Assembly (NCBI GenBank): GCA_944389815.1
Contig: CALXNS010000016.1
Location: forward strand, 1 to 64,000
DNA from: an uncultured Victivallis sp.
GTDB taxonomy: Bacteria; Verrucomicrobiota; Lentisphaeria; Victivallales; Victivallaceae
DNA length: 64,000 nt
Direction: 5' to 3'
The position numbers and the translations under genes were made by a program. This document shows positions 1 through 64,000 of the stretch, piece by piece (position 1 is the first letter of the stretch; each line of letters opens with the position of its first letter). The notes beneath the pieces were generated by a model, which searched no databases, was not told the DNA's origin, and saw only the letters and a list, made by a program, of their open reading frames with translations.

Positions 1-298
1 AATCCGGAGTGATTTCATGGCTTCCGGTTTCCAACAGAACGCGCGGGGCAATGTCACAATGATCTCCAATATGGATTCGACCCGCGCAGATCAACAATGC
101 CTGATGCCCGATCCATACGTCTTCTCCGATTTCCAGCTCCCCTGCCCCCAGAATGGTCGCCGAAGAACAAACCCGGCTGTTGCTGCCGATTTTTATCCCG
201 CACCAGCGAAGCAGAATCCGCTTCAATTTCCAACATGAGGTCTCCGGCAGCAGTTTCATTATGCCGCGCACGACCCATAATTTCCTTGAATCGATCAC
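1..298 (-). CDS. Hexapeptide-repeat O-acyltransferase, 3'-truncated by window edge
   Basis: The reverse strand, from a GTG at 298 to the window edge, encodes about 99 residues. They contain left-handed beta-helix repeats such as LEIGEDVWIGHQALL and IHIGDHCDIAPRVLLE, typical of the maltose O-acetyltransferase / WcaF / CysE hexapeptide family. Such enzymes transfer acetyl (or other acyl) groups from CoA to sugars during polysaccharide decoration. An in-frame TAA sits directly upstream of the GTG. A GGAGG lies 13 nt upstream, and an internal ATG at 259 is an alternative start. It is the last visible gene of the exopolysaccharide operon. The C-terminal half and the catalytic His context lie outside the window, so donor and acceptor cannot be assigned. 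Confidence 0.75.
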   Translation of the reverse strand, partial: MIDSRKLWVVRGIMKLLPETSCWKLKRILLRWCGIKIGSNSRVCSSATILGAGELEIGEDVWIGHQALLICAGRIHIGDHCDIAPRVLLETGSHEITPD

Positions 299-427
299 GC
301 TTTATCTTTCGCCTCCGAAATTGATGAGCAACTCTTTCGTATGCCGGAATGCGTTTTTCCAATCCGCCCAGCTCCGGGCGAGGCTTTAAAATGAAAAATT
401 ATTATTGTTTATATTAACCTTTTAGTT

Positions 428-1606
428 TCATACATTATAGTTGCGATTTAGTATTACTCCCAACAGAAGCCAGAAATAAAAAAATAAAAAACTTCCAGCT
501 GCAAGAATATACCCCTCGGCCAACATATGTATTAAAAAAAAAGTTATTAAACCAGTTTTAAAAGCAACTTGTAAATTGAACCATTTAATATTTCTATACA
601 GAGCCCCTCCCATTTCCCCCAACAGGAAGCAGAAGGAACAAAATCCCAGAATCCCGGTCATCGATAAAATAGACAGCCAGGAACTTCCGGTCTCCACTCG
701 ACCATTATCGCCCAATGTATTAATTCCCGGCTCAACATCAACGGCACAGAAACCGACTCCCGTAAGCGGATTTTCCTTGAAACTCTCCCAGTGAAGCCGC
801 CAAAGATCTGCACGGGAATCAAAATTCAAGGACTCTTCATTACCGTTTTTCGCCAGCAGTTTCGCATAATACGGTTCCAATGCCGGCGTGAATATGACAA
901 GTGCCAATATGCCGAACAGCGCGATTTTGTATAATTTTGCTTTTCGATTCCGAACATATATGCAATGCAGTACCACAACCCCGACCGCCGTGGCAATGAA
1001 CGCACTTCTGGACGCCGCGCCGAATAAAAGACATACGCTCATGAATAACACGATCAGGAAAAACAGTTTTTTCCCCTTTCCGGAATTCTTCCAATGGTAA
1101 AGCTGGTAAAACATATAAAGCACGGTACAGCCCGAAATCGGCCCCAGCAGCATTGAATGAGTCGTAATGCCGCAAAAATAACCCGAATAAGCATGATAAC
1201 GTGAGATTCCGCAGAATAGCCCCAGGAAAGAAGCGACGATCACCACTGCAAACAGAATGTTGACGGCTCGAAACATGAAAATACGCATCCGGCAAAGTTC
1301 ACGCGAAAATAGAAACGGTCCCAGCAGTCCGGATACGATCACAAACGTCCCCAGACGTTGCCAGGGGGAAAAAAACGCGGGAACCTCATTTGCCACAATA
1401 CTGACCGCACAGGCAAGCCAGAAAAGAATCCCCGCCGGGTTGAACGTGATATGGGCGCGGGAAACCGCCAATCCATAAAGCAGTCCCGCGGCCATTACCA
1501 CGTAATAACCTGACGCCAGGCTCGGCGTCAGGTAAATAACGTTGTTGACCGCGATCAGCGCCAGCAGCCACGCGGCATATTTCAGCTTCGAATTCATTTC
1601 ATTCAT
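428..1606 (-). CDS. O-antigen ligase/polymerase-like membrane protein (Wzy_C family)
   Basis: This 392-aa polytopic membrane protein has roughly 11-12 hydrophobic segments. Its large loop carries the Wzy_C hallmark: SRADLW, then W..F..NPLTGVGF, at about residues 265-290. An Arg-containing GAASRSAF stretch precedes it. Family members ligate or polymerise lipid-linked oligosaccharide on the outer face of the inner membrane. The ATG at 1606 overlaps the TGA of the upstream glycosyltransferase by 8 nt, which suggests translational coupling. Ligase cannot be told from polymerase from sequence alone. The downstream acyltransferase begins after about 130 nt. Confidence 0.8.
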   Translation of the reverse strand: MNEMNSKLKYAAWLLALIAVNNVIYLTPSLASGYYVVMAAGLLYGLAVSRAHITFNPAGILFWLACAVSIVANEVPAFFSPWQRLGTFVIVSGLLGPFLFSRELCRMRIFMFRAVNILFAVVIVASFLGLFCGISRYHAYSGYFCGITTHSMLLGPISGCTVLYMFYQLYHWKNSGKGKKLFFLIVLFMSVCLLFGAASRSAFIATAVGVVVLHCIYVRNRKAKLYKIALFGILALVIFTPALEPYYAKLLAKNGNEESLNFDSRADLWRLHWESFKENPLTGVGFCAVDVEPGINTLGDNGRVETGSSWLSILSMTGILGFCSFCFLLGEMGGALYRNIKWFNLQVAFKTGLITFFLIHMLAEGYILAAGSFLFFYFWLLLGVILNRNYNV

Positions 1607-2768
1607 GTTCGATCAATGGAACGATCTTTCCGGAGACGGCTCCCTGATAAATTTTCTGCAACCGGGAACAGACGGTTTCAAGCGCAAAGATTTCTCTGGT
1701 CGCCTGAAACGCATGTTCACTGCGTGCCCGGAGCGCTTCCGGATGAGCGAGATTCTGAACCAGCTCCTCCACCATTCCCGATTCATCTCCCGCCGCAACG
1801 ACAATCCCGAGCGGTCCCGCCGTCCGATGCAACCGGGCAAGGTCAATCAAACCGCCAGAGGTTTCCATGAATGCCACCGGCACTTTTCGGGAGATCGCCT
1901 CCAGCAAAGTTGTGGGCAACCCTTCTGAAATTGAGGTCATGATGAAACAGCTCAAGTCCTGAAGCAATTCCGGAGCATCGCTTCGATATCCAAGCCAGTG
2001 GAAACGCTTCTCCACGCCGGCTGCAACCACTATTTTTTGCAGCTTTTCCAGATAAACCTCTTCTCCGGAACCGCAGACCATCGCATGGACTTCCGGCATA
2101 CGTTTCAGTACGCCGCACATAATGCGAACAAATGCCGGGGGATTTTTCACTTCACAGATACGGCACACCGTTCCGATCACCGGAGTCGATGCATCCACCC
2201 CGAGAAGTCGCTGCAGTTTATGAGCGGGAACTTCCGGAGGCGAAAAATCTATCGGATTATATACGACACAGCTTTCTGCGCTCCCATGGTAAAACTCCCG
2301 AACCCCCTGAGAGATGAAAATCTCCCGCTTCACATTCAACGGGAAACGACGGACAAGCCAGTCGGAAATACGCCGTCTGAAAGAGGGTTTTCGGGCTGGA
2401 AACAAATCCTCCGTCACGATGCCGTGTCGGGTCGTCACTACCGGAATATGCCGATAAAAGATCGACAACATCACCTGTATCCAGAATGCAACGACATGCG
2501 CATGAATGACATCAGGTTTGAATTCCCGTAAAACGCCAACAATCCGCCCCAAAATCCGGATCGAGTGCCCGTTGGCGCCCCCGATTACGAAAACCCGGAC
2601 ATCCGCCTGACGCAATGCCGTGGACAAATCTCCTTCGCCGCCGGCAATGCAGACCGCGACTTCCACTCCATACGACGGATTGCGGACAAAAAATGAACTG
2701 ATGTTCAAAATATGTCTGGCGATTCCATCCGCCAGCGTATTATCACGAATCAGAAAAAGTACACGCAT
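1599..2768 (-). CDS. Glycosyltransferase family 4
   Basis: This 389-aa GT-B glycosyltransferase starts with MRVLFLIRDN. The N-terminal Rossmann half carries the acceptor-side motif PDVIHAHVVAFW. The C-terminal donor-binding half has IGTVCRICEVKNP and an E-x7-E type motif, SEGLPTTLLEA. It should add a sugar to the growing repeat unit at the cytoplasmic membrane face. I chose the ATG at 2768 because the family core begins there. An in-frame TTG at 2801 would add 11 atypical residues. It lies 54 nt downstream of another GT4 gene and overlaps the O-antigen ligase-like gene by 8 nt. Donor sugar unknown. Confidence 0.85.
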   Translation of the reverse strand: MRVLFLIRDNTLADGIARHILNISSFFVRNPSYGVEVAVCIAGGEGDLSTALRQADVRVFVIGGANGHSIRILGRIVGVLREFKPDVIHAHVVAFWIQVMLSIFYRHIPVVTTRHGIVTEDLFPARKPSFRRRISDWLVRRFPLNVKREIFISQGVREFYHGSAESCVVYNPIDFSPPEVPAHKLQRLLGVDASTPVIGTVCRICEVKNPPAFVRIMCGVLKRMPEVHAMVCGSGEEVYLEKLQKIVVAAGVEKRFHWLGYRSDAPELLQDLSCFIMTSISEGLPTTLLEAISRKVPVAFMETSGGLIDLARLHRTAGPLGIVVAAGDESGMVEELVQNLAHPEALRARSEHAFQATREIFALETVCSRLQKIYQGAVSGKIVPLIEHE

Positions 2769-2822
2769 CGCTTCAATATTATCATTCAGAAAAATTTTCA
2801 ATCACCGAACTGCCCTGGATCA

Positions 2823-3983
2823 CTACTGTTTCAATATCCCAAGCAGTCCTGCCAGGCAATTCTCCGGCGCAAACGCCGTTTCCAGCTTTCGACGCGCCTC
2901 TGCACCATATCGATTCCTCAACTCCCGGTCATCAAGCAACCGTTGAATCAGCGCCGTTTTATTGTCCTCATCCGTGACAAAAACGCAACTTGCCTCTGAA
3001 ATCGGAATGCCTTCGAATCCCTTTGCCGTTCCGACGACGCATTTCCCGTTCATCATCGCCTCGACATTTTTCACCTTGATGCCGCTGCCCTTGACCAATG
3101 TCCCGATCGCCAGTTTGCTTTGCGCATAAAGTTCCTTTACGTCTTCTACAAAACCCAGCAATGCAATCTGTTCCGGCCACCGGTCAAACAAGGAGCGGCA
3201 ATATGCACTTCCCGATAACGCTCCGGCCACCGCGATTCTGGGAAAATGCGGCAGCCGCATTGCGATTCGATCGATGAAGTATTTTAACCCCAGCTCATTT
3301 TGCAGACTGTTGCCCGCAATCATGACAAAATCATAACGCGTATCATCGACATCCGTCTCCCGGGGGGATACCGGCGTAAGCGGAAGACCGATTTTTACAA
3401 CTTTTTCCATCGGAAATCCGGATTTTTTCAGGATGTCGCACTCATAATCCGCCAACACCGCCACATGACCAAATTTACGCAGACAATGCAATTCACTCTT
3501 TCGGAGCAGATATTCCTGAATCGCTCTCAACACGCGGTTTTCAATCTTGGAAAAACTCATCGACCGAAAGAATTGCAGATCGTGTGTGATGACCGTCGTC
3601 TTCCGCAGCGCCGCGCCCGGAATCATCAAATGCCAATGTATGTAATTGAGCAGAATATGATCAAGTTGTGGAAACCATTTCCGTAACCGGAACCGGAAAT
3701 ACAGGGCGTAAACCAGCCCTTGAATCACCGGAATTCCACTCTTGCCGAAAACATAATTCAACCCATGAAGTAATTTCGAGCTGGTCGGCGCCGGCAGGAC
3801 AAGCAAATCATTGCAGATTGTCCGATAAAGTTCCCGATCGATTTTCCGGTCACTCACCAGAACCAGGCTCACATGGAATTCCGCATCCCGAGCCAGATAC
3901 GTGAGGATCTCCCTGGTCAGGCGTTTGTTGCCCTCGTCGGTCGGAAACAAATCTCCATAAAAGAAAATTCCGATTTTTTTCAT
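2823..3983 (-). CDS. Glycosyltransferase, GT4-like
   Basis: This 386-aa GT-B enzyme starts MKKIGIFFYGDLFPTDEG at an ATG. The C-terminal half contains the nucleotide-sugar region GSGIKVKNVEAMMNGKCVV, typical of the Glyco_trans_1_4 group, where GSG.K..EA contacts the donor. The N-terminal half includes TTVITHDLQFFR and a VLADYECDILKK segment typical of the GT4 acceptor domain. It sits between the flippase (43 nt upstream) and another GT4 gene, so it most likely builds the exopolysaccharide repeat unit. Substrate not deducible. Confidence 0.83.
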   Translation of the reverse strand: MKKIGIFFYGDLFPTDEGNKRLTREILTYLARDAEFHVSLVLVSDRKIDRELYRTICNDLLVLPAPTSSKLLHGLNYVFGKSGIPVIQGLVYALYFRFRLRKWFPQLDHILLNYIHWHLMIPGAALRKTTVITHDLQFFRSMSFSKIENRVLRAIQEYLLRKSELHCLRKFGHVAVLADYECDILKKSGFPMEKVVKIGLPLTPVSPRETDVDDTRYDFVMIAGNSLQNELGLKYFIDRIAMRLPHFPRIAVAGALSGSAYCRSLFDRWPEQIALLGFVEDVKELYAQSKLAIGTLVKGSGIKVKNVEAMMNGKCVVGTAKGFEGIPISEASCVFVTDEDNKTALIQRLLDDRELRNRYGAEARRKLETAFAPENCLAGLLGILKQ

Positions 3984-4026
3984 TGATGAAACTATCTTTG
4001 CTTTGAACGCTTCTCTCTGGTTTCCA

Positions 4027-5580
4027 TCAGCGCCGCCAGGTTGTGACAGCGTAAATGCGCGGGAGCAGTTTCGCTTTTGCCTTTTCCCGGAGAAAACTTC
4101 GTTCCTCCGTACTCAATCCCAGCAGCCAGATAAAACCGAGGGTCATGAATGGAAAAATCAGCCACGCCAGAAACAACCCGGACAAATCCCCGGGAAAACA
4201 GCGGTTCAGCAGAAAACTGAATGCGGCTGTCGGAACAACTACCTTCACCATCGGAATCCCGACCCCCGTCAGCCAGAGTCTCGGCGAAATCCCCTGCAGA
4301 CGTCGTACCCACCAGATTCGGCCCAGGGCACAGGCCAGTGTCGTTATCAACATCCCCCCCACGGTCATGACCACTCCGGCGCCACAATAATGCAGCACCC
4401 AGGACAATGGCAGGGTCAACAGCAGAAATCCACCCAGCATTGCCTGATAACCGGCGATTCTGCCGTATGCATTGACCATCACCATGTAGCCGGAAGTCAA
4501 TTTTTCAATAAAAAACATTCCAAGTACAATCCAGCATAATTCCGCTGTGAACGGCGGAGGATTGCGAAGCCATAATTTCAGCAGTTGATCCAGACGGACC
4601 AGCAACGGCACCAGTACCAGCAGCGATAAAAACATCGAGTATTTGCTGGCCAGAAGCGAAAGTTGCAGCACTCGTTTCTTCTCCCCGCGTCCGGCGGAAG
4701 CCGTGATCTCCGGCGCGATCGCTCCGAACAATCCGGCGGAAACCTGTTCCGTCTGCCCCCCGATCTGATTGGCGATGCCGAATGCGGCATTTACTTTGGC
4801 TCCCCAGAAAATGTTGACCAGAAAAATCATCCCCTGGGAACGCCCCAGATTTCCCAGCACACCGAACAATGACCAGCCGGCAAAAGAAAGCAGTTCCCGA
4901 ATCCGGCGCGGATGAAACCAATAGGCAAAACGAATCCGGCACTCCGGAAAAAACAATTCCGCACGCAATATCTGTACTCCGTTCCCGATGAAGTTGATCG
5001 CAAGCAACCCCGCGCTGTACAGAAGAAAACGGTTCCATGATGCATACAGAAGCCACAACGCAAGAGCCGCATTCAATATGGACGTCCCCACCGCAAACAG
5101 GGAAAGTTCAAAAATACGCTGCCTCGCAATATAGGTGCTTATGAAAGGAACGCTCGCTATATGCAACGTGGTCATGCCGAGCACACAGAAAAACGACAAC
5201 ACACAATCTCTCATCCGCTCCGGCGGAATATTGAGCACATGAAAAATCATCCAGAGCCCGAACGGAATTCCCACCACCAGAATCAACACGGCAAAAAACA
5301 GATGAATGCACAATGCGGAATTGAACCACAATTGAACACTCCGGAGACGTCCCTGCCCCATCGCATAGGAAAAGTGCCGCTGCACACTGCCGGCCAGGGT
5401 GTTGCTGATAAACGCCAGAAAACCGGTTATCCCGCCGATGACGGCGAACAATCCGAAATCCACCTCTCCCAGTCCGAGAAAAATCCAGCGGCTGGAAAGC
5501 AAACCAAGCGCGGCACAGAAAACCAATCGGCCATAACTGGCCAGGGCGTTGACCAGCATGGTCATGTTGCGCGACATCAT
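4027..5580 (-). CDS. Wzx-type polysaccharide flippase (MOP/MATE superfamily)
   Basis: This 517-aa integral membrane protein has about 12-14 hydrophobic helices along its whole length. The N-terminus (MMSRNMTMLVNALASYGRLV) and the following LGLLSSRWIFLGLGEVDFGLF segment match the polysaccharide biosynthesis/flippase class. Such proteins move undecaprenyl-linked repeat units across the inner membrane for Wzy-dependent assembly. Together with the ligase/polymerase-like gene this makes a Wzx/Wzy-type pathway likely. It follows a GT4 gene by 18 nt and precedes another by 43 nt. The second Met (5577) is an equally possible start. Confidence 0.85.
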   Translation of the reverse strand: MMSRNMTMLVNALASYGRLVFCAALGLLSSRWIFLGLGEVDFGLFAVIGGITGFLAFISNTLAGSVQRHFSYAMGQGRLRSVQLWFNSALCIHLFFAVLILVVGIPFGLWMIFHVLNIPPERMRDCVLSFFCVLGMTTLHIASVPFISTYIARQRIFELSLFAVGTSILNAALALWLLYASWNRFLLYSAGLLAINFIGNGVQILRAELFFPECRIRFAYWFHPRRIRELLSFAGWSLFGVLGNLGRSQGMIFLVNIFWGAKVNAAFGIANQIGGQTEQVSAGLFGAIAPEITASAGRGEKKRVLQLSLLASKYSMFLSLLVLVPLLVRLDQLLKLWLRNPPPFTAELCWIVLGMFFIEKLTSGYMVMVNAYGRIAGYQAMLGGFLLLTLPLSWVLHYCGAGVVMTVGGMLITTLACALGRIWWVRRLQGISPRLWLTGVGIPMVKVVVPTAAFSFLLNRCFPGDLSGLFLAWLIFPFMTLGFIWLLGLSTEERSFLREKAKAKLLPRIYAVTTWRR

Positions 5581-5598
5581 TTCTGAACCTCGACGCTG

Positions 5599-6750
5599 TT
5601 AACGCTCAACCGCACGAATCAGCGCCTCCACGCTGTCGGAAAAGAGTTTGAAATTGAACTCCGCCTGAACGGCCGCCATACCCGCCGATTCCAGACGGTG
5701 ACGCTCCGGTTCATTTTCCAGCAGGGAAACGGCCTGCTTCAGGAAAGCGTCCGCATCTTCCGCCACCAGCAGACCGTTCTGAAGCAATTTCGAATCCTTC
5801 AAACCACGCACGGCAAAAGGCGTACACAGACAAACCCGGCCCATTCGCAGCGACTCAAGAACCTTGATGCAGGTTCCACTGCCGGAATAAATCGGCGCCA
5901 CCGAAAACAACGCATTCCGGTATTCCTCTTCCAGATCTTCGACGAATCCCGGAATCTCCACATTCGGATACGCACTCCACCTTTCCTGAAAGCGTAACGG
6001 CAGTTCCCGCCCGATAATCCGATAACGCAATTGAGGATAATTCCGGTGCAACGTCGGCCATACTTCGGTCAGAAAAGTATCAATTCCCTCGTAATTGGCC
6101 GGATAACCGAGATACCCGACACTGATGATCTGCGGTCGGGAACGATCCGATGGAGAATATTCCCGTTCCGGTTCCCGCGGCAGGTTGGGCAGCCAGCCCT
6201 TGGGGATTGCGGGCAGAGACGACAACTGTTCCGCATTGGCAATCCAGAGACCCGCAGATTTCCGGAATATCGCATCCTGCCAACGCCGAACCAGCATACG
6301 CAGAAATGCCGGCATTCGACATTGCGAGGCATATATCGTCTGAAAACTCTCCAGCGGCAGATCATCGACATCCAGCAACAGCGGGGCAACCTGCCAGGCG
6401 CGCGTATAGACCGCCCAGGCGGCATACCTGCAAACCACATAATCGAATTTCACCCCGGGCCAGAGTTGCGCCAGCTGCGGAAGAATCCCGCCCGATGGAC
6501 AGTGCAGAAACGGAACCTCACGGGACAGCAGTCGATCCAGAAACCATGTCGGCGAATAACGTTTCATCGGACACACCCAGGCGATGTTCCATTCGGCATC
6601 CTGTTTCTCCAGAAAAGTCCCACCCACCGGAATGAGTGTGTACACACGTCCCTCCCGCCGGAGAGCCTCATACAGAAAATTGGTGCGCTGCGCCCCGCCG
6701 GCGGAGAGATCCCGGGGATCTCCCGGGGCTATGAGTAAAATATTTTTCAC
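5599..6750 (-). CDS. Glycosyltransferase, GT4-like
   Basis: This 383-aa GT-B glycosyltransferase begins with MKNILLIAPGDPRDLSAGGA, where the glycine-rich loop is the expected acceptor-domain loop. Residues near 290-310 carry SGSGTCIKVLESLRMGRV, the donor-binding EA-type motif. The start codon is GTG at 6750. Its TG is shared with the stop codon of the upstream pyruvyl transferase (GTGA overlap), so translation is probably coupled. It belongs to the exopolysaccharide operon and should elongate the repeat unit. Substrate unknown. Confidence 0.85.
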   Translation of the reverse strand: MKNILLIAPGDPRDLSAGGAQRTNFLYEALRREGRVYTLIPVGGTFLEKQDAEWNIAWVCPMKRYSPTWFLDRLLSREVPFLHCPSGGILPQLAQLWPGVKFDYVVCRYAAWAVYTRAWQVAPLLLDVDDLPLESFQTIYASQCRMPAFLRMLVRRWQDAIFRKSAGLWIANAEQLSSLPAIPKGWLPNLPREPEREYSPSDRSRPQIISVGYLGYPANYEGIDTFLTEVWPTLHRNYPQLRYRIIGRELPLRFQERWSAYPNVEIPGFVEDLEEEYRNALFSVAPIYSGSGTCIKVLESLRMGRVCLCTPFAVRGLKDSKLLQNGLLVAEDADAFLKQAVSLLENEPERHRLESAGMAAVQAEFNFKLFSDSVEALIRAVER

Positions 6751-8000
6751 TGAAAATCAAAATTCCTTTCCGCCAATTGCAGAACTCCGGGAAGATTTTC
6801 CCGGACTTTCTCCTTCAAGGTCGGTATCTGTTCCAGAAAATTTCCGATTCCTCTTCTGATCTCTTCCGTGTTGTCATCCGACGGGATCGGGAAGAGGCAG
6901 GTCTCAGGAAGTTGGAAATGTGCCAGAAGTCCATTGAATTTGCCCTGATATCCAAAACCGGCGGCGGGAATTCCCTGAGACAGAGCGGCGATTCCCAGAT
7001 GCATCCGCGCCGTAATCAATGCATCCGCCTCTTTGACCACGCCCTTCAGTTCTCCCGCCGACAACGGCGCGGACATATGGAAAACCCGTTCAGGAAATCG
7101 CCGGGACAAACATTCATACAACGGCCCCAGACAGCGGTTGTCGCCGATCCGCTCCCGGAAATCATGGGCGATCAACAGAATGTTCCATGTATGCTCTTCC
7201 AATATTTTCTCCAGCAGCACGGCCAGCAGACGAATTTGTTTATCGATGGCGGCGTCTGAAAGATTGCGCGAAAGCATCGGATGATAATTGAATGCAAGAA
7301 TCGGATTTGCGCTTTTCCGTTTCCATCTCAAAACTTCATCATATTCCGGAAATCCGGTTTCCGGTTGCAGCAGAAAGGCCGTATCCGCGGTCAGACAGCT
7401 CCGCCGACCGGTCAGACGGTCAAAACGCTCCTGCGAATTCCGGTCGCGTAAATTGAAACGGAAATCCGCACTCGCGCAGCGGATCCCCCGCAGAACCGCC
7501 GACGACGGCACGGCATTGAAACTGAATCCGAGCAACGTTGTCGCAATATGGCGGCGGCGAAGCAAATCCGCGCTCGCCAGCAGAATCAACGACACTTCCG
7601 GAGCATAGTAACCGTCCATGACATCCGCTCCAAGTATCACGCACCGTTCCGGCCGTATCTCCTCGGCCGCACGAATCACATTCCGCAGCGGTTCCCGCCC
7701 GGCCCAGACATTCAAAGCCGTCCAGCCGCGCGCCTCAACTGCCCGGGCCGCCGAATCCGAAGCGGTGATCACGAAAATTTCATCTTGCGGAAAACGCTGC
7801 GCCACGACACGGATCATCGCGTCGTCTCCGCGGGAACCGAAAACACTCCAGGGATCGCAGGCAATCAGCAACAATCTTCCCGGCTGTACCGGCAACGGGA
7901 CGGAACCGATGCGCAACTCTCTCCATTGGCGGAACAACCGTCGTATCCGCAGATAATTTGAAATTCTCCGCCGGATCGTTCTGATGATATTGTCGTTCAT
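6747..8000 (-). CDS. Polysaccharide pyruvyl transferase family protein (CsaB/WcaK-like)
   Basis: This 417-aa protein matches the polysaccharide pyruvyl transferase fold. It has the N-terminal SVFGSRGDDAMI loop, CVILGADVMDGYY, a central RDRNSQERFD segment, and a C-terminal ARMHLGIAALSQGIPAAGFGYQGK donor-binding stretch. Members add a pyruvate ketal to a sugar residue, giving the polymer negative charge. The in-frame reading extends upstream to 8144, but the ATG at 8000 is preferred. It overlaps the stop of the upstream SUMF1-domain gene by 4 nt (ATGA), while the extension lies inside that gene and looks unlike the family. The next gene starts within its stop codon. Confidence 0.85.
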   Translation of the reverse strand: MNDNIIRTIRRRISNYLRIRRLFRQWRELRIGSVPLPVQPGRLLLIACDPWSVFGSRGDDAMIRVVAQRFPQDEIFVITASDSAARAVEARGWTALNVWAGREPLRNVIRAAEEIRPERCVILGADVMDGYYAPEVSLILLASADLLRRRHIATTLLGFSFNAVPSSAVLRGIRCASADFRFNLRDRNSQERFDRLTGRRSCLTADTAFLLQPETGFPEYDEVLRWKRKSANPILAFNYHPMLSRNLSDAAIDKQIRLLAVLLEKILEEHTWNILLIAHDFRERIGDNRCLGPLYECLSRRFPERVFHMSAPLSAGELKGVVKEADALITARMHLGIAALSQGIPAAGFGYQGKFNGLLAHFQLPETCLFPIPSDDNTEEIRRGIGNFLEQIPTLKEKVRENLPGVLQLAERNFDFQ

Positions 8001-10105
8001 CGGGAAAACTTTCTGCGGATTTTGCACAACACCACCGCGGCAACAATGCCCGCAACAAATGAGGCAAGACAGCATCCGGCGACAATCCCGCCCCATTGAC
8101 TCAAGCCAAGCTGTTTCAGTTTCCAGTAACAGCGAACCTTCCATGGCATGTCCGGAAAGTTTCCGGTCCCCTCCACACGACGCGCGAGCCGTCCCCCGAA
8201 AACGTAACTGATCTCATCAATCCCGCCCGGATCGCAATTCGACGCATGCAATCCGAGTTCCGTATAACCGAAACTTCCGCCGCGCAAACCGCGGACGCCG
8301 ACTACTCCATATTGCCAGTCCTCCTGCCATTCCCACACATTCCCCCCCTGCTGCAACGTCCCGTAATAGCTCGAACTGTCCGGATACGCGTCCACCGGCG
8401 CCAGATAATACGGCGCCCCCTGAGCGAGATGATCGCCCTTCTGATAGTTCACTCCTTTCGATGAACGTTCGGGAGCAGGATTATCCGGCAGATCGGAACT
8501 CCGGTTCGGGTAATCATGATATTTGCGCGCACCCGGTTTCGTCGGATCGTAATAAGCGGCTTTGTACCATTCGTTCTGATTGGGGATGAAATATTTCGCA
8601 CCCGGGTTGCGGCGCCCGAAATCGGCATCGGGCTTTTTCCGGCCGGAACGAACCAGTTCAAACTCCCGGGTGTCATACGCGCCCTGTTCGGCATCTCCTT
8701 CGGTGACGCCGAGCTCTCCGGCATCGCCCTTCGGCTTACCGTAATGCAGAAAATTCGCATAACGCGCCAGACTGTAAAACGAAATATAACTTACCGGACG
8801 ATTCTCCCAGCCGGATTTCGCCCGATAAATATAAGTTCCATCCTCCTGCCGAATCCGGAGTATTCCTCCGAGGACTCCGCTTTCCTGATCCGGATGGAAC
8901 AATCCATGAGGATCCTTTCTTCCGGCAACCGCATTCAGAAAATCGACCCATTCCTGATTGGAGATTTCACAGCGACCAATTTCATAGGGGTAGTTGACCG
9001 CACCGAATCCGCCGTAAAAAACGTCCGGCGGATTCCCCGGATCCCCGACCAGCACATAATCACCACCTTTCCCTGCGGAAACAGCTTCAGAGGAAGAGGA
9101 GGCAGATGCGGCACGGCCGATTCCCGGTTTGCTCGCCGGCGGTTCTCCCGGCTGATCCGGTTGTTCTGCGGAGGTTGCCGCTCGCGCAAGCCGGAATCCG
9201 AAGGTGGAAAGTTTTTTGTTCGGATAATCTCCTTCATACAGATCGGAACGCAGATATTTTGCCGGACGGATCAGCGAACCACCCACCGCAAGCTGAAACT
9301 CCCCACGGGGGCATTCAATCCACTCCGCAACGTTGCCGCCCTGATCGAATGTCCCGAAATATCCGGGCGAATCCCAGAATCCGACCGCAGTCAGATGGGG
9401 GAAAGGTACCGCCCAGCGATTGGCATAATAATTGGCTCCCGGTATTTGTCCCGGAGTCGCGGACGGAACTTCATCGCTCTGCGTCGCATAACGGAAATAG
9501 CGACCGTTTCCGCCGTAAAACGCCGCCTTGTACCACTCATCGTAACTGGGAAGAAAATAGCGCGCTCCGGGATTCCGGCGCACCAGCGGCAAAGTTCCTG
9601 CCGCATTCGGCGGAAAGGCGCGGGTGTCATAAGCGCCGCTCTCGGCCGTGCCTTCGGTCAGGGCGCCGGCTGTTTTCCCGAGACTTTTCCAATGCAGGTA
9701 ATTGGCGTAGCGTGCGGCATCATACCAGTTGACGAAGACAACCGGCAGCTCTTCATAACCCGGTTTGCATGTATAATGACAGCTGCCGTCGGCATTTTCA
9801 CTCCGTTCAATTCCGCCCCAGAAATGTTCCGACATCTGCCGGGTGTATAATTCACAGGGATCGGAGAGCGAGGCCACCTCATTCAGGAAGTCACAATACA
9901 TCTTGTTCGTGACCTCGAATTTCATGATCTCGAACTCTTCAGCCACAAACCCGCGTCCTGTCTTGGGATCCGCGTTCACTCCCGGTTCGCCGACGGGACA
10001 GAATTCACTTCCGTCAGCGAAAAGCATCATTCCGAAAAAGAATGAAGAAAAGAGAACAATATATTTCGACAATTTGATTTTATTGTCTTGTGCCGTATTG
10101 ATCAT
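7997..10105 (-). CDS. Membrane-anchored protein with two SUMF1/FGE-like domains
   Basis: This 702-aa protein has an N-terminal signal sequence (about residues 12-31). Two consecutive formylglycine-generating-enzyme-like (SUMF1, C-type-lectin-fold) domains lie at about 36-315 and 345-645, joined by a Ser/Pro/Gly-rich linker. The C-terminal transmembrane helix (about 672-695) ends in the basic tail KIRRKFSR. Repeated landmarks in both domains include NPGARYFLP/NPGAKYFIP, DEWYKAA/NEWYKAA, QGGNVAEW/QGGNVWEW and a GFRLAR-like end. The cysteine pair used by catalytic FGE near the C-terminus of the domain is not visible in either copy. A binding or structural role on the periplasmic side is therefore likelier than sulfatase activation. 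It is coupled to the pyruvyl transferase gene by an ATGA overlap. Confidence 0.85.
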   Translation of the reverse strand: MINTAQDNKIKLSKYIVLFSSFFFGMMLFADGSEFCPVGEPGVNADPKTGRGFVAEEFEIMKFEVTNKMYCDFLNEVASLSDPCELYTRQMSEHFWGGIERSENADGSCHYTCKPGYEELPVVFVNWYDAARYANYLHWKSLGKTAGALTEGTAESGAYDTRAFPPNAAGTLPLVRRNPGARYFLPSYDEWYKAAFYGGNGRYFRYATQSDEVPSATPGQIPGANYYANRWAVPFPHLTAVGFWDSPGYFGTFDQGGNVAEWIECPRGEFQLAVGGSLIRPAKYLRSDLYEGDYPNKKLSTFGFRLARAATSAEQPDQPGEPPASKPGIGRAASASSSSEAVSAGKGGDYVLVGDPGNPPDVFYGGFGAVNYPYEIGRCEISNQEWVDFLNAVAGRKDPHGLFHPDQESGVLGGILRIRQEDGTYIYRAKSGWENRPVSYISFYSLARYANFLHYGKPKGDAGELGVTEGDAEQGAYDTREFELVRSGRKKPDADFGRRNPGAKYFIPNQNEWYKAAYYDPTKPGARKYHDYPNRSSDLPDNPAPERSSKGVNYQKGDHLAQGAPYYLAPVDAYPDSSSYYGTLQQGGNVWEWQEDWQYGVVGVRGLRGGSFGYTELGLHASNCDPGGIDEISYVFGGRLARRVEGTGNFPDMPWKVRCYWKLKQLGLSQWGGIVAGCCLASFVAGIVAAVVLCKIRRKFSR

Positions 10106-10622
10106 CTGATTCTTGAAGTTTTTTTTATTGAATCAACAATTTTTACAATGCATGAACGCTTTCTGCATGCGGCTAACGTCAGTGTGATTTCCGCAATTGC
10201 CTGAAAAAATCGTTCTCCTCCCGAAGCAGTGCTTGTCCGGAGGGGCCGGCGACGAAAATTCACTCATCCGTCGCGTTCATTTGGTTATCAGCTCTCCAGC
10301 CGGAACCGCGCCTTTTCCGTCTGGTCTCATCGTGCCGGCCGCCGGGTCTGTTCTGGCGGCGCAGATTCCCGGCGTGCAACCGTCGGTTCCGCGGCATTAT
10401 CGCATGACCGAAGCCTTGTTGCCGGGCGGAAATGATTCGCAAGAGAAACCATATTTTTCTCCGGACGCATTCCTCGATCGGCGCACGGAGCGGGGGCGCC
10501 GGCTCAGCTGGCTGATTTTATTTTTTCATAATACGTCGCCCCGACACCGGGAAATGCCAATTCCCGACCGGAATGGATTTGTAGGGCGTCTTGAAATGTA
10601 ATGAGTGCTTCCCGGTTATCTG
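10106..10622. other. 517-nt gap inside the exopolysaccharide operon
   Basis: No convincing gene is visible on either strand between the NusG-like gene and the SUMF1-domain gene. A plus-strand reading of about 134 codons (from a TTG at 10197) has low-complexity, Arg/Pro-rich composition, no ribosome binding site and no recognisable family. A short inverted repeat, GCATG...CATGC, lies around 10151-10171. I did not find an ops/JUMPStart element. The stretch may be an untranslated leader acted on by the antiterminator, or decayed coding sequence. Confidence 0.5.
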
Positions 10623-11201
10623 CTATGGAACCTGGATTTTGGTAAACTTATATTGCCTCGGGTCGATTTCGGCGGTGACATAACCGCCGACAATCTCAAG
10701 CTTGACAACCCACAGGAAACGTTTCCGTCTTTCAATCAAATAGCCGCAGGAACCTTCAAACTGGCGCGGTTCTTCAATTACAAACCGATCATTGACCGCG
10801 ATCTCTTTTTTATATTCCACTCTGGCATTAAGCGCCAGTTCCTCCATGACCTGCAACCCCCGCAGCTCTTCTACAAAAGAGCCCTGCTGAATTTTGGGAA
10901 CATCTAAAAGCGCCCGCACGGAGTTGGTTCTCCACACAGAGAGCCGCTGGGTGGAATCGAGACGCGCAAAGACATAAGACGGCAGCATGGGACGCAGAAC
11001 TTCATCTTCGTAGCGATAAGAATTCGTTTTATAGTAAACTTGATGAACCTTGATTGCCGGCATAACCGGCAGATAAGCAGGAATTCCTTTTTCTTCAAGC
11101 TGGCGATACAGTTTTATTTCATGCCGGGGAACCGTCCTCAGCGGATACCACAAAGAGTCTTCATCCTCGGTAATGACGATCTTTCTGGGGGCAATTTTCA
11201 T
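10623..11201 (-). CDS. NusG/RfaH/UpxY-like transcription antitermination protein
   Basis: This 192-aa protein has a NusG N-terminal domain (about residues 15-115), containing LWYPLRTVPRHEIKLYRQL and the MLPSYVFARL segment. The C-terminal KOW-like part (about 130-190) contains NDRFVIEEP..FEGSCGYLI. Specialised NusG paralogues ride with RNA polymerase and prevent early termination in long polysaccharide operons. As the first gene of a large exopolysaccharide operon it fits the UpxY/LoaP/RfaH role. The ATG at 11201 follows a strong GGAGGTG at a good distance. The specific recruitment sequence is not known. Confidence 0.88.
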   Translation of the reverse strand: MKIAPRKIVITEDEDSLWYPLRTVPRHEIKLYRQLEEKGIPAYLPVMPAIKVHQVYYKTNSYRYEDEVLRPMLPSYVFARLDSTQRLSVWRTNSVRALLDVPKIQQGSFVEELRGLQVMEELALNARVEYKKEIAVNDRFVIEEPRQFEGSCGYLIERRKRFLWVVKLEIVGGYVTAEIDPRQYKFTKIQVP

Positions 11202-11760
11202 ATATATCTATACACCTCCGGCACTCCTTGAGAAAAAAATTCGTCATTTCTCAAAGAGAGGCCTACCTCAAACATTCGGCCGAAACGGAACCAGTGCCGA
11301 CCATCCCGGTCGTACCCAGAGAACCGCCCCACAAGGAATCAACTTTTCTCTATTGATCCTTCTTCATCCAAAAACAAACAGCCATTAATTTCAGTTTTGC
11401 TCTGCAATTAATGAGCGCCTTTGTCTGCAAAAAATCGCCGAAACAGACACGATGTGACCTTTTCGGTATAAAACTGGAGATTTCTGCACCGTCTGCCTTC
11501 CCTATCGCTGCCGGATAAAGTCCCGCAGCCGGCAACGGGAAAGGAAGTAAAAAAAACAGATTGAAATGCCGCATATCGGCATACAACTTGATTGCCTGCT
11601 GAAAATTCGACGGGATAACCGATCGCATCAGGTATTGCGGATGAATCCTCAATTTCGCCGTGGAAACCGGAACGACGGTTTACCAGCGATGAATTTCCCA
11701 TCGGAGCCATCATCATATTTACAGTTTCCCCGCTTTTCAGTTGAATTTTCCCGGTTTACT
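11202..11760 (-). other. Long leader between promoter and NusG-like gene
   Basis: About 550 nt separate the promoter at 11761-11788 from the NusG-like start codon. Two overlapping minus-strand readings are present: about 102 codons from an ATG at 11716, and about 100 codons from 11652. The second includes a hydrophobic stretch near FFLLPFPLPAAGLYP. Neither has a clear ribosome binding site or a recognisable family. One small frameshifted gene, or an untranslated regulatory leader, would both fit. Confidence 0.4.
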
Positions 11761-11788
11761 ACTATAGCATCATTTCAGGAAATGTCAA
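11761..11788 (-). promoter_or_regulatory. Sigma-70-type promoter of the exopolysaccharide operon
   Basis: On the minus strand TTGACA (11788-11783) and TATAGT (11766-11761) are separated by 16 nt. This is a near-consensus housekeeping promoter pointing toward the NusG-like gene. Transcription should start near 11754. Confidence 0.65.
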
Positions 11789-11973
11789 TATCCGCGTTCC
11801 GGAAAAGTCGATTCCGGCCCCCCTTCTGCATTATTCTCAAGAGTTGTGGGAAGTGAATGTTGAATAAAAATAAATATATCATAAAAACAGACGAATCATT
11901 ATGGATATATCATGCGGTAATTGTATTTAAAATTAATGAAGGCCCCCCTCCTTCCGATTGGACAACTTTCTTT

Positions 11974-12132
11974 CTATTGAAAGATTGGCGTAAAGGCTCT
12001 TGAATTACCGTCTATTGCAGTTTGCCGATTGCAAGTTCCGAAATAAATTTCGTCCGGAGTTTGATGTTGCAGAGCCGAATAAATCCGTCTGTAATTGTAA
12101 AAATTCACTTCATGTTGAAGACCGGCGCGGAA
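11974..12132 (-). pseudogene. IS3-family-like transposase, C-terminal remnant
   Basis: The minus strand encodes about 50 residues including FYNYRRIYSALQHQTPDEIY. This is the characteristic end of the IS3/IS150-type integrase domain, in which YN..R.HSAL..TP.E occurs just after the DDE catalytic Glu. The reading is closed by a stop upstream (12135-12133) and ends at a TAG (11976-11974). No catalytic domain, orfA or terminal repeats are visible. Only a decayed 3' end of an insertion sequence remains, immediately upstream of the GntR promoter. Confidence 0.75.
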
Positions 12133-12167
12133 CTATGAATTTTTCTTAAAAAAACATGGACAGGCAC

Positions 12168-12196
12168 TTGACATTCCACTTGTCTTATGTCATAAT
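12168..12196 (+). promoter_or_regulatory. Promoter with overlapping inverted repeat upstream of GntR gene
   Basis: TTGACA (12168-12173) and CATAAT (12191-12196) are spaced by 17 nt, a strong sigma-70-type promoter. An inverted repeat, TGACAT (12169-12174) and ATGTCA (12187-12192) with a 12-nt spacer, overlaps both hexamers. It could be the operator through which the GntR protein represses itself and the downstream glycosidase genes. Confidence 0.65.
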
Positions 12197-12222
12197 ACAA
12201 AAAAAAATAAAGGATTTTGATC

Positions 12223-13263
12223 ATGCCGACGCAACCGCACAAAAATTTGACCGAAGAGATCGAGGACATTCTGACCCGGGAGATCATGCATGGCGTATAT
12301 CCGCCGGGCGGAATGTTTCCGAGTGAATTTGATTCCGTGAAACGTTTCGGCATCAGCCGCGTGACCGTCCGCAGAGTTTACGCGAATCTGGAGAAGAAAG
12401 GAATTCTGCTCCGCAAGATCCGCTGCAACACCACGGTGAACGACCGGATGACCGCGGCGACCGATCCGATCCGAATGGTCGGTGTCCTCCTGCCGCTGAG
12501 CCACGAATTTTCCAGAACATTTCTCAACAGCATGAATCAGGAAGCCGCCCGCGAAAACGCCCTGCTCGTACTCGCACCGCCATTCAACAACGGCAGGGAA
12601 CAAAGTCGCGTCGCCATCGACATGGTATGCGGCGGCGTCCGCAACCTGGTGGTCTGGGGGTACGACCACGACCTCGATCTGGAAGTTTTCCGCCGGCTGC
12701 GTCTGCTGGGAATCAATCTGGTCTTTTTCGACCACGTCGCGCCCGGCAATATCGCCGACTACGTCGCGCTGGACAACGAACACGCAATCTCGGCATTGCT
12801 GGATAAAGCGGTGCAGGACGGATGTCACCGGTTTGTTTTCGTCAACACCGCCGGACTTGAGGTTGAAACGAATATGGAGCGTGAACGGCTCTTCAGGAAA
12901 TTTTGTCAGGCGGAAAATCTGCCATGCGAAGTGACCGCCCTGCCGTGGTATGAAATGCTAAAAAACGGTGCGGCGGAGCATTGCCGGAAATTTTTCGACG
13001 ACCTGCCGGAACCGGAAAAAACCGCGGTCTTCTGCGCCAACGCATTTCAAGCGGACTGCATTTATAAAGCGGTCGGCGCACGAGGGAGATATTATTCGAT
13101 CTCGACCAGCGAAACCGGTTACGCGCCGACGATCTTCAACATCATCCAGCCGATCTCCGCAATGGCGAAACGCTGCTTTGAATTGCTGAGAAGTCAGCAG
13201 TCGGAAGGCAAACACTGGAAAGCAAAGGATTCCCGACTCAAGGGCGTGCCGGACTGGAAATGA
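12223..13263 (+). CDS. GntR-family regulator with periplasmic-binding-like sensor domain
   Basis: This 346-aa repressor-type protein has an N-terminal GntR winged helix at residues 5-70 (LTEEIEDILTREIMHGVYPP; FGISRVTVRRVYANL). The C-terminal LacI/ribose-binding-like effector domain (about 85-330) includes VGVLLPLSHEFSRTF and NLVVWGYDHD. This AraR-like architecture senses sugars. I chose the ATG at 12223, preceded by AAAGGA, over an in-frame TTG at 12217. It is transcribed with the GH2 gene 35 nt downstream, so it probably controls the GH2-pseudopilin-glycosidase cluster. Effector unknown. Confidence 0.85.
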   Translation: MPTQPHKNLTEEIEDILTREIMHGVYPPGGMFPSEFDSVKRFGISRVTVRRVYANLEKKGILLRKIRCNTTVNDRMTAATDPIRMVGVLLPLSHEFSRTFLNSMNQEAARENALLVLAPPFNNGREQSRVAIDMVCGGVRNLVVWGYDHDLDLEVFRRLRLLGINLVFFDHVAPGNIADYVALDNEHAISALLDKAVQDGCHRFVFVNTAGLEVETNMERERLFRKFCQAENLPCEVTALPWYEMLKNGAAEHCRKFFDDLPEPEKTAVFCANAFQADCIYKAVGARGRYYSISTSETGYAPTIFNIIQPISAMAKRCFELLRSQQSEGKHWKAKDSRLKGVPDWK

Positions 13264-13298
13264 AAATAATCTGCAATAAATAATGGGAAGAACTTGAA

Positions 13299-15635
13299 AT
13301 GTTGTCGAATGCGGTTTCATTGAATGGCAAATGGGCGCTTTGCGGTCGCTTGGAAACCGTCGGGCACACGGCGGAGATCTTTCAGAACGGTACGATCGCC
13401 ATTCCGGCTTCCGTGCCCGGAAATATTGAACTTGAACTCTGCCGCGCCGGTTTGGCGCCCGAGCCGTTTTTCGGTACCAACTCCAACGCCTACCGGAAGT
13501 TTGAGGCGTATGAGTGGTGCTTTACGCGGGAGTTTGAGCTTGATGACGCCGACGGTGAATTTGTGTTGCGTTTCAATGGCCTCGATTGCTTCGGAACCGT
13601 TTTTGTCAACGGTGAAAAGATCGGCACTTCGCACAACGCACTGATCCCGGCGGATTTCCCGCTCCACTCCCGGCTCCTGAAAAAGGGACGCAACACGGTC
13701 ACCGTGCACATCGCCAGTGCGCTCAATGAATTCCGCAGGGCGCCACTGGTTCCGATGTGTGTGAACATCAGTCCCTTCGGCTTGGAACAGACCCGGGTGC
13801 GCAAACCGGCGCACTGCTGGGGGTGGGATATCGCCCCGCGGCTTTCGCTCGGCGGGATTTTCCGCTCGGTGGAGCTTCGCCGTCTGAAACCGGTCAGGAT
13901 TGAAGATTTCGCCGTCGTGATGTGTGACTGCAATGAGCAGGAAGCAAACCTGCGGATTCACTGCAAATTTTCGACGCCCGAACCGGATTTTTCAAATTTT
14001 CTGGTCACCGCCGATGGCGTTTGCGATGATTCTGTCTGGCATGTGGAGCAGCGACCGTGGTCATTCCAGCAGATTCTCAAGGTCGCCGTGCAGTCGCCGA
14101 AACTCTGGAATCCGAAACATTACGGCAAGCAGGAGCTTTACAAGGTGACGATCGCGCTCCGCGACCTTTCGGGCAACGTACTCGACGCGAAAGTCTTCAA
14201 CTACGGAATCCGCTCGGTGCGACTGGAATTCAATCAGATCGCAACGGAAACGCCGACGCCGGATTTCCAGTTTTACGTCAACGACATTCCGATCCGCATC
14301 GCAGGGTTGAACCATGTCCCCTGCGACGCCCTGCACTCGCGTGACGCAGGGAGAATGCCGAAGATCCTCGATCTCGCCAGAGATGTGGATGTCAACATGC
14401 TGCGCATCTGGGGCGGCGGCGTGCCGGAAAGCGAAGAGTTTTACGATTTCTGCGACTGCGAAGGAATTCTGATCTGGCACGACTTCATGTATGGCTGCGC
14501 GCTCTATCCGTGCGACCGGGAGTTTCTCGACGAGGCGGAGCGCGAAACGGTCGCGATCCTCAGGGAGCGCCGTCATCACGCCAGCATCGTATTGTGGGCG
14601 GGTGACAACGAGTGCGACACGTCGCCGTTTTACATCCGCAACCGCTTTCTCAATCCCGGAGACAATATCCTGACCCGCGAGACATTGCCGCAGGCTGTGC
14701 GGATGTATGCGCCGGGAACCCCATATCTACCGAGTTCGCCCTATATTTCGCCGGAGTGTCTGCAAAAGGGGAAGCGTGCGGAGATCTTCGATCCGGCATT
14801 TCTCGCGCCGGAACAGCATCTCTGGGGCAGTCACGAATATATGAAGAGCGATTTCTACAAGACCGGCGCCTCGTTTGTCAGCGAAATCGGCTATCATGCC
14901 TGTCCGAACGTCTCTACGCTGAAAACCTTCCTTTCGCCGGAAAAACTCTGGCCGTGGAACAACGACGAGTGGTATCATCACGCCAGCAATCCCTTCATGC
15001 CGAACCAGGATTACGACTATCGCATCAGGATCATGGCGGATCAGATCAAAGAATTTTTCGGCACGATTCCGGACGGCGTTGAAACGTTTGCGCTCGCCAG
15101 CCAAATCTGTCAGGCGGAGGCGAATCAGTACTTTGTCGAACGCGCCCGTTCACGGCGGAAATTTTCGGGAATCCTCATCTGGAACCTGATCGACTGCTGG
15201 CCGCATTTTTCGGACTCGATCGTTGATTATCATTTCGGGAAAAAGCTTTCGTATCATTATTGCCGCCGTCAGTTCGGCGAATTCCTCATCATGGTCGGTG
15301 AAGCGACGGACTGGCATTGGCCGGTGATCTTCTGCAACGACTCAAACCGCCGGCGCAAAGGTTGTTACAGCATCCGAAAACACGGCGGAGACGTCCTGGT
15401 GCAAGGTTCGTTTTCCGCGGAGCCGGGCGAACTTCGCCAGCTCACGCGAATCAGCTGCACGTGCTCCGAACAGGCTCTGCTGCTGATCGAGTGGGAGTTT
15501 GAAGACGGTACAGGCGGCGTCAATCACAAAGTCACTGGAATGCCGTGTTATGACTTTGATGTGTTCCGCTACGAGTGGCTGCCGGCGATCGCCGCGCTCG
15601 ACGGCTCGTTCGATGCCGCTAAGGTCGGCTGTTGA
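13299..15635 (+). CDS. Glycoside hydrolase family 2, beta-mannosidase-like
   Basis: This 778-aa enzyme has the GH2 layout: a jelly-roll sugar-binding domain (about 1-180, with FNGLDCFGTVFVNGEKIG), an immunoglobulin-like domain, and a TIM barrel from about residue 310 (MLRIWGGGVPESEEFYDFCD). The putative acid/base is Glu438 in LWAGDNECD. The nucleophile is Glu529 in FVSEIGYH. The WGGG and WAGDNE motifs are closer to beta-mannosidase (exo-hydrolysis of beta-mannosides) than to beta-galactosidase. There is no signal peptide, so it is probably cytoplasmic. It follows the GntR gene by 35 nt with a GGAAG ribosome binding site. Confidence 0.85.
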   Translation: MLSNAVSLNGKWALCGRLETVGHTAEIFQNGTIAIPASVPGNIELELCRAGLAPEPFFGTNSNAYRKFEAYEWCFTREFELDDADGEFVLRFNGLDCFGTVFVNGEKIGTSHNALIPADFPLHSRLLKKGRNTVTVHIASALNEFRRAPLVPMCVNISPFGLEQTRVRKPAHCWGWDIAPRLSLGGIFRSVELRRLKPVRIEDFAVVMCDCNEQEANLRIHCKFSTPEPDFSNFLVTADGVCDDSVWHVEQRPWSFQQILKVAVQSPKLWNPKHYGKQELYKVTIALRDLSGNVLDAKVFNYGIRSVRLEFNQIATETPTPDFQFYVNDIPIRIAGLNHVPCDALHSRDAGRMPKILDLARDVDVNMLRIWGGGVPESEEFYDFCDCEGILIWHDFMYGCALYPCDREFLDEAERETVAILRERRHHASIVLWAGDNECDTSPFYIRNRFLNPGDNILTRETLPQAVRMYAPGTPYLPSSPYISPECLQKGKRAEIFDPAFLAPEQHLWGSHEYMKSDFYKTGASFVSEIGYHACPNVSTLKTFLSPEKLWPWNNDEWYHHASNPFMPNQDYDYRIRIMADQIKEFFGTIPDGVETFALASQICQAEANQYFVERARSRRKFSGILIWNLIDCWPHFSDSIVDYHFGKKLSYHYCRRQFGEFLIMVGEATDWHWPVIFCNDSNRRRKGCYSIRKHGGDVLVQGSFSAEPGELRQLTRISCTCSEQALLLIEWEFEDGTGGVNHKVTGMPCYDFDVFRYEWLPAIAALDGSFDAAKVGC

Positions 15636-15658
15636 GAGAAAACGGGAGGAATCTGCTG

Positions 15659-15925
15659 ATGAAGAAAAAATCGGAATTGCTGCCGACGGCTGTTGGCGTT
15701 GTCCACCCGGCAAAGGCGATGGCGGCAGAAGGATGCCGTCTCATTTCCAGCTTTTCCGGGGCAATATGGTCTCGCAACCCCGAGCGGATTTGTCTTGTCC
15801 AACATGTCTCCTTCAATCCTGTGCGTACGGTACGCATCGAACAGCGATCGGAAACCGGAACTCCCTGTGCAACCGACAAAGGCTTTCCGGCAATTCCATT
15901 TCAAAAAGAGTTGACCTTGAAATAA
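15659..15925 (+). CDS. Small ORF of unknown function (88 aa)
   Basis: An ATG preceded by GGGAGGA at good spacing opens an 88-codon frame just after the GH2 gene. The protein begins MKKKSELLPTAVGVVHPAKA. It has no signal peptide, membrane segment or family I recognise. The same DNA is also open on the opposite strand (15569-15904), so coding direction is uncertain. It may be a small gene or a non-coding repeat-like element between the GH2 and pseudopilin genes. Confidence 0.35.
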   Translation: MKKKSELLPTAVGVVHPAKAMAAEGCRLISSFSGAIWSRNPERICLVQHVSFNPVRTVRIEQRSETGTPCATDKGFPAIPFQKELTLK

Positions 15926-16021
15926 AGAGACTAAATGAAAGGATCAGAAAACGCAAAACAATCAACAACTTCCCGATGGAAAACACGGCCAATTCTCAAG
16001 AGAAGAACAGAAGGGATTATC

Positions 16022-16798
16022 ATGAAAAGAAATACGGCAGCGTCAGGGATGTTTTCTTGCAGAAAAAATTATTTCACACTGATTGAACTTTTAGTAGTTA
16101 TATCGATCATCGCGATTCTCGCGGCGATGCTTCTTCCGGCGCTCAATAAGGCGCGTGACCGAGCGAAAGCCGCCAGATGTGCGAGTTCCGCCGGTCAGCT
16201 CGGTCAGGCGGTTCTGATGTATGCCGGAGATTTCAACGATATGATTATGCCTGTTCTGGGAACAGATTCCGGCTGGGGACAAGACGATTCGACCGCCTGG
16301 AACTACATCCTGGTGTCGAGAGGATATGTGCCCCTCAACCTCGACGACCATCACAACTTAAAAAAATATGGTGTTACCGCCGTTATGAAAGCCGGCATTC
16401 TCGGATGTGGAGAAAAAGTCAATTCCTACGGCAACGGAACGCAGTTTGCGATGCCGTTCAACTGGGGCAGCGGTACGCCGGGATATGAGAAAAATGCCAA
16501 CATCACAGCCGGATACAAAATCACCAGGACCAAACGTGCCTCGAAACGCTGTATGTTCGCGGAAAGTCAGCCGAACGGCAAACCATATTTTCAGTGCGGC
16601 TGGGGATATCCACGCTGGGACAATGAAGGTACTGATCCCGGCGTCGATACGCCGCATGACAACGGCAACCGCACCAACATCTGCGCGATGGATGGTCACG
16701 TGGAAACGCTGACCTTCATCGAACTGCTCATCAATACGGCAGGCGGCGAAAATCCGGCGACACTCGTGAACGACTGGTTCGGAATCCGTTCGCACTGA
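16022..16798 (+). CDS. Type II/IV pseudopilin-like protein (prepilin N-terminus)
   Basis: This 258-aa protein has a basic leader (MKRNTAASGMFSCRKNY), then [20 protein letters not shown], the hydrophobic helix of type IV pilin/type II secretion pseudopilins with Glu at +5. The globular part ends with H-x11-DG (residues near HDNGNRTNICAMDG), similar to the prepilin-associated H-x9-DG group common in Lentisphaerota and Planctomycetota. The residue before the cleavage position is Tyr rather than the usual Gly. The ATG at 16022 has AAGGGA upstream, whereas the longer frame from 15935 has no support. It lies between GH2 and a secreted glycosidase and may display or export enzymes, which is inference. 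Confidence 0.85.
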   Translation: MKRNTAASGMFSCRKNYFTLIELLVVISIIAILAAMLLPALNKARDRAKAARCASSAGQLGQAVLMYAGDFNDMIMPVLGTDSGWGQDDSTAWNYILVSRGYVPLNLDDHHNLKKYGVTAVMKAGILGCGEKVNSYGNGTQFAMPFNWGSGTPGYEKNANITAGYKITRTKRASKRCMFAESQPNGKPYFQCGWGYPRWDNEGTDPGVDTPHDNGNRTNICAMDGHVETLTFIELLINTAGGENPATLVNDWFGIRSH

Positions 16799-16866
16799 CA
16801 AATTGTTTTGTCCGCACCGGACTCCGGCGCGGATGATGAAGGAATTTTGATTTTTGAGGAATGGAA

Positions 16867-19800
16867 ATGAAGAAATTACTTTCCACGTTTCTCTCGTGCA
16901 CTCTTGCTGCGGTCGTCGCAACTGCCGGAGAATCAGAAAAAACGATTTCGCTGACCGCGGAAGGCGTGACGATCTCTTTCGGAGCGTTTCAGACGACTTT
17001 GGGGTATCCGGTATTCAACTGCGGCAGCGGCAGAAATGCTGTGCGCCCTGCCGATGTAGACGTCGCGCCCGACGGATTGAGCGCCACGGTTCAATATGGC
17101 GAAAACGAAACGATCGAATGTCGGCTGCAGGGTGATGTCCTGGAGATGAAATTCTCACCGGAAGCGTTGAAAAGCAAAGTTCCTTCAATGTCGATGCGGC
17201 TCCCGCTGGAGTTCATCGACAGCGGCGGCAGCTGGAGCTTTGCCGCACCTGGAGCAGAAGCACTCGGACTGACGCAATCGGTCTTCCCACGTGAAAAAGC
17301 GAAAGAATGGTACTCCTTTGCCGGAAACGCCGATTCCTGCCGCATCGTTTCAGCAAAGGAAAACGGCGACGCGCTGACGATCACAGGACGCGCCCGCTTC
17401 TACATGAAGGATGAACGGCTCTGGAATTGTTCTTACTTTTCGCTCGTCTATTTCCCGGCGATCAGAAACGGTGTGAGCCGGTTCCGGATCACGCCGGGGA
17501 AAGCATCATCGGCGCCCTCCCCTGAAAAGCAGTCCGGGAACAGTTCGCCGTTTGAATTTGCCAAGCATGCTCTGGAGATCAATTGCGGAGATTTCCGAAC
17601 GACGCTGCTCTACCCCATCTACAAATACGGGGAAAACTGGCAAAAGCACGTTACGCCGCAGACAGTGACGATCGCGCCCGACGGATTGAGCGCCACGCTC
17701 CAGTACGGCGAAGAAGAGAACATCGAGTGCGCAATACGGGACAATAAACTGGTGATGAAATATTCTCCCGGCATCCTGAAGTGGAAACAACCCGCCATGG
17801 AAATGCGCATCATGCAGGATTTCACCGAAAACGGCGGCTGCTGGGAGTTCTTCAAACCGGCGAAGGACGCCCTCGGCGTGGCAAAGTCGCGCTTCCCGCG
17901 CGAAAAGGCGACTGAATGGTTTTCCTTTTCCGGAATCGCTGATGGCTGCCGCATTGCGATCGCCGACGGCAAGGGCGATTCGCTGACGGTAAAGAGCCGC
18001 ACCCGTTATTATATGGCCGACAGACGGCTGTGGGGGAAATGCTATTTTGACCTCGTCTATTTCCCGGCGATCGTGAATGGCGAAAGCTCGATCTGTTTTG
18101 AGATCGGCAAAGGTACCGAAAGCGCCGTCGTGCTCGATCGTTTCGGGCAGTTCGACAAACTGGAATATGCCGACAAGATCCACAGCGAAGAAGAGTTGCG
18201 CAAAGACAAAGAGGCACATGAAAAATATTACGCCTCGTTCCCGAAGCTCGACCGCACCTTCTGGGGCGGCCTCCCCGGTTCGAAGGAGAAATACGGTCTC
18301 ACTGCCACCGGCTTCTTCCATCTTGAAAAAATCGAAGCGCTCAATGGACGCACCATGCTGGTCGATCCCGAAGGGAATTTGTATTTCCACATCGCCATGA
18401 GCGGCATTGCGCCCGGAAACGAAGCGACCTGTGTCGCCGGACGCGAGAACATTTACGCCGAACTTCCCGCAAAAGACGGCGAATTCCGTCAGGCGTGGCT
18501 CGGCAGAGACGCGATCTCGTTTTATCTGGTCAACTACATCAGAAAATACGGCTCCTACAACATCGAAACATGGCAGAAGCAAATGGTCGAACGCTGCCGC
18601 GCGTGGGGATTCAACTCCTTCGGCGTATTCATGTGGATCGCCGGAGAAAACGACAAGCTTGGATTTGCGATCACCGACTGTCTCGAACGATATGCTTCAC
18701 GCAAACCGTTTCACTTGATCTGCCCGAGTTTCATCGACCCCTTCGACGAACACAACTTTCCGCTGCTGGAAGAAGATTTCTCCGAACAGACCCGAAGATT
18801 CCGGGGCAATCCGGCACTGATCGGCTGGTATACCGAAAACGAACGTTTCTACAACATCGTCTTCCCGGCAATCTTGGCGAAGGACCAGGAGATCCCCGCC
18901 AAGCGCCGTTTCGCCGAAATGATGCGCGAACGTTACCACGGCGACATCACGAAATTCAACAACGCGTGGAAGACCAATTTCGTCGACTTCGAAGCAGTTG
19001 CCTCCAAGCCGATGAAAGAGGCCGGCACTCCGGACGCCGAAGCGGATCAGGCGGCGTATGAAGCGTTTTTCTTCGACGCATATTACAAACTGCTTTCAAC
19101 GACGCTCAGAAAGGTCGACCCCGATCACCTCTACCTCGGCGAGCGGATGCTGGTCGCACAGACCTACCACGAAGCGGCGGTCAGGGCGATGGGAAAATAT
19201 TGTGACGTTTTCAGCGTAAACTACTACACGGATGAATACGATCCGGCGGAGATCGAACGCTTTGCCAAAAGTTCAGGCAGGCCGCTGATGCTTTCCGAGT
19301 GGAGCTTCGGCAGTCCGGAACAGGGACTTTTCGGCTGCCGCAACAAGGCAAACGATGAAGAGCGCGGCAAGGCTTACAGCCGTTATGCGGAAAATGCCGC
19401 CGCGTCGTCCTGCGTCATCGGCTTCCAGTGGATGAATCTGCTGGATGAATCGAACACCGGACGCGGCTTCAATACGACCACCGGTGAACGTTTCAACATG
19501 GGTTTCATCAATGTCTGCGACCGTCCCTTCAAAAAGCTTGCGGCGCACGCTGCCGCCAGTAATGCAAAGCTCTACGATCTGGTCGAAGGCAAAGCGGAAC
19601 CGGTTCCGGTTTCAGTCAGTGCGGCCAATCGCGCCGAAAACAGGATTCTCGGCATCGGTAAAGTGAAACCTGGAATCGCAGTCGATGCATTGCGCACGAA
19701 ATATCCGGAGCGTCCGGGTGAAGTCATCAACCGTTCCGTTGCCGGCAGGAACCCATCGAGAGCAGATCGTGCCGACATGATCTGCGGATGGGATGAGGAA

Positions 19801-20259
19801 TATTTGTATATCCTTCTGACCGTGCGCGATGACACGCCGGCGTCGAATACTCACAATCACCCGATCTGGCAGGGGGATGCCATCGAGGTCTTCGTCGGCG
19901 CGGATCCGGATGCCGCCGGAAAAATGCGTCCGCAGGACCGTCAGCTTGCGATCCGGGTCAACACCGAGCCCACTCCGGATTTCGGCTACGACTGCAACGG
20001 CAGTCCGGTGAAAGACGTTCCGGCGCCGCAGAGTCGCGTCCGCGTAGCGACCGATCGCAGGAGTTACAGTATCGAGATTGCATTCCCGTGGAAGGCTGCC
20101 GGAATTACGCCGAAGGTCGGAATGAAGTTCAAGTTTGATGTCGCAATCAACTTCAGCGGGGAAGTCAATACAGAACAGAGCAACAAACTGATATGGAACG
20201 GATTGGAAGAAAACTACTTCCGCCGTGACCTATGGGGAGTTGGCGTGCTTGAGGATTAA
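16867..20259 (+). CDS. Secreted multidomain clan-A glycoside hydrolase with CBM9-like end
   Basis: This 1130-aa protein has a signal peptide (MKKLLSTFLSCTLAAVVATA). It carries two homologous ~200-aa beta-domains in tandem (about 25-215 and 225-425). Landmarks of the repeat are APDGLSAT, FPREKA.EWFSF and LVYFPAI. A TIM barrel follows (about 465-895) with putative acid/base Glu659 in GWYTENE and nucleophile Glu811 in LSEWSFG. The C-terminal part, with GDAIEVFVGADPD, resembles a CBM9/DOMON-type module. The barrel resembles GH42/GH50-type enzymes but I cannot fix the family. ATG 16867 is preferred over 16861 because GAGG is correctly spaced. It is the last gene of the GntR cluster. Confidence 0.8.
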   Translation: MKKLLSTFLSCTLAAVVATAGESEKTISLTAEGVTISFGAFQTTLGYPVFNCGSGRNAVRPADVDVAPDGLSATVQYGENETIECRLQGDVLEMKFSPEALKSKVPSMSMRLPLEFIDSGGSWSFAAPGAEALGLTQSVFPREKAKEWYSFAGNADSCRIVSAKENGDALTITGRARFYMKDERLWNCSYFSLVYFPAIRNGVSRFRITPGKASSAPSPEKQSGNSSPFEFAKHALEINCGDFRTTLLYPIYKYGENWQKHVTPQTVTIAPDGLSATLQYGEEENIECAIRDNKLVMKYSPGILKWKQPAMEMRIMQDFTENGGCWEFFKPAKDALGVAKSRFPREKATEWFSFSGIADGCRIAIADGKGDSLTVKSRTRYYMADRRLWGKCYFDLVYFPAIVNGESSICFEIGKGTESAVVLDRFGQFDKLEYADKIHSEEELRKDKEAHEKYYASFPKLDRTFWGGLPGSKEKYGLTATGFFHLEKIEALNGRTMLVDPEGNLYFHIAMSGIAPGNEATCVAGRENIYAELPAKDGEFRQAWLGRDAISFYLVNYIRKYGSYNIETWQKQMVERCRAWGFNSFGVFMWIAGENDKLGFAITDCLERYASRKPFHLICPSFIDPFDEHNFPLLEEDFSEQTRRFRGNPALIGWYTENERFYNIVFPAILAKDQEIPAKRRFAEMMRERYHGDITKFNNAWKTNFVDFEAVASKPMKEAGTPDAEADQAAYEAFFFDAYYKLLSTTLRKVDPDHLYLGERMLVAQTYHEAAVRAMGKYCDVFSVNYYTDEYDPAEIERFAKSSGRPLMLSEWSFGSPEQGLFGCRNKANDEERGKAYSRYAENAAASSCVIGFQWMNLLDESNTGRGFNTTTGERFNMGFINVCDRPFKKLAAHAAASNAKLYDLVEGKAEPVPVSVSAANRAENRILGIGKVKPGIAVDALRTKYPERPGEVINRSVAGRNPSRADRADMICGWDEEYLYILLTVRDDTPASNTHNHPIWQGDAIEVFVGADPDAAGKMRPQDRQLAIRVNTEPTPDFGYDCNGSPVKDVPAPQSRVRVATDRRSYSIEIAFPWKAAGITPKVGMKFKFDVAINFSGEVNTEQSNKLIWNGLEENYFRRDLWGVGVLED

Positions 20260-20288
20260 GAGAAACATCAAACAGGAAACCGCCGGAG

Positions 20289-20308
20289 GATGAGATGAGA
20301 TGAGATGA
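20289..20308 (+). repeat. Four tandem copies of GATGA
   Basis: GATGA is repeated four times without interruption just after the 1130-aa glycosidase gene and directly before the IS110 remnant. It may mark a rearrangement junction or be a slippage-prone microsatellite. Confidence 0.8.
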
Positions 20309-20316
20309 CAAAGTGA

Positions 20317-20687
20317 TTGCAAACAATTCACGGTGTAGGCCCGGTGACTTCGTTGGCTTTCGCATTGATCATCGGGAATCCGGAGCGTATCGGAACAAAG
20401 GAGCGCGTTTGTTCGTATCTGGGGCTTGTGCCGTGGCGGGATCAGTCCGGAAACGTAGACAAGCAGCTTGAAATAACCCAAACAGCTAATCAGAGTTCAT
20501 GAGGCGATTGCTGATACAGGGCACGAATTACATCTTCAGTCGGACAAAGGGCAGCAACTTAAGGAGATTTTGCGGAAAATCATCACGCAGGGGTGATAAA
20601 ATTTCGCGACGTAAAGCAGAAGTGGCACCAGTCCGGAAATTATGCGCGGTAATGTTACAGTATGTGGAAAAACGAAACGGATTATGA
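20317..20687 (+). pseudogene. IS110-family transposase remnant, frameshifted
   Basis: The first frame (20317-20501) encodes IHGVGPVTSLAFALIIGNPE and YLGLVPWRDQSGN, the Transposase_20 domain of IS110/IS1111 elements. After a frame change near 20487-20499 the next frame (20499-20687) continues with MRRLLIQGTNYIF and then a basic RRGDKISRRKAEVAPVRKLC segment, matching the usual IS110 C-terminus. The N-terminal RuvC-like catalytic part is missing. This is an inactive fragment. Confidence 0.82.
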
Positions 20688-21020
20688 GCCGTTTTTGTAA
20701 GAATTTCAGGAAAGTAAACAAAACAGCACAGGGAAAGAGCGACTCGAAAGCAGAAGGATTTCTTGCAAAAAAAACTCAAAAATCAAAAAAAATCTGAAAA
20801 GTCCGTGTTTTGACAACTGCGCATAATCGCCTGAACGAAAGTCAGGATGACATAAAAAGAGTTCGCAACTTAGATTGCAGCGTTCGAGACGGACAAAATC
20901 ATGCGCCGCGAACAATCCATTCCCCAACAAAGAGTGCGAACAGGAGCAAGGTCAAACTTCAGAATTTTGAAAGAAATTGAGATTTTCACTTGACAAATGA
21001 TCTCTCATGGGCGAGGTCGA
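20688..21020. other. Gene-poor stretch between transposase remnants
   Basis: About 330 nt without a supported gene. A minus-strand reading of 74 codons (20930-20706) is open but has no family signature. The DNA is AT-rich with A-tracts near 20767-20800 and is probably decayed mobile-element sequence. Confidence 0.5.
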
Positions 21021-21606
21021 TTATGCAGAAGCCGGATGCGAGAAGGAAAACCTTGCAATCTTGAAAAATCGGAATAAAAACAGGGTGAATGTCCGCATTG
21101 GTTTCCGGATATTGAATCCGGCTGCCGCAAAGATCACATTCTGCTCATCGCCAAGACTGCCGCACGGTTGATTACGTTCCATCCTGTGTTCGCTTTTGCA
21201 ATGTGTCCGCTCACCGGTTCAATGGCTGAGCCGGTTCCTCCGGCACCTGAGAGAACGCGACGCGATGTTTGTTTTCGAAATCGATTCACGATTTGAACAT
21301 CGCACCTGTCTTCATCACCGTGGCCGCGACGACCGAGATCACAAATCGCCATCCCCATTTCAAATCCAAGGATTTTGGATGCCTGTTGCAAAGCTGATTT
21401 TACCGATTCTTCGGATTCGGTCTGTTCAGGCGGACAACATCACGAAGTGCAAGTTCGCAACTTTTGTCATAAAGCCTTTTGGAACGGCCCAGGCCGTCTT
21501 GGAATGACAATGACTTTATATCCTGCGTGTTATAGCTGCCGAACTGGTGGCGACTCAACTCCAGAAATCCCGGTTTCGGTTCAATCGTTTTTACCTCGAG
21601 ATTCAT
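21021..21606 (-). pseudogene. IS5/IS1182-like DDE transposase remnant, several frame breaks
   Basis: Read on the minus strand, an N-terminal piece (21606-21400, MNLEVKTIEPKPGF...) ends at a stop. A second piece (21391-21134) contains CDLGRRGHGDEDRCDVQIVN, FRKQ and SAIEPVSGH, matching the catalytic end of IS5/IS1182 DDE transposases (YRGHG; AIEPVIGH). After another frame change the end GDEQNVIFAAAGFNIRKPM follows, the typical C-terminus. Much of the central domain is deleted. No intact terminal repeats were seen. Confidence 0.75.
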
Positions 21607-21810
21607 CTGATCATCCTTTCGCCTTTTAATGTTCTTTCAACATGGCATCGTTTCCTTGTTTTGTCAGATGAAGTATAAAGTTGTGCATATTACACTCTGC
21701 CAAATGTAAGTCCCGTTTCTGCAAATTGTCACAAAAACCTCGTTTCGCAGTTGCAAACACCTGCGGGAGGAATAAATTATCTTTTATTAACATTTACTGC
21801 GGAGAGAATT

Positions 21811-22719
21811 ATGCCTGTAACTATGGATTATCAACTGAAAGAACAAATCCCTTACGACGCCGCCATCTTTCCAATTTCATTCTTTCATGATGAATTGGCA
21901 AGTCTGCCACGCTGGAACGGGCCTCTGCATTGGCACCCCGGTTTTGAGATTGCAACGGCAGAAAACGGGACGCTGGATTATCAGGTTGGAGAAAAACACA
22001 TTATTCTCAACGCCGGTGACAGCATTTTGGTAAATGGGAATCTGCTTCACGGAATCAGGCAGATTTCCGGTAATACGGCCGACCCATTGCCCAATATCGT
22101 TTTCTCCGGCAGTTTGATTGCTCCGGAAGGAAGTCAAATATATAAAAAATACATTATGCCGTTTCAACAATGTGATGATCTGCCTTTTGTTGTGTTTTCA
22201 AGTGAAAATGAAAATTTGAAGGACCTGAATAATCTCATACGGGATATCTATCGTTGTTTCCGGAGTCAGCCGCCATGTTACGAAATGACGGTCCAGAGAA
22301 ACGTAAGTTGTATTTTTGAATACATCTATTTGAATAGAAACACTCTCCCGCGTCATAAATCAAATCGCATTCAGCTTATCAGTCAGATACGCCTGCAAAA
22401 AATGCTTGATTTCATCTATCGCCATTACCGCGGGCATATTTCTCTTAAAGATCTTGCCGGAACAGCCAATGTGAGCCGCAGTGAAGTTGGACGCTGTTTC
22501 AAGGCCTTTATGAATTGCTCTCCAATTGAAATACTTATCCGCCACAGGCTTCAGACAGCATATAAGATGCTTGGAGAGGGAATATATACAATTGAGGAGA
22601 TCAGCAATTCCTGTGGTTTCAACTCTGTAAACTATTTTCGCAGACAGTTTAAGAACCAATATGGAATCACCCCTTCCGCGTTCCTCAAATCCATTCGCCA
22701 CCAGAATGGAACCGCATAA
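21811..22719 (+). CDS. AraC-family transcriptional regulator
   Basis: This 302-aa regulator has an N-terminal cupin-type sensor (about 20-130, with LHWHPGFEIATAENG) and a C-terminal double helix-turn-helix (about 195-295) with ISLKDLAGTANVSRSEVGRC and IEEISNSCGFNSVNYFRRQF. It is a likely sugar-responsive activator. The start at 21811 follows GGAGA, while the longer frame from 21751 lacks support. It is followed 140 nt later by an MFS transporter gene that it probably controls. Both genes look AT-richer than their neighbours by eye and lie between transposase remnants and a tRNA gene, which suggests acquisition. Confidence 0.88.
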   Translation: MPVTMDYQLKEQIPYDAAIFPISFFHDELASLPRWNGPLHWHPGFEIATAENGTLDYQVGEKHIILNAGDSILVNGNLLHGIRQISGNTADPLPNIVFSGSLIAPEGSQIYKKYIMPFQQCDDLPFVVFSSENENLKDLNNLIRDIYRCFRSQPPCYEMTVQRNVSCIFEYIYLNRNTLPRHKSNRIQLISQIRLQKMLDFIYRHYRGHISLKDLAGTANVSRSEVGRCFKAFMNCSPIEILIRHRLQTAYKMLGEGIYTIEEISNSCGFNSVNYFRRQFKNQYGITPSAFLKSIRHQNGTA

Positions 22720-22859
22720 GAACAAGACCTTGCATGAAATTATCTCTGTCTTGCCGCAAACATTGCATTTGGGTAAATAGTGCCTGTTTTTTGCGCATTA
22801 CTGCTTTGATGGCTCCTGTTTTTTGTGATATTGTATTTAAATCATCACAAGGAGACATT

Positions 22860-24050
22860 ATGTCCGGGCAGAAAAACTATAAAAAAACCTTGACAGCTTG
22901 TTATCTCGGATTTGTAACACAGGCTATATCGGCAAATTTCACGCCTTTGCTCTTTTTGACATTCAAGGGCAGCTATGGTGTTCACCTTGAAAAGCTCGCT
23001 TTGATTCCACTGAGTTTTTATTTGACTCAATTGCTTGTAGATGTGGCTGCGGCAAAATTTGCTGATAAAATTGGATACCGGCTCTGCGTGATCGGCTCAC
23101 AGATTTTGTCCTCAGCAGGCTTATTGTCTCTGACGATTTTACCTGATTTACTGTTGGAACCATTGACTGGAATCTTGATAGCGGTGATACTTTATGCTAT
23201 TGGAAGCGGCCTGATCGAAGTTCTGTTAAGTCCGATTGTTGAAGCATGTCCTTTTGAAAATAAGGATGGGATCATGAGTTTATTGCATTCCTTTTACTGC
23301 TGGGGAGCTGTAAGTGTAATTCTGGGATCAACTTTGTTTTTTGCTGTATTTGGCATAGAACATTGGAAAATCATGACGATGCTTTGGGCACTGATCCCCT
23401 TGTATAATGCCATAAATTTCATCAGCTGTCCTATTGAAAAACTCGTGGAAGACGGCAAACGCATGAGTATCCGTCAGCTGCTGAGGGTTCCCATGTTCTG
23501 GATGATGATATTCTTAATGATTTGTGCTGGTTCATCTGAAGCTGCGATGTGTCAATGGGCTTCAGCTTTTACAGAATCGGCGCTGAAAGTTTCAAAATTG
23601 ATTGGCGATTTGGCTGGTCCGTGTCTTTTTGCCGTGTTTATGGGAATTGCCCGTATGCTGTACGGGAAGCTGAGTGAAAGACTGAATTTGATCAAAACAA
23701 TGCTTTTATGCGGTTTTCTGGCTGTGGTATGTTATTTATTGGCATCCTTGGCATCCTGGGCAGTATTGGGATTGACGGGATGTGCTCTCTGCGGACTTGC
23801 CGTTGGAATCATGTGGCCAGGAACAATCAGCCTCTCTTCCCGGAAATGTCCTGCCGGCGGAACCGCTATGTTTGCATTTTTGGCATTGGCGGGAGATCTT
23901 GGTGCAACAGCAGGCCCGACAATAGTAGGGAAAGTGGCAGAAGTTACTGGAGAAAACCTGAAAAACGGTTTACTGGCAGCGACGATATTTCCCATTTGCA
24001 TGACTCTGGGGCTCTTTTTACTCTATAGACACTCCGGGAAAAAGAGTTAA
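22860..24050 (+). CDS. Major facilitator superfamily transporter
   Basis: This 396-aa membrane protein has about 12 hydrophobic helices and an MFS-type fold resembling FucP-like sugar permeases. It begins MSGQKNYKKTLTACYLGF and includes ADKIGYR near the helix 2-3 loop (MFS motif A region). The ATG at 22860 has AAGGAG at ideal spacing, and the frame is open upstream to 22734. It probably imports a sugar or small glycan in response to the adjacent AraC regulator. Codon use is visibly AT-richer than in surrounding glycosidase genes. Substrate unknown. Confidence 0.87.
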   Translation: MSGQKNYKKTLTACYLGFVTQAISANFTPLLFLTFKGSYGVHLEKLALIPLSFYLTQLLVDVAAAKFADKIGYRLCVIGSQILSSAGLLSLTILPDLLLEPLTGILIAVILYAIGSGLIEVLLSPIVEACPFENKDGIMSLLHSFYCWGAVSVILGSTLFFAVFGIEHWKIMTMLWALIPLYNAINFISCPIEKLVEDGKRMSIRQLLRVPMFWMMIFLMICAGSSEAAMCQWASAFTESALKVSKLIGDLAGPCLFAVFMGIARMLYGKLSERLNLIKTMLLCGFLAVVCYLLASLASWAVLGLTGCALCGLAVGIMWPGTISLSSRKCPAGGTAMFAFLALAGDLGATAGPTIVGKVAEVTGENLKNGLLAATIFPICMTLGLFLLYRHSGKKS

Positions 24051-24434
24051 GCTGAATAGTGCATGATTTTCCCAAAAGATAAAGCAGACTCTCGATTGCG
24101 GTTGGATTCGAAAACTGAACAACTTGACTATGTATGACCAGGTGTAAAGCGCCTGTTCAATTAGATATCATAAGAACCAGCAAAGATTGAAAAAAAAGAA
24201 GACAAATTAAATTGAATTTTCCTCCCCCCAGGCGTCCTCATCGCAAACGGCACAACCTGCCTCCGGCTGATTCTGAGCGCCGTTTTTGGGTTAATGGGAT
24301 CCCCCAAGCCTGGTACAAATATTTGATAATCCAATACACCTCGGACGTGAGCAGGGAAACTGATTTTCCGCCTGTTAAAAAAAATACTCTGACCATTCTG
24401 TCCTGCGATGGAGTTTACAGCTTGTTTCAGCGGA
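24051..24434. other. Non-coding stretch before tRNA-Pro
   Basis: About 380 nt with no supported gene on either strand. A plus-strand frame from 24212 (about 100 codons) runs into the tRNA gene and is not credible. This is the presumed right edge of the AT-rich AraC-MFS segment. I could not identify an attachment-site duplication. Confidence 0.5.
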
Positions 24435-24486
24435 AAAATAAAAAACGGAATTTTGACGGAACCGAAAGGTCAGTTCAAAATTCCGT
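24435..24486 (-). terminator. Rho-independent terminator of tRNA-Pro
   Basis: A perfect 12-bp inverted repeat (ACGGAATTTTGA at 24445-24456 with its complement at 24475-24486) is followed on the minus strand by a T-rich tract (A-run at 24437-24445 on the plus strand). It lies 13 nt downstream of the tRNA-Pro 3' end. Confidence 0.8.
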
Positions 24487-24498
24487 ATACACTGCAAA

Positions 24499-24577
24499 TG
24501 GTCGGGATAGAGAGATTTGAACTCTCGACCTTTTGACCCCCAGTCAAACGCGCTAGACCAAGCTGCGCTATATCCCG
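24499..24577 (-). tRNA. tRNA-Pro (GGG anticodon)
   Basis: The minus strand folds as a cloverleaf. The acceptor stem is CGGGATA/TATCCCG, the D-arm AGCGCAGCTTGGTCTAGCGC, and the anticodon stem TTTGA/TCAAA encloses loop CTGGGGG (anticodon GGG). The T-arm is GAGAG TTCAAAT CTCTC. Discriminator A and an encoded CCA end the gene. Confidence 0.95.
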
Positions 24578-24687
24578 ACGTTCTGTTCCCTAATATATCC
24601 CCCCTTCCCGCAGATTGCAAGCCGCTTCCGCGGGGAATTAAATTCATTTCCCGTTTTTTTCGCACCGAAACCACATCTTCACCGATC

Positions 24688-25659
24688 TTAAACAAAATGT
24701 TCCCGCGCAAATGCTATCTTCTCCGCCCGGCTCGGATGCATTCCCGCCGGTAACGATTCAATTAAACGAAGGCGAGACAACAACCCCTGCCCGTTCGCAA
24801 TCTGAATCGCCAGCCCGGGACGAGCATTGAGTTCCAGCAGCAACGGCCCCCGTTTCCGATCCGTGGCAATGTCCGCTCCTATATAACCCAGCGGCGTCAT
24901 TTCCGCACAACGCGCCGCCAATTCCAGATGTTCCTCCCAATGCGGTACCTCCAGATCCGAAAACGCCGCGCCCGTATCAGGATGACGCAAAATTTCCCGG
25001 TTATGCTGCGCCGCAAATTCCGGACGACCATCCCGAATCCGCAACCCAACACCAACCGCTCCCTGATGCAGATTCGCTCGACCATCCGATTCCCGCGTCG
25101 CAAGCCGGATCATCGACATCACTGGATACCCCCGGAATACGATCAATCGAACATCCGGGACGCCTTGAAAACTGAAATGACTGTACACATCCGAAAAATC
25201 TATGCAACGCTCAAACAACGCATAATCCACCTGCCCGCCCAGACTGTACAAGCCTGAGAGAATGTTCGATATATGTTCGTAAATGAACTCGTAATCGCAT
25301 ACTTCACCATTCGGCTTGTAAAATCTCTCTCCATCATGATGACGGATCACCAGAATTCCACGCCCGCCGCTCCCATGACCCGGTTTGATTACGAAATCAG
25401 GAACAGACGATACCAGTTCTCGAAACCTCTTCACCTGATACTGGTGCTCGATACTGCCGAGCAACTCCGCCGTCGCCACGTGATGCCGAATCGCCAGCTG
25501 CTTCGTCCGAAGCTTGTCATCCACATCCGGATAATCCACGCGGTGGTTGTAACGCATGATGTATGCGGAATTTCGCTGGTTCATCCCCAAAACCCCCGCA
25601 CGACGCAGCGCCGCAGGAGATACAAGACGGGGCAACTTTAACGACGACAATATCTTCAC
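24688..25659 (-). CDS. RimK-related alpha-L-glutamate ligase-like ATP-grasp protein
   Basis: This 323-aa ATP-grasp protein contains the nucleotide-binding FVIKPGHGSGGRGILVI (about residues 88-104) and the metal/ATP end motif LLLELNARPGL (about 284-294). It matches the glutamate-ligase-like subgroup that occurs with a transglutaminase/7TM protein and a retropepsin-like zinc-protease-family protein. Predicted chemistry is ATP-dependent amide bond formation on an unknown peptide or metabolite. It starts with GTG at 25659, overlapping the upstream TGA by 4 nt (GTGA), so translation is coupled. It is the third gene of the trio. Confidence 0.85.
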   Translation of the reverse strand: MKILSSLKLPRLVSPAALRRAGVLGMNQRNSAYIMRYNHRVDYPDVDDKLRTKQLAIRHHVATAELLGSIEHQYQVKRFRELVSSVPDFVIKPGHGSGGRGILVIRHHDGERFYKPNGEVCDYEFIYEHISNILSGLYSLGGQVDYALFERCIDFSDVYSHFSFQGVPDVRLIVFRGYPVMSMIRLATRESDGRANLHQGAVGVGLRIRDGRPEFAAQHNREILRHPDTGAAFSDLEVPHWEEHLELAARCAEMTPLGYIGADIATDRKRGPLLLELNARPGLAIQIANGQGLLSRLRLIESLPAGMHPSRAEKIAFAREHFV

Positions 25660-27188
25660 GATTTCACCAACGGTTCAAAACGCGTCAATTCCGTCAATCG
25701 GTATCCGGTGTAGGTGCCCAGCAGCAGAATGATCCCAAGAATGATCAAATTCAATTCCGCAAACGTGTAAAGCAAATATTGCAGATACGCATTCGACAGC
25801 ACCAGATAACAGATCACCGCCGCTCCGAGGCTGGCGCCAAGCTGCTTCAAGGTGTTGCGCGCCCCATCCTCCTCCCAGGTCATCGACGCGCGCTCAATCG
25901 TCCACGCGATGATGATGATCGGAAAATAAGTCGCATTCACCAATTCCGGCAAATGCAGCAGATTCGCACCTACGCTGATCAACTGCATCAGCAATATCAC
26001 CACCACAACCACCGCGGATATTCGCGGCACCATCAACAAATTCAAGCGCGACAGCCATGCGCGTATCCCCAGCCCCACCGTCAGAATCAACGCGAAATTC
26101 ACCAGCCCGGGCAACAGTTGCATCTCCAGAAACGCCATTGCAATCAGTACCGGCATGAACGTTCCCATCGTCGTGATTCCCACGATATTGCGTGCCACGA
26201 CGATCAGCAAAATTGCCAGCGGCAACAGCGCAAGACGCTTGAAAAGATTCTGTTCCGAGGCCGGCAGCGAAAAAAGCGAAAGTTCCGTGAGTGCACGGTC
26301 GTCGATGATCTTCGCCCGGATCCGATTCAATCGTTCCACGCCCGCCGGAACCCGCGTCACCGAAAAGAGAATCGAGGAATTTCGCGCCCCCGTCACCTCC
26401 AGCAACGAATTGTCATTGCGTTGCAACACCAGAAACGTTCCGGGTTCCTCCAGCATTCCCGTTCCGGGGCGATATACATGCCACGCTTCCGCGTACCAGA
26501 CATCCAGATAAACCGACGGCTGCTGTTGATAACGCCGCTGATCGTACAATATTCCGCGCAACGCCCGCGCCGGTATTCCACGCACCGCCAGAACCGTAAT
26601 TGCGGCTTCCACCGTCATGTCGGATCCGGCATCCGGCGCAAGCAACCGCTTCTCCGCCGGAGGAAGGGCGCTCAATTCATGCAGCAGCGCCGGAACAAGT
26701 TCCGCCGCACCCATTTTCCGGTCCGGATCAATCCGATCGAGAATGGCGGAGGCGGCGCTTCTCACCGAATCCGCAACCGGCGGTTTCTCCGGAAACTCCG
26801 ACTTTTCCGGCGGCGCCGGACGCCGTTGCGGCGCGGGCACAAGACGGTAGCGGAACGACACCCGGCGCTGCTTCACCGGAGGTTCCAGCGTCAGAACCAG
26901 TCGTGTGAAATTATCTATCCGCCGGAGTTGGAAACCGCTCCGGTCTCCGTCATCCGGCACGAACGCCCAGCCTTCATCCGGCTCCGGAACCGCCAGTGAA
27001 ATCCTCACCGGCACATCACCCTGCGGTTCCAGCGCGATGCTGCCGTCCACCTGATAGAAGAATGCGCCTCTGTCGCTCAGACTGAAGCCGAAATATTTCA
27101 CCTTTACAAATGTCACCGCCACCGCTGCGATTGCAAGCAGCACAACCAGCGCGTAAAGAATTCGACGCGGATTCTGGGCATCGGCCAT
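25656..27188 (-). CDS. Inactive transglutaminase-like protein fused to 7TM domain
   Basis: This 510-aa protein has an N-terminal membrane helix (about 12-30) and a periplasmic transglutaminase-like region (about 60-330) ending near WYAEAWHVYRPGTGMLEEPG. C-terminal hydrophobic helices follow from about residue 325. It corresponds to the known inactive-transglutaminase/7TM family that accompanies RimK-like ligases. The expected catalytic Cys of true transglutaminases is not apparent. It probably acts as a membrane platform or substrate binder for the coupled ATP-grasp ligase. The gene follows the protease-like lipoprotein gene by 22 nt. Confidence 0.85.
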   Translation of the reverse strand: MADAQNPRRILYALVVLLAIAAVAVTFVKVKYFGFSLSDRGAFFYQVDGSIALEPQGDVPVRISLAVPEPDEGWAFVPDDGDRSGFQLRRIDNFTRLVLTLEPPVKQRRVSFRYRLVPAPQRRPAPPEKSEFPEKPPVADSVRSAASAILDRIDPDRKMGAAELVPALLHELSALPPAEKRLLAPDAGSDMTVEAAITVLAVRGIPARALRGILYDQRRYQQQPSVYLDVWYAEAWHVYRPGTGMLEEPGTFLVLQRNDNSLLEVTGARNSSILFSVTRVPAGVERLNRIRAKIIDDRALTELSLFSLPASEQNLFKRLALLPLAILLIVVARNIVGITTMGTFMPVLIAMAFLEMQLLPGLVNFALILTVGLGIRAWLSRLNLLMVPRISAVVVVVILLMQLISVGANLLHLPELVNATYFPIIIIAWTIERASMTWEEDGARNTLKQLGASLGAAVICYLVLSNAYLQYLLYTFAELNLIILGIILLLGTYTGYRLTELTRFEPLVKS

Positions 27189-27210
27189 GATCGTCCCTCC
27201 CCTCCTGCGT

Positions 27211-27759
27211 CTACAATACGTTCCGCTGCGACGGATCCACCACCGCGAGACCGTTGATGATGTTGCGTCCGACCAGAACCGGATATTTGAATTTGTGCCG
27301 ATCGGTCAATGTGAATTCCCGTTCAAGCGTCAAATGCCCCATTCGGAATGTCAGCATCACGCAGATCCGGCGCAGCGATTCGCCGTCGTGCTGTTTGATC
27401 CGAACCGTCCGCACCACCGGCAGCTCGTACTCCTTCGACTCCTCGCCGCCGCGCGCGGTAATACGAAACGTAACCCACTGCCGTCCGTCACGTTCGAACA
27501 ACCGGATATCCTGCGCATCAATGGAACTGGTCGTCGCCCCGGTGTCGATCCGCGCCTCGAACGGCTCTTTGAAATCCGGCAGATAAACCGCCTCCGTTTC
27601 ACCGATGATTCCCAGCGGCAAGCTGGTCATCATCCGTTCCGGCGGCAACGGCGCCGCAGCCACCGGCGCCGCGGGTTCCCGAACTTCCACCGCGGGACGA
27701 ACACACCCCGGAACCCCCAATATTGCAATACATGGCAGGAGCGCCATCAGAAGCCTCAT
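27211..27759 (-). CDS. Retropepsin-like Zn_protease-family lipoprotein
   Basis: This 182-aa protein has the fold annotated as ATP-dependent zinc protease but related to retropepsins. ARIDTGATTSSIDAQDI gives the aspartyl-protease-like DTGA, followed by RHKFKYPVLVGRNIINGL. A signal sequence ends at VPGC (Cys19), suggesting a lipoprotein. The ATG at 27759 follows a GGAGG spaced 9 nt. Upstream in-frame starts (27777 ATG, 27813 TTG) are less likely. First gene of the trio, it may process or recognise the product of the ATP-grasp ligase. Confidence 0.82.
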   Translation of the reverse strand: MRLLMALLPCIAILGVPGCVRPAVEVREPAAPVAAAPLPPERMMTSLPLGIIGETEAVYLPDFKEPFEARIDTGATTSSIDAQDIRLFERDGRQWVTFRITARGGEESKEYELPVVRTVRIKQHDGESLRRICVMLTFRMGHLTLEREFTLTDRHKFKYPVLVGRNIINGLAVVDPSQRNVL

Positions 27760-27969
27760 TTTATGGAACCTCCACATACGGTTTCCCTGAACCGTCGCTC
27801 TTGAATTTCTCAAATGACAATATCATTTAAGATAATCCGCATCTGCTTCTTTGTCAACCATAACCGCCGGTGAATTCATGACAAAACGGCAATCTTTCCC
27901 CACCGGCGAGCCTTCGCTTTCCGACGGGATTTCAAACATCCCGGCCGGGGAATGCCACGGGATTCCGCA

Positions 27970-29217
27970 TCATTTCACCGGACAGCGGAGCTGCCGGAAA
28001 CGAATCGTCGCGCCGCTCATGACCACAAACAATACCAGCAGAAATCCCGGCAGCACTCCCACTGCGAAAAATTGTGCAAGCACTCCGAACAGCGGTGGAA
28101 TCAACATGATTCCGGTGTATGCTGCCGCCATCTGCGTTCCCATGACCGCGACAGAATTTTCACTGCCGAAATTTTCCACCGTCAAATGCAGCAGATTCGG
28201 GAAAATCGGACCGGTTCCCAAACCGATCAGAAACAACCCCGTTACGGTGCAAATCACCGGCAGATCCGGAAACAGCAACAGCAACACCCCGCTCAAAATG
28301 ATCCCTTCTCCAAAGTAAATCAATTTCCAGCAGGAAAGTTTCAGCGACAGAATCCCCGCCAGAAATCGCCCCAGCAGAATTCCAGCATAGTAAAGTGTCA
28401 CCACTTTTGCCGCCGCGGCAATCGGCATTTCCCGACACGCCACCAGATAGGAACTTGCCCAGATCCCGCAAGTGTATTCAATGGCGCATGTGCCGAGAAA
28501 AATTCCCCAGCCCCAGCGAACCGGAGCCCGGCGCAACAGCATTCCGAAAGATGATGATGCACCGTTCGCTCCGGAACCGTTTACGCCGGAAGCTTTTTTC
28601 TCCTCCACTCCCGCCGCTGTTTCCATTTCCGTTTCCGTTTCCGCCTCCGGTATCCGGCTCCGGCGGGCAACGGCATTCCACAGCGGCAGCGCAAGAAACG
28701 TCATCGCCGCCAGAAACAGCTGCAACAGCGCCGCAATTCGATATCCGCCCTGCCAGTTACGTTCATCCGCCGTCAGCGCCAGCGCCATCAGATAAGGGCT
28801 CAGCGTCACTCCCAGGCTGCAGAAACAGTGCAGAAAATTCATATGTATTGCCCGGTAATGAAGCGCAACGAAATGATTCAGCGCCGTGTCGATCGCCCCC
28901 GCCCCCATTCCCAGCGGCGCAGCGAACACGCACAACCACAACATATTTCCCGAAAGCGAAAATCCGAAGAGCGCCAGCGCCGTCAACGCCGTGCTCAACG
29001 CCGTGACGATTCCGGTTCCCCAGCGACGGATGATTCCGGCGCTGCAGAGACTGGAAATAACCGTACAACCCGATATCAGCAGCGTGACGATGTTGGCCGC
29101 AGCAATCGGCACATCGAAATCCCGACGGATCGCCGGCCACGCCGCGCCGAAGAGCGGGTCCGGAATTCCCAATCCGATATACGCCAGATAAATCAACAAC
29201 AACAATACGGTTGCCAT
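27970..29217 (-). CDS. Major facilitator superfamily transporter
   Basis: This 415-aa protein has about 12 transmembrane helices in two halves. They are separated by a charged Glu/Ser/Gly-rich central loop (about residues 195-230, with PEAETETEMETA). N-terminal GLGIPDPLFGAAWPAIRRDF and RRWGTG resemble sugar-type MFS permeases (FucP-like). Substrate unknown. It is transcribed alone, downstream of the PPOX-like gene (155 nt away), with an 11-nt poly-G tract in between. The ribosome binding site is weak (GTGAAGCG), so leader structure may influence expression. Confidence 0.85.
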   Translation of the reverse strand: MATVLLLLIYLAYIGLGIPDPLFGAAWPAIRRDFDVPIAAANIVTLLISGCTVISSLCSAGIIRRWGTGIVTALSTALTALALFGFSLSGNMLWLCVFAAPLGMGAGAIDTALNHFVALHYRAIHMNFLHCFCSLGVTLSPYLMALALTADERNWQGGYRIAALLQLFLAAMTFLALPLWNAVARRSRIPEAETETEMETAAGVEEKKASGVNGSGANGASSSFGMLLRRAPVRWGWGIFLGTCAIEYTCGIWASSYLVACREMPIAAAAKVVTLYYAGILLGRFLAGILSLKLSCWKLIYFGEGIILSGVLLLLFPDLPVICTVTGLFLIGLGTGPIFPNLLHLTVENFGSENSVAVMGTQMAAAYTGIMLIPPLFGVLAQFFAVGVLPGFLLVLFVVMSGATIRFRQLRCPVK

Positions 29218-29319
29218 CGCTTCACATCACCCGAACCTGCCCTTTCTGCGGTCAGCGAAGAAAACAAAATCACAATGAAAAAACCCTCGCGAATCAAAAT
29301 GAATTTCACTTCGAAATGC

Positions 29320-29330
29320 GGGGGGGGGGG
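29320..29330. repeat. Run of 11 G (poly-C on the coding strand)
   Basis: Eleven consecutive G on the plus strand lie 103-113 nt upstream of the MFS start codon and 42 nt downstream of the PPOX-like stop. Long G/C homopolymers are slippage-prone and can alter promoter spacing. Confidence 0.9.
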
Positions 29331-29372
29331 ACACCGTGTCGGCAATTACATTCTCATTCACCAATTTCCACT

Positions 29373-29882
29373 TCAAAATTCGATCACGACCGGATCGTGC
29401 GAAAAGGAGTAGATCGTTGCGGTAGCGTCCTTGAAATACAGCACCTGCGTATTGTCATCGTCCGGACTGTACATCGACTTCAACGAAGGAAACGCATCCA
29501 GCATCGCCACCTTCGCCTCACGACGGTCGTCGTTGACCAATGTCCCGGAAACGCGGATCCATTCGTCGCCCTTCATCGCGCAGAGTTCGGTTTTCCCGTT
29601 GATTCCAAGCTGTCTGGAAACATTTTTCTTCTTGCCGGTTTGGATGTAAAGTTTCCCGTCGAAAATCAGAATCGTCCCGAATGGCCGCACCCGCGGCTGA
29701 TCGCCGTCGACCGTGGCGATGTAATACACTCCGGCATCCTTCAAAAATTGATACACCTGCTGCATATCCCGTGTCTCCTGTTGTTTTTCCGCACTTTGCT
29801 GACCACACAGACTTCCGCAGCCGCACAAGGCAAATGCAATACAGCACGCCATCGCGGCCAGAACCGTTTTCCCATGCCACAT
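29373..29882 (-). CDS. Pyridoxamine-phosphate-oxidase-fold protein with lipoprotein signal
   Basis: This 169-aa protein combines a lipoprotein-type signal (MWHGKTVLAAMACCIAFALC then GC, candidate lipid Cys22) with a complete PPOX/split-barrel flavin-binding domain (about 40-165). VDGDQPRVRPFGTI and LYIQTGKKKNV match cytoplasmic FMN-dependent PPOX proteins. Such proteins are usually cytosolic and start near the MQQVYQFL segment (residue 40). An internal ATG there could give a cytosolic form. It lies 88 nt downstream of the four-domain CoA-disulfide-reductase fusion and is probably co-transcribed, fitting a redox role. Confidence 0.8.
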   Translation of the reverse strand: MWHGKTVLAAMACCIAFALCGCGSLCGQQSAEKQQETRDMQQVYQFLKDAGVYYIATVDGDQPRVRPFGTILIFDGKLYIQTGKKKNVSRQLGINGKTELCAMKGDEWIRVSGTLVNDDRREAKVAMLDAFPSLKSMYSPDDDNTQVLYFKDATATIYSFSHDPVVIEF

Positions 29883-29970
29883 GAGTTTATCCCCTCCTTT
29901 TTTCGATGAACAAAATAGAACTCTTCCTGCCGCAACGGGTTCTCTCGCCGCCTCTCACCCGAAAACTCCT

Positions 29971-32463
29971 TCAGATGAAAAGCGTATTGTTGCTGTTGCG
30001 GGCCATCTCCACGAAACTTGCCACGCCGGCAACCTCGTCCACTTCGATCAACTCCTCCCGGGTCACGCCCATGACGTTCATCGCCATTTCGCAGGCAACG
30101 AACCGGACACCAAGTTCGCGGGCCTGACGCAACAACTCCGGAAGCGTGGTCACGTTCTGCTGCGCCATCACACTCTTCATCATCGCCGTACCGAGCCCGC
30201 CCATGTTCATTTTCGACAATTTCAACTTCGAAGCACCCTTCGGAAGCATCCATCCGAACATCTTCGACATCCAATTCTTCGCAACAGGAGGCGCCGGATC
30301 CCGCCGCAGCACCGAAAGCCCCCAGAACGTGAAGAAAATCCCCACCTTCGCTCCGGATGCCGCCATACCGCACGCAATAATCAATGCCGCCATCGCCTTG
30401 TCCAGATCGTTGCTGAAAAGCACGATCGCCGCGCGATGCCCTCCGGCGATTACGTTTCCAGCTGTAGTACCTCCGGGAACGGGACACGTTCCCTGCCCGA
30501 CACTCCCGCCGCCGTCTCCGATGGACCGTTTGCGCAGCCACGCTTCGAGGAAATCCTCTTTGTGCTCCATGCTGAGAAGCTCATTGCCGCTCGACTTCGC
30601 CCACGCTTCCAGATCCGGAGCAAACGATGCCGCTGCCAGCAACTGAAGCGTCTCCCCCGCGGCAAGCTTCTCCATTTCACCCTTCAACCGCACCACCGGC
30701 CCCGGACACGCCAATGCCCGGACATCGAGTTTACGCGCCGCCTTTCGTTCCGCGGCAGCAGCATTCGATTCCGGTTTCGGCAACGCCGGACTCCCGGCGG
30801 CGGTGGAAACTGGTGACGGCGTAAAACGCGGCAACGGCATATTCGTATATTTCCACGTCAGGAAGCCCCCGGAAAGATTTCGCACCTTCAGCCCCTTCTG
30901 CCGCAGAATCCGCTCCGCAAGATAACCGCGCAATCCAACCTGACAGTGCACGATCACCTCACGCGACGAATCCAGTTCCGTCCAGCGCCGCCGCAGTGTG
31001 CCGAGCGGAATATTCACCGCTCCAGGAATCGCCCCGGCCTGATATTCAGCCTCTTCGCGGACGTCGACGATCTGTGCATCCGCAGCAGGCGAATCGGCAT
31101 ACGCCGGAACCGTATCCCCGTCCAATATATTCTGCGCAATCATGCCGAGGAAATTGACCGGATCCTTGGCCGAACTGAATGGCGGCGCGTAAGCAAGTTC
31201 CAGATCCGCCAGATCCGGAGCACGCAAATTGGACTGCATCGCCGTTCCAATCACGTCAAGCCGTTTGTCCACCCCTTTCGAACCGATGACCTGCGCGCCG
31301 AAGATTTTCCCGTCGGTTCCGAAAAGCAGCTTCATGTGCAACTGCGCCCCTCCCGGAAAATAGGATGCGTTCGAACCCGGGTGAGTATAAATTTTGTGAT
31401 ACTCCATCCCAAGCTGCCGGAGCCGTTCCTCGGTAAGCCCGATCGAGCCGGCCGCAAGATTGCCGACCTTGATGATCGACGCCCCCCAGCTTCCGCGATA
31501 AACGCTCTCTCTTCCCGCGATGTTGTCGGCAGCGATCCGCCCCTGTTTGTTGGCCGGGCCGGCCAGCGGAATCGCGCTCTTCCGACCGGAAACGCGTTCG
31601 ACGATCTCCACGACGTCGCCCGCCGCGAAAATATCCGGATCGGACGTGCGGAGATGTTCATCGACGATGATGTGTCCGCGCGGTCCGAGTTCAAGCCCGG
31701 CACGGCCCGCCAGTTCCGAATTCGGTTTCACGCCGATGCTCATCACCACCAGATCAGCCTCCACTTCCGCGCCCTCTTTCAGGCACGCGAAAAGCCGCCC
31801 ATCCTCCCCGGTGCGGAATCCGGTTAATTCCGCATTCAACCGCACGTCGACCCCGGCGGAGATCAGCTCCGCTTCGAGCAGCCAGGCCATCTCCCGATCC
31901 ACCGGGGGAAGCACGTGTCCGGAGTGTTGAATAATGGTCACGTCAAGTCCGCGATGACGAAGATTTTCCGCCGCCTCCAACCCGATGAATCCGCCGCCAA
32001 TTACCACCGCCTTGCGCGCACCATCCGTCACGAGCGCGCCGAGCGCATCCATATCCGGAATCGTCCAGAGTGAATGAATCCGAGGATCGTCTCCGCCGGG
32101 CAGATCCGACGCCGACGGACGCGAGCCGGTCGCGAGAAGAAGTTTGTCGTAGGATTCCTGATATTCCGAACCGTCGGCCGCCCGGCGTACGGTAATTTGC
32201 TTTGCACTCCGGTCGATTGCGATCACTTCGTTCCGGGTGCGGATCTCGACGTTGAACCACGCGCGGAACTTCTTCTCCGGCATCACCAGCAGCGAATCCC
32301 GTTCCGGAATCACGCCGCCGAGATGATACGGCAGTCCGCAATTGGCATACGATATATAATCGCCGCGCTCAAGCACGACAATTTCCATATTCTCATCCAG
32401 CCGACGCAATCTTGCCGCCGCGCCGGCACCCGCTGCGACACCGCCGATAATGACCGTCTTCAT
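29971..32463 (-). CDS. CoA-disulfide reductase-rhodanese-TusA-DsrE2 fusion
   Basis: This 830-aa protein has four fused modules. Residues 1-450 are an FAD/NAD(P)H pyridine-nucleotide disulfide reductase (VIIGGVAAGAGAAARLRR; Cys42 in YANCGLPY; VVIGGGFIGLEAAE). About 460-555 is a rhodanese domain with Cys507 in VHCQVGLRG. About 578-650 is a TusA/SirA domain with Cys586 in ALACPGP. About 680-830 is a DsrE2-like domain. Together these can pass persulfide sulfur from carrier to carrier and reduce CoA persulfide or polysulfide. The protein is cytoplasmic. Upstream is the GH38 regulator gene in a separate unit, and the PPOX-like gene follows. Confidence 0.9.
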   Translation of the reverse strand: MKTVIIGGVAAGAGAAARLRRLDENMEIVVLERGDYISYANCGLPYHLGGVIPERDSLLVMPEKKFRAWFNVEIRTRNEVIAIDRSAKQITVRRAADGSEYQESYDKLLLATGSRPSASDLPGGDDPRIHSLWTIPDMDALGALVTDGARKAVVIGGGFIGLEAAENLRHRGLDVTIIQHSGHVLPPVDREMAWLLEAELISAGVDVRLNAELTGFRTGEDGRLFACLKEGAEVEADLVVMSIGVKPNSELAGRAGLELGPRGHIIVDEHLRTSDPDIFAAGDVVEIVERVSGRKSAIPLAGPANKQGRIAADNIAGRESVYRGSWGASIIKVGNLAAGSIGLTEERLRQLGMEYHKIYTHPGSNASYFPGGAQLHMKLLFGTDGKIFGAQVIGSKGVDKRLDVIGTAMQSNLRAPDLADLELAYAPPFSSAKDPVNFLGMIAQNILDGDTVPAYADSPAADAQIVDVREEAEYQAGAIPGAVNIPLGTLRRRWTELDSSREVIVHCQVGLRGYLAERILRQKGLKVRNLSGGFLTWKYTNMPLPRFTPSPVSTAAGSPALPKPESNAAAAERKAARKLDVRALACPGPVVRLKGEMEKLAAGETLQLLAAASFAPDLEAWAKSSGNELLSMEHKEDFLEAWLRKRSIGDGGGSVGQGTCPVPGGTTAGNVIAGGHRAAIVLFSNDLDKAMAALIIACGMAASGAKVGIFFTFWGLSVLRRDPAPPVAKNWMSKMFGWMLPKGASKLKLSKMNMGGLGTAMMKSVMAQQNVTTLPELLRQARELGVRFVACEMAMNVMGVTREELIEVDEVAGVASFVEMARNSNNTLFI

Positions 32464-32679
32464 TCGAAGTGATCCCCTTTTTTACACTTTCAACTCCCGG
32501 AAACAATCTCCCCGGGCATTGTCCATCCGGGATACACCCGGAACTTCACGGGGGAAAAATAGCATCTTCCGGAAACATTGTCCAATGGAAAATCATTCGA
32601 AAACAGTTCTTTTTCGCAGGATTTTCCGCCCCGACCGGAATTATGACCGGAAACGGCCGCTGAAACCCTCCGGGTTTCT

Positions 32680-33789
32680 TCAATCGCTGACGATCGTTTC
32701 ACACGGTTCGGCCACCGATTTCCGGCTGATGATCCGACAGGGCAGAAACTCCTGGTGACAACCGGATTCACCGCCGAATCTTTTATCGTACAACAACTTC
32801 ACCGCTCGTTTCCCGATCTCCGTGAACGGCGGCCGAACCGAGGAGAGCTGCACCGTGCGCGCCAGAAACGAATCATCAAAACCGAAGACCGACACATCTC
32901 GCGGCACCCTTTTCCCCATCTTGCGCAACTCGTCGAACACATTCGCGGCTATCGCATCATGAATGCAGATGATCGCACTCGGCACCCGCGGCAGCGCCAT
33001 CAATTCCCGGAGCCGTTCGCGTCCCTGTTCCTCCAGCGGCACATCCCGGATGGCCAGATGGTATTCCGGCGAGGCCGGCAACCCGTCCAGCCGAAGCTGG
33101 TCAAGAATTCCGGCCAGACGCTGGTCGGAGGAAAACACGCCGTCAAACACCCGGATGCTGCCGATCAATCGATGTCCAGCCTCCACCAGCAGACGCACCA
33201 CATTCCGCATCACCCCATAATTATCGGCGCCGACGAAATCCCCGCGGATCATGCCGTCGCGCGCCAGCGGAGTTCCGATCACCACCCAGTTCAACCCGGC
33301 GGTGTCCAACGCCTCCAGCACCGGATTGTTGACTTCATAATAATTTTCACAAATCTCCGGAGCGAAAAGCACATTGCGGCAGCCGCGGCGGGTGAGGCGT
33401 TCGATAAATTCAGCCGCCTTCTCCATATGGCCGTTCAAGTTGCAGTAAATGAGATCGATCCCGTATTCGAACGCCTGCAGTTCAGCTCCGCGAAGCTGCA
33501 GATTGCCCGACAAATTCCCGGACGTGTTCGATTCAAGGTAGGCAAGCAAACCGCTCCGGAAAGAGTCACAACCCGGACCGCGCGTTACAAAACACCCGAC
33601 ATTCGCCCGTCGTTCTATTTCACCGGTGCGCACCAGTTCGTCCAGCGCCCCCCGCACCGTACAGCGCGACACCCCGAGAAGCCGGGTCAGTTCCTGTTCC
33701 GTCGGTATCCTCACACCGGGAAGCCATTCGCCGGTCTCAATCCGGCGGCGCACCGCTTCCGCCGCCTGATCCCGTCGCAAAGAGGCCAT
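32680..33789 (-). CDS. GntR-family regulator with LacI-like sensor domain
   Basis: This 369-aa protein has an N-terminal GntR winged helix (residues 5-70: GEWLPGVRIPTEQELTRLLG, then SRCTVRGALDELVRTG). The C-terminal periplasmic-binding-protein-like domain (about 85-350) contains VSVFGFDDSFLART near the end, a LacI-type signature. It lies 7 nt downstream of the GH38 gene in the same direction, so one transcript encodes enzyme and regulator. The palindrome at 36628-36639 is a candidate operator. The effector is presumably a mannose-containing sugar, by inference. Confidence 0.86.
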   Translation of the reverse strand: MASLRRDQAAEAVRRRIETGEWLPGVRIPTEQELTRLLGVSRCTVRGALDELVRTGEIERRANVGCFVTRGPGCDSFRSGLLAYLESNTSGNLSGNLQLRGAELQAFEYGIDLIYCNLNGHMEKAAEFIERLTRRGCRNVLFAPEICENYYEVNNPVLEALDTAGLNWVVIGTPLARDGMIRGDFVGADNYGVMRNVVRLLVEAGHRLIGSIRVFDGVFSSDQRLAGILDQLRLDGLPASPEYHLAIRDVPLEEQGRERLRELMALPRVPSAIICIHDAIAANVFDELRKMGKRVPRDVSVFGFDDSFLARTVQLSSVRPPFTEIGKRAVKLLYDKRFGGESGCHQEFLPCRIISRKSVAEPCETIVSD

Positions 33790-33796
33790 CTTCCCC

Positions 33797-36511
33797 TCAC
33801 TCCTGTCTCGTCAAACGCAGTGTCAGGATCGAGGCCGCGGGCAGCGTGACCGCTGAAGAAACGTCGGATTCTCCGGCACTTTCCGCCGCCGGGGTCTCAT
33901 CCAGCCGCACCGCCTGCGCCCGGAAACCGGTCGGCAGACGCAAATTCACTCCGACATCACGTCGTTCCGGATTGTAAATCCGCAGGATATCCCCATTGTC
34001 GTCTTCGGCCTTCTTCAACGCGGAAAACACGGCGTCGCCACTCAATTCGAGACCGCTTTCTCCCTGCTGCGCCAAGTTCCGTTTCTCCGGAGGCAGGTCG
34101 CGGAAGAACAACTCCCGCACCGCGCTGCACTGATCGCACGGACGCCCGCCGGTCAGCTTATGCGGATCAACGGAGTCAAATGACGCCAGAATCGGCGCGA
34201 GAAACTTCTGATGTTCCCCCGCCAGTTCCGAACGCGTCGCCAGTCCGGGACGAATTGCAAAACGAAACTCATGCGTGCCGATCAACTTCCCTTCCGGCGC
34301 ACACCACTCCGCTCCGGAACGGATGAAAACACCGTCCTCATCGTAATGGACCGCATTGACATTACCGGTTGAACGCAGCAGCGTCAATGCAATCCTCCCA
34401 TCGGAAAGATGTTCATATTCATACAGCCCCTCATTCAGAATGGAGAACTGCCGCTCCCCGTCTCGAATCGTAATCACTCCGGAATCCGGCTGATCGGCAT
34501 TATGCCGTTCGGGATCACAAAGCACCTCCGCACGCGTCCGCTCCTCGAACCCGAACGGCACCGATGCACAGCTCTCCTGCACGGCGATCCCATGACTGAA
34601 TACCGCGCGCAACCGATGCGAACCGGCATGATTTTCAATCCGCACGGTCGCCGCGACATGACGGGAAAATTCATCCAGCGTGTATTCAAGCGTCAGTCGA
34701 TTCAACACCCGCTCCCCGGCGGGACAACGCCGTTCAAAATCATAGTCGCGCGGCAGCTCGAATTCGTATTCAACCCGAACCCCCTGGCGCAATCCGCGCG
34801 TAAAACCTTCCACCCGGATTCCGGACGCCGCCGCCCTCACATCCGGAACCCAGCCGTTCCCGGCCGGCTGAAAATTGTAGGCGTGTCCGGCATCCCCCTC
34901 CTCGGAAAAAGAGATGAAATCCGGGAAAAATGCACCATTTTCCTTATCCAGCATTTCGGCCCGGCCATCCTCATCGACCGAGAAACGCACGAAGGCATTC
35001 TCCAGAACGCATTTCTCCCGCGGGAAATCCCCGACGGCGGCTCCCAGCGGTGCGCCCCCCTTCCCGACGACGACCCGCAACACCCGGTATCCGCAGGGCG
35101 GAAGCGCTTCCGCGGCGACATCCAGTTCCAGGTGCAGAGACGGAATCTGTCCCGGCAGATTGATCGGCGAATAATTGGTCTGAAAACGCCGTTCCGCCAT
35201 GCGAAGCGCAAAACGAACATCATTGCCTGCCGGGTCGATGATCCGGAGCGATTCCGGCCGTTCCGCCAGCGGCAGGAAAAGTTCCGCGGAAACCGTCTCC
35301 GAACGGGAGAACGGCAGCGGATTGAACAACGCAAGCAGATATTCCGCCGGATCGTTCCCCCGTCGGTCAAGCCTTGCCCAGAACTGCCGGATGCCGCGGG
35401 CGATCAGATCGTGCGCGAGATCCTTTATCCGGGCGAAACGGTTGAGGTTGTCCTGATGGACACGATCGGTGCTGCACCCGCAGATCGAATCATGCGGGTG
35501 GTTGCGCAGCAATGACTTCCAGAGATAACGGAAGTAATCCCGATCGTAAAGTGCATCGCCGCTCAGATGTTCGAACAGAATGTACAAAGGTTCCAGTTGC
35601 AGTTCGATCAACGCTTCACACTGCGCGTTTTCGCGTTTCAATGGAAGGCGCGCGGACAACGTCCCCTGCAACACGTTGCCGGAAGCGCCATGTCGCAGTT
35701 CACCGATCCGGCGCTGAAGCGCGAGATGATGCTCCGCCACGAAATCCCGCACCGCGGCCAGATAATCGCAGAGACTCGACTGACGGATGACATCCGGCGC
35801 AATCCGCCGGTTCAATTCCCGCAGAATCGGCAGAAGATCCTCCTGCGCCTCAAGATGATCGACTCCATTCATCAGCAGCCGGTGCGGCGTGACCGCCTCG
35901 GACTCCTGCGCCGCCTCCACCTCACGGAAAAAGAGCAGTGCAAGCTCCGGATCCGCCGGAAAACGTTGTGCATTATTGTACCACCGGCTCATAAACGACG
36001 CCAGTACCGTCGAACCATCCGGAGCACTCCATTCAAATTCATTCGGCGGCGTCTCCCCCGTGCGCCGGTAGCCGCGTCCGAAAATACAATTGTCGATACC
36101 GAATCCGCGGAAAATCTGCGGCAATTGTCCGATCAATCCGAACTGATCCGGCGTATAACCGCACCGGGAAGTTCCGCCGAACTCATTCGCCAGAGCAATC
36201 CCCGCAAGCAAGTTCCGCACGGTCGCCTCTCCGCCGGTCAGAAAGAAATCGTTCTGCACATACCAGGGGCCGACTTTCAGATTGCCGCGGCGAATATAAT
36301 ATTCCAGTTCCGGGCGCCGCTCCGGACGTATCTCCAGATAATCCTCCAGACAAACCGTTTGAGCATCAAGTTCAAACACATATTCCGGCTCTTCGCGATA
36401 AATCTCCAGCAGATGATCGATCAGATCCACCAGACGATGGCGAAACACCTCAAACGGCTGATACCACTCCCGGTCCCAGTGCGTATGCGATATCACATGA
36501 AACTGCTTCAT
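33797..36511 (-). CDS. GH38 alpha-mannosidase
   Basis: This 904-aa GH38 enzyme starts MKQFHVISHTHWDREW. His11 and Asp13 match the zinc-binding H-x-D. GPWYVQND (Asp88) and GYTPDQFG (Asp122, the likely nucleophile) follow. HPHDSICGCS (about residue 350) supplies the later zinc-ligand His. Large C-terminal beta domains complete the protein. It hydrolyses alpha-mannosides such as those of N-glycans or mannans. There is no signal peptide, so it is probably cytoplasmic. The ATG at 36511 follows AAAGG. A longer frame from 36541 adds only 10 residues. It is the first gene of the GH38-GntR unit, divergent from a pseudopilin-GH5 unit. Confidence 0.92.
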   Translation of the reverse strand: MKQFHVISHTHWDREWYQPFEVFRHRLVDLIDHLLEIYREEPEYVFELDAQTVCLEDYLEIRPERRPELEYYIRRGNLKVGPWYVQNDFFLTGGEATVRNLLAGIALANEFGGTSRCGYTPDQFGLIGQLPQIFRGFGIDNCIFGRGYRRTGETPPNEFEWSAPDGSTVLASFMSRWYNNAQRFPADPELALLFFREVEAAQESEAVTPHRLLMNGVDHLEAQEDLLPILRELNRRIAPDVIRQSSLCDYLAAVRDFVAEHHLALQRRIGELRHGASGNVLQGTLSARLPLKRENAQCEALIELQLEPLYILFEHLSGDALYDRDYFRYLWKSLLRNHPHDSICGCSTDRVHQDNLNRFARIKDLAHDLIARGIRQFWARLDRRGNDPAEYLLALFNPLPFSRSETVSAELFLPLAERPESLRIIDPAGNDVRFALRMAERRFQTNYSPINLPGQIPSLHLELDVAAEALPPCGYRVLRVVVGKGGAPLGAAVGDFPREKCVLENAFVRFSVDEDGRAEMLDKENGAFFPDFISFSEEGDAGHAYNFQPAGNGWVPDVRAAASGIRVEGFTRGLRQGVRVEYEFELPRDYDFERRCPAGERVLNRLTLEYTLDEFSRHVAATVRIENHAGSHRLRAVFSHGIAVQESCASVPFGFEERTRAEVLCDPERHNADQPDSGVITIRDGERQFSILNEGLYEYEHLSDGRIALTLLRSTGNVNAVHYDEDGVFIRSGAEWCAPEGKLIGTHEFRFAIRPGLATRSELAGEHQKFLAPILASFDSVDPHKLTGGRPCDQCSAVRELFFRDLPPEKRNLAQQGESGLELSGDAVFSALKKAEDDNGDILRIYNPERRDVGVNLRLPTGFRAQAVRLDETPAAESAGESDVSSAVTLPAASILTLRLTRQE

Positions 36512-36556
36512 TGCGGAAAACCTTTCCATGAATTTTTTCAAAAGTCATCTTTTTTA

Positions 36557-36585
36557 ATTATACCGGATTGACTGATGAAAAACAA
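36557..36585 (-). promoter_or_regulatory. Sigma-70-type promoter of GH38-GntR unit
   Basis: On the minus strand TTGTTT (36585-36580) and TATAAT (36562-36557) are 17 nt apart, placing the start site about 36 nt upstream of the GH38 ATG. Confidence 0.65.
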
Positions 36586-36627
36586 GTATTGTCTGAATAA
36601 TTTGACTGATAATTCCGACACGATTCA

Positions 36628-36639
36628 TACAATATTGTA
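36628..36639. promoter_or_regulatory. Candidate GntR operator palindrome
   Basis: TACAATATTGTA is a perfect 12-bp palindrome in the divergent intergenic region, between the GH38 promoter and the pseudopilin promoter. A partial copy, AGTATTGT, occurs at 36585-36592. Its position suits control of both directions by the adjacent GntR protein. Confidence 0.45.
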
Positions 36640-36681
36640 CTATTATTGACGCAAAAAATTCCGCATTTACCGATTTTGCCG

Positions 36682-36710
36682 TTGACATTCGCTTCTGAAA
36701 TGAACATAAT
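36682..36710 (+). promoter_or_regulatory. Sigma-70-type promoter of pseudopilin-GH5 unit
   Basis: TTGACA (36682-36687) and CATAAT (36705-36710) with a 17-nt spacer, starting TTGACATT like the promoters at 12168 and 52044. Confidence 0.65.
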
Positions 36711-36764
36711 TAATGATGTGAACCGAAACAACACAACGCAACCTCAAAGTAAGGAAGGACGAAT

Positions 36765-37556
36765 ATGAAACAATCCGATTTCCCGCTCATCGCGCATTCC
36801 GCCTCTCCGTCGCCGGCGGAACAAATTCCCCATCGCTCTTTCACTCTGATTGAATTGCTCGTTGTAATTGCAATCATCGCCATCCTTGCGGCGATGCTGC
36901 TTCCGGCCCTGAATCAGGCGCGGAACAAGGCGGGCGCCAGTCAATGTCTCAGCAATCACAAACAGATCGGCACCGCACTGCAGATGTACACCGCGGATTA
37001 CAACAACTGGCTGCCGACCGCCACACGCGACGGCGGCATGGTCGGGTATTGGAAATTCCAGCTTTCCCCCTATACTGGACAATCCCAGGCAACCACCTGG
37101 GATGAAGTGAAGGGAGATAAAAAGGGATTCGGACAGGACAGCATCTTCGGCTGCAAGAACTGGGCCGGCGTGCCGATCGCCAAGTCCGGCTGGCAGACCG
37201 GCGAACCGGGCATCTACAGCGGCATCGGCTGGAATCGGTGGCTCTGCTACAATCCGCTCCTCGATCCCGGGCCGGGCAGCGACCGGGCCAAGAAACTCTC
37301 CTACTTCAAACGGCAGCAGACCGAAACCGCTCTGATCGGCGATGTGCCGGACGGCACCATTCACGTTTCGGATTATCAGGATAATTATACGACGATCGCC
37401 TACGGCGGCGCAACGACTCCGACCCGCGTCGCCAGTCGTCACAGCAACGGCGCCAATTATCTCTGGGTGGATGGACACGCCTCCTGGAAGTCTTACGTGG
37501 AAATGCAGAACGGAAAGAACGGCGTTGCCGACTGGTATTTCAAAGCTCATCTCTGA
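36765..37556 (+). CDS. Type II/IV pseudopilin-like protein, H-x9-DG type
   Basis: This 263-aa protein has a 26-residue polar leader ending in HRS, then [20 protein letters not shown] with the conserved Glu at +5. The globular domain carries [14 protein letters not shown] near the C-terminus, an exact H-x9-DG motif of the prepilin-processing-associated group. The residue before the cleavage point is Ser rather than Gly. It has its own promoter and is followed 43 nt later by a secreted GH5 enzyme. A role in cell-surface display or secretion of that enzyme is possible but unproven. Confidence 0.88.
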
Positions 37557-37599
37557 TTTTTCAACCAATCATTATATTCATTAATATGGAAAGGTAATC

Positions 37600-39390
37600 A
37601 TGAAGCGAAGTACATTAATTTCCCTCGGTGTGGCGGTCGCGGCTTCGACGCTGCCGCTGTTCGCCGAACCGGCTCCGCCGCAAAACGAACTCTCGATTTT
37701 TCCCGCTGCCGCGGATGCGAAGATCATCGTCAAGGGTGAACAGGGCGCGGTTGCCACGGTGAAAGACGGCATTTTGAGTCTCTCGCGTCCGGAATTGACC
37801 AACCAGCCGGGACTCCGCTGGCATTTCGAATTCAAATCCGGCTTGAACCTCGACGATTTTCCGCAGGCGGCTCCGTTGAAGATCCGGTTGCGCGGCGGAG
37901 AACCCGGCAAGGTATATCAACTTGCCACGACCTGGTATCTGGTCGATCCGCGCGGTGCCATGGGCCAGATGGTCAAGTTCAAGGGCGGCCCGGAGTGGCA
38001 GGACCTGACCTTCCCGGTGCTGCGACGCCCGAGCGGCAACAAGACCCGACTGCTGGTGTTCGGACTCAGCGACATTGCCGACATCGACATCGCCGAAGTC
38101 AAACTTGGCGAAGGCCGCGACATCTCCGTCGAACTGGCCAGCGCTCCGGACAAATCCGCAGAAGCGCTGCTCCTGCGCGGCCGCGCTTCCGAGAAGGACA
38201 CCCAGATAACGCTTCATGTCAAGGACGCGAAGGGGAAAACCACTTCCCGCCACGTTCCCGTAAAGAATGGACGTTTTGAATATCTCTGGGAAAATCCCCC
38301 CCTTACGGTTCACAAGTACAACACCATTCACGCTTCCGGAAACCACAGCGGCAAGGCAATTCCGCTTCCGGTGTTCGGTTACCGTCCGAACTATGATTTC
38401 GCCTGGCTCAAGGTGGACGGCACGAAAATCGTCACCGCCGACGGCAGCGAATTCCTGCCGGCCGGCATCGGTTACGCCCGCGACGTGATCATCAGCAATC
38501 AGGACGACGCGGTCATGGAATTCGCCAAAGAGCGCTCTCTCAATACCATCCGGCTGCCCTTCTACACGCGCTTCTTCAACAACAACACCGACGAACCGAT
38601 CGATCTTGACGCTCACATGAATGATTTCATCGATCCGGTCGTCCTGGCTGCAAAACGGCATGACATGTACGTCATTCTCGACGACCACGGGTATTTCAGC
38701 GAAAAGATCGACGAAGCCAAGGCACGGCAGCAGCAGAACGTCTCCCGCTGGAACGAAGCAGGCGTCAACGAATGGGTCAACCGCTGGCGGAGAGTCGCCG
38801 AACGCTACAAGGATGAACCGCACGTTCTCGGGTATGAATTGATGAATGAACCCCACGACATCCGCCCCGAACTCGCACGGGAGTGGTACACGCGGGCAAT
38901 CAAGGCGATCCGAGAGGTCGACACAAAACACATCATCCTGGTCGGTTCCTCCGACTGGTCCCACAGCCGTTCGCTTGAAAAGACCTGGGGGCCGACCGCC
39001 TCGACTGCGGACGCGCCGTACAACAACCTCGTCTTCGCCTTCCACGATTATCCGCTGGATAATCATCCGTGGCTCGTCAAGAAACACATCGTCAAATTCC
39101 GCGACACCCATCAGGTGCCGGTGATGTGCACCGAATTCGGCGCCACGCACTGGGACAAAGGCGAAACCGTCTGCCGCGAATTCGAAGCGGGCATGCTCAC
39201 ACTCTGCGCTCAGGAACGGGTCGGCTGGATGATCTGGGCTCTCGGGCAGCTGCACGATCAGCCGCGTGCACCCTACAATGAAGTGGACAAGGCGGGCTTC
39301 GGACCGCCGCGTTCGATGGACTCCTGCGCCTACAGCGATCTCTGGATTCCGGCGGCCCGGATCACCGCATCGCCCTTCCCGCAGCCGTAA
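37600..39390 (+). CDS. Secreted GH5-type cellulase/mannanase-like enzyme
   Basis: This 596-aa protein has a signal peptide (MKRSTLISLGVAVAASTLPL, then FAEP). Two N-terminal beta-rich regions (about 30-180 and 185-265) precede a GH5 TIM barrel (about 275-585). The acid/base is Glu417 in ELMNEPH and the nucleophile Glu512 in CTEFGA. HDYPLD supplies the expected active-site His/Tyr region. GH5 enzymes act on beta-glucans, mannans or xyloglucan; the subfamily cannot be assigned by eye. The gene follows the pseudopilin by 43 nt with GGAAAGG as ribosome binding site and ends just before a strong terminator. Confidence 0.87.
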   Translation: MKRSTLISLGVAVAASTLPLFAEPAPPQNELSIFPAAADAKIIVKGEQGAVATVKDGILSLSRPELTNQPGLRWHFEFKSGLNLDDFPQAAPLKIRLRGGEPGKVYQLATTWYLVDPRGAMGQMVKFKGGPEWQDLTFPVLRRPSGNKTRLLVFGLSDIADIDIAEVKLGEGRDISVELASAPDKSAEALLLRGRASEKDTQITLHVKDAKGKTTSRHVPVKNGRFEYLWENPPLTVHKYNTIHASGNHSGKAIPLPVFGYRPNYDFAWLKVDGTKIVTADGSEFLPAGIGYARDVIISNQDDAVMEFAKERSLNTIRLPFYTRFFNNNTDEPIDLDAHMNDFIDPVVLAAKRHDMYVILDDHGYFSEKIDEAKARQQQNVSRWNEAGVNEWVNRWRRVAERYKDEPHVLGYELMNEPHDIRPELAREWYTRAIKAIREVDTKHIILVGSSDWSHSRSLEKTWGPTASTADAPYNNLVFAFHDYPLDNHPWLVKKHIVKFRDTHQVPVMCTEFGATHWDKGETVCREFEAGMLTLCAQERVGWMIWALGQLHDQPRAPYNEVDKAGFGPPRSMDSCAYSDLWIPAARITASPFPQP

Positions 39391-39403
39391 CGTTCATCGA
39401 TAC

Positions 39404-39451
39404 GCAAAAAAAACGTTCCCCTGCCTGAATCCGCAGGGGAACGTTTTTTTT
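39404..39451. terminator. Bidirectional rho-independent terminator
   Basis: A 13-bp perfect stem (AACGTTCCCCTGC at 39412-39424, complement at 39433-39445) is flanked by eight A on one side and eight T on the other. It can end the GH5 transcript on the plus strand and the long LacI-type operon on the minus strand. Confidence 0.9.
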
Positions 39452-39511
39452 CATACGCACCTGTCGATGACCAATGGATCTTCCGACAGGATGTCTTCTT
39501 TCAGACAATCG

Positions 39512-41512
39512 TTACACGAACATCTTCTCGTAATCAACTTTGTCCGATCGAAACGGCAATGCCGGAAATCCTTCCTTGTTGATCAGGTTCACCCGGCAGT
39601 AACCGGTGAACGCATATCGAACCCGTTCCGGCTCCGGCACCGACTCGCAGCTCACCAGAACTGTGTCGCCGTCGATTTCCGCCTCCGCCCTGTACAAATT
39701 GCCGCTCCGGTCGCCGAGCACGAATCCAATCGGAGATCCTCCGTCCGTCGTCGTCAAGCCGGAACCGGTGTTGCGGAAAAAAACCCGCATTTTATGCAGT
39801 TCCTGGCGGCAGCCGGCAAACTCCGGCCCGTCCGCCATAACCGGCAAATGGTAAACCATCGCTTCCGCCTTCCGGGCAAGTCGATTGCCGAGGGTCTGTT
39901 TGTCTCTCGGATGAATATCCGAATGATCCCCGCGATCGAAAGCGGTAATCATGCCGACGTTCCGGAAAACATGCGGCATTTCCGCCTGAATTTCCCGTGT
40001 CAGAGCATACGGAGAAATTTCCGGGAAATCAAGCTCGTCAACAACGGCATCCTCCAGGCGTTCCGCCGGTTGATGCGCATGAAACGCGGCCAGTTGCACC
40101 AGAAGAAACGGCATATCCGGTTCGTTCCAGTGTTCACGCATGTCGTCGATCAACATTTTATGCAGCGGATAATAAGTGTATTCGCCGCTGTTGTTGCACC
40201 CCTGATACCAGATGACGCCGCGCACCGCGTAACGGAACCACGGGGAAAGCATCGCATTGAAGAGCGTGCTCGGATAATTCGGCGTGTCAACGCCACGGCT
40301 GGACAAATTGGGCACCTCCGGTCGCAGCGGGAAGGTTTGTTCCAGTTCATGAATCGCCCGCCAGCGGCATTGCGGTTCTACCGGGAACCGGACGTTCGAA
40401 TCGGAAAAGAGCAATTGCCGCGCCGGAATCTGACCGCAACTGTAATGATTGTCCGCCACCACCGCAACACAGTTGCGTCGGGGGCGCAGACAACGCGCTG
40501 GAACAACATATTTCCGATTGACGCTCCAGTAAGAGGGCGTTTCCGCTCCGGTAGCGCCGATCTCCTCGCCGTTGAAATAGGTTCGGTCGGCATCATTGAT
40601 CACCCCAAGCTCCAGCTGCAGATCCCGGCCAAGCGCTTCTGCCGGAAGCTCGAAACTCATCCGGCAGAGAAAACGACCCGTCCGCCCAAGCTGAATCACC
40701 GGGCTCGGCGCCTCGTTCCAGGCGGAATCGTCAAATTCCGGAAGCAGTTCTGCTGCTTCAGGCTGCCCGCAGCAGCGGTCAAATTTCTCCAGCCAGTTGA
40801 GAAGATTGCGATACAAGGCGCCCCGGGTCAAATCCTCCCACGCCTTCGCCTGATCCTCCGGACGATCCCGGAAAGGTTCCCAATGCCTTTCCTCGAATTT
40901 TTTCCGGGAGATCCACGCTTCGATATTCGTGCCGCCCCAGGCGGCGGCAATCAGCCCGACCGGCACATTGAGATCCTGCTGCAACCGCCGGCCGAAAAAA
41001 TAACCGCAGGCGGAAAAATCCGCCACCGATGCCGGAGTGCACACGTTCCACGTCGCCGCGCCGGATTCATCCATAAGCGGACCGCCCGGCGCAAGTTGAC
41101 GCGCCGGCATGGCGTTGAATAACCGAAGCTGTGGATGATCGGCGTTGCGCACCTCCTCGGCCGCATTTGCTGTAAACCAGAACGGCGCCTCGGAAAAAAC
41201 CGGCATCTCCATGTTGGACTGCCCCGAACACATCCACACCTCTCCGATCAACACATCTTCCAATGTCACTGCCGGCACGCCTTCCGCCCCGCTCAATGTG
41301 ATCGTATATGGTCCTCCCGCACTCATCGCCGGAAATTCGGCCCGCCATTCACCTGCCCGGTCTGCCGCGGCTTCCCGCGACACTCCGGCGAATTCGACGT
41401 GAACTGATTTTCCAGGATCCGATGTACCGGAAAGTATGATCGGCCGCTCCCGCTGAAGAACCATGTGTGAAGTAAATACCCGGTAAAATGCAAATTTGAC
41501 GGCGCGTTCCAT
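39512..41512 (-). CDS. Sialate O-acetylesterase-like SGNH hydrolase
   Basis: This 666-aa protein has the sialate O-acetylesterase (SASA) arrangement. An N-terminal beta domain (FTSHMVLQRERPI) is followed by the nucleophile block CSGQSNMEMP (about residues 94-103), then AAWGGTNIEAWIS. A jelly-roll insertion lies at about 230-360. The catalytic Asp/His block GDHSDIHPRDK is at about 545-555. It probably removes acetyl groups from sialic acid or other acetylated glycans so that glycosidases can act. No clear signal peptide is present. It is the last gene of the minus-strand operon, 54 nt before the terminator. AAAGGA precedes the ATG. Confidence 0.88.
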   Translation of the reverse strand: MERAVKFAFYRVFTSHMVLQRERPIILSGTSDPGKSVHVEFAGVSREAAADRAGEWRAEFPAMSAGGPYTITLSGAEGVPAVTLEDVLIGEVWMCSGQSNMEMPVFSEAPFWFTANAAEEVRNADHPQLRLFNAMPARQLAPGGPLMDESGAATWNVCTPASVADFSACGYFFGRRLQQDLNVPVGLIAAAWGGTNIEAWISRKKFEERHWEPFRDRPEDQAKAWEDLTRGALYRNLLNWLEKFDRCCGQPEAAELLPEFDDSAWNEAPSPVIQLGRTGRFLCRMSFELPAEALGRDLQLELGVINDADRTYFNGEEIGATGAETPSYWSVNRKYVVPARCLRPRRNCVAVVADNHYSCGQIPARQLLFSDSNVRFPVEPQCRWRAIHELEQTFPLRPEVPNLSSRGVDTPNYPSTLFNAMLSPWFRYAVRGVIWYQGCNNSGEYTYYPLHKMLIDDMREHWNEPDMPFLLVQLAAFHAHQPAERLEDAVVDELDFPEISPYALTREIQAEMPHVFRNVGMITAFDRGDHSDIHPRDKQTLGNRLARKAEAMVYHLPVMADGPEFAGCRQELHKMRVFFRNTGSGLTTTDGGSPIGFVLGDRSGNLYRAEAEIDGDTVLVSCESVPEPERVRYAFTGYCRVNLINKEGFPALPFRSDKVDYEKMFV

Positions 41513-41761
41513 AAAACAAATCCTTTCGCGATTCGTGATTATAGAAGTGATAGCATAATTCAGAATTGTTTTTTTTCAAGTCATTCTCTTCACAATTCGC
41601 CGGGAATCTCGACGGAAAACCGCGTCCTCCCTCTCCCCCCCGATATCGATGCACTTATACGCGCCGCGCAGGTCAGTCCGGTTCTCCGGTTCCAGATTCG
41701 GACGACAATCCTTCAAATACTCCGGTACTCCAGCTGGAAAACCGGCCGAAAACAGCATGAT

Positions 41762-43882
41762 TCATTGCAGTGCCGTCTCTATTAAATTCACACTCCACGG
41801 CGCGAGGCGGGAAATGCAATATTCCGCAACCTGTGTGGCTCCATTTTCCACCGTGTCCTCCACGACGCGGCCGTGAAGTTTTTCCGTCTGCGGCGTCGGC
41901 ACAGGTTCCATCGCGGTCAACCACGCCTCGTCGCCGCCGCCCCGCACCCGCAGAACGACCGCTTCCGCCGGATCAAGCGACGCGTTGACCAGTTCAATGA
42001 CGATCCGCCGGCGCTCCTCGTCGCGCCGGACGAAAATCTTCACCCGGTGGTAACTTGCCACCCAGGCGCTCAACGATCCGCCGGAACGGTTGCTCAACGC
42101 ATTGAAAATCGACCGCAGCTGCCGCAGTTTATACGCGAAAAGCAGATTCGTCCCGGGATAATACCCCGCCACCGCCACTCGCCCTCCCAGATCGTTGCAG
42201 AACCATCCCATCGCACAGGGCGCCAGCAGTTCATCCCGGTAATCGCGCAGTTCCGCCAGAATTTCACAACGCGATTCCAGCCCCGGCAGCGCCTCCAGCG
42301 CGAACACGCCGCCGTCATCCCCCCAGAACCGGGCAAAACTCTGCCGGGCGTCACGGCGGAAACCAGCATCGGCGCCATTGAGTTCATGAGCGGTCAAAAC
42401 TTCACTTGCATCAGCGGAAATTCGCTTCCCGCAACGAAATCCGGCAAGCGCTCCCAGACCGCGCGTCTCCAGACCGCGCAAGGTTGCCGCATCGCAATAG
42501 ACTCCGGAAGAAAAAATTTCGCGCAGTTCCGCATCGCTGTAATCATACACCGTATTTCCTCTCAAAATGAAACAATCCGCGTATTCGCGCCGGAACGATT
42601 GCGGCAGCCCCGCACCGAAAAGTTCCGAATACATCATCGCCGAACCGCTCGAACTGAAGTTCTCCTCCCAGCGTCCCGCCAGATTGCTCACCGCCGCCTG
42701 GCCGGGTTTCCACAGCGCGCAGATCCCCCGCTGCGGCAGCCGGCCGTTGGCGGCCGCCACCCGGTCATAGAACGGCCGCACCGCCGTCAATGCGCGCATC
42801 AACGGCATATTCACGTCGAAATCATCGTTTCCCGCAAGCACATTCCACGCGGCTCCGGTCATCCCGGCGCAGCAGTAGAGCGCGCCTTCAAACGCAGTGG
42901 CATGAGAACTTTTCCGCAGACGCTGATAATTGAAACTTTCGATCTCCGACTCGATATCAGTCAGAGAAGGCGGCAGCCATTCCGCTTCCGCGCCAAGCTG
43001 TGTTGTCTTGTAAAGCACCATTTCATCGAACATCTGGAAATCCGTGTACGCTCCGCCTCCCGGCCGCCAGCGCGGCAACGGCGATTTTTCCGGATCGTAC
43101 CGCAGCGCAGCAATCAATTCATCGAACGAAGCGGAATCCCCCGCCCTCATTCCGGCGTCCATCGCACCAAGCTGGATTGCGGGATCGACCCGGTGCACGC
43201 ATTCCGCCGCGAAAACGAACAAGGTGCGCAGACTCTCTCCGGAAAACGCCAGCCACCGCCGCCGGATTTCCAGTTTCGTCCGCCAGTCGCCGCAGTCGAA
43301 CGCCTCGCGCAACGTTTCACGGGTATACGACGTGCCGTGCGCACGGTTGAAACGTTCAAGACAACCGTCGCAGAAACAGACCAGACCGACCGGTCCGTGT
43401 CCGCAGAAACGCAGATCGTCGTCCAGCCAGAGAAAATCGATGCCGCATCCAGCTAGAAGCGTGAACACCCGACTTAAATGTTCCTGCCGATACGCTTCGT
43501 TGCCGACGCAGAAACAGCCCGGCACCGCAGTGCCGTCGAGCCCGGTCAGGTTTGTGAAACGCCGGTCGTGCGGACTCTGCACCACATTTTCGGTGTGATG
43601 TCCCATCGTGCAGAGAAAATTGATGCCGATCCGATTCCCCAGATGCCGTTCGCGCAATTCGGCGCAGCGTTTCCGCAGCAGCGGCACGCGCTGTTCAATC
43701 ACCTCACATGCGAGCACCGAATGGGTGAAACTGTCGAACAAAGCCAGATCGTCGTAACCGGTCCGACACTGCGCAAGCGCGCGGCACAACGCTTCGAAAC
43801 GGGCATCGTCGCCCCAGATTTCCGGATTGATCCGGTATGAGATATGGCTTCTTCCCATCTTCAGATCGGCATTTTCACACAT
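41762..43882 (-). CDS. Unclassified TIM-barrel glycosidase-like protein
   Basis: This 706-aa protein lacks a signal peptide. The N-terminal 300 residues look like a (beta/alpha)8 barrel: SYRINPEIWGDDARFEAL; FLWLDDDLRF; a Cys-containing VCFCDGCLERFNRAHG segment; then GAMDAGMRAGD. This recalls GH42-like or related putative glycosidases. No confident acid/base-nucleophile pair is identifiable. The C-terminal part is beta-rich. GGAGACGCGCG precedes the ATG, and a second Met lies 8 codons in. It lies between fucosidase and esterase genes in the LacI operon, which supports a role in glycan breakdown. I do not recognise a defined family. Confidence 0.7.
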   Translation of the reverse strand: MCENADLKMGRSHISYRINPEIWGDDARFEALCRALAQCRTGYDDLALFDSFTHSVLACEVIEQRVPLLRKRCAELRERHLGNRIGINFLCTMGHHTENVVQSPHDRRFTNLTGLDGTAVPGCFCVGNEAYRQEHLSRVFTLLAGCGIDFLWLDDDLRFCGHGPVGLVCFCDGCLERFNRAHGTSYTRETLREAFDCGDWRTKLEIRRRWLAFSGESLRTLFVFAAECVHRVDPAIQLGAMDAGMRAGDSASFDELIAALRYDPEKSPLPRWRPGGGAYTDFQMFDEMVLYKTTQLGAEAEWLPPSLTDIESEIESFNYQRLRKSSHATAFEGALYCCAGMTGAAWNVLAGNDDFDVNMPLMRALTAVRPFYDRVAAANGRLPQRGICALWKPGQAAVSNLAGRWEENFSSSGSAMMYSELFGAGLPQSFRREYADCFILRGNTVYDYSDAELREIFSSGVYCDAATLRGLETRGLGALAGFRCGKRISADASEVLTAHELNGADAGFRRDARQSFARFWGDDGGVFALEALPGLESRCEILAELRDYRDELLAPCAMGWFCNDLGGRVAVAGYYPGTNLLFAYKLRQLRSIFNALSNRSGGSLSAWVASYHRVKIFVRRDEERRRIVIELVNASLDPAEAVVLRVRGGGDEAWLTAMEPVPTPQTEKLHGRVVEDTVENGATQVAEYCISRLAPWSVNLIETALQ

Positions 43883-44009
43883 CGCGCGTCTCCATCCCGT
43901 GTTTTCCGCGTACCGTTATCGTTTCCATTTCCGTGGTATTCCATGAAAGACAAATTCGCATTTCCGGAACGCCCCCTCCCCGGAGACGCGATGGAATATA
44001 CTTCACAAC

Positions 44010-45308
44010 TTAATATCTTTCAACCCGGTAAAGCGCAAAGCGCAACAATTGCGGTTCGCCGAACGTCTCCAGAATCCGGAGCCGGAAACGACGGTAGCGC
44101 GCCCGGGGGAAACGCTCCAGCAATTTATGCCCGATTGCGTCGCCGAACGTCAACGGCACCTCATCACCGTTCTCGTCCAGACCGAACAACTTGAACCTGC
44201 CGATCCGTTCACCGAACGATACATCCTCCATCAATTCGAGCATGTTCACCTCCCGATTGTCCGGATTGGCGATTTCGTAAACCGTCACGCCCGGTTCGCC
44301 CCGGCAGCAGCCGACGCAGTCGGAAAACTGTTCCCCGAGCAGGCGGCCGAATTGTGCAAACTGCCGGCTGTCAGCATCCGGAACCAGTCCGCGATGATCG
44401 ATCTCCATGCCGATCAACAGCGTCGAATTGTGCCCGACGCTCCGGTAGTAACGTTCGATCAACTCTTCCGGACGGAACAACGTATGATCTTCCCCCTGAC
44501 GGTAAAACCACCCCTGCCAGAAACTGTCGTTCTCGCGGTTCGTCGTAATGCATTCCATCGGGCAGAAATAACGCCCGTCGCGCAACCCTCGCTGATTGTT
44601 GAGGTAATCGAGCGGTCGGTTGTCGTAACCGGAAAATCCCCACTCCAACGTGGTGCCGTCCTCGTTGCCCGAATGCCGCGCCGACGTCACCAGCGCTGGA
44701 TCCCCGGCAAAACAGACCGCGTTGCTCTGCAGTTCATTGACCAGTTCGGCAAGCTTTTCCCGGTCGCGCCGTTCCGGCCACATCCCGCCGTCGAACCAGA
44801 TCTCGCCAAGTTCACCGTAACGGCTCCAGAGCTCCCGCAGCTGGATCATCACCAGACGGGTATACTCCTCCCAGGAGAGCGTGGCGCACGGCATCATCCG
44901 GTGAGTGCACGCCCGCAAATAATCATTGCAGCCGAGGCTGAAGTAAAATCCCGGCTTGACCTTGTATTTCTCACACGATTTCACGAAATCGGCCGCGACA
45001 TCCCCCTTCCCGTTCCGCCACGGCGACGAATGGACTCCGAATTCGTGCGCCGCCGTCGGAAACAATGTGAACCCGGAACAATGCTTCACCACCAGCACCG
45101 CCGAACGCCCCCCCGCGGCAACGCAGCACTCCAGCCATTGATCGGTATCGAGTTCCCGCGGGTTGAACACCTCAGGCGACGGCAGCGTGTCCGGACAATG
45201 GGCGCAATAATTGTTGTCGTAGACTTCCAGATCGTGATGGATCAAAACTCCAAGTTCACGATTCTGCCATTCCAGATGGGCTTTCGATGGAATCGGCAAT
45301 GCATTCAT
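44010..45308 (-). CDS. GH29 alpha-L-fucosidase-like enzyme
   Basis: This 432-aa protein matches the GH29 catalytic barrel. WQNRELGVLIHHDLEVY replaces the usual W-F-x-H start, and AVLVVKHCSGFTLFPT corresponds to the family KHHDGF.L region. Asp173 in GEIWFDGG is the expected nucleophile. It should release alpha-linked fucose from glycans. The length is that of the catalytic core plus a short C-terminal beta domain. No signal peptide is seen. AAGGAG lies upstream of the ATG. It is placed 48 nt after the lipoprotein gene. KHCSGF in place of KHHDGF is unusual and may alter substrate preference. Confidence 0.85.
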   Translation of the reverse strand: MNALPIPSKAHLEWQNRELGVLIHHDLEVYDNNYCAHCPDTLPSPEVFNPRELDTDQWLECCVAAGGRSAVLVVKHCSGFTLFPTAAHEFGVHSSPWRNGKGDVAADFVKSCEKYKVKPGFYFSLGCNDYLRACTHRMMPCATLSWEEYTRLVMIQLRELWSRYGELGEIWFDGGMWPERRDREKLAELVNELQSNAVCFAGDPALVTSARHSGNEDGTTLEWGFSGYDNRPLDYLNNQRGLRDGRYFCPMECITTNRENDSFWQGWFYRQGEDHTLFRPEELIERYYRSVGHNSTLLIGMEIDHRGLVPDADSRQFAQFGRLLGEQFSDCVGCCRGEPGVTVYEIANPDNREVNMLELMEDVSFGERIGRFKLFGLDENGDEVPLTFGDAIGHKLLERFPRARYRRFRLRILETFGEPQLLRFALYRVERY

Positions 45309-45356
45309 ATTCCCGCTCTCCTTAAGATTTGAATGTTGCTTGCTGAAAAAATTCCG

Positions 45357-46013
45357 TTATTCATCCTGTTCCTCCCGGAGCACGAGGCCGTCCACCCCGA
45401 AAATGCCCCGCGCCGCCGGCATGCTCCGCAACCGGAGCTCCACTTCCGTCACCTCCGGCCCAAACCGCCCCCGGAAACGGAATCGCCGCCACGGGAAACT
45501 CCCCGACGCCGACACCGCCGGATGGGATTCGACCCACTCCCCCGACGCGGCAAACCCGGCAAGTTCGATCACGCCGCCCGAACCGGTCACGATCGACTCG
45601 AGTTCTTCCGCCGTGATGAACCCTTCCAGAATCAACGTTCCGCCATCGTAAGCCAATCTCCGGGAAGCCAGCGTCGCCGGACCGATCCCACGGAAAAACA
45701 GCGCATAAGTACCTTCCGCGGCATCCCCCTGCTCCCGATGGATGTGGCTGGTGGAGGAAATATACCGCAACCCGGCGGCATCCACGCCGTCGTCGGCGAC
45801 GAAAATCCATTCCGGCGGCATCACGGCCACTTCAAAGGAACCGTTACGCAGCAAATTTTCGCTGCCGTCTTCCGGTTCGGAATTTGAAGCATCACGAACT
45901 CCGGCGCCGGTACCGCACCCCAGGAATGTGAACCCCGCAACCGCGGCAAGCGCCAACATTGCCGCACGGAGGATGATTGTTGTTCCACGCACCGGAACCG
46001 CCCTTCCCGTCAT
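45357..46013 (-). CDS. Lipoprotein with carbohydrate-binding-like beta domain
   Basis: This 218-aa protein has a lipoprotein signal with LGC (candidate lipid Cys33). After a Ser/Glu/Asp-rich linker comes a beta-sandwich-like region starting NLLRNGSFEVAVMPPEW. Such N-L-L-N-G-S-F-E openings are typical of CBM4/9/16/22-like modules. It overlaps the GH39-like gene by 4 nt (ATGA), indicating coupled translation and a joint role at the cell surface. Binding specificity unknown. Confidence 0.75.
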   Translation of the reverse strand: MTGRAVPVRGTTIILRAAMLALAAVAGFTFLGCGTGAGVRDASNSEPEDGSENLLRNGSFEVAVMPPEWIFVADDGVDAAGLRYISSTSHIHREQGDAAEGTYALFFRGIGPATLASRRLAYDGGTLILEGFITAEELESIVTGSGGVIELAGFAASGEWVESHPAVSASGSFPWRRFRFRGRFGPEVTEVELRLRSMPAARGIFGVDGLVLREEQDE

Positions 46014-48550
46014 TGCGCCCGGAACTCCAGCAGCCGGATTCCCGGCGACGGCAAATCGATCGTGACCTGAAACATTTCACCGTCGGAAACGACCTCGGGA
46101 CACGGCAGTTCCACCGCCAGCGCCTCCGCGATCACCGCATCGACCGCCTCTTTGTCTCCGATCCCCGGTTTGCCGAGTTTCTCCCAGGCGCCGTAAGCGT
46201 TGCCGTGTTCCTCGTCGCAGGCGTAATTGCGCGTACAGCGATAACTGCGGCCGGCGGCACCGCGGAAACGCAGCGTCACTTTCGTCACATAGGGCTGGCG
46301 GCCGGTATCTTCATCGTAATTGGTCAACAGTACCCGGAGCGTTCCATCCGGCATGGCCACGGCCAGCGCATCGACCGGTTCGGCGGTGCGCTCCACATTC
46401 AACCGGTGCCCGGTGCGCAGTTCATTGAGCATCAAAAATGCATTGTAAACGCTTTTCGGAACCGGTTTGATCGTCCCGTAACCGCCGGTGCGGTAATCAT
46501 TGGTGCGCGTGAGTATCGAGAGATCCCCGGACGCAGTGAACAAATCCGGCGGCATCGGCATTTCCGGATGCCCCACCATGCCGAAGAAGGTTGCGTAATC
46601 GAGTTTCGCATCCAGAAACATCCGGACCATCTTCACCGCGAACGCCGCGTTCCACGGCCGGTCGGAATACGGGCTCGACATCGCCGTGCAGTTCCATTCC
46701 GTGCAGCCGCTCTCATAATCGGTTTCCCCATATTGCGCCCCCTGCTCCTGCATCGCCCGGATCCGGGACGAAACCATCCGGATCCCCTCGCCGATTCCCG
46801 AATAATAGTGCCGCGAACGGTGCCGGATCAAATGCAGTTTTCCCATCTCCGCCAGACGGGCAAACAAATACTCATCACTGGCGCCTGCCTGACCGCCGGA
46901 GGTCATCCCCATGCGGAGATTCAACCCGGGATACGCGGCGTCCACCCGTTCCTTGGCCAGATAGATTTCCATCGACAACGCCACGAAATCATCGACACTG
47001 CCGACGTAATCACCGTGAGTCGCCGGCAGTACCGGTTCGTTCCAGATCTCCCAGTACCATTTATTCACTTCATCGACGCCGTAACGGTCGACGGCGTGGC
47101 GGAACATCGCTTCGATGAAGGCGCCCCATTTTTCCATATCGCGCGGCGCGGTGCCGTTGCACCATCCGCTCTGAATGGTGCCCGCCCGCGCCAGCGCGGG
47201 CGGAGTGGTGCCGATGGTGATGTTCGGGATGAAACCGTTTTCCCGCACCAACAGATCGAAGAGCTGGTCGAATTTCTCAAAATTGTAAGCGGGTGTCCCG
47301 TCGGGATTGTCCGCCGGATACATGTTGAGCATGTTGCAGATTTCGCGGAACCGGATCATTTCGATGCCCGCCTTCTTGAGATACGGGAAACACTGCCGGA
47401 CGTCTTCCCGCAGCAGCCACGAACTGTACAGCGCATCCACGCCCGCCCACACGCGGTAATTGATCTCTCCGGGTTCCGCGGAATTCAGATCGACGGTCAA
47501 CGCGTTCTCCTTCCCGTCGAACGGCAGCACCGTTCCGGACGGAATCCGCCGCAGCCGCAGCTGATCGATCCAGGCACGCCCCTGCGCCCCCTCGAAGAGC
47601 CGCACAAAATACTGCACCTTCTTGACCGCGCCCGGAAACGAAACCTTCCGTTCAAAATATTTCCACGGCGACGGCGAAACCATCAAAAAGAGATCCGTGT
47701 GCACCAGATGTTTTCCATTTTCATCAAGTCCGACCAATTGAACTCCGGCGCCGCCCCACGGCGCGCGTTCAGCAACCTTGAAGTCGTCGGATGTGCGTTC
47801 CCAGGCGCTGATAATCAACTCCTCGCCCTCGTAGGGAAATTCCTGACTGACCAGCGTCGCGCCGCCACCCTCAAGCCGCAGCGACTTCGCACCGGTGGTG
47901 AAAATCGATTCATCCTGCACGGCCTCCCCCTTCGGTGCAAAATAGGCGAAATCATCCCAGTCGCGGCCGGAACGGCGGAAAAAGAAATAATTCACCCCGA
48001 GAATATCTTCGAAATCGCTGTCGGCGATCAGATCCTCCGCCACATGATCGTCGGTGAAGATGCGAATATTGCGATACGACGCTTCCCCCGCCGTCCCGGC
48101 GTGGGCGAAATCCGCCGTGAAATACGCGCAGCGGTCCGGCGGCGCCACTTCCACATCGAATGACCGCCACTGCGTCGTTCCGCGAATCTGACACAGATCC
48201 GCGTGTCCGATCGGCTGACGGCTCTCATCGTAATAAGTGACCGTACACCAGCCGACGCGGAAATCTTCGCCTTCAAGCCGGTCGCACTTCGCATCGAAGG
48301 TGATCCGGATGCTCTCATTAATGTTGCGCGGCAATTGGACGGAAGATATTTTGCTGCCCGGCCCCATCGTGATCGAATCACCGTCAAACTGGTATTTTCC
48401 CCACAATTCGCCGGTCAACTCCGCCCGCGCGGGATTGCTCAAGTCAAAGCGGAGAATCTCCTTTTCCGCCGCGAAAAGCCCGCAACATGAAAGGAGACCA
48501 GCCCAGACAACACTCAAAATCAATCGCCTCATCATCATCATCATCATCAT
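46010..48550 (-). CDS. Secreted GH39-like glycosidase with CBM-like N-terminus
   Basis: This 846-aa protein starts with seven consecutive Met codons, then a signal peptide (RRLILSVVWAGLLSCCGLFA). N-terminal beta-sandwich modules occupy about 30-330, with ADSDFEDILGVNYF marking the second. A TIM barrel (about 350-700) resembles GH39: putative acid/base Glu505 in WEIWNEP and candidate nucleophile Glu618 in CTEWNCT. A C-terminal beta domain ends the protein. GH39 includes beta-xylosidases and alpha-iduronidases, but specificity is not evident here. It is downstream of a pseudopilin gene (117 nt) and translationally coupled to a lipoprotein gene. Any of the seven ATGs could be the real start. Confidence 0.8.
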   Translation of the reverse strand: MMMMMMMRRLILSVVWAGLLSCCGLFAAEKEILRFDLSNPARAELTGELWGKYQFDGDSITMGPGSKISSVQLPRNINESIRITFDAKCDRLEGEDFRVGWCTVTYYDESRQPIGHADLCQIRGTTQWRSFDVEVAPPDRCAYFTADFAHAGTAGEASYRNIRIFTDDHVAEDLIADSDFEDILGVNYFFFRRSGRDWDDFAYFAPKGEAVQDESIFTTGAKSLRLEGGGATLVSQEFPYEGEELIISAWERTSDDFKVAERAPWGGAGVQLVGLDENGKHLVHTDLFLMVSPSPWKYFERKVSFPGAVKKVQYFVRLFEGAQGRAWIDQLRLRRIPSGTVLPFDGKENALTVDLNSAEPGEINYRVWAGVDALYSSWLLREDVRQCFPYLKKAGIEMIRFREICNMLNMYPADNPDGTPAYNFEKFDQLFDLLVRENGFIPNITIGTTPPALARAGTIQSGWCNGTAPRDMEKWGAFIEAMFRHAVDRYGVDEVNKWYWEIWNEPVLPATHGDYVGSVDDFVALSMEIYLAKERVDAAYPGLNLRMGMTSGGQAGASDEYLFARLAEMGKLHLIRHRSRHYYSGIGEGIRMVSSRIRAMQEQGAQYGETDYESGCTEWNCTAMSSPYSDRPWNAAFAVKMVRMFLDAKLDYATFFGMVGHPEMPMPPDLFTASGDLSILTRTNDYRTGGYGTIKPVPKSVYNAFLMLNELRTGHRLNVERTAEPVDALAVAMPDGTLRVLLTNYDEDTGRQPYVTKVTLRFRGAAGRSYRCTRNYACDEEHGNAYGAWEKLGKPGIGDKEAVDAVIAEALAVELPCPEVVSDGEMFQVTIDLPSPGIRLLEFRAQ
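48530..48550 (-). repeat. (ATG)7 microsatellite at start of GH39-like gene
   Basis: Seven uninterrupted ATG triplets open the coding region. Changes in copy number keep the reading frame but shift the distance between ribosome binding site and start codon. Confidence 0.9.
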
Positions 48551-48667
48551 CTTACTTTCTTCATTCTCTTCTCAGCAGTCCGCCGCCTCCGCAATCAAAC
48601 ACCAATCCCCTCCCCATCGAATGGAACGGTACGTTTATTGGAGAGAAAAGGCGGGGAGCAATTTCCT

Positions 48668-49375
48668 TTATTCGAACGAAACCCACGTCATCGCGTAATC
48701 ATACTGGAAACATTTTCCGGGAGTGCCTCCGCGGGAGGGGCCGTCCCATTTCTTCTTGCTTACGCTCTCGACATGACCGTCCCAGAAGGTGGCTGGAATC
48801 ATGTCGCTGCCGTGGCGCGCATTGTACTGCGCCCAGCTCCCGGAGTAGAAGAAGTGATTGGCAATGATCGCATCGCACAACATCAGCGTCCGCGAAGCCG
48901 CACGGATCCGGCTCAGCGCTCCGCCGATGAAATAACAATAGGGATCGCCCGAACCGGGTTTCTGCAGCACGGCGCCGTTGAAGGCGTAGGTGTCACTCCA
49001 GACGTCGCCGGCACGGCCGCCCGGGCAATACCAGTATTTCATGATCTGGCCATTGGCATCGTAGGGATAATATTTGTCGTCGCCGGAGACGTTCGGGTTT
49101 CCGACCCAGTTGGCGAATTTGTTGATGAACCACATGAACCGGATTCCCTTGTTCCAGTCGTTGTCCGCCTCGGCCGAATAAATCGAACCATTCGGACTCT
49201 GGGTCAGATAGAGCATCACCTGCATACCGATCTGTTTCTGATTGGAGATGCAGTTGGTCTGACGCGCCCGTTCCCGGGCCTGATTCAACGCAGGAAGAAG
49301 CATGGCGGCAAGAATGGCGATGATCGCAATTACCACTAAAAGTTCAATCAATGTAAACTGTCGTTTCTGCTTCAT
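48668..49375 (-). CDS. Type II/IV pseudopilin-like protein
   Basis: This 235-aa protein has a very short leader (MKQKRQ) before [20 protein letters not shown] with Glu at +5, then a globular domain. The C-terminal [18 protein letters not shown] gives H-x10-DG, a variant of the H-x9-DG group. The residue before the cleavage position is Gln, not Gly. AAAGG precedes the ATG. It is the third gene of the LacI operon and directly precedes the secreted GH39-like enzyme, the same order as in the two other pseudopilin-glycosidase pairs of the window. Confidence 0.87.
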
Positions 49376-49448
49376 GATCCGGCCCTTTCCCTGTTGAAAA
49401 TGAACGCTCCATTTCTATTGTTCCATGAAAAAAAACCTTCAGCCGCAG

Positions 49449-50525
49449 TCACTTTGCGGCCGATCCCCGATTCCATTCAAGCCGGGCAACCGAATCACGT
49501 TCGACCAATTGCCCGGAAAAATCGTTCTTCGATTGGGCCGGGGTCAACGGCGCATTCTGCAACACATGATCCATCAGCAAATTGGCTGCATACGCCCCGA
49601 GCTGCCCCAGATCGTAACGCATCGCGCTCAGCGCGGGAGCCGCAAATTCGCACAGCCGCGTATCGGCCGTCGAAACCAGCGAGAGATCGCGCGGGCACTC
49701 CAGATGGTTGCGTCGCAGTTCGCGTTCCATCGCCAGCGTCGTCTGGTCGCTGCCGATCAGCGCGGTCGGTCGCTCGGCCGGGGGCATGACAAGAATATCC
49801 CGCATCAATTGCGACGCCGCGGCGTAATCGGCGTGATGTTCCGGCGTGAGGAGAAAACTCAAACGGCACGAAGCCAGCTCCGGTTCGACGGCGGCGAGAC
49901 GTTTCACCAGTTCAATTTCCCGGAGGTCGCGCGGCGTGGTCGGATAATGCAGCGCAATCCGGCGATGGCCGTTGCGGACGAGATATTTCAGAATGTCGAT
50001 CGATCCATGGGTAATTGCATTGGAAACGGTCGTGATCCGCTCCGGATGCGCCATGTAATCTCCGATACAGACACAGGGAATGTGATTTGCGCAGAATTTG
50101 TCGAGCACCCCGTCCGCGACGAAACCGGCAAGAATCACGCCGTCGACACTGTGCTGCCGCACCGGAGTCGGAAAGATGAATGAATCAATGCAGCTCAAAT
50201 TGAAGAGGCCGACATTGAGGGCGTACCCACGTTTACGGCATTCGAGTTCGGCTCCGTTCAGGCAATTTGCGAAGAACACGTTCGCGAAACCGTCCTCCAT
50301 ATTGTCCGACAAAATAAAACTGAGAATTCCGGTCTGCCTGGTCGTCAGACTCCGAGCCATCGGATTGGGCTGGTAATTGTAACGGCGAACCACCTTCATG
50401 ACTTTCTCCCTCGTCGCCGCGCTGATCGGCACCCGGCCGGAACGATCGTTCAAAACGAAGGAGACGGTAGATTTGGTCACGCCGGCTTCGCGGGCGATGT
50501 CGTTAATGGTAACACGTTTGTTCAT
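49449..50525 (-). CDS. LacI-family transcriptional regulator
   Basis: This 358-aa repressor has an N-terminal LacI helix-turn-helix (VTINDIAREAGVTKSTVSFV, residues 4-23) and hinge-region YNYQPNPMARSLTTRQTG. A periplasmic-binding-like sensor (about 60-340) includes VDGVILAGFVADG. The ATG at 50525 is preceded by GGGAGAAACT. The frame continues upstream to 50651, but that part is not family-like. It lies within the operon it probably controls, 167 nt downstream of the Gfo/Idh gene. The palindrome at 51993-52008 is the best operator candidate. Inducer sugar unknown. Confidence 0.9.
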   Translation of the reverse strand: MNKRVTINDIAREAGVTKSTVSFVLNDRSGRVPISAATREKVMKVVRRYNYQPNPMARSLTTRQTGILSFILSDNMEDGFANVFFANCLNGAELECRKRGYALNVGLFNLSCIDSFIFPTPVRQHSVDGVILAGFVADGVLDKFCANHIPCVCIGDYMAHPERITTVSNAITHGSIDILKYLVRNGHRRIALHYPTTPRDLREIELVKRLAAVEPELASCRLSFLLTPEHHADYAAASQLMRDILVMPPAERPTALIGSDQTTLAMERELRRNHLECPRDLSLVSTADTRLCEFAAPALSAMRYDLGQLGAYAANLLMDHVLQNAPLTPAQSKNDFSGQLVERDSVARLEWNRGSAAK

Positions 50526-50691
50526 AGTTTCTCCCGAATTTGAACCGGAACTCGGCAAAACGTCCGTTCCGGCGGTCTGCACTTTTCCTTCACGAAGTAC
50601 AATACCATCCGGAGGCGGCACCGTCAAATTTTCGGAAGCGTATTTCATCATCAGTGTTACTCCGTTTCCCGTACCATCCGGTCGTCGGCAA

Positions 50692-51963
50692 TCATTTTTC
50701 GAAACTCTCCAGCTCCACGGTTTTCCGAGTCCTGCGCGACTCCTCGGCCGCGAATACGATCCGATGGGAATCGAGCGTCTGTTCCGCTCCGGTCAACATC
50801 GAACTTCCGTCCCGCAGCGAGGAGATCCAGTGTTCGACCAACCCGTAATCTCCGCCGCCGTGGCCGTCGTTGATATCCACGGAACCGGCGGGATTGGCCT
50901 GAATGGTTCTGACCGAATCATCCAGAAAACGGTGGACGGTCAACGTTTCACCGTCGCCGATGAGTTCGCCGCGCGTACCGCAGATCCGGGTCTGCCGCAA
51001 CCCGTTGCGGTGGGTGAAAGCGCTCATCGTGAAATGAGCGGTCACGCCGCCTTCGAATTCCAAATTGACCGTCTGATGATCGACCACGTCATTGTCGCAA
51101 TGATAAACGCAGCGGCCATACGGACCATCCCGCAACGCCTGCCTCACCGATTCGACGTCTCGCCCGTCGGTGATGATGTCCACTGGCCAGTCGAATTCAT
51201 TTTGTTCGGCCCGGTCGCGCAGATAAATCTTGCATGCCGAATACGGACAATTCCTCTCAACCTCTTCCGGGCAATCCAGACAACGCGGCGCACTGCCGCG
51301 CGGCGAATGCTCCTTCCGGAAATGGCTCAGCGACCCGAATGAACTCACCCGCAGACATTTTTTCCCGAGCCAGTAACAGATGAGATCGATATCATGACAT
51401 GACTTCGCCAGCAGCATGAAACTTGAGAGCTTCTCGTTGCGCCAGTTGCCGCGCACGTAACTGTGCGCCTGATGCCAGTAAACCACCGCCTCGAAGTGTT
51501 CCAGATTCATGATTTCGCCCAGTTCACCGGAATCAATGATCTGTTTGATCGCCTGCGTGTAGCGCGTGTAACGCAGCACATGGCAGATGCAGAGTGAAAC
51601 ATGATGGGTCGCCGCGCAGTCGGCGATTCGGCGACATTCGGCGAAGGTCGGCGCCATCGGTTTTTCCAGCAGCAGTTGATAACCGCGTTCCGCCAGTGCG
51701 CAGGCCACTTCGCAATGAAGCGCGTCTCCGGTGGTGATGACCGCCGCGTCCGCCACCGGTTCCGGCAGCTCCAGAAGCTCGCGATAATCGCGGAATTGCC
51801 GTTCTGCGGGAATGCCTGCCGCGTCCGCGATCAGTTTACGTTGAAAATCACGTACTTCCGCCACCGCTGAAATAGTCACATCCGCATGATTCATAAGCAA
51901 CCGACAAAAGGTCTGGCCGCGATTCCCGGCGCCGATAATCACGATGGAAAGTTTGGAACTCAT
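50692..51963 (-). CDS. Gfo/Idh/MocA-family oxidoreductase
   Basis: This 423-aa protein has an N-terminal NAD(P)-binding Rossmann domain (SIVIIGAGNRGQTFCRLL), LLLEKPMAPT with the family Lys, and a C-terminal alpha/beta domain. SCHDIDLICYWLG carries the catalytic-type DxxH-like region. An inserted segment CLDCPEEVERNCPYSACKIY has four Cys and could bind a metal or be structural. Such enzymes oxidise, reduce or epimerise sugars. It is the first gene of the LacI operon, 45 nt from the -10 hexamer region, so it likely handles a sugar released by the cluster's enzymes. Confidence 0.87.
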   Translation of the reverse strand: MSSKLSIVIIGAGNRGQTFCRLLMNHADVTISAVAEVRDFQRKLIADAAGIPAERQFRDYRELLELPEPVADAAVITTGDALHCEVACALAERGYQLLLEKPMAPTFAECRRIADCAATHHVSLCICHVLRYTRYTQAIKQIIDSGELGEIMNLEHFEAVVYWHQAHSYVRGNWRNEKLSSFMLLAKSCHDIDLICYWLGKKCLRVSSFGSLSHFRKEHSPRGSAPRCLDCPEEVERNCPYSACKIYLRDRAEQNEFDWPVDIITDGRDVESVRQALRDGPYGRCVYHCDNDVVDHQTVNLEFEGGVTAHFTMSAFTHRNGLRQTRICGTRGELIGDGETLTVHRFLDDSVRTIQANPAGSVDINDGHGGGDYGLVEHWISSLRDGSSMLTGAEQTLDSHRIVFAAEESRRTRKTVELESFEK

Positions 51964-51992
51964 GGTGCGCTTCCTTTTATTGTACCGATTTT

Positions 51993-52008
51993 ATAAAACC
52001 GGTTTTAT
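51993..52008. promoter_or_regulatory. LacI-type operator (perfect 16-bp palindrome)
   Basis: ATAAAACCGGTTTTAT is perfectly palindromic with the central CG typical of LacI-family sites. It covers the predicted start of transcription of the minus-strand operon, 29 nt upstream of the Gfo/Idh start codon. Confidence 0.75.
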
Positions 52009-52015
52009 TGCTTAA

Positions 52016-52044
52016 ATTATGTACTATTTCTCCTGCAATGTCAA
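52016..52044 (-). promoter_or_regulatory. Sigma-70-type promoter of the LacI operon
   Basis: On the minus strand TTGACA (52044-52039) and CATAAT (52021-52016) are 17 nt apart, directly upstream of the operator palindrome. The first eight bases TTGACATT and the -10 hexamer match the promoters at 12168 and 36682. Confidence 0.7.
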
Positions 52045-52142
52045 GAGCGGAATCCCAAAAATTCAAAAAAAAATCACATCCCGAATGGCTTCTCCTGACG
52101 GAAAAATGTTAATTGCGGAATGCCAATTCGGAAAATTCCCGC

Positions 52143-52171
52143 TTGACAAATTCAATTTGAATGATATATTA
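52143..52171 (+). promoter_or_regulatory. Promoter of MarR-YczE unit
   Basis: TTGACA (52143-52148) is followed 16-17 nt later by TATATT/ATATTA (52165-52171). Confidence 0.6.
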
Positions 52172-52183
52172 TTAGCTTGCTAA
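52172..52183. promoter_or_regulatory. Candidate MarR operator
   Basis: TTAGC-TT-GCTAA is an inverted repeat immediately after the -10 element, resembling TTAGCAAGCTAA-type MarR boxes. It suggests autorepression. Confidence 0.6.
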
Positions 52184-52206
52184 CGATATGGGAGAAAAAA
52201 TTCCTG

Positions 52207-52638
52207 ATGACACACACATTACATTACCAGCTTCTGGCCGGTCATACGCTTTTCCAGCGAACTTTTCTGCGGAACATCCGGCGGAATCACCCAGAACTTT
52301 TACCCGGGCAACCCAAAGTGATCGACTTTCTCATGCATGTCGATCACGCTTATCAGCGGGAAATCGCGAATGCCTGCCTGCTGGAGCCGTCCACGCTCAG
52401 TCTGATACTTGAAAAGATGGAAAACGCCGGCCTCATTCACAGGGAAAAACAACCCGACAATAAAAAAAATTCCGTCGTCCGCCTCAGTGAACGAGGCCGG
52501 GAAGTCGGCAGCGAAATACTCGCCGTATTCCGTCACACCGAGGAGGCTCTCTGCCGGGGCCTGGACGCATCGGAACGGGAAATCCTCACCCGGGCGCTTC
52601 AAACCATCAGCCGGAATGCCCTGGAGGCGCAATTATGA
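52207..52638 (+). CDS. MarR-family transcriptional regulator
   Basis: This 143-aa protein has the MarR winged helix-turn-helix. QREIANACLLEPSTLSLILE is the recognition-helix region and MENAGLIHREKQPDNKKNSV the wing. The ATG at 52207 lies 13 nt after GGGAG. A TTG at 52177 in the same frame lies too close to the -10 element to be used. It is co-transcribed with a YczE-like membrane protein through an ATGA overlap. It probably represses the pair and responds to a small molecule. Confidence 0.86.
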   Translation: MTHTLHYQLLAGHTLFQRTFLRNIRRNHPELLPGQPKVIDFLMHVDHAYQREIANACLLEPSTLSLILEKMENAGLIHREKQPDNKKNSVVRLSERGREVGSEILAVFRHTEEALCRGLDASEREILTRALQTISRNALEAQL

Positions 52639-53285
52639 AATATCGCTTCAGTAAACGGAAACGGCTGTTGTGTTTCATGGTGGGGATGGCGCTCTGCGGA
52701 TTCGGGGTTGCGCTCAGCACCAGGCCGGAACTCGGTACGAGTCCGATTTCCAGTCTGCCTTATGTAATGACCTTCATTGCGCCGCTCAGCTTCGGAGTAT
52801 GGACGATACTCATCAACGTCCTCTTCCTGATCGCTCAGGCGCTCATTCTGCGAAAGGATTTCAAATTGCATTATCTTACGCAGATCATTGCCGTGAGCAT
52901 CTTCGGGTTCTTTATCGACCTCGGGATGTGGTGTTCACACTTTTACGTTCCGGAAAACTATCTGCTCCGACTCGGGGAACAACTGCTCGGCTGCCTGATC
53001 CTATCCGCCGGCATCTGCTGTGAGCTGGCTGCGGATTTGACTTATCTGCCCGGCGAAGGGCTGGTCAAAGCCGTTGCGACCTGCTGCAAATGCAATTTCG
53101 GAATCGTGAAAATCGGTTTTGACGTGACCCTGGTCGTGCTGGCCGTCGCCGTATCCTTTCTCGGAGCGGGCTCGATCAACGGCATTCGGGAAGGAACGCT
53201 TGTCGCCGCCGTCGTCGTCGGCTTCCTCGTGCGACTCATGCACGGTCCATTCCGGGTCGTCCGCAAAACACTCGTAAAAGCCTGA
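52635..53285 (+). CDS. YczE/YitT-like membrane protein
   Basis: This 216-aa protein has five to six hydrophobic helices. It begins MKYRFSKRKRLLCFMVGMAL and contains the family-typical GFGVALSTRPELGTSPISSL, then GVWTILINVLFLIAQ. The YczE/YyaS/YitT group is of uncertain function, with transport or export suggested. A conserved-looking ADLTYLPGEGLVKAV segment lies near residue 138. The 4-nt overlap with the MarR gene indicates co-regulation, often seen for export-type proteins. No substrate can be named. Confidence 0.8.
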   Translation: MKYRFSKRKRLLCFMVGMALCGFGVALSTRPELGTSPISSLPYVMTFIAPLSFGVWTILINVLFLIAQALILRKDFKLHYLTQIIAVSIFGFFIDLGMWCSHFYVPENYLLRLGEQLLGCLILSAGICCELAADLTYLPGEGLVKAVATCCKCNFGIVKIGFDVTLVVLAVAVSFLGAGSINGIREGTLVAAVVVGFLVRLMHGPFRVVRKTLVKA

Positions 53286-53304
53286 CGAAAACAGACAAAA
53301 CATC

Positions 53305-53342
53305 CATCCGGTGGGGGATTTTCATATTTCCCTCTCCGGATG
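53305..53342. terminator. Possible terminator between convergent units
   Basis: CATCCGG (53305-53311) and CCGGATG (53336-53342) form an imperfect hairpin between the convergent YczE and kinase-like/BON genes. On the minus strand a T-rich stretch follows. The U-tract is weak, so this is tentative. Confidence 0.35.
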
Positions 53343-53442
53343 TTCAAATACAAAGCCCGTCTTTCCCTGATTCGTCAGCATCCCGCCATGCGATGGAGCA
53401 TGTCATCTGAAATGTTCCCGGCGGCGGCCGGAGAAGGATTTT

Positions 53443-54264
53443 CTATTCCAGCCGCATCGGAATTTCATTTTGAATGACGGCGATGCGGTTTTCCACGGTA
53501 CGCACGCCGTCGACTTGCCGGATGACTTTTTCCGCCCGTTCCGCCGCGCCCCGGGAGGAAACCACGCCGTCGACGGTGACATGGCCGTCGTCGCAGGTGA
53601 TCTCCAGAAAACGAATATAAATTTTCTCGGCAACGATCAACTTGTACCGGATATTCTGGCCGAGCATCAGATTCTGCAACACGCGCTCATCGTTTTCAGT
53701 GAGAGCCTTCCCTTCAGAAAGGCTCCGGATCGTCCCCGCCAGGGCGGAAACTTCGATTTCTGCGGTATTCAGCGTCAGATCATAAGAATTGACATCGCGC
53801 CATTTCATTCCGTAAAAATAATAGCAGAACCCGATCCGTTCCCGGTCATTCTTGCGGATGAAATTGAGCGCCTGCTCCCTGGAACAATTCTGCTGACGGG
53901 CAATGCGCTCCGCGCGAACCTCCAATGGAGCGACAAAACGCAACCGCAGACATTTCGTCAAATTTCCGAGGAAGAAATTCGCACCGCGGCCGATGATCGC
54001 CACATCTCCCCGGACCGCTTCCTGCAGAATAGCGGTTTTCAAGGTCTCCCAATAGACGTCGGGCCGGTTCAGAAACGAATCCACCAACCGCGGTTTACGT
54101 TCATCGAACCGCTGCAGAAACCGGGAATCGGTCCCCAGCCGGTCGAAGTGTTCCTCCAGCGACCCGCGGTGGACGAATCGCAGTCCCAGGGCATGGCACA
54201 ACTCGGTCTCCTGTTCCAGAGTGATTGCGCCGGTCTCTCGTGCAATGGTAACAATTCGCATCAT
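53443..54264 (-). CDS. Cytidylate-kinase-like protein with C-terminal BON domain, P-loop lost
   Basis: Residues 1-190 of this 273-aa protein resemble the cytidylate kinase-like family (GRGANFFLGN; NDRERIGFCYYFYGMKWRDV; SYDLTLNT). Residues about 200-270 form a BON domain (VTVDGVVSSRGAAERAEKVI, then VDGVRTVENRI). The normal N-terminal P-loop (R-x-x-GSGG-type) is replaced by ARETGAITLEQETEL, so nucleotide phosphorylation is doubtful and a regulatory role is plausible. GGGAGGA precedes tandem ATGs (54264/54261). It stands alone between the convergent YczE unit and the secreted Hsp20 gene. Confidence 0.8.
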   Translation of the reverse strand: MMRIVTIARETGAITLEQETELCHALGLRFVHRGSLEEHFDRLGTDSRFLQRFDERKPRLVDSFLNRPDVYWETLKTAILQEAVRGDVAIIGRGANFFLGNLTKCLRLRFVAPLEVRAERIARQQNCSREQALNFIRKNDRERIGFCYYFYGMKWRDVNSYDLTLNTAEIEVSALAGTIRSLSEGKALTENDERVLQNLMLGQNIRYKLIVAEKIYIRFLEITCDDGHVTVDGVVSSRGAAERAEKVIRQVDGVRTVENRIAVIQNEIPMRLE

Positions 54265-54457
54265 ATTCCTCCCGTTTCTGCCGATTCGCGGATCCGCGCC
54301 CCGCCGGCGGGAAATCCGCCTCCGCCGAAGAAACTATAAAGGTTCCGGACGATTTTTTCAAGTCCGCACGCAGGAGAATTTTGGAGGAATTTTCGTTTTC
54401 CGGGCTTTCGCAGTGCGAAAATCTCCATTTCGACGCTTCAATTCGCTTCGATTCGGT

Positions 54458-55297
54458 TCACTCCTCCTCAAACCAGTCGAACCAGTCATGAAAGAATTCG
54501 CGAACCGGAGATTTTTCGTCCTCCACTGCGCCGGGTTCCAGCGGCAGCAAATTCCGACAGGAACCCGATTCGGCTCCGGACATGCCGCCGTTTTCCGGTT
54601 TCCGGCATTCGATCCGGCGGGGAATGGTCACGGTCAGAACGCCGTCATGTTCGACCGCGCGAATCTTCTCCACATCCGTTCCCGGAGGCAACGTGAAACA
54701 GCGCTGGAACGAACCGTAACTCCGTTCTCGAAAATAACGATCCCCGGAGCTGTCTTCCCGAATGGATTTCGTTTCGCCGCTGATGGTCAGAACCGCATTT
54801 TCGACGGAGACATGAAGCGTCTTGTCTATCACATTGCCGGGTTTGAGCGTCAACACATATCCTTCGGCGCTCTCCTTCAGAAACCAGCCCGGTGACGGCG
54901 GCAGCGGCAGGTGCGACACATCATCGCCGCCATCTCTGAAAAGCGGATGCTCCGACAGCCGCGACTCCGGTTGAAAAAACTCCGCATCGTTGAATTTCTC
55001 CCGTATCCGCCGCATCATCCGCCGGTGAAGTTGAAACATCCGGCAGAAAACAAAATCCTCCACCGCCGGATCCGATGCCGCAGGAAGCCATTCCTGTTCT
55101 TCAGCCCGGGGAACCGTCGTCGTTTCCCTGAGCGCCTTTCCCGCCCTCTGCCGGTCGCCGTCATCGCCTTTCCCTTCCACCGGCGGAATACTTTCACCGG
55201 CGGCGGTCACCATTGCCGCGAAGGTCAACAACAGCCCGGTACAGAAAAACAATCCGATTTTTCCGCAAATGCGCGTCATCACATTCCCTGTTTTCAT
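54458..55297 (-). CDS. Exported Hsp20/alpha-crystallin-type protein
   Basis: This 279-aa protein has an N-terminal signal peptide (about residues 1-34, hydrophobic LFFCTGLLLTFAAMVTAA). A charged, Pro/Glu-rich region precedes an alpha-crystallin domain at about 130-230 (GYVLTLKPGNVIDKTLHVSV; RSYGSFQRCFTLPPGTD; HDGVLTVTIPR, the last matching the family's D-G-V-L-x-I-x-P). Small heat shock proteins normally act in the cytoplasm, so an exported one would be a periplasmic holdase. The C-terminus is acidic (FDWFEEE). It is next to the kinase-like/BON gene in the same direction, with 193 nt between. Confidence 0.82.
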   Translation of the reverse strand: MKTGNVMTRICGKIGLFFCTGLLLTFAAMVTAAGESIPPVEGKGDDGDRQRAGKALRETTTVPRAEEQEWLPAASDPAVEDFVFCRMFQLHRRMMRRIREKFNDAEFFQPESRLSEHPLFRDGGDDVSHLPLPPSPGWFLKESAEGYVLTLKPGNVIDKTLHVSVENAVLTISGETKSIREDSSGDRYFRERSYGSFQRCFTLPPGTDVEKIRAVEHDGVLTVTIPRRIECRKPENGGMSGAESGSCRNLLPLEPGAVEDEKSPVREFFHDWFDWFEEE

Positions 55298-55499
55298 CGT
55301 TCAGTTTCACTCAGCGCCTTCCAATCTGCGCACCTGTCCAGATCCGTCGAACGGGCGTTGCCGAAATGTACCAATCAGTTGTTCTCTTACATACTTCTTC
55401 CGGAAAAATTTTTCAAGCCGGATTTCTCATCCTGACCATTTCCTGACAGAATTTTGAATTCGACCTGCTTCATTCTTCCCTCAGATCGCAACTTCAGAC

Positions 55500-55531
55500 A
55501 AAAAAAAGACCCGGATCCGAAGATCCGGGCC
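55500..55531 (-). terminator. Rho-independent terminator of PFOR gene
   Basis: CCCGGATC-CGAA-GATCCGGG (55510-55529) is a perfect 8-bp stem with a tetraloop, followed on the minus strand by eight T (A-run 55500-55507). It lies 37 nt past the PFOR stop codon. Confidence 0.9.
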
Positions 55532-55565
55532 TCATGTCTGAATACTATCCCGATTTCAAATCATG

Positions 55566-58500
55566 TTATTTCATGATTTCTCCGAGATTCTTGTAGAAAG
55601 ACATCCGCCGGTGCGCATCGGCTTCCGCCAGGGCGAAGAGCTCTTCCGCATCCGCCGGACAGGTCTTGAAGAGCGACTTGTAACGGTTTTCGCTGCGGAT
55701 GAATTCCTGGAAGCTTGCGGTCGCTTCCTTCGTCTCCCAGATGAACGGCTTCTCCAACGCCGGATTGTAACGGTAGAGCGGCCAGTAACCGGCCTCCACC
55801 GCGCGCTTGGCTTCAACCTGACTCTTGGACATGTTGATGCCGTGAGCGATGCAGGGCGCATACGCCAGGATGATCGACGGCCCCTTGTGCGCTTCGGCTT
55901 CGCGAATCGCCGTCAACGCCTGCTGACGGTTCGCGCCCATCGAAATCGATGCGACATACACGTTGCCGTAGCTCATGCACATGAAACCGAGATTCTTCTT
56001 GGTCAGGCGCTTACCAGAGTTGGCGAAGAGCGCCACCGCGCCGATCGGCGTCGACTTGGAAGCCTGACCGCCGGTGTTCGAATACACTTCCGTGTCGAGC
56101 ACGAGGATGTTAACGTTGCGGTTCTGCGCCACGACATGATCCAGACCGCCGAACCCGATGTCGTAAGCCCAGCCGTCGCCGCCGAGAATCCACACGGATT
56201 TATCGACGAAGTAATCCTTGAGCTCAAGCATCTTCGCGTAGATTTCGCGTTTTTCGCCTTCGGATTTCTCCACCGCAACCGGCAGCAGTTCAGCCAGTTT
56301 CGCCTGATTGGCGATCGCGGCGTCGTCGGTGCTTTCCCAGTTCGCGGTCGCGTAATCCAGCGCCGCCTTCATCGCGTCGCAACAGACGCCGAGTTCCTGG
56401 ATGCGTTTGATGTTGTTCCACAGCTGCTTGCGGTTCGTGTCAACCGCAAGACGCATACCGAAACCGTATTCGGCATTATCTTCGAAGAGCGAGTTCGCCC
56501 ACGCCGGTCCGCGTCCCTGCTTGTCTTTGCAATACGGCAGCGACGGGAACGAGCCGCCGTAGATCGACGAACAGCCGGTCGCGTTCGCCACGACCATCCG
56601 ATTGCCGAAGAGCTGGCTGACCAGTTTCACATACGGCGTCTCACCGCAACCGGCGCAAGCTCCGCTGAATTCGAAATACGGCATCAGGAACTGCGACCCC
56701 TTCACCGTCGAAGCATTCACTCCGCCCATCACGTTGTCCGGCAGCGACAGGAAGAAGTCGAGATTCTGATCCTGATTGGCGGCACGCTCCTCGGCGATGT
56801 GCGTCATGACGATCGCCTTGTCCTTGACCGGACAGGTTTCCACGCAGACGCCGCAGCCGGTACAATCTTCGATGAAGACCTGCATCCGGAACTTCAAACC
56901 GAGCTCCTTCTTCACCGGCGGCTTCGCGTCGACCGTCTCGAACGTCGCCGGCGCTCCGGCCAGGTTCGCCGGTTCGATCAGCTTCGAACGGATCGCCGCA
57001 TGCGGACAGGCCATCACGCACTGGTTGCACTGAATGCACTTGGATGCATCCCACTTCGGAACCGACGGCGCAATGCCGCGCTTTTCAAACTTCGACGTCG
57101 CGGTCGGCATCGAACCGTCATAGCTCATCGCCGACACCGGAATGTTGTCGCCCTGCTGGTGCAGAATCGGCTTCATGAGCTTGTTCGCAAACTCACCCAT
57201 TTCCGGAGTGATCAGCGCCTTCGGCTCATAGGAACTTACGCCGTCGAGCGTCGCCGGAACCGTGACCTTTTCCAACATCGCCAGCGCGCGGTCGACGCAC
57301 ATCTGGTTCTGTTTGACGACTTCGTCGCCCTTCTTCTTGAACTTCTTCTCGATTCCGGACTTGATGTAACCGATCGCGTCATCGGCCGGAATGATGTTCG
57401 CCAGCTTGAAGAAGCACGTCTGCATGATCGTCGAAACGTATTTCGCACTGCCGATCTCCAGCGCCAGCTTCAACGCGTCGATCGTGTAGACCTGAACGTG
57501 CTTCCGGAGAATCGTCTCCTGCATTTCGCGGGTGAAGCTTTCGAAAACCTTGTCCGCCGGAAGTTCACTGTTGAGCAGGAACGTACCGCCGTCGACGATT
57601 CCGTTGAGCATGTCGTAACGACCGATGTAGGCCGGATTGTGGCAGGCGACGAAATTCGGCGCGGTGATCGTGTATTCGCTGGTGATCGGCTTGTCGCCGA
57701 AACGCAGGTGAGAAACTGTGATGCCGCCGGACTTCTTCGAATCGTAGACGAAGTACGCCTGAACATATTTTTCCGTGTGGTCGCCGATGATCTTCACGGA
57801 GTTCTTGTTCGAACCGACCGTGCCGTCGCCGCCGAGACCCCAGAACATGCATGCCGTCGTGCCGGCCGGCTCCGTGACGATCTCCTCGTCGATCGGCAGC
57901 GAAAGGCCGGTGACGTCGTCGTTGATGCCGACCGTGAAGTTGTGCGTGCACTTCCCGTCCAGATGCTTGTAGATCGCCAGCACCATCGACGGCGTGAACT
58001 CCTTGCTCGCCAGTCCGTAACGGCCGCCGACAACCTTGACGTCCCGACCGGCCAGCGCCGCCTTGACGTCGAGGAAGAGCGGTTCGCCGAGCGAACCGGG
58101 TTCCTTGCAGCGGTCGAGCACCGCAACTTTTTTGACCGTCTCCGGCAAAGCCTTGACGAACACATCCGCCGCGAACGGGCGATAAAGACGAACCTTCAGC
58201 AAGCCGAGCTTGCCGCCGCGGGCGTTGAGGTAACCGATCGCTTCCTCGATCGTCTCGCAGCTCGACCCCATCGCCACGATCACCTTGTCCGCATCGGGCG
58301 CGCCGACGTAATCGAAAAGATGCAGCGCGCGACCGGTCACCGCGGCGAGTTTATCCATATATTTCTGCACGATTCCGGGCAGCGCGGCATACTCTTTGTT
58401 GGTGGTCTCGCGGCCCTGGAAATAGACATCCGGATTCTGCGCGGCCATCTTGGCATACGGCGCCTCGGGACGGAGTGCACGGTTGCGGAAGCGTTCGACA

Positions 58501-59096
58501 TACTTCATGTCGAGCAGATTCTTCATATCGGAGTAATCGAGCAGTTCGACCTTCTGGAACTCGTGCGACGTGCGGAATCCGTCGAAAAACGCCAGGAACG
58601 GAATTTCGCTCTCCAGCGTCGAAAGATGCGCCACGATCGCGAGATCGTGCGTCTCCTGAATCGACGCCGCAGAGGTCATCGCGAACCCGGTCGCACGGCA
58701 GCTCATCACGTCGGAGTGATCGCCGAAGATCGACAGCGACTGCGCCGCCAGCGCACGCGCCGAAACGTGAAACACCGTCGGCAGCATTTCGCCGGCGATC
58801 TTGTACATGTTCGGAATCATCAGCAGCAATCCCTGCGACGCGGTGTAGGTGGTCGTCAGCGCGCCGGCGCTCAACGAACCGTGCACGGCGCCCGCGGCGC
58901 CCGCTTCGGACTGCATTTCGACAACTTCGAGCTTTTCGCCGAACATGTTCTTCTGTCCCTGGCTGGCCCAGGTGTCAGCGTACTCTCCCATCGTCGAAGA
59001 AGGGGTGATCGGGTAGATCGCCGCAACTTCGCTGAACGCATACGCAACATAGGACGCCGCGTAATTGCCGTCGATGGTCAGCATTTTCTTTGCCAT
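55566..59096 (-). CDS. nifJ: Pyruvate:ferredoxin (flavodoxin) oxidoreductase, single-chain
   Basis: This 1176-aa enzyme converts pyruvate and CoA to acetyl-CoA and CO2 with reduction of ferredoxin, central to anaerobic fermentation. Domains in order are: N-terminal pyrimidine-binding part (YPITPSSTMGEYAD), CoA-binding and gamma parts, an 8Fe ferredoxin-like domain with CIQCNQCVMACP (from Cys687) and CTGCGVCVETCP (from Cys745), and a C-terminal TPP domain (CAGCGETP, ILGGDGWAYDIGFGG, DTEVYSNTGGQ). Length matches single-chain NifJ/Por. GGAGGAATC precedes the ATG. It is monocistronic with its own terminator. Codon use is strongly biased, consistent with high expression, and leaves the opposite strand open over its full length. 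Confidence 0.97.
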   Translation of the reverse strand: MAKKMLTIDGNYAASYVAYAFSEVAAIYPITPSSTMGEYADTWASQGQKNMFGEKLEVVEMQSEAGAAGAVHGSLSAGALTTTYTASQGLLLMIPNMYKIAGEMLPTVFHVSARALAAQSLSIFGDHSDVMSCRATGFAMTSAASIQETHDLAIVAHLSTLESEIPFLAFFDGFRTSHEFQKVELLDYSDMKNLLDMKYVERFRNRALRPEAPYAKMAAQNPDVYFQGRETTNKEYAALPGIVQKYMDKLAAVTGRALHLFDYVGAPDADKVIVAMGSSCETIEEAIGYLNARGGKLGLLKVRLYRPFAADVFVKALPETVKKVAVLDRCKEPGSLGEPLFLDVKAALAGRDVKVVGGRYGLASKEFTPSMVLAIYKHLDGKCTHNFTVGINDDVTGLSLPIDEEIVTEPAGTTACMFWGLGGDGTVGSNKNSVKIIGDHTEKYVQAYFVYDSKKSGGITVSHLRFGDKPITSEYTITAPNFVACHNPAYIGRYDMLNGIVDGGTFLLNSELPADKVFESFTREMQETILRKHVQVYTIDALKLALEIGSAKYVSTIMQTCFFKLANIIPADDAIGYIKSGIEKKFKKKGDEVVKQNQMCVDRALAMLEKVTVPATLDGVSSYEPKALITPEMGEFANKLMKPILHQQGDNIPVSAMSYDGSMPTATSKFEKRGIAPSVPKWDASKCIQCNQCVMACPHAAIRSKLIEPANLAGAPATFETVDAKPPVKKELGLKFRMQVFIEDCTGCGVCVETCPVKDKAIVMTHIAEERAANQDQNLDFFLSLPDNVMGGVNASTVKGSQFLMPYFEFSGACAGCGETPYVKLVSQLFGNRMVVANATGCSSIYGGSFPSLPYCKDKQGRGPAWANSLFEDNAEYGFGMRLAVDTNRKQLWNNIKRIQELGVCCDAMKAALDYATANWESTDDAAIANQAKLAELLPVAVEKSEGEKREIYAKMLELKDYFVDKSVWILGGDGWAYDIGFGGLDHVVAQNRNVNILVLDTEVYSNTGGQASKSTPIGAVALFANSGKRLTKKNLGFMCMSYGNVYVASISMGANRQQALTAIREAEAHKGPSIILAYAPCIAHGINMSKSQVEAKRAVEAGYWPLYRYNPALEKPFIWETKEATASFQEFIRSENRYKSLFKTCPADAEELFALAEADAHRRMSFYKNLGEIMK

Positions 59097-59125
59097 GATT
59101 CCTCCGTTGTGTTATGGTCTGTAAA

Positions 59126-59137
59126 GGCCCGCGGGCC
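59126..59137. promoter_or_regulatory. GC-rich palindrome in PFOR leader
   Basis: GGCCCGCGGGCC is a perfect 12-bp palindrome 30-41 nt upstream of the PFOR start codon, between AT-rich DNA and the ribosome binding site. It may be a repressor site or RNA hairpin. Confidence 0.45.
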
Positions 59138-59382
59138 CTTACTGTTTGAAAAAAATTGTCTCACGAAAACAATCTGCAAATAATATAAAAGAATTTACAC
59201 CGTCAAACGTTTTTTTCAAATTTTTTATTACGGTTTCCCGTAATTTTTCCAGAGATTCGTTCCGGATTGCGAAAAAATCCATATTGATTCCTTCTTTATC
59301 CATTTTGCTTCCGAAAAAAACGCGTTATATTATGGCAGAAAGGGCACGTTCTTTACTGCCGAACAATGAAAGGATTTGATCC

Positions 59383-60588
59383 ATGCGCAACGTCAGAATT
59401 GGTGTTATCGGCTGCGCCGGCCGCGGTAAATTGGCCGACTGGGCACATCAACCCGGAAACGGATCGGAAATCGTCGCAGGTGCGGACATTTATCCCGAAC
59501 AGCGTCAGATGTTCCTCGACCGCTACCGGGAAAAATTCAACGCACAGCCGGCCGTCTATTCCGATTACCGGGAGATGATCGAAAAAGAACAGCTTGACGG
59601 CGTCATCGTCACCTCCCCCGACTTCCTTCACGAGGAACACGCCGTCTTCGCGCTGAATCATAAAATCGCCGTCTATCTCGAAAAACCGATCGCGATCTCC
59701 ATCGAGAGCGCCGACCGTATTCTTGAGGCGGCCTACCGCAACCGTGCCAAACTGGTCATCGGCCACAACATGCGTTATATGGCCTTCACGCGCAAAATGA
59801 AGGAGATCATCGACCAGGGAGTCATCGGTGAAGTCAAAGCCGTCTGGTGTCGTCACTTCATCAGTTACGGCGGCGACGCCTATTACCGGGACTGGCACGC
59901 CGTCAGGAAATACAGCAACAGTCTGCTGCTTCAGAAAGGCGCCCACGACATCGACATCATCCACTGGCTCGCCGGCGGACGGACCGTACAGGTCAACGGC
60001 ATGGGCGGATTGACCGTTTACGACAAGCTTCCGCGCCGTCCGAAGGGCGAAGAGCGGATCAAGGAAGGAATCCAGTCCGTCTGGAAGGAGGAACATTTCC
60101 CCGCAACCAGCCAGAAGGACTTCTATCCGGAAATCGAAGTCGAAGACATCAACATGATCAACATGCGTCTCACCAACGGTGTTTTCGCCAACTACGAACA
60201 GTGTCACTTCGCTCCCGATGCCTGCCGCAATTACACCGTCATCGGCACGAAGGGGCGGCTGGAAAATTACGGGGACTACTCCCCCGACAGCGACATTCAG
60301 GTCTGGACCCGCCGCAAAGACAAGTTCCGGCTCGAAGGCGACATCACCTACCGCGTCAACGCCGACGACGGAAACCACGGCGGCGCCGACCCGCAGATCG
60401 TTCAGAGCTTCGTCGATGCGCTCCGCGGAAAATATGACGTCTGGTCGACGCCGCAGGCGGCCCGCTACAGCGTCGCCGCCGGATGTCTCGGCGCGGAATC
60501 GATCCGCAACGGCGGCGGCTGTTACGAAGTTCCGGCGCTGCCTGATTATCTTGAGAATTTTGATTTCGCCAGAGCGGAGGAGAAATAA
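59383..60588 (+). CDS. Gfo/Idh/MocA-family oxidoreductase
   Basis: This 401-aa protein begins with the Rossmann motif VIGCAGRGKLADW and has the family motif YLEKPIAIS at about residue 103. The substrate-domain segment QKGAHDIDIIHWLAGG includes the catalytic His/Asp region. It likely performs NAD-dependent oxidoreduction of a sugar or sugar acid. AAAGGA sits ahead of the ATG. It is followed by an epimerase gene only 5 nt later, so the two form an operon, perhaps making or interconverting a nucleotide or free sugar. Confidence 0.88.
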   Translation: MRNVRIGVIGCAGRGKLADWAHQPGNGSEIVAGADIYPEQRQMFLDRYREKFNAQPAVYSDYREMIEKEQLDGVIVTSPDFLHEEHAVFALNHKIAVYLEKPIAISIESADRILEAAYRNRAKLVIGHNMRYMAFTRKMKEIIDQGVIGEVKAVWCRHFISYGGDAYYRDWHAVRKYSNSLLLQKGAHDIDIIHWLAGGRTVQVNGMGGLTVYDKLPRRPKGEERIKEGIQSVWKEEHFPATSQKDFYPEIEVEDINMINMRLTNGVFANYEQCHFAPDACRNYTVIGTKGRLENYGDYSPDSDIQVWTRRKDKFRLEGDITYRVNADDGNHGGADPQIVQSFVDALRGKYDVWSTPQAARYSVAAGCLGAESIRNGGGCYEVPALPDYLENFDFARAEEK

Positions 60589-60593
60589 GTCTT

Positions 60594-61517
60594 ATGCGAG
60601 TTCTCATTACTGGAGGGGCCGGGTTCATCGGCAGTCACATCGCTGAATATTTCCAGAATAAGGCGGAGGTCCGGATTCTGGACAATCTGCGCAGCGGTTA
60701 TCGCCGCAACCTCGACGGGCTCGACGTCGAATTCATCGAGGGCGACATCCGCGACCGCGCCGCAGTCGCCCGGGCGATGCAGGGAGTCGATTACGTCTTC
60801 CATCTGGCGGCGATGATCAGCGTACCGGAATCGATGACCAAAATCACCGAATGCGTCGACATCAACGACACCGGCATGATCGTCGTGCTGGAAGAAGCCG
60901 CCCGCGCCGGAGTGAAGAAGCTCTGCTTCAGCACCTCGGCCGCGATTTACGGCGACAACCCGGAAGTGCCGAAACGTGAAACGATGTTTCCGGAACCTAA
61001 AAGCCCCTATGCGATCACCAAGCTTGACGGGGAATATTACTGCAAGATGTTCACCGACACCGGGAAACTTCAGACCGCCTGTTTGCGGTACTTCAACGTC
61101 TTCGGTCCCCGGCAGGATCCGAAGAGCGCCTACGCCGCGGCGGTGCCGATCTTCACGGCAAAAGCGGTCGCCAATGAACCGTTGACCATCTTCGGCGACG
61201 GCGAACAGACGCGGGATTTCATCTACGTCAAGGACATCGTCGCCGCCAACGTCTTCATGGCCACGCACGAATTCACCGGCGTCTACAACATCGCCTACGG
61301 CGGCAGAATCACGATCAACGATCTGGCAAAGGAGATCATCCGTCTGACCGGTTCGACTTCGCAGATCCAGTATCTGCCCGAACGTGCCGGAGACGTCAAG
61401 CACTCGATGGCGGCGGTGGACAAACTCAAAGGTACCGGATTCGTACCGCAGCACAGCTTCAAGGAAGGGCTGGCGGAAACGATCCGGTATTTCCAGAGCC
61501 TCAAAACGCAGCATTGA
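60594..61517 (+). CDS. NAD-dependent epimerase/dehydratase, UDP-glucose 4-epimerase-like
   Basis: This 307-aa extended-SDR protein has TGGAGFIGSHIAEYF (residues 6-20, NAD binding) and HLAAMISVPES. The catalytic Ser is in FSTSAAIYGD and the YxxxK is in PYAITKLDGE. LRYFNVFGPRQDP and RDFIYVKDI are typical of UDP-sugar epimerases of the GalE/WbpP type. It likely interconverts UDP-hexoses or UDP-HexNAc for surface glycan synthesis or sugar use. GGAGGAG upstream of the ATG overlaps the end of the preceding gene. A strong stem-loop follows the stop codon. Confidence 0.9.
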   Translation: MRVLITGGAGFIGSHIAEYFQNKAEVRILDNLRSGYRRNLDGLDVEFIEGDIRDRAAVARAMQGVDYVFHLAAMISVPESMTKITECVDINDTGMIVVLEEAARAGVKKLCFSTSAAIYGDNPEVPKRETMFPEPKSPYAITKLDGEYYCKMFTDTGKLQTACLRYFNVFGPRQDPKSAYAAAVPIFTAKAVANEPLTIFGDGEQTRDFIYVKDIVAANVFMATHEFTGVYNIAYGGRITINDLAKEIIRLTGSTSQIQYLPERAGDVKHSMAAVDKLKGTGFVPQHSFKEGLAETIRYFQSLKTQH

Positions 61518-61537
61518 TTTCATATCAATGTTCAGTT

Positions 61538-61570
61538 CGCCGGGCGGCGGATGATTTCCGCCGCCCGGCG
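61538..61570. terminator. Stem-loop after epimerase gene
   Basis: A perfect 14-bp GC-rich stem (61538-61551 with 61557-61570, loop TGATT) starts 20 nt after the stop codon. No U-tract follows on either side, so it may stabilise the mRNA end or terminate inefficiently. Confidence 0.6.
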
Positions 61571-62317
61571 GACGCAAGTTTCCGTGATGAATCGTTGCCA
61601 ATGTTGTATCGGAGTTCGGAAAGCCGCCGTTCTGTATTGAAATCAGCAGTCGCCGGGAATACTGTGGATAACGAATCCGGGCAGGATCGTCTCCGCAGGC
61701 GCTTCGTCAAAACAGTCCCGATAGACAGACATGCCGCCCTCCTCGGAGAGCGAGCACAGCAGACGAGCTTCTGGCGGCAGGAAAAAGGCTTCACATCGTC
61801 GCGCGCACTGAACAACACATTTCCCCCGCGTTTCAACCAATGTTTCAAATCGTTCATCGCGCCCCGGCCGAAACCGAACAATTACACCGGCATTCAAGAA
61901 AATTGCCGGAATTATCCCCGATTCCATTATAAATTTATCAGAGACATGCCTCGTATATGAGTTTACCATATACAACTTTTAAGGGATCGGGGAAAATGAT
62001 CTTCATTGTCATGTATTCTGTCTCCGCTCAACTCGCAACACGGAACAATAAGTCGGGCGATTGCCGGGAAACTTGCCCATGACGAAAGGCATTCAACATG
62101 CATTCCGTCTCCGACTTTCTTCATATCGGCACCCAAAGTCGGATTTACGAAAATTGTTCTTTTGCATTGCTTCAATATTACCGTCATTACACCAGCGTAC
62201 GCAGCAATACTCAAGTCCGATTCCGTGACGCCATTGCTGGCGTCAGGCAGGGAAATGAAAATTGCGGCCCTTTAAAACGTCATTGCCGTTAAAAAAGCCG
62301 CAATTGAGCAAAAAAAA
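61571..62317. other. Region without supported genes apart from one weak ORF
   Basis: A minus-strand frame (61975-61643, best internal ATG near 61927) encodes up to 110 residues with a plausible composition (VIVRFRPGRDERFETLVETR; SVYRDCFDEAPAETILPGF). It has no ribosome binding site and no recognisable family. Other open frames at 61963-62275 on both strands look non-coding. The stretch may hold a degraded gene. Confidence 0.35.
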
Positions 62318-62394
62318 TGGTACACCCAAAGGGATTTGAACCCCTAACCTTCTGGTCCGTAGCCAGACGCTCTATCCAATTGAGCTATGGGTGC
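62318..62394 (-). tRNA. tRNA-Arg (ACG anticodon)
   Basis: Minus-strand cloverleaf. The acceptor stem is GCACCCA with TGGGTGT. The D-arm is AGCTCAATTGGATAGAGC, and the anticodon stem TCTGG/CCAGA has loop CTACGGA (anticodon ACG). T-loop GTTCAAATC, discriminator A and encoded CCA follow. A T-run follows directly downstream. Confidence 0.95.
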
Positions 62395-62411
62395 ACTCTT
62401 ATTTAAAAAAA

Positions 62412-62487
62412 TGGTGCGCTCACGGGGACTCGAACCCAGGACCCAATGATTAAGAGTCATTTGCTCTACCAACTGAGCTATGAGCGC
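62412..62487 (-). tRNA. tRNA-Lys (CTT anticodon)
   Basis: Minus-strand cloverleaf. The acceptor stem is GCGCTCA/TGAGCGC, the D-arm AGCTCAGTTGGTAGAGC, and the anticodon stem AATGA/TCATT has loop CTCTTAA (anticodon CTT). T-loop GTTCGAGTC, discriminator A and encoded CCA follow. It is 17 nt upstream of tRNA-Arg and probably co-transcribed with it. Confidence 0.95.
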
Positions 62488-62605
62488 ATCTGTCACAGCA
62501 CGGCCTTTCCCGTTCTGCACTTCTTAATATAGAGCCCTTTTTCGCTTTTTCAAGCTCAAATATCTTTTTTTTACGTTTTTTTTCCATTGTTTCACCGCTT
62601 GCGGT

Positions 62606-62633
62606 TTGAAAATCTCCCGGAATGCGATATTAT
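62606..62633 (+). promoter_or_regulatory. Promoter of GH130 gene
   Basis: TTGAAA (62606-62611) and TATTAT (62628-62633) with a 16-nt spacer lie upstream of the operator-like palindrome and the GH130 gene. Confidence 0.5.
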
Positions 62634-62645
62634 TAATGAATAACA

Positions 62646-62658
62646 TGAAACCGTTTCA
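62646..62658. promoter_or_regulatory. LacI-family operator-like palindrome
   Basis: TGAAAC-C-GTTTCA is an odd-length inverted repeat typical of LacI/CcpA-like sites. It lies 12 nt downstream of the -10 hexamer, where repressor binding would block the start of transcription. Confidence 0.55.
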
Positions 62659-62730
62659 ATCATAAAACCCGCCCCATTACACTCCGGAACTCTCCGGAAA
62701 TGGAGGCTTCACTTCCGGGAGGATATTCTC

Positions 62731-63744
62731 ATGGCACTCATCCGTTCGGCATCCAATCCGATTCTCTCCGCGGCCGATATTCCGTTCGACGCATCACTCA
62801 TTTTCAACGCCGGGGTCTGCAAATTCCATGGAAGATATGTAATGGTCTTCCGCAACGACGCCGGGTTCTCGCCCGACGGTTGGGATTGGAAAGACGTTTA
62901 CACCAATTTAGGCATCGCCTTCAGCAACGACGGCATTCATTGGGACGTCCGGCCCGAACCGTGGAAATTCGCCGCCGACCTCGTCGCCACCTCGCCGGAA
63001 ATCTTCCGCTTCTATGACCCCAGACTCACGGTGATCGACGATTTATGCTATTTGTGTTTCGCCGTCGATACCCGCCACGGCGTCCGCGGCGGCATCGCCA
63101 GAACCGCTGATTTCGAGAAATTCGAAATTCTCTCGCTCTCCACTCCGGACAATCGCAACATGGTGCTCTTTCCGGAAAAAATCAACGGCCGCTTCTTCCG
63201 ACTCGAACGCCCGTTTCCCGAATACAGCCGCAACTATCAGGAAAGGTTCGACATCTGGGGATCGTATTCCCCCGACTGCCGTTACTGGGGCGAAAGCGAA
63301 GTGGTGCTCGGAGTCGAAGACGTCCCCTTCTGCAATGCGAAAATCGGCCCGGCCGCTCCCCCGATCAAAACCGAACGCGGCTGGCTCGCTACTTTCCACG
63401 CTACATACAAAGATCCCGAATGTGCACTCCATGGGTGGGAAGTTGCCAACAATCCCGACGCGGTATGGCACAAGAAATACCTCGCAGGTCTGATGCTCCT
63501 TGATCTGAACGATCCACGCAAAGTGATCGGCATTTCCTCCTCTCCTCTGCTCGAACCACAGGAGAAATATGAACTCGAAGGATTCCGCGGCAGCGTGATT
63601 TTCCCCGGCGGCATGATCCTCGAAAAGGACGGCGAAGTGAAGATTTATTACGGCGCCGCCGACACCGTCGAGTGTCTCGCCACCGCGCCCGTCGAGGAAT
63701 TGCTCGCACAAATCACGCCTTACACCCCCCGCTGCCGGGCCTGA
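62731..63744 (+). CDS. GH130 beta-mannoside phosphorylase-like protein
   Basis: This 337-aa five-bladed beta-propeller protein of the GH130 type shows NPILSAADIPF, FNAGVCKFHGRYVMVFR and FYDPRLTVID (Asp in the expected acid/base region). Later blades contain GPAAPPIKTERGWLATFHAT, CALHGWEV and FPGGMILEKDGEVKIYYGAAD. Family members phosphorolyse or hydrolyse beta-mannosides, yielding mannose-1-phosphate. GGGAGGA precedes the ATG. There is no signal peptide, so it is cytoplasmic. It is monocistronic behind a LacI-like operator and fits the mannosidase genes elsewhere in the window. Its 3' end overlaps the convergent RecD-like gene by 25 nt. Confidence 0.92.
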   Translation: MALIRSASNPILSAADIPFDASLIFNAGVCKFHGRYVMVFRNDAGFSPDGWDWKDVYTNLGIAFSNDGIHWDVRPEPWKFAADLVATSPEIFRFYDPRLTVIDDLCYLCFAVDTRHGVRGGIARTADFEKFEILSLSTPDNRNMVLFPEKINGRFFRLERPFPEYSRNYQERFDIWGSYSPDCRYWGESEVVLGVEDVPFCNAKIGPAAPPIKTERGWLATFHATYKDPECALHGWEVANNPDAVWHKKYLAGLMLLDLNDPRKVIGISSSPLLEPQEKYELEGFRGSVIFPGGMILEKDGEVKIYYGAADTVECLATAPVEELLAQITPYTPRCRA

Positions 63745-64000
63745 AGATCGTATTCCATCTTCAATCGTTCCGCCAGCCCCGAACAGCGGACTGTTTTCCG
63801 TGCCAGCGCCACGGCGAGTATTTCCCGCGTTCCCCGGATCTCGACCTGGCGTTTCGCCCGGGTGATCCCGGTGTAGATCAATTCCCGGGTCAATACCGGC
63901 GTGTCGCGTTCAGGCAGCAGCAACAGCACCGATTCGAAACCGGAACCCTGCGACTTGTGGACGGTCATCGCAAAAACCGCTTCATGTTCGGGCAGTTCCG
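63720..64000 (-). CDS. RecD-type helicase, C-terminal end (5' part outside window)
   Basis: The minus strand from the window edge to the TAA at 63720 encodes about 93 residues ending a UvrD-like helicase C-terminal domain. AMTVHKSQGSGFESVLLLLP is motif V-like and LTRELIYTGITRAKRQVEI is motif VI-like. This pair is typical of RecD/RecD2 exonuclease V alpha subunits. The reading continues in frame past the window edge (ELPEHEAVFAMTVHKS), so the ATG at 63968 is internal. It would function in double-strand-break repair or single-stranded DNA unwinding. RecD and RecD2 cannot be told apart from this part. Confidence 0.85.
   Translation of the reverse strand, partial: ELPEHEAVFAMTVHKSQGSGFESVLLLLPERDTPVLTRELIYTGITRAKRQVEIRGTREILAVALARKTVRCSGLAERLKMEYDLQARQRGV

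Follow-up and report, generated by a model that had tools for sequence, protein, structure and literature searches.

The window, a stretch of 64,000 nucleotides whose first position is also the start of its contig, carries on its minus strand a polysaccharide operon that is visible only as far as the end of a Wzy-family gene. Read along this strand, a NusG paralogue is followed, after a gap of 517 bases, by the gene of a tandem FGE-fold (SUMF1-like), membrane-anchored protein of 702 aa, called hereafter P0001 (7997..10105). Then come genes for a polysaccharide pyruvyl transferase (pst, 6747..8000), a glycosyltransferase (GT_a, 5599..6750), a Wzx-type flippase (4027..5580), two more glycosyltransferases (GT_b, 2823..3983, and GT_c, 1599..2801) and a membrane protein of the Wzy/O-antigen-ligase family (428..1606, PF04932). 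The pyruvyl transferase matched PF04230 (E 2.4e-19, obtained on a longer ORF) and gave a weak match, below cut-off, to the CsaB model. The three glycosyltransferases were assigned by Pfam and by homology to counterparts in another genome, G094. The flippase had no Pfam match; we name it so because its sequence is hydrophobic, because of where it lies, and because it is homologous to genes found beside relatives of P0001 (loci L065 and L118).

The NusG paralogue (10623..11201, minus strand; PF02357, E 1.7e-9) is UpxY/RfaH-like; it matched the UpxY model with an E value of 8e-14, yet below the cut-off of that model. UpxY proteins prevent termination in the 5′ leaders of capsule operons, according to PMC7819879, and by analogy a paralogue of this kind fits a polysaccharide operon. 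About 560 bases before it, a promoter-like site agrees with 11 of 12 consensus positions (11761..11788, minus strand), but it is weak, the total number of sites in the region being near the shuffle mean. The search for RNA families in positions 1-30000 of the window gave a single tRNA (24502-24577) and nothing else. On the plus strand, positions 12217-20259 hold a GntR/LacI-type regulator gene followed by GH2-like and GH42/CBM9-like genes, likely a sugar-utilisation cluster divergent from the polysaccharide operon.

Two stretches of P0001 matched PF03781 (FGE-sulfatase; E 8.3e-35, 121 bits versus a cut-off of 23.3), which is far beyond chance. They correspond to domain 1 (residues 56-307, 9185..9940) and domain 2 (residues about 349-640, 8186..9061). 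Hydrophobicity was computed by the Kyte-Doolittle scale in a 19-residue window, and revealed two segments, one near residue 12 and a stronger one at residues 670-698 (maximum of 2.58 at residue 674), followed by a basic tail. The first belongs to a signal-peptide-like segment called from hydrophobicity alone (residues 1-31, 10013..10105). The second is a predicted transmembrane helix (about residues 670-694, with its tail 8000..8098), also present in the structure model as a helix spanning residues 668-701. Taken as predictions, the two segments and the basic tail are what one expects of a protein that is exported and anchored by its C-terminus. The stop codon of P0001 (7999-7997) is overlapped by the ATG of the pyruvyl transferase (8000-7998) in the form ATGA, so that the initial annotation was right on this overlap as on the two domains; the strand can now be specified as minus. 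From the overlapping start, the pyruvyl transferase is 417 aa long, versus 465 aa for the mechanical ORF.

Structure models were made with AlphaFold2 and compared with known structures, as the initial annotation had proposed. Folded alone, domain 1 reached a pLDDT of 83.3 and a pTM of 0.88. The full-length model had a mean pLDDT of 63.8, its reliable parts being mostly domain 2 and some of the C-terminal helix; domain 1 was poor in it because MAFFT had placed the single-domain relatives on domain 2. Both domains have the FGE fold: with VIA-align they matched proteins of this fold at Z 20-23, and Foldseek results agreed. For domain 1, the best matches were CarF (Z 23.3, 3.1 Å over 232 residues) and TvpA (23.2), followed by PorK (21.8), PvdO (21.3) and human FGE (21.2, 2.7 Å over 209 residues). 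For domain 2, they were CarF (Z 23.2, 3.0 Å over 235 residues), TvpA (22.0), PorK (21.4) and human FGE (21.0). EgtB, OvsA, ToxD and CalU17 were, like PvdO, also close in fold. Comparison of the whole of P0001 with PDB sequences by phmmer gave nothing at E 0.01, and a profile search was needed to find PDB relatives.

The neighbours in this list are diverse. CarF (PDB 5aoh) is a single-domain protein that belongs to a carbapenem antibiotic locus, and to our knowledge it has no membrane anchor. TvpA (PDB 2y3c), a variable protein of Treponema denticola, uses an FGE/C-type-lectin fold for display and is diversified by a retroelement. We rejected P0001 as a target of such a diversity-generating retroelement, since no PF00078 reverse transcriptase was found in the source genome, while the control was positive in 3 of 14. 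In the type IX secretion system, PorK/GldK is an FGE-fold protein that serves in the structure of an envelope machine, but it is a lipoprotein ring component, unlike P0001. Membership in the gliding/type IX families GldJ and GldK was rejected too, the scores against the NCBIfam equivalogs being 17.9 bits versus 382.9 and 10.6 versus 350. SUMF2 (PDB 1y4j), which lacks FGE activity, shares the fold with P0001 at Z 20-21, as does FGE/SUMF1. SUMF2, TvpA, CarF and PorK are thus examples of fold neighbours that work without FGE activity, which speaks for the non-FGE role proposed below. The FGE fold is common to enzymes and non-enzymes, and does not by itself give the function.

Human FGE has a cysteine pair, Cys336 and Cys341, which are named as mutated residues in PDB titles and are the catalytic ones. 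Neither domain of P0001 has this pair. Residues 266 to 378 are free of cysteine, which means that no alignment could place the pair in the last strands of domain 1. The last strands of domain 2 contain a single cysteine, Cys624, at +15 from the start of the GGS strand and not at +5 or +10, the positions of the catalytic cysteines in FGE. The absence of the pair, as noted in the initial annotation, was thus borne out, and it extends to the visible parts of the two relatives described below. That P0001 would be a working FGE maturing sulfatases, as the Pfam family name and the fold might suggest, is almost certainly wrong, given the missing cysteines in both domains and in the relatives, and given that no sulfatase is found among the genes annotated at the locus. 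The pair was also absent from all 16 other FGE-fold ORFs of relatives (loci L010-L039) retrieved by a strand-motif pattern that divergent strands would escape. Judging from these sequences, a cysteine-less FGE fold is ordinary in the superfamily. Therefore, the missing cysteines alone are no argument for a role in polymer binding or export.

Another possibility is that P0001 is an enzyme acting on the glycan by a non-FGE chemistry of the fold, in the manner of PvdO- or EgtB-type proteins. The proximity in fold to PvdO, EgtB, OvsA, ToxD and CalU17 speaks for it, as does the last-strand region of domain 2, strongly conserved in the three members of the family; the active site of FGE sits in this region. 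However, no known catalytic residues were identified in the sequence of P0001, and Pfam gave no sign of the second metal-binding domain that EgtB-type enzymes need. We consider such an enzyme unlikely. Used as queries, the last-strand pieces of P0001 gave weak matches only.

Relatives of P0001 were searched in several sets of genomes. Matches were found in 5 of 61 genomes of relatives (source included), in 8 of 137 genomes of the order, in 9 of 197 of the class (at E 1e-12), and in 71 of a 387-genome sample of the phylum. FGE-fold domains as such are widespread, being present in 53 of the 61 genomes (source included). The tandem family was found in only 3 of the 197 class genomes, each from a different taxonomic family: the source genome (f1), G094 (f4) and G445 (f10). 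Besides the source, only G094 and G445 matched both domains at 46-47%; taken separately, identities to P0001 in these two genomes were 46-47% for domain 1 and 50-52% for domain 2. In addition, two partial relatives were found in viral contigs (35-38% identity) and seven relatives in a set of genome contigs (25-36% in the best segments, mostly Planctomycetota). In the ORFs examined, none of these seven shows a tandem with a P0001-type tail.

The tandem gene abuts a flippase or pyruvyl-transferase gene in each of the three genomes where the family occurs. The G094 locus (L065) reads wzx, tandem gene, pst, GT_a, GT_b, GT_c, wzy, acyltransferase, so that the six other glycan genes of the window all have one-to-one homologues there, at 31-50% identity (wzx 31%, pst 31%, GT_a 48%, GT_b 44%, GT_c 50%, wzy 42%). 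Upstream lie genes for an export protein (Poly_export, SLBB) and a family 4 glycosyltransferase. A 955-aa ORF with weak matches to Ig-like domains is also present upstream of the flippase (L065:4001-6868). From G445, a contig of 3378 bases shows wzx and the adjacent tandem gene, cut off before its C-terminus. The sample thus consists of two complete neighbourhoods, where linkage to wzx, wzy and glycosyltransferases is full, and one fragment in which wzx alone is visible. The co-occurrence with polysaccharide genes in relatives, whose absence would have counted against the initial annotation, was thus found. The tie between this tandem family and polysaccharide genes across three taxonomic families is new here; among the papers listed on SUMF1 or FGE with polysaccharide clusters, no title or abstract opening describes it.

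In G094, the tandem gene starts 2 bases after wzx and is separated from pst by 91 bases, so the overlap between P0001 and pst seen in the window is not kept. This weakens the idea of a special link with pyruvylation, and favours a link to the pathway as a whole. Among the 137 genomes of the order, the pyruvyl transferase has one strong relative, in G094. GT_c has three matches at E 1e-20 in the same set; the third, in G072, is accompanied by wzy, while the rest of the cluster is missing from the 20 kb of sequence inspected there. This speaks against the tandem protein as a general partner of Wzy. Two single-domain proteins from congeners (L072 and L073) were also inspected, and since just one of them has sugar-nucleotide and glycosyltransferase-like genes nearby, we claim no co-occurrence for them.

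Patchiness of this kind (3 of 197 class genomes) is expected for exchanged loci, and P0001 might be a passenger without any glycan role, carried along in a mobile polysaccharide locus. The G094 gene has one shift of frame, close to where domain 1 ends (L065:9919-9973); a decaying gene would suit a passenger, but the shift may also come from faulty assembly, the genome being a draft. Against a passenger stand the recurrence of the same neighbouring genes in three families, the translational overlap in the window, and a conservation equal to that of the glycosyltransferases: the tandem domains are 46-52% identical across genomes, like the glycosyltransferases (44-50%) and above wzx and pst (31%). 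We regard it as highly unlikely.

The C-terminal helix with its basic tail had been read initially as a membrane anchor or a sorting signal. The anchor is supported, since the G094 relative also has the helix and the basic tail. A cleaved sorting signal is not supported: the C-terminal 80 residues contain no PEP or VPEP-like motif in P0001 and no PEP in the G094 protein, and the exosortase gene that was to be looked for elsewhere in the source genome (PF09721) was found neither there, in an assembly 95% complete, nor in G094. On these grounds P0001 was rejected as an exosortase substrate. PF09721 occurs in 20 of the 61 genomes of relatives and in 5 of 9 members of the genus, the source being counted among the nine. 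G445 has one exosortase, and the tail of its tandem protein lies beyond the contig end. A GG motif, the signal of rhombosortase-type proteases, precedes the transmembrane helix of P0001; being absent from the G094 tail, it was set aside. Because the visible tails lack PEP and no exosortase was detected in two of the three genomes, the tandem family is probably retained in the inner membrane and exposed to the periplasm.

The nearest relatives outside the tandem family are single-domain, secreted-looking FGE-fold proteins of the same phylum and of Planctomycetota, about 30-45% identical over the matched stretch, most of them with PEP-CTERM tails. Among 19 aligned ones, chosen as full-length single-domain ORFs, the motif before the C-terminal transmembrane segment was a literal PEP in 13, a variant in 3, and absent in 3. 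They share with P0001 the domain subfamily, a signal-like N-terminus and a C-terminal transmembrane segment with basic tail, but have one domain and mostly PEP, whereas P0001 has two domains, no PEP, and a place inside a Wzx/Wzy operon. In a 21-row tree of domains, the three copies of domain 2 formed one supported group (100/98), apart from the copies of domain 1, whose own grouping was weak (61/62, with two long-branch rows inside). Since the domain 2 copies group together, the duplication most likely predates the split of the source, G094 and G445. The simplest history we can infer from the sequences is that, after a duplication, a PEP-CTERM-type surface protein was taken up by a polysaccharide locus, with a simple anchor in the membrane.

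With such an ancestry, P0001 could still be a protein of the surface or matrix that is expressed together with the polysaccharide, its tail being left uncleaved or cut by another protease. The tails of the 19 relatives favour this, and so does the exosortase of G445, where surface release would be possible; it is only within this alternative that we keep an exosortase reading. However, the two visible tails have no PEP, and neither the source nor G094 has an exosortase. Furthermore, P0001 lies inside an operon, whereas PEP-CTERM proteins are mostly single-gene units, according to PMC1569441; the same paper places exosortase genes among polysaccharide genes. A surface protein thus appears somewhat unlikely.

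Other FGE-like proteins were observed in the source and its relatives. Of the three PF03781 matches in the source genome, two are in P0001 and one is in an 871-aa protein on another contig, C78 (L075:6049-8664). This protein is a protein kinase fused to an FGE-fold domain, and FGE-fold matches in frames of about 860-900 aa, akin to it, occur across many relatives. Three congeners have proteins of 1244-1265 aa with an FGE-like N-terminal stretch (L067:7328-11062, L068:6588-10385 and L069:9426-13202), sharing a C-terminal tail that ends in GGGGAVAM(E/D); for the L068 protein, the one scanned of the three, there was no Pfam match at E 0.001.

Relatives of P0001 in two distant families adjoin the same kind of genes, and for this reason P0001 probably handles glycan within the assembly line and does not activate sulfatases. 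More precisely, there is about an even chance that it plays a structural or binding part in one kind of Wzx/Wzy-type polysaccharide assembly locus, that is, a non-FGE glycan binder. Membrane anchoring, together with genes beside the flippase, suggests a binding or scaffolding role in the periplasm. Suppose that P0001 crosses into the periplasm while its C-terminal helix keeps it in the inner membrane, a topology that we infer. Its two cysteine-less FGE-fold domains would then most likely bind glycan, either lipid-linked or still growing, next to the flippase and the polymerase, and P0001 would act as a glycan receptor or scaffold at the Wzx/Wzy step. The family on which this proposal is built has three members, one frame-changed and one cut off.

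A narrower version, which we consider decidedly unlikely, makes P0001 a receptor in the periplasm dedicated to the pyruvylated repeat unit that its operon produces. Its two domains would recognise the ketal-pyruvate which the coupled transferase adds, and would control whether the glycan is flipped, polymerised or, once finished, tethered. In Gram-positive bacteria, a pyruvylated wall polymer anchors SLH-domain proteins, according to PMC10435577 and PMC6030368. If true, the receptor would be a diderm, FGE-fold counterpart of SLH recognition of that polymer, and binding of a pyruvylated glycan would amount to a quality-control or tethering step in the Wzx/Wzy pathway. We know of no such step in pathways of this type, and none of the papers listed describes one.

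FGE-fold proteins are usually annotated as sulfatase-modifying factors, and the P0001 family warns against equating a Pfam name with a function. Being tied to one kind of polysaccharide locus, the family would offer a concrete, testable function for a non-catalytic branch of the FGE fold.
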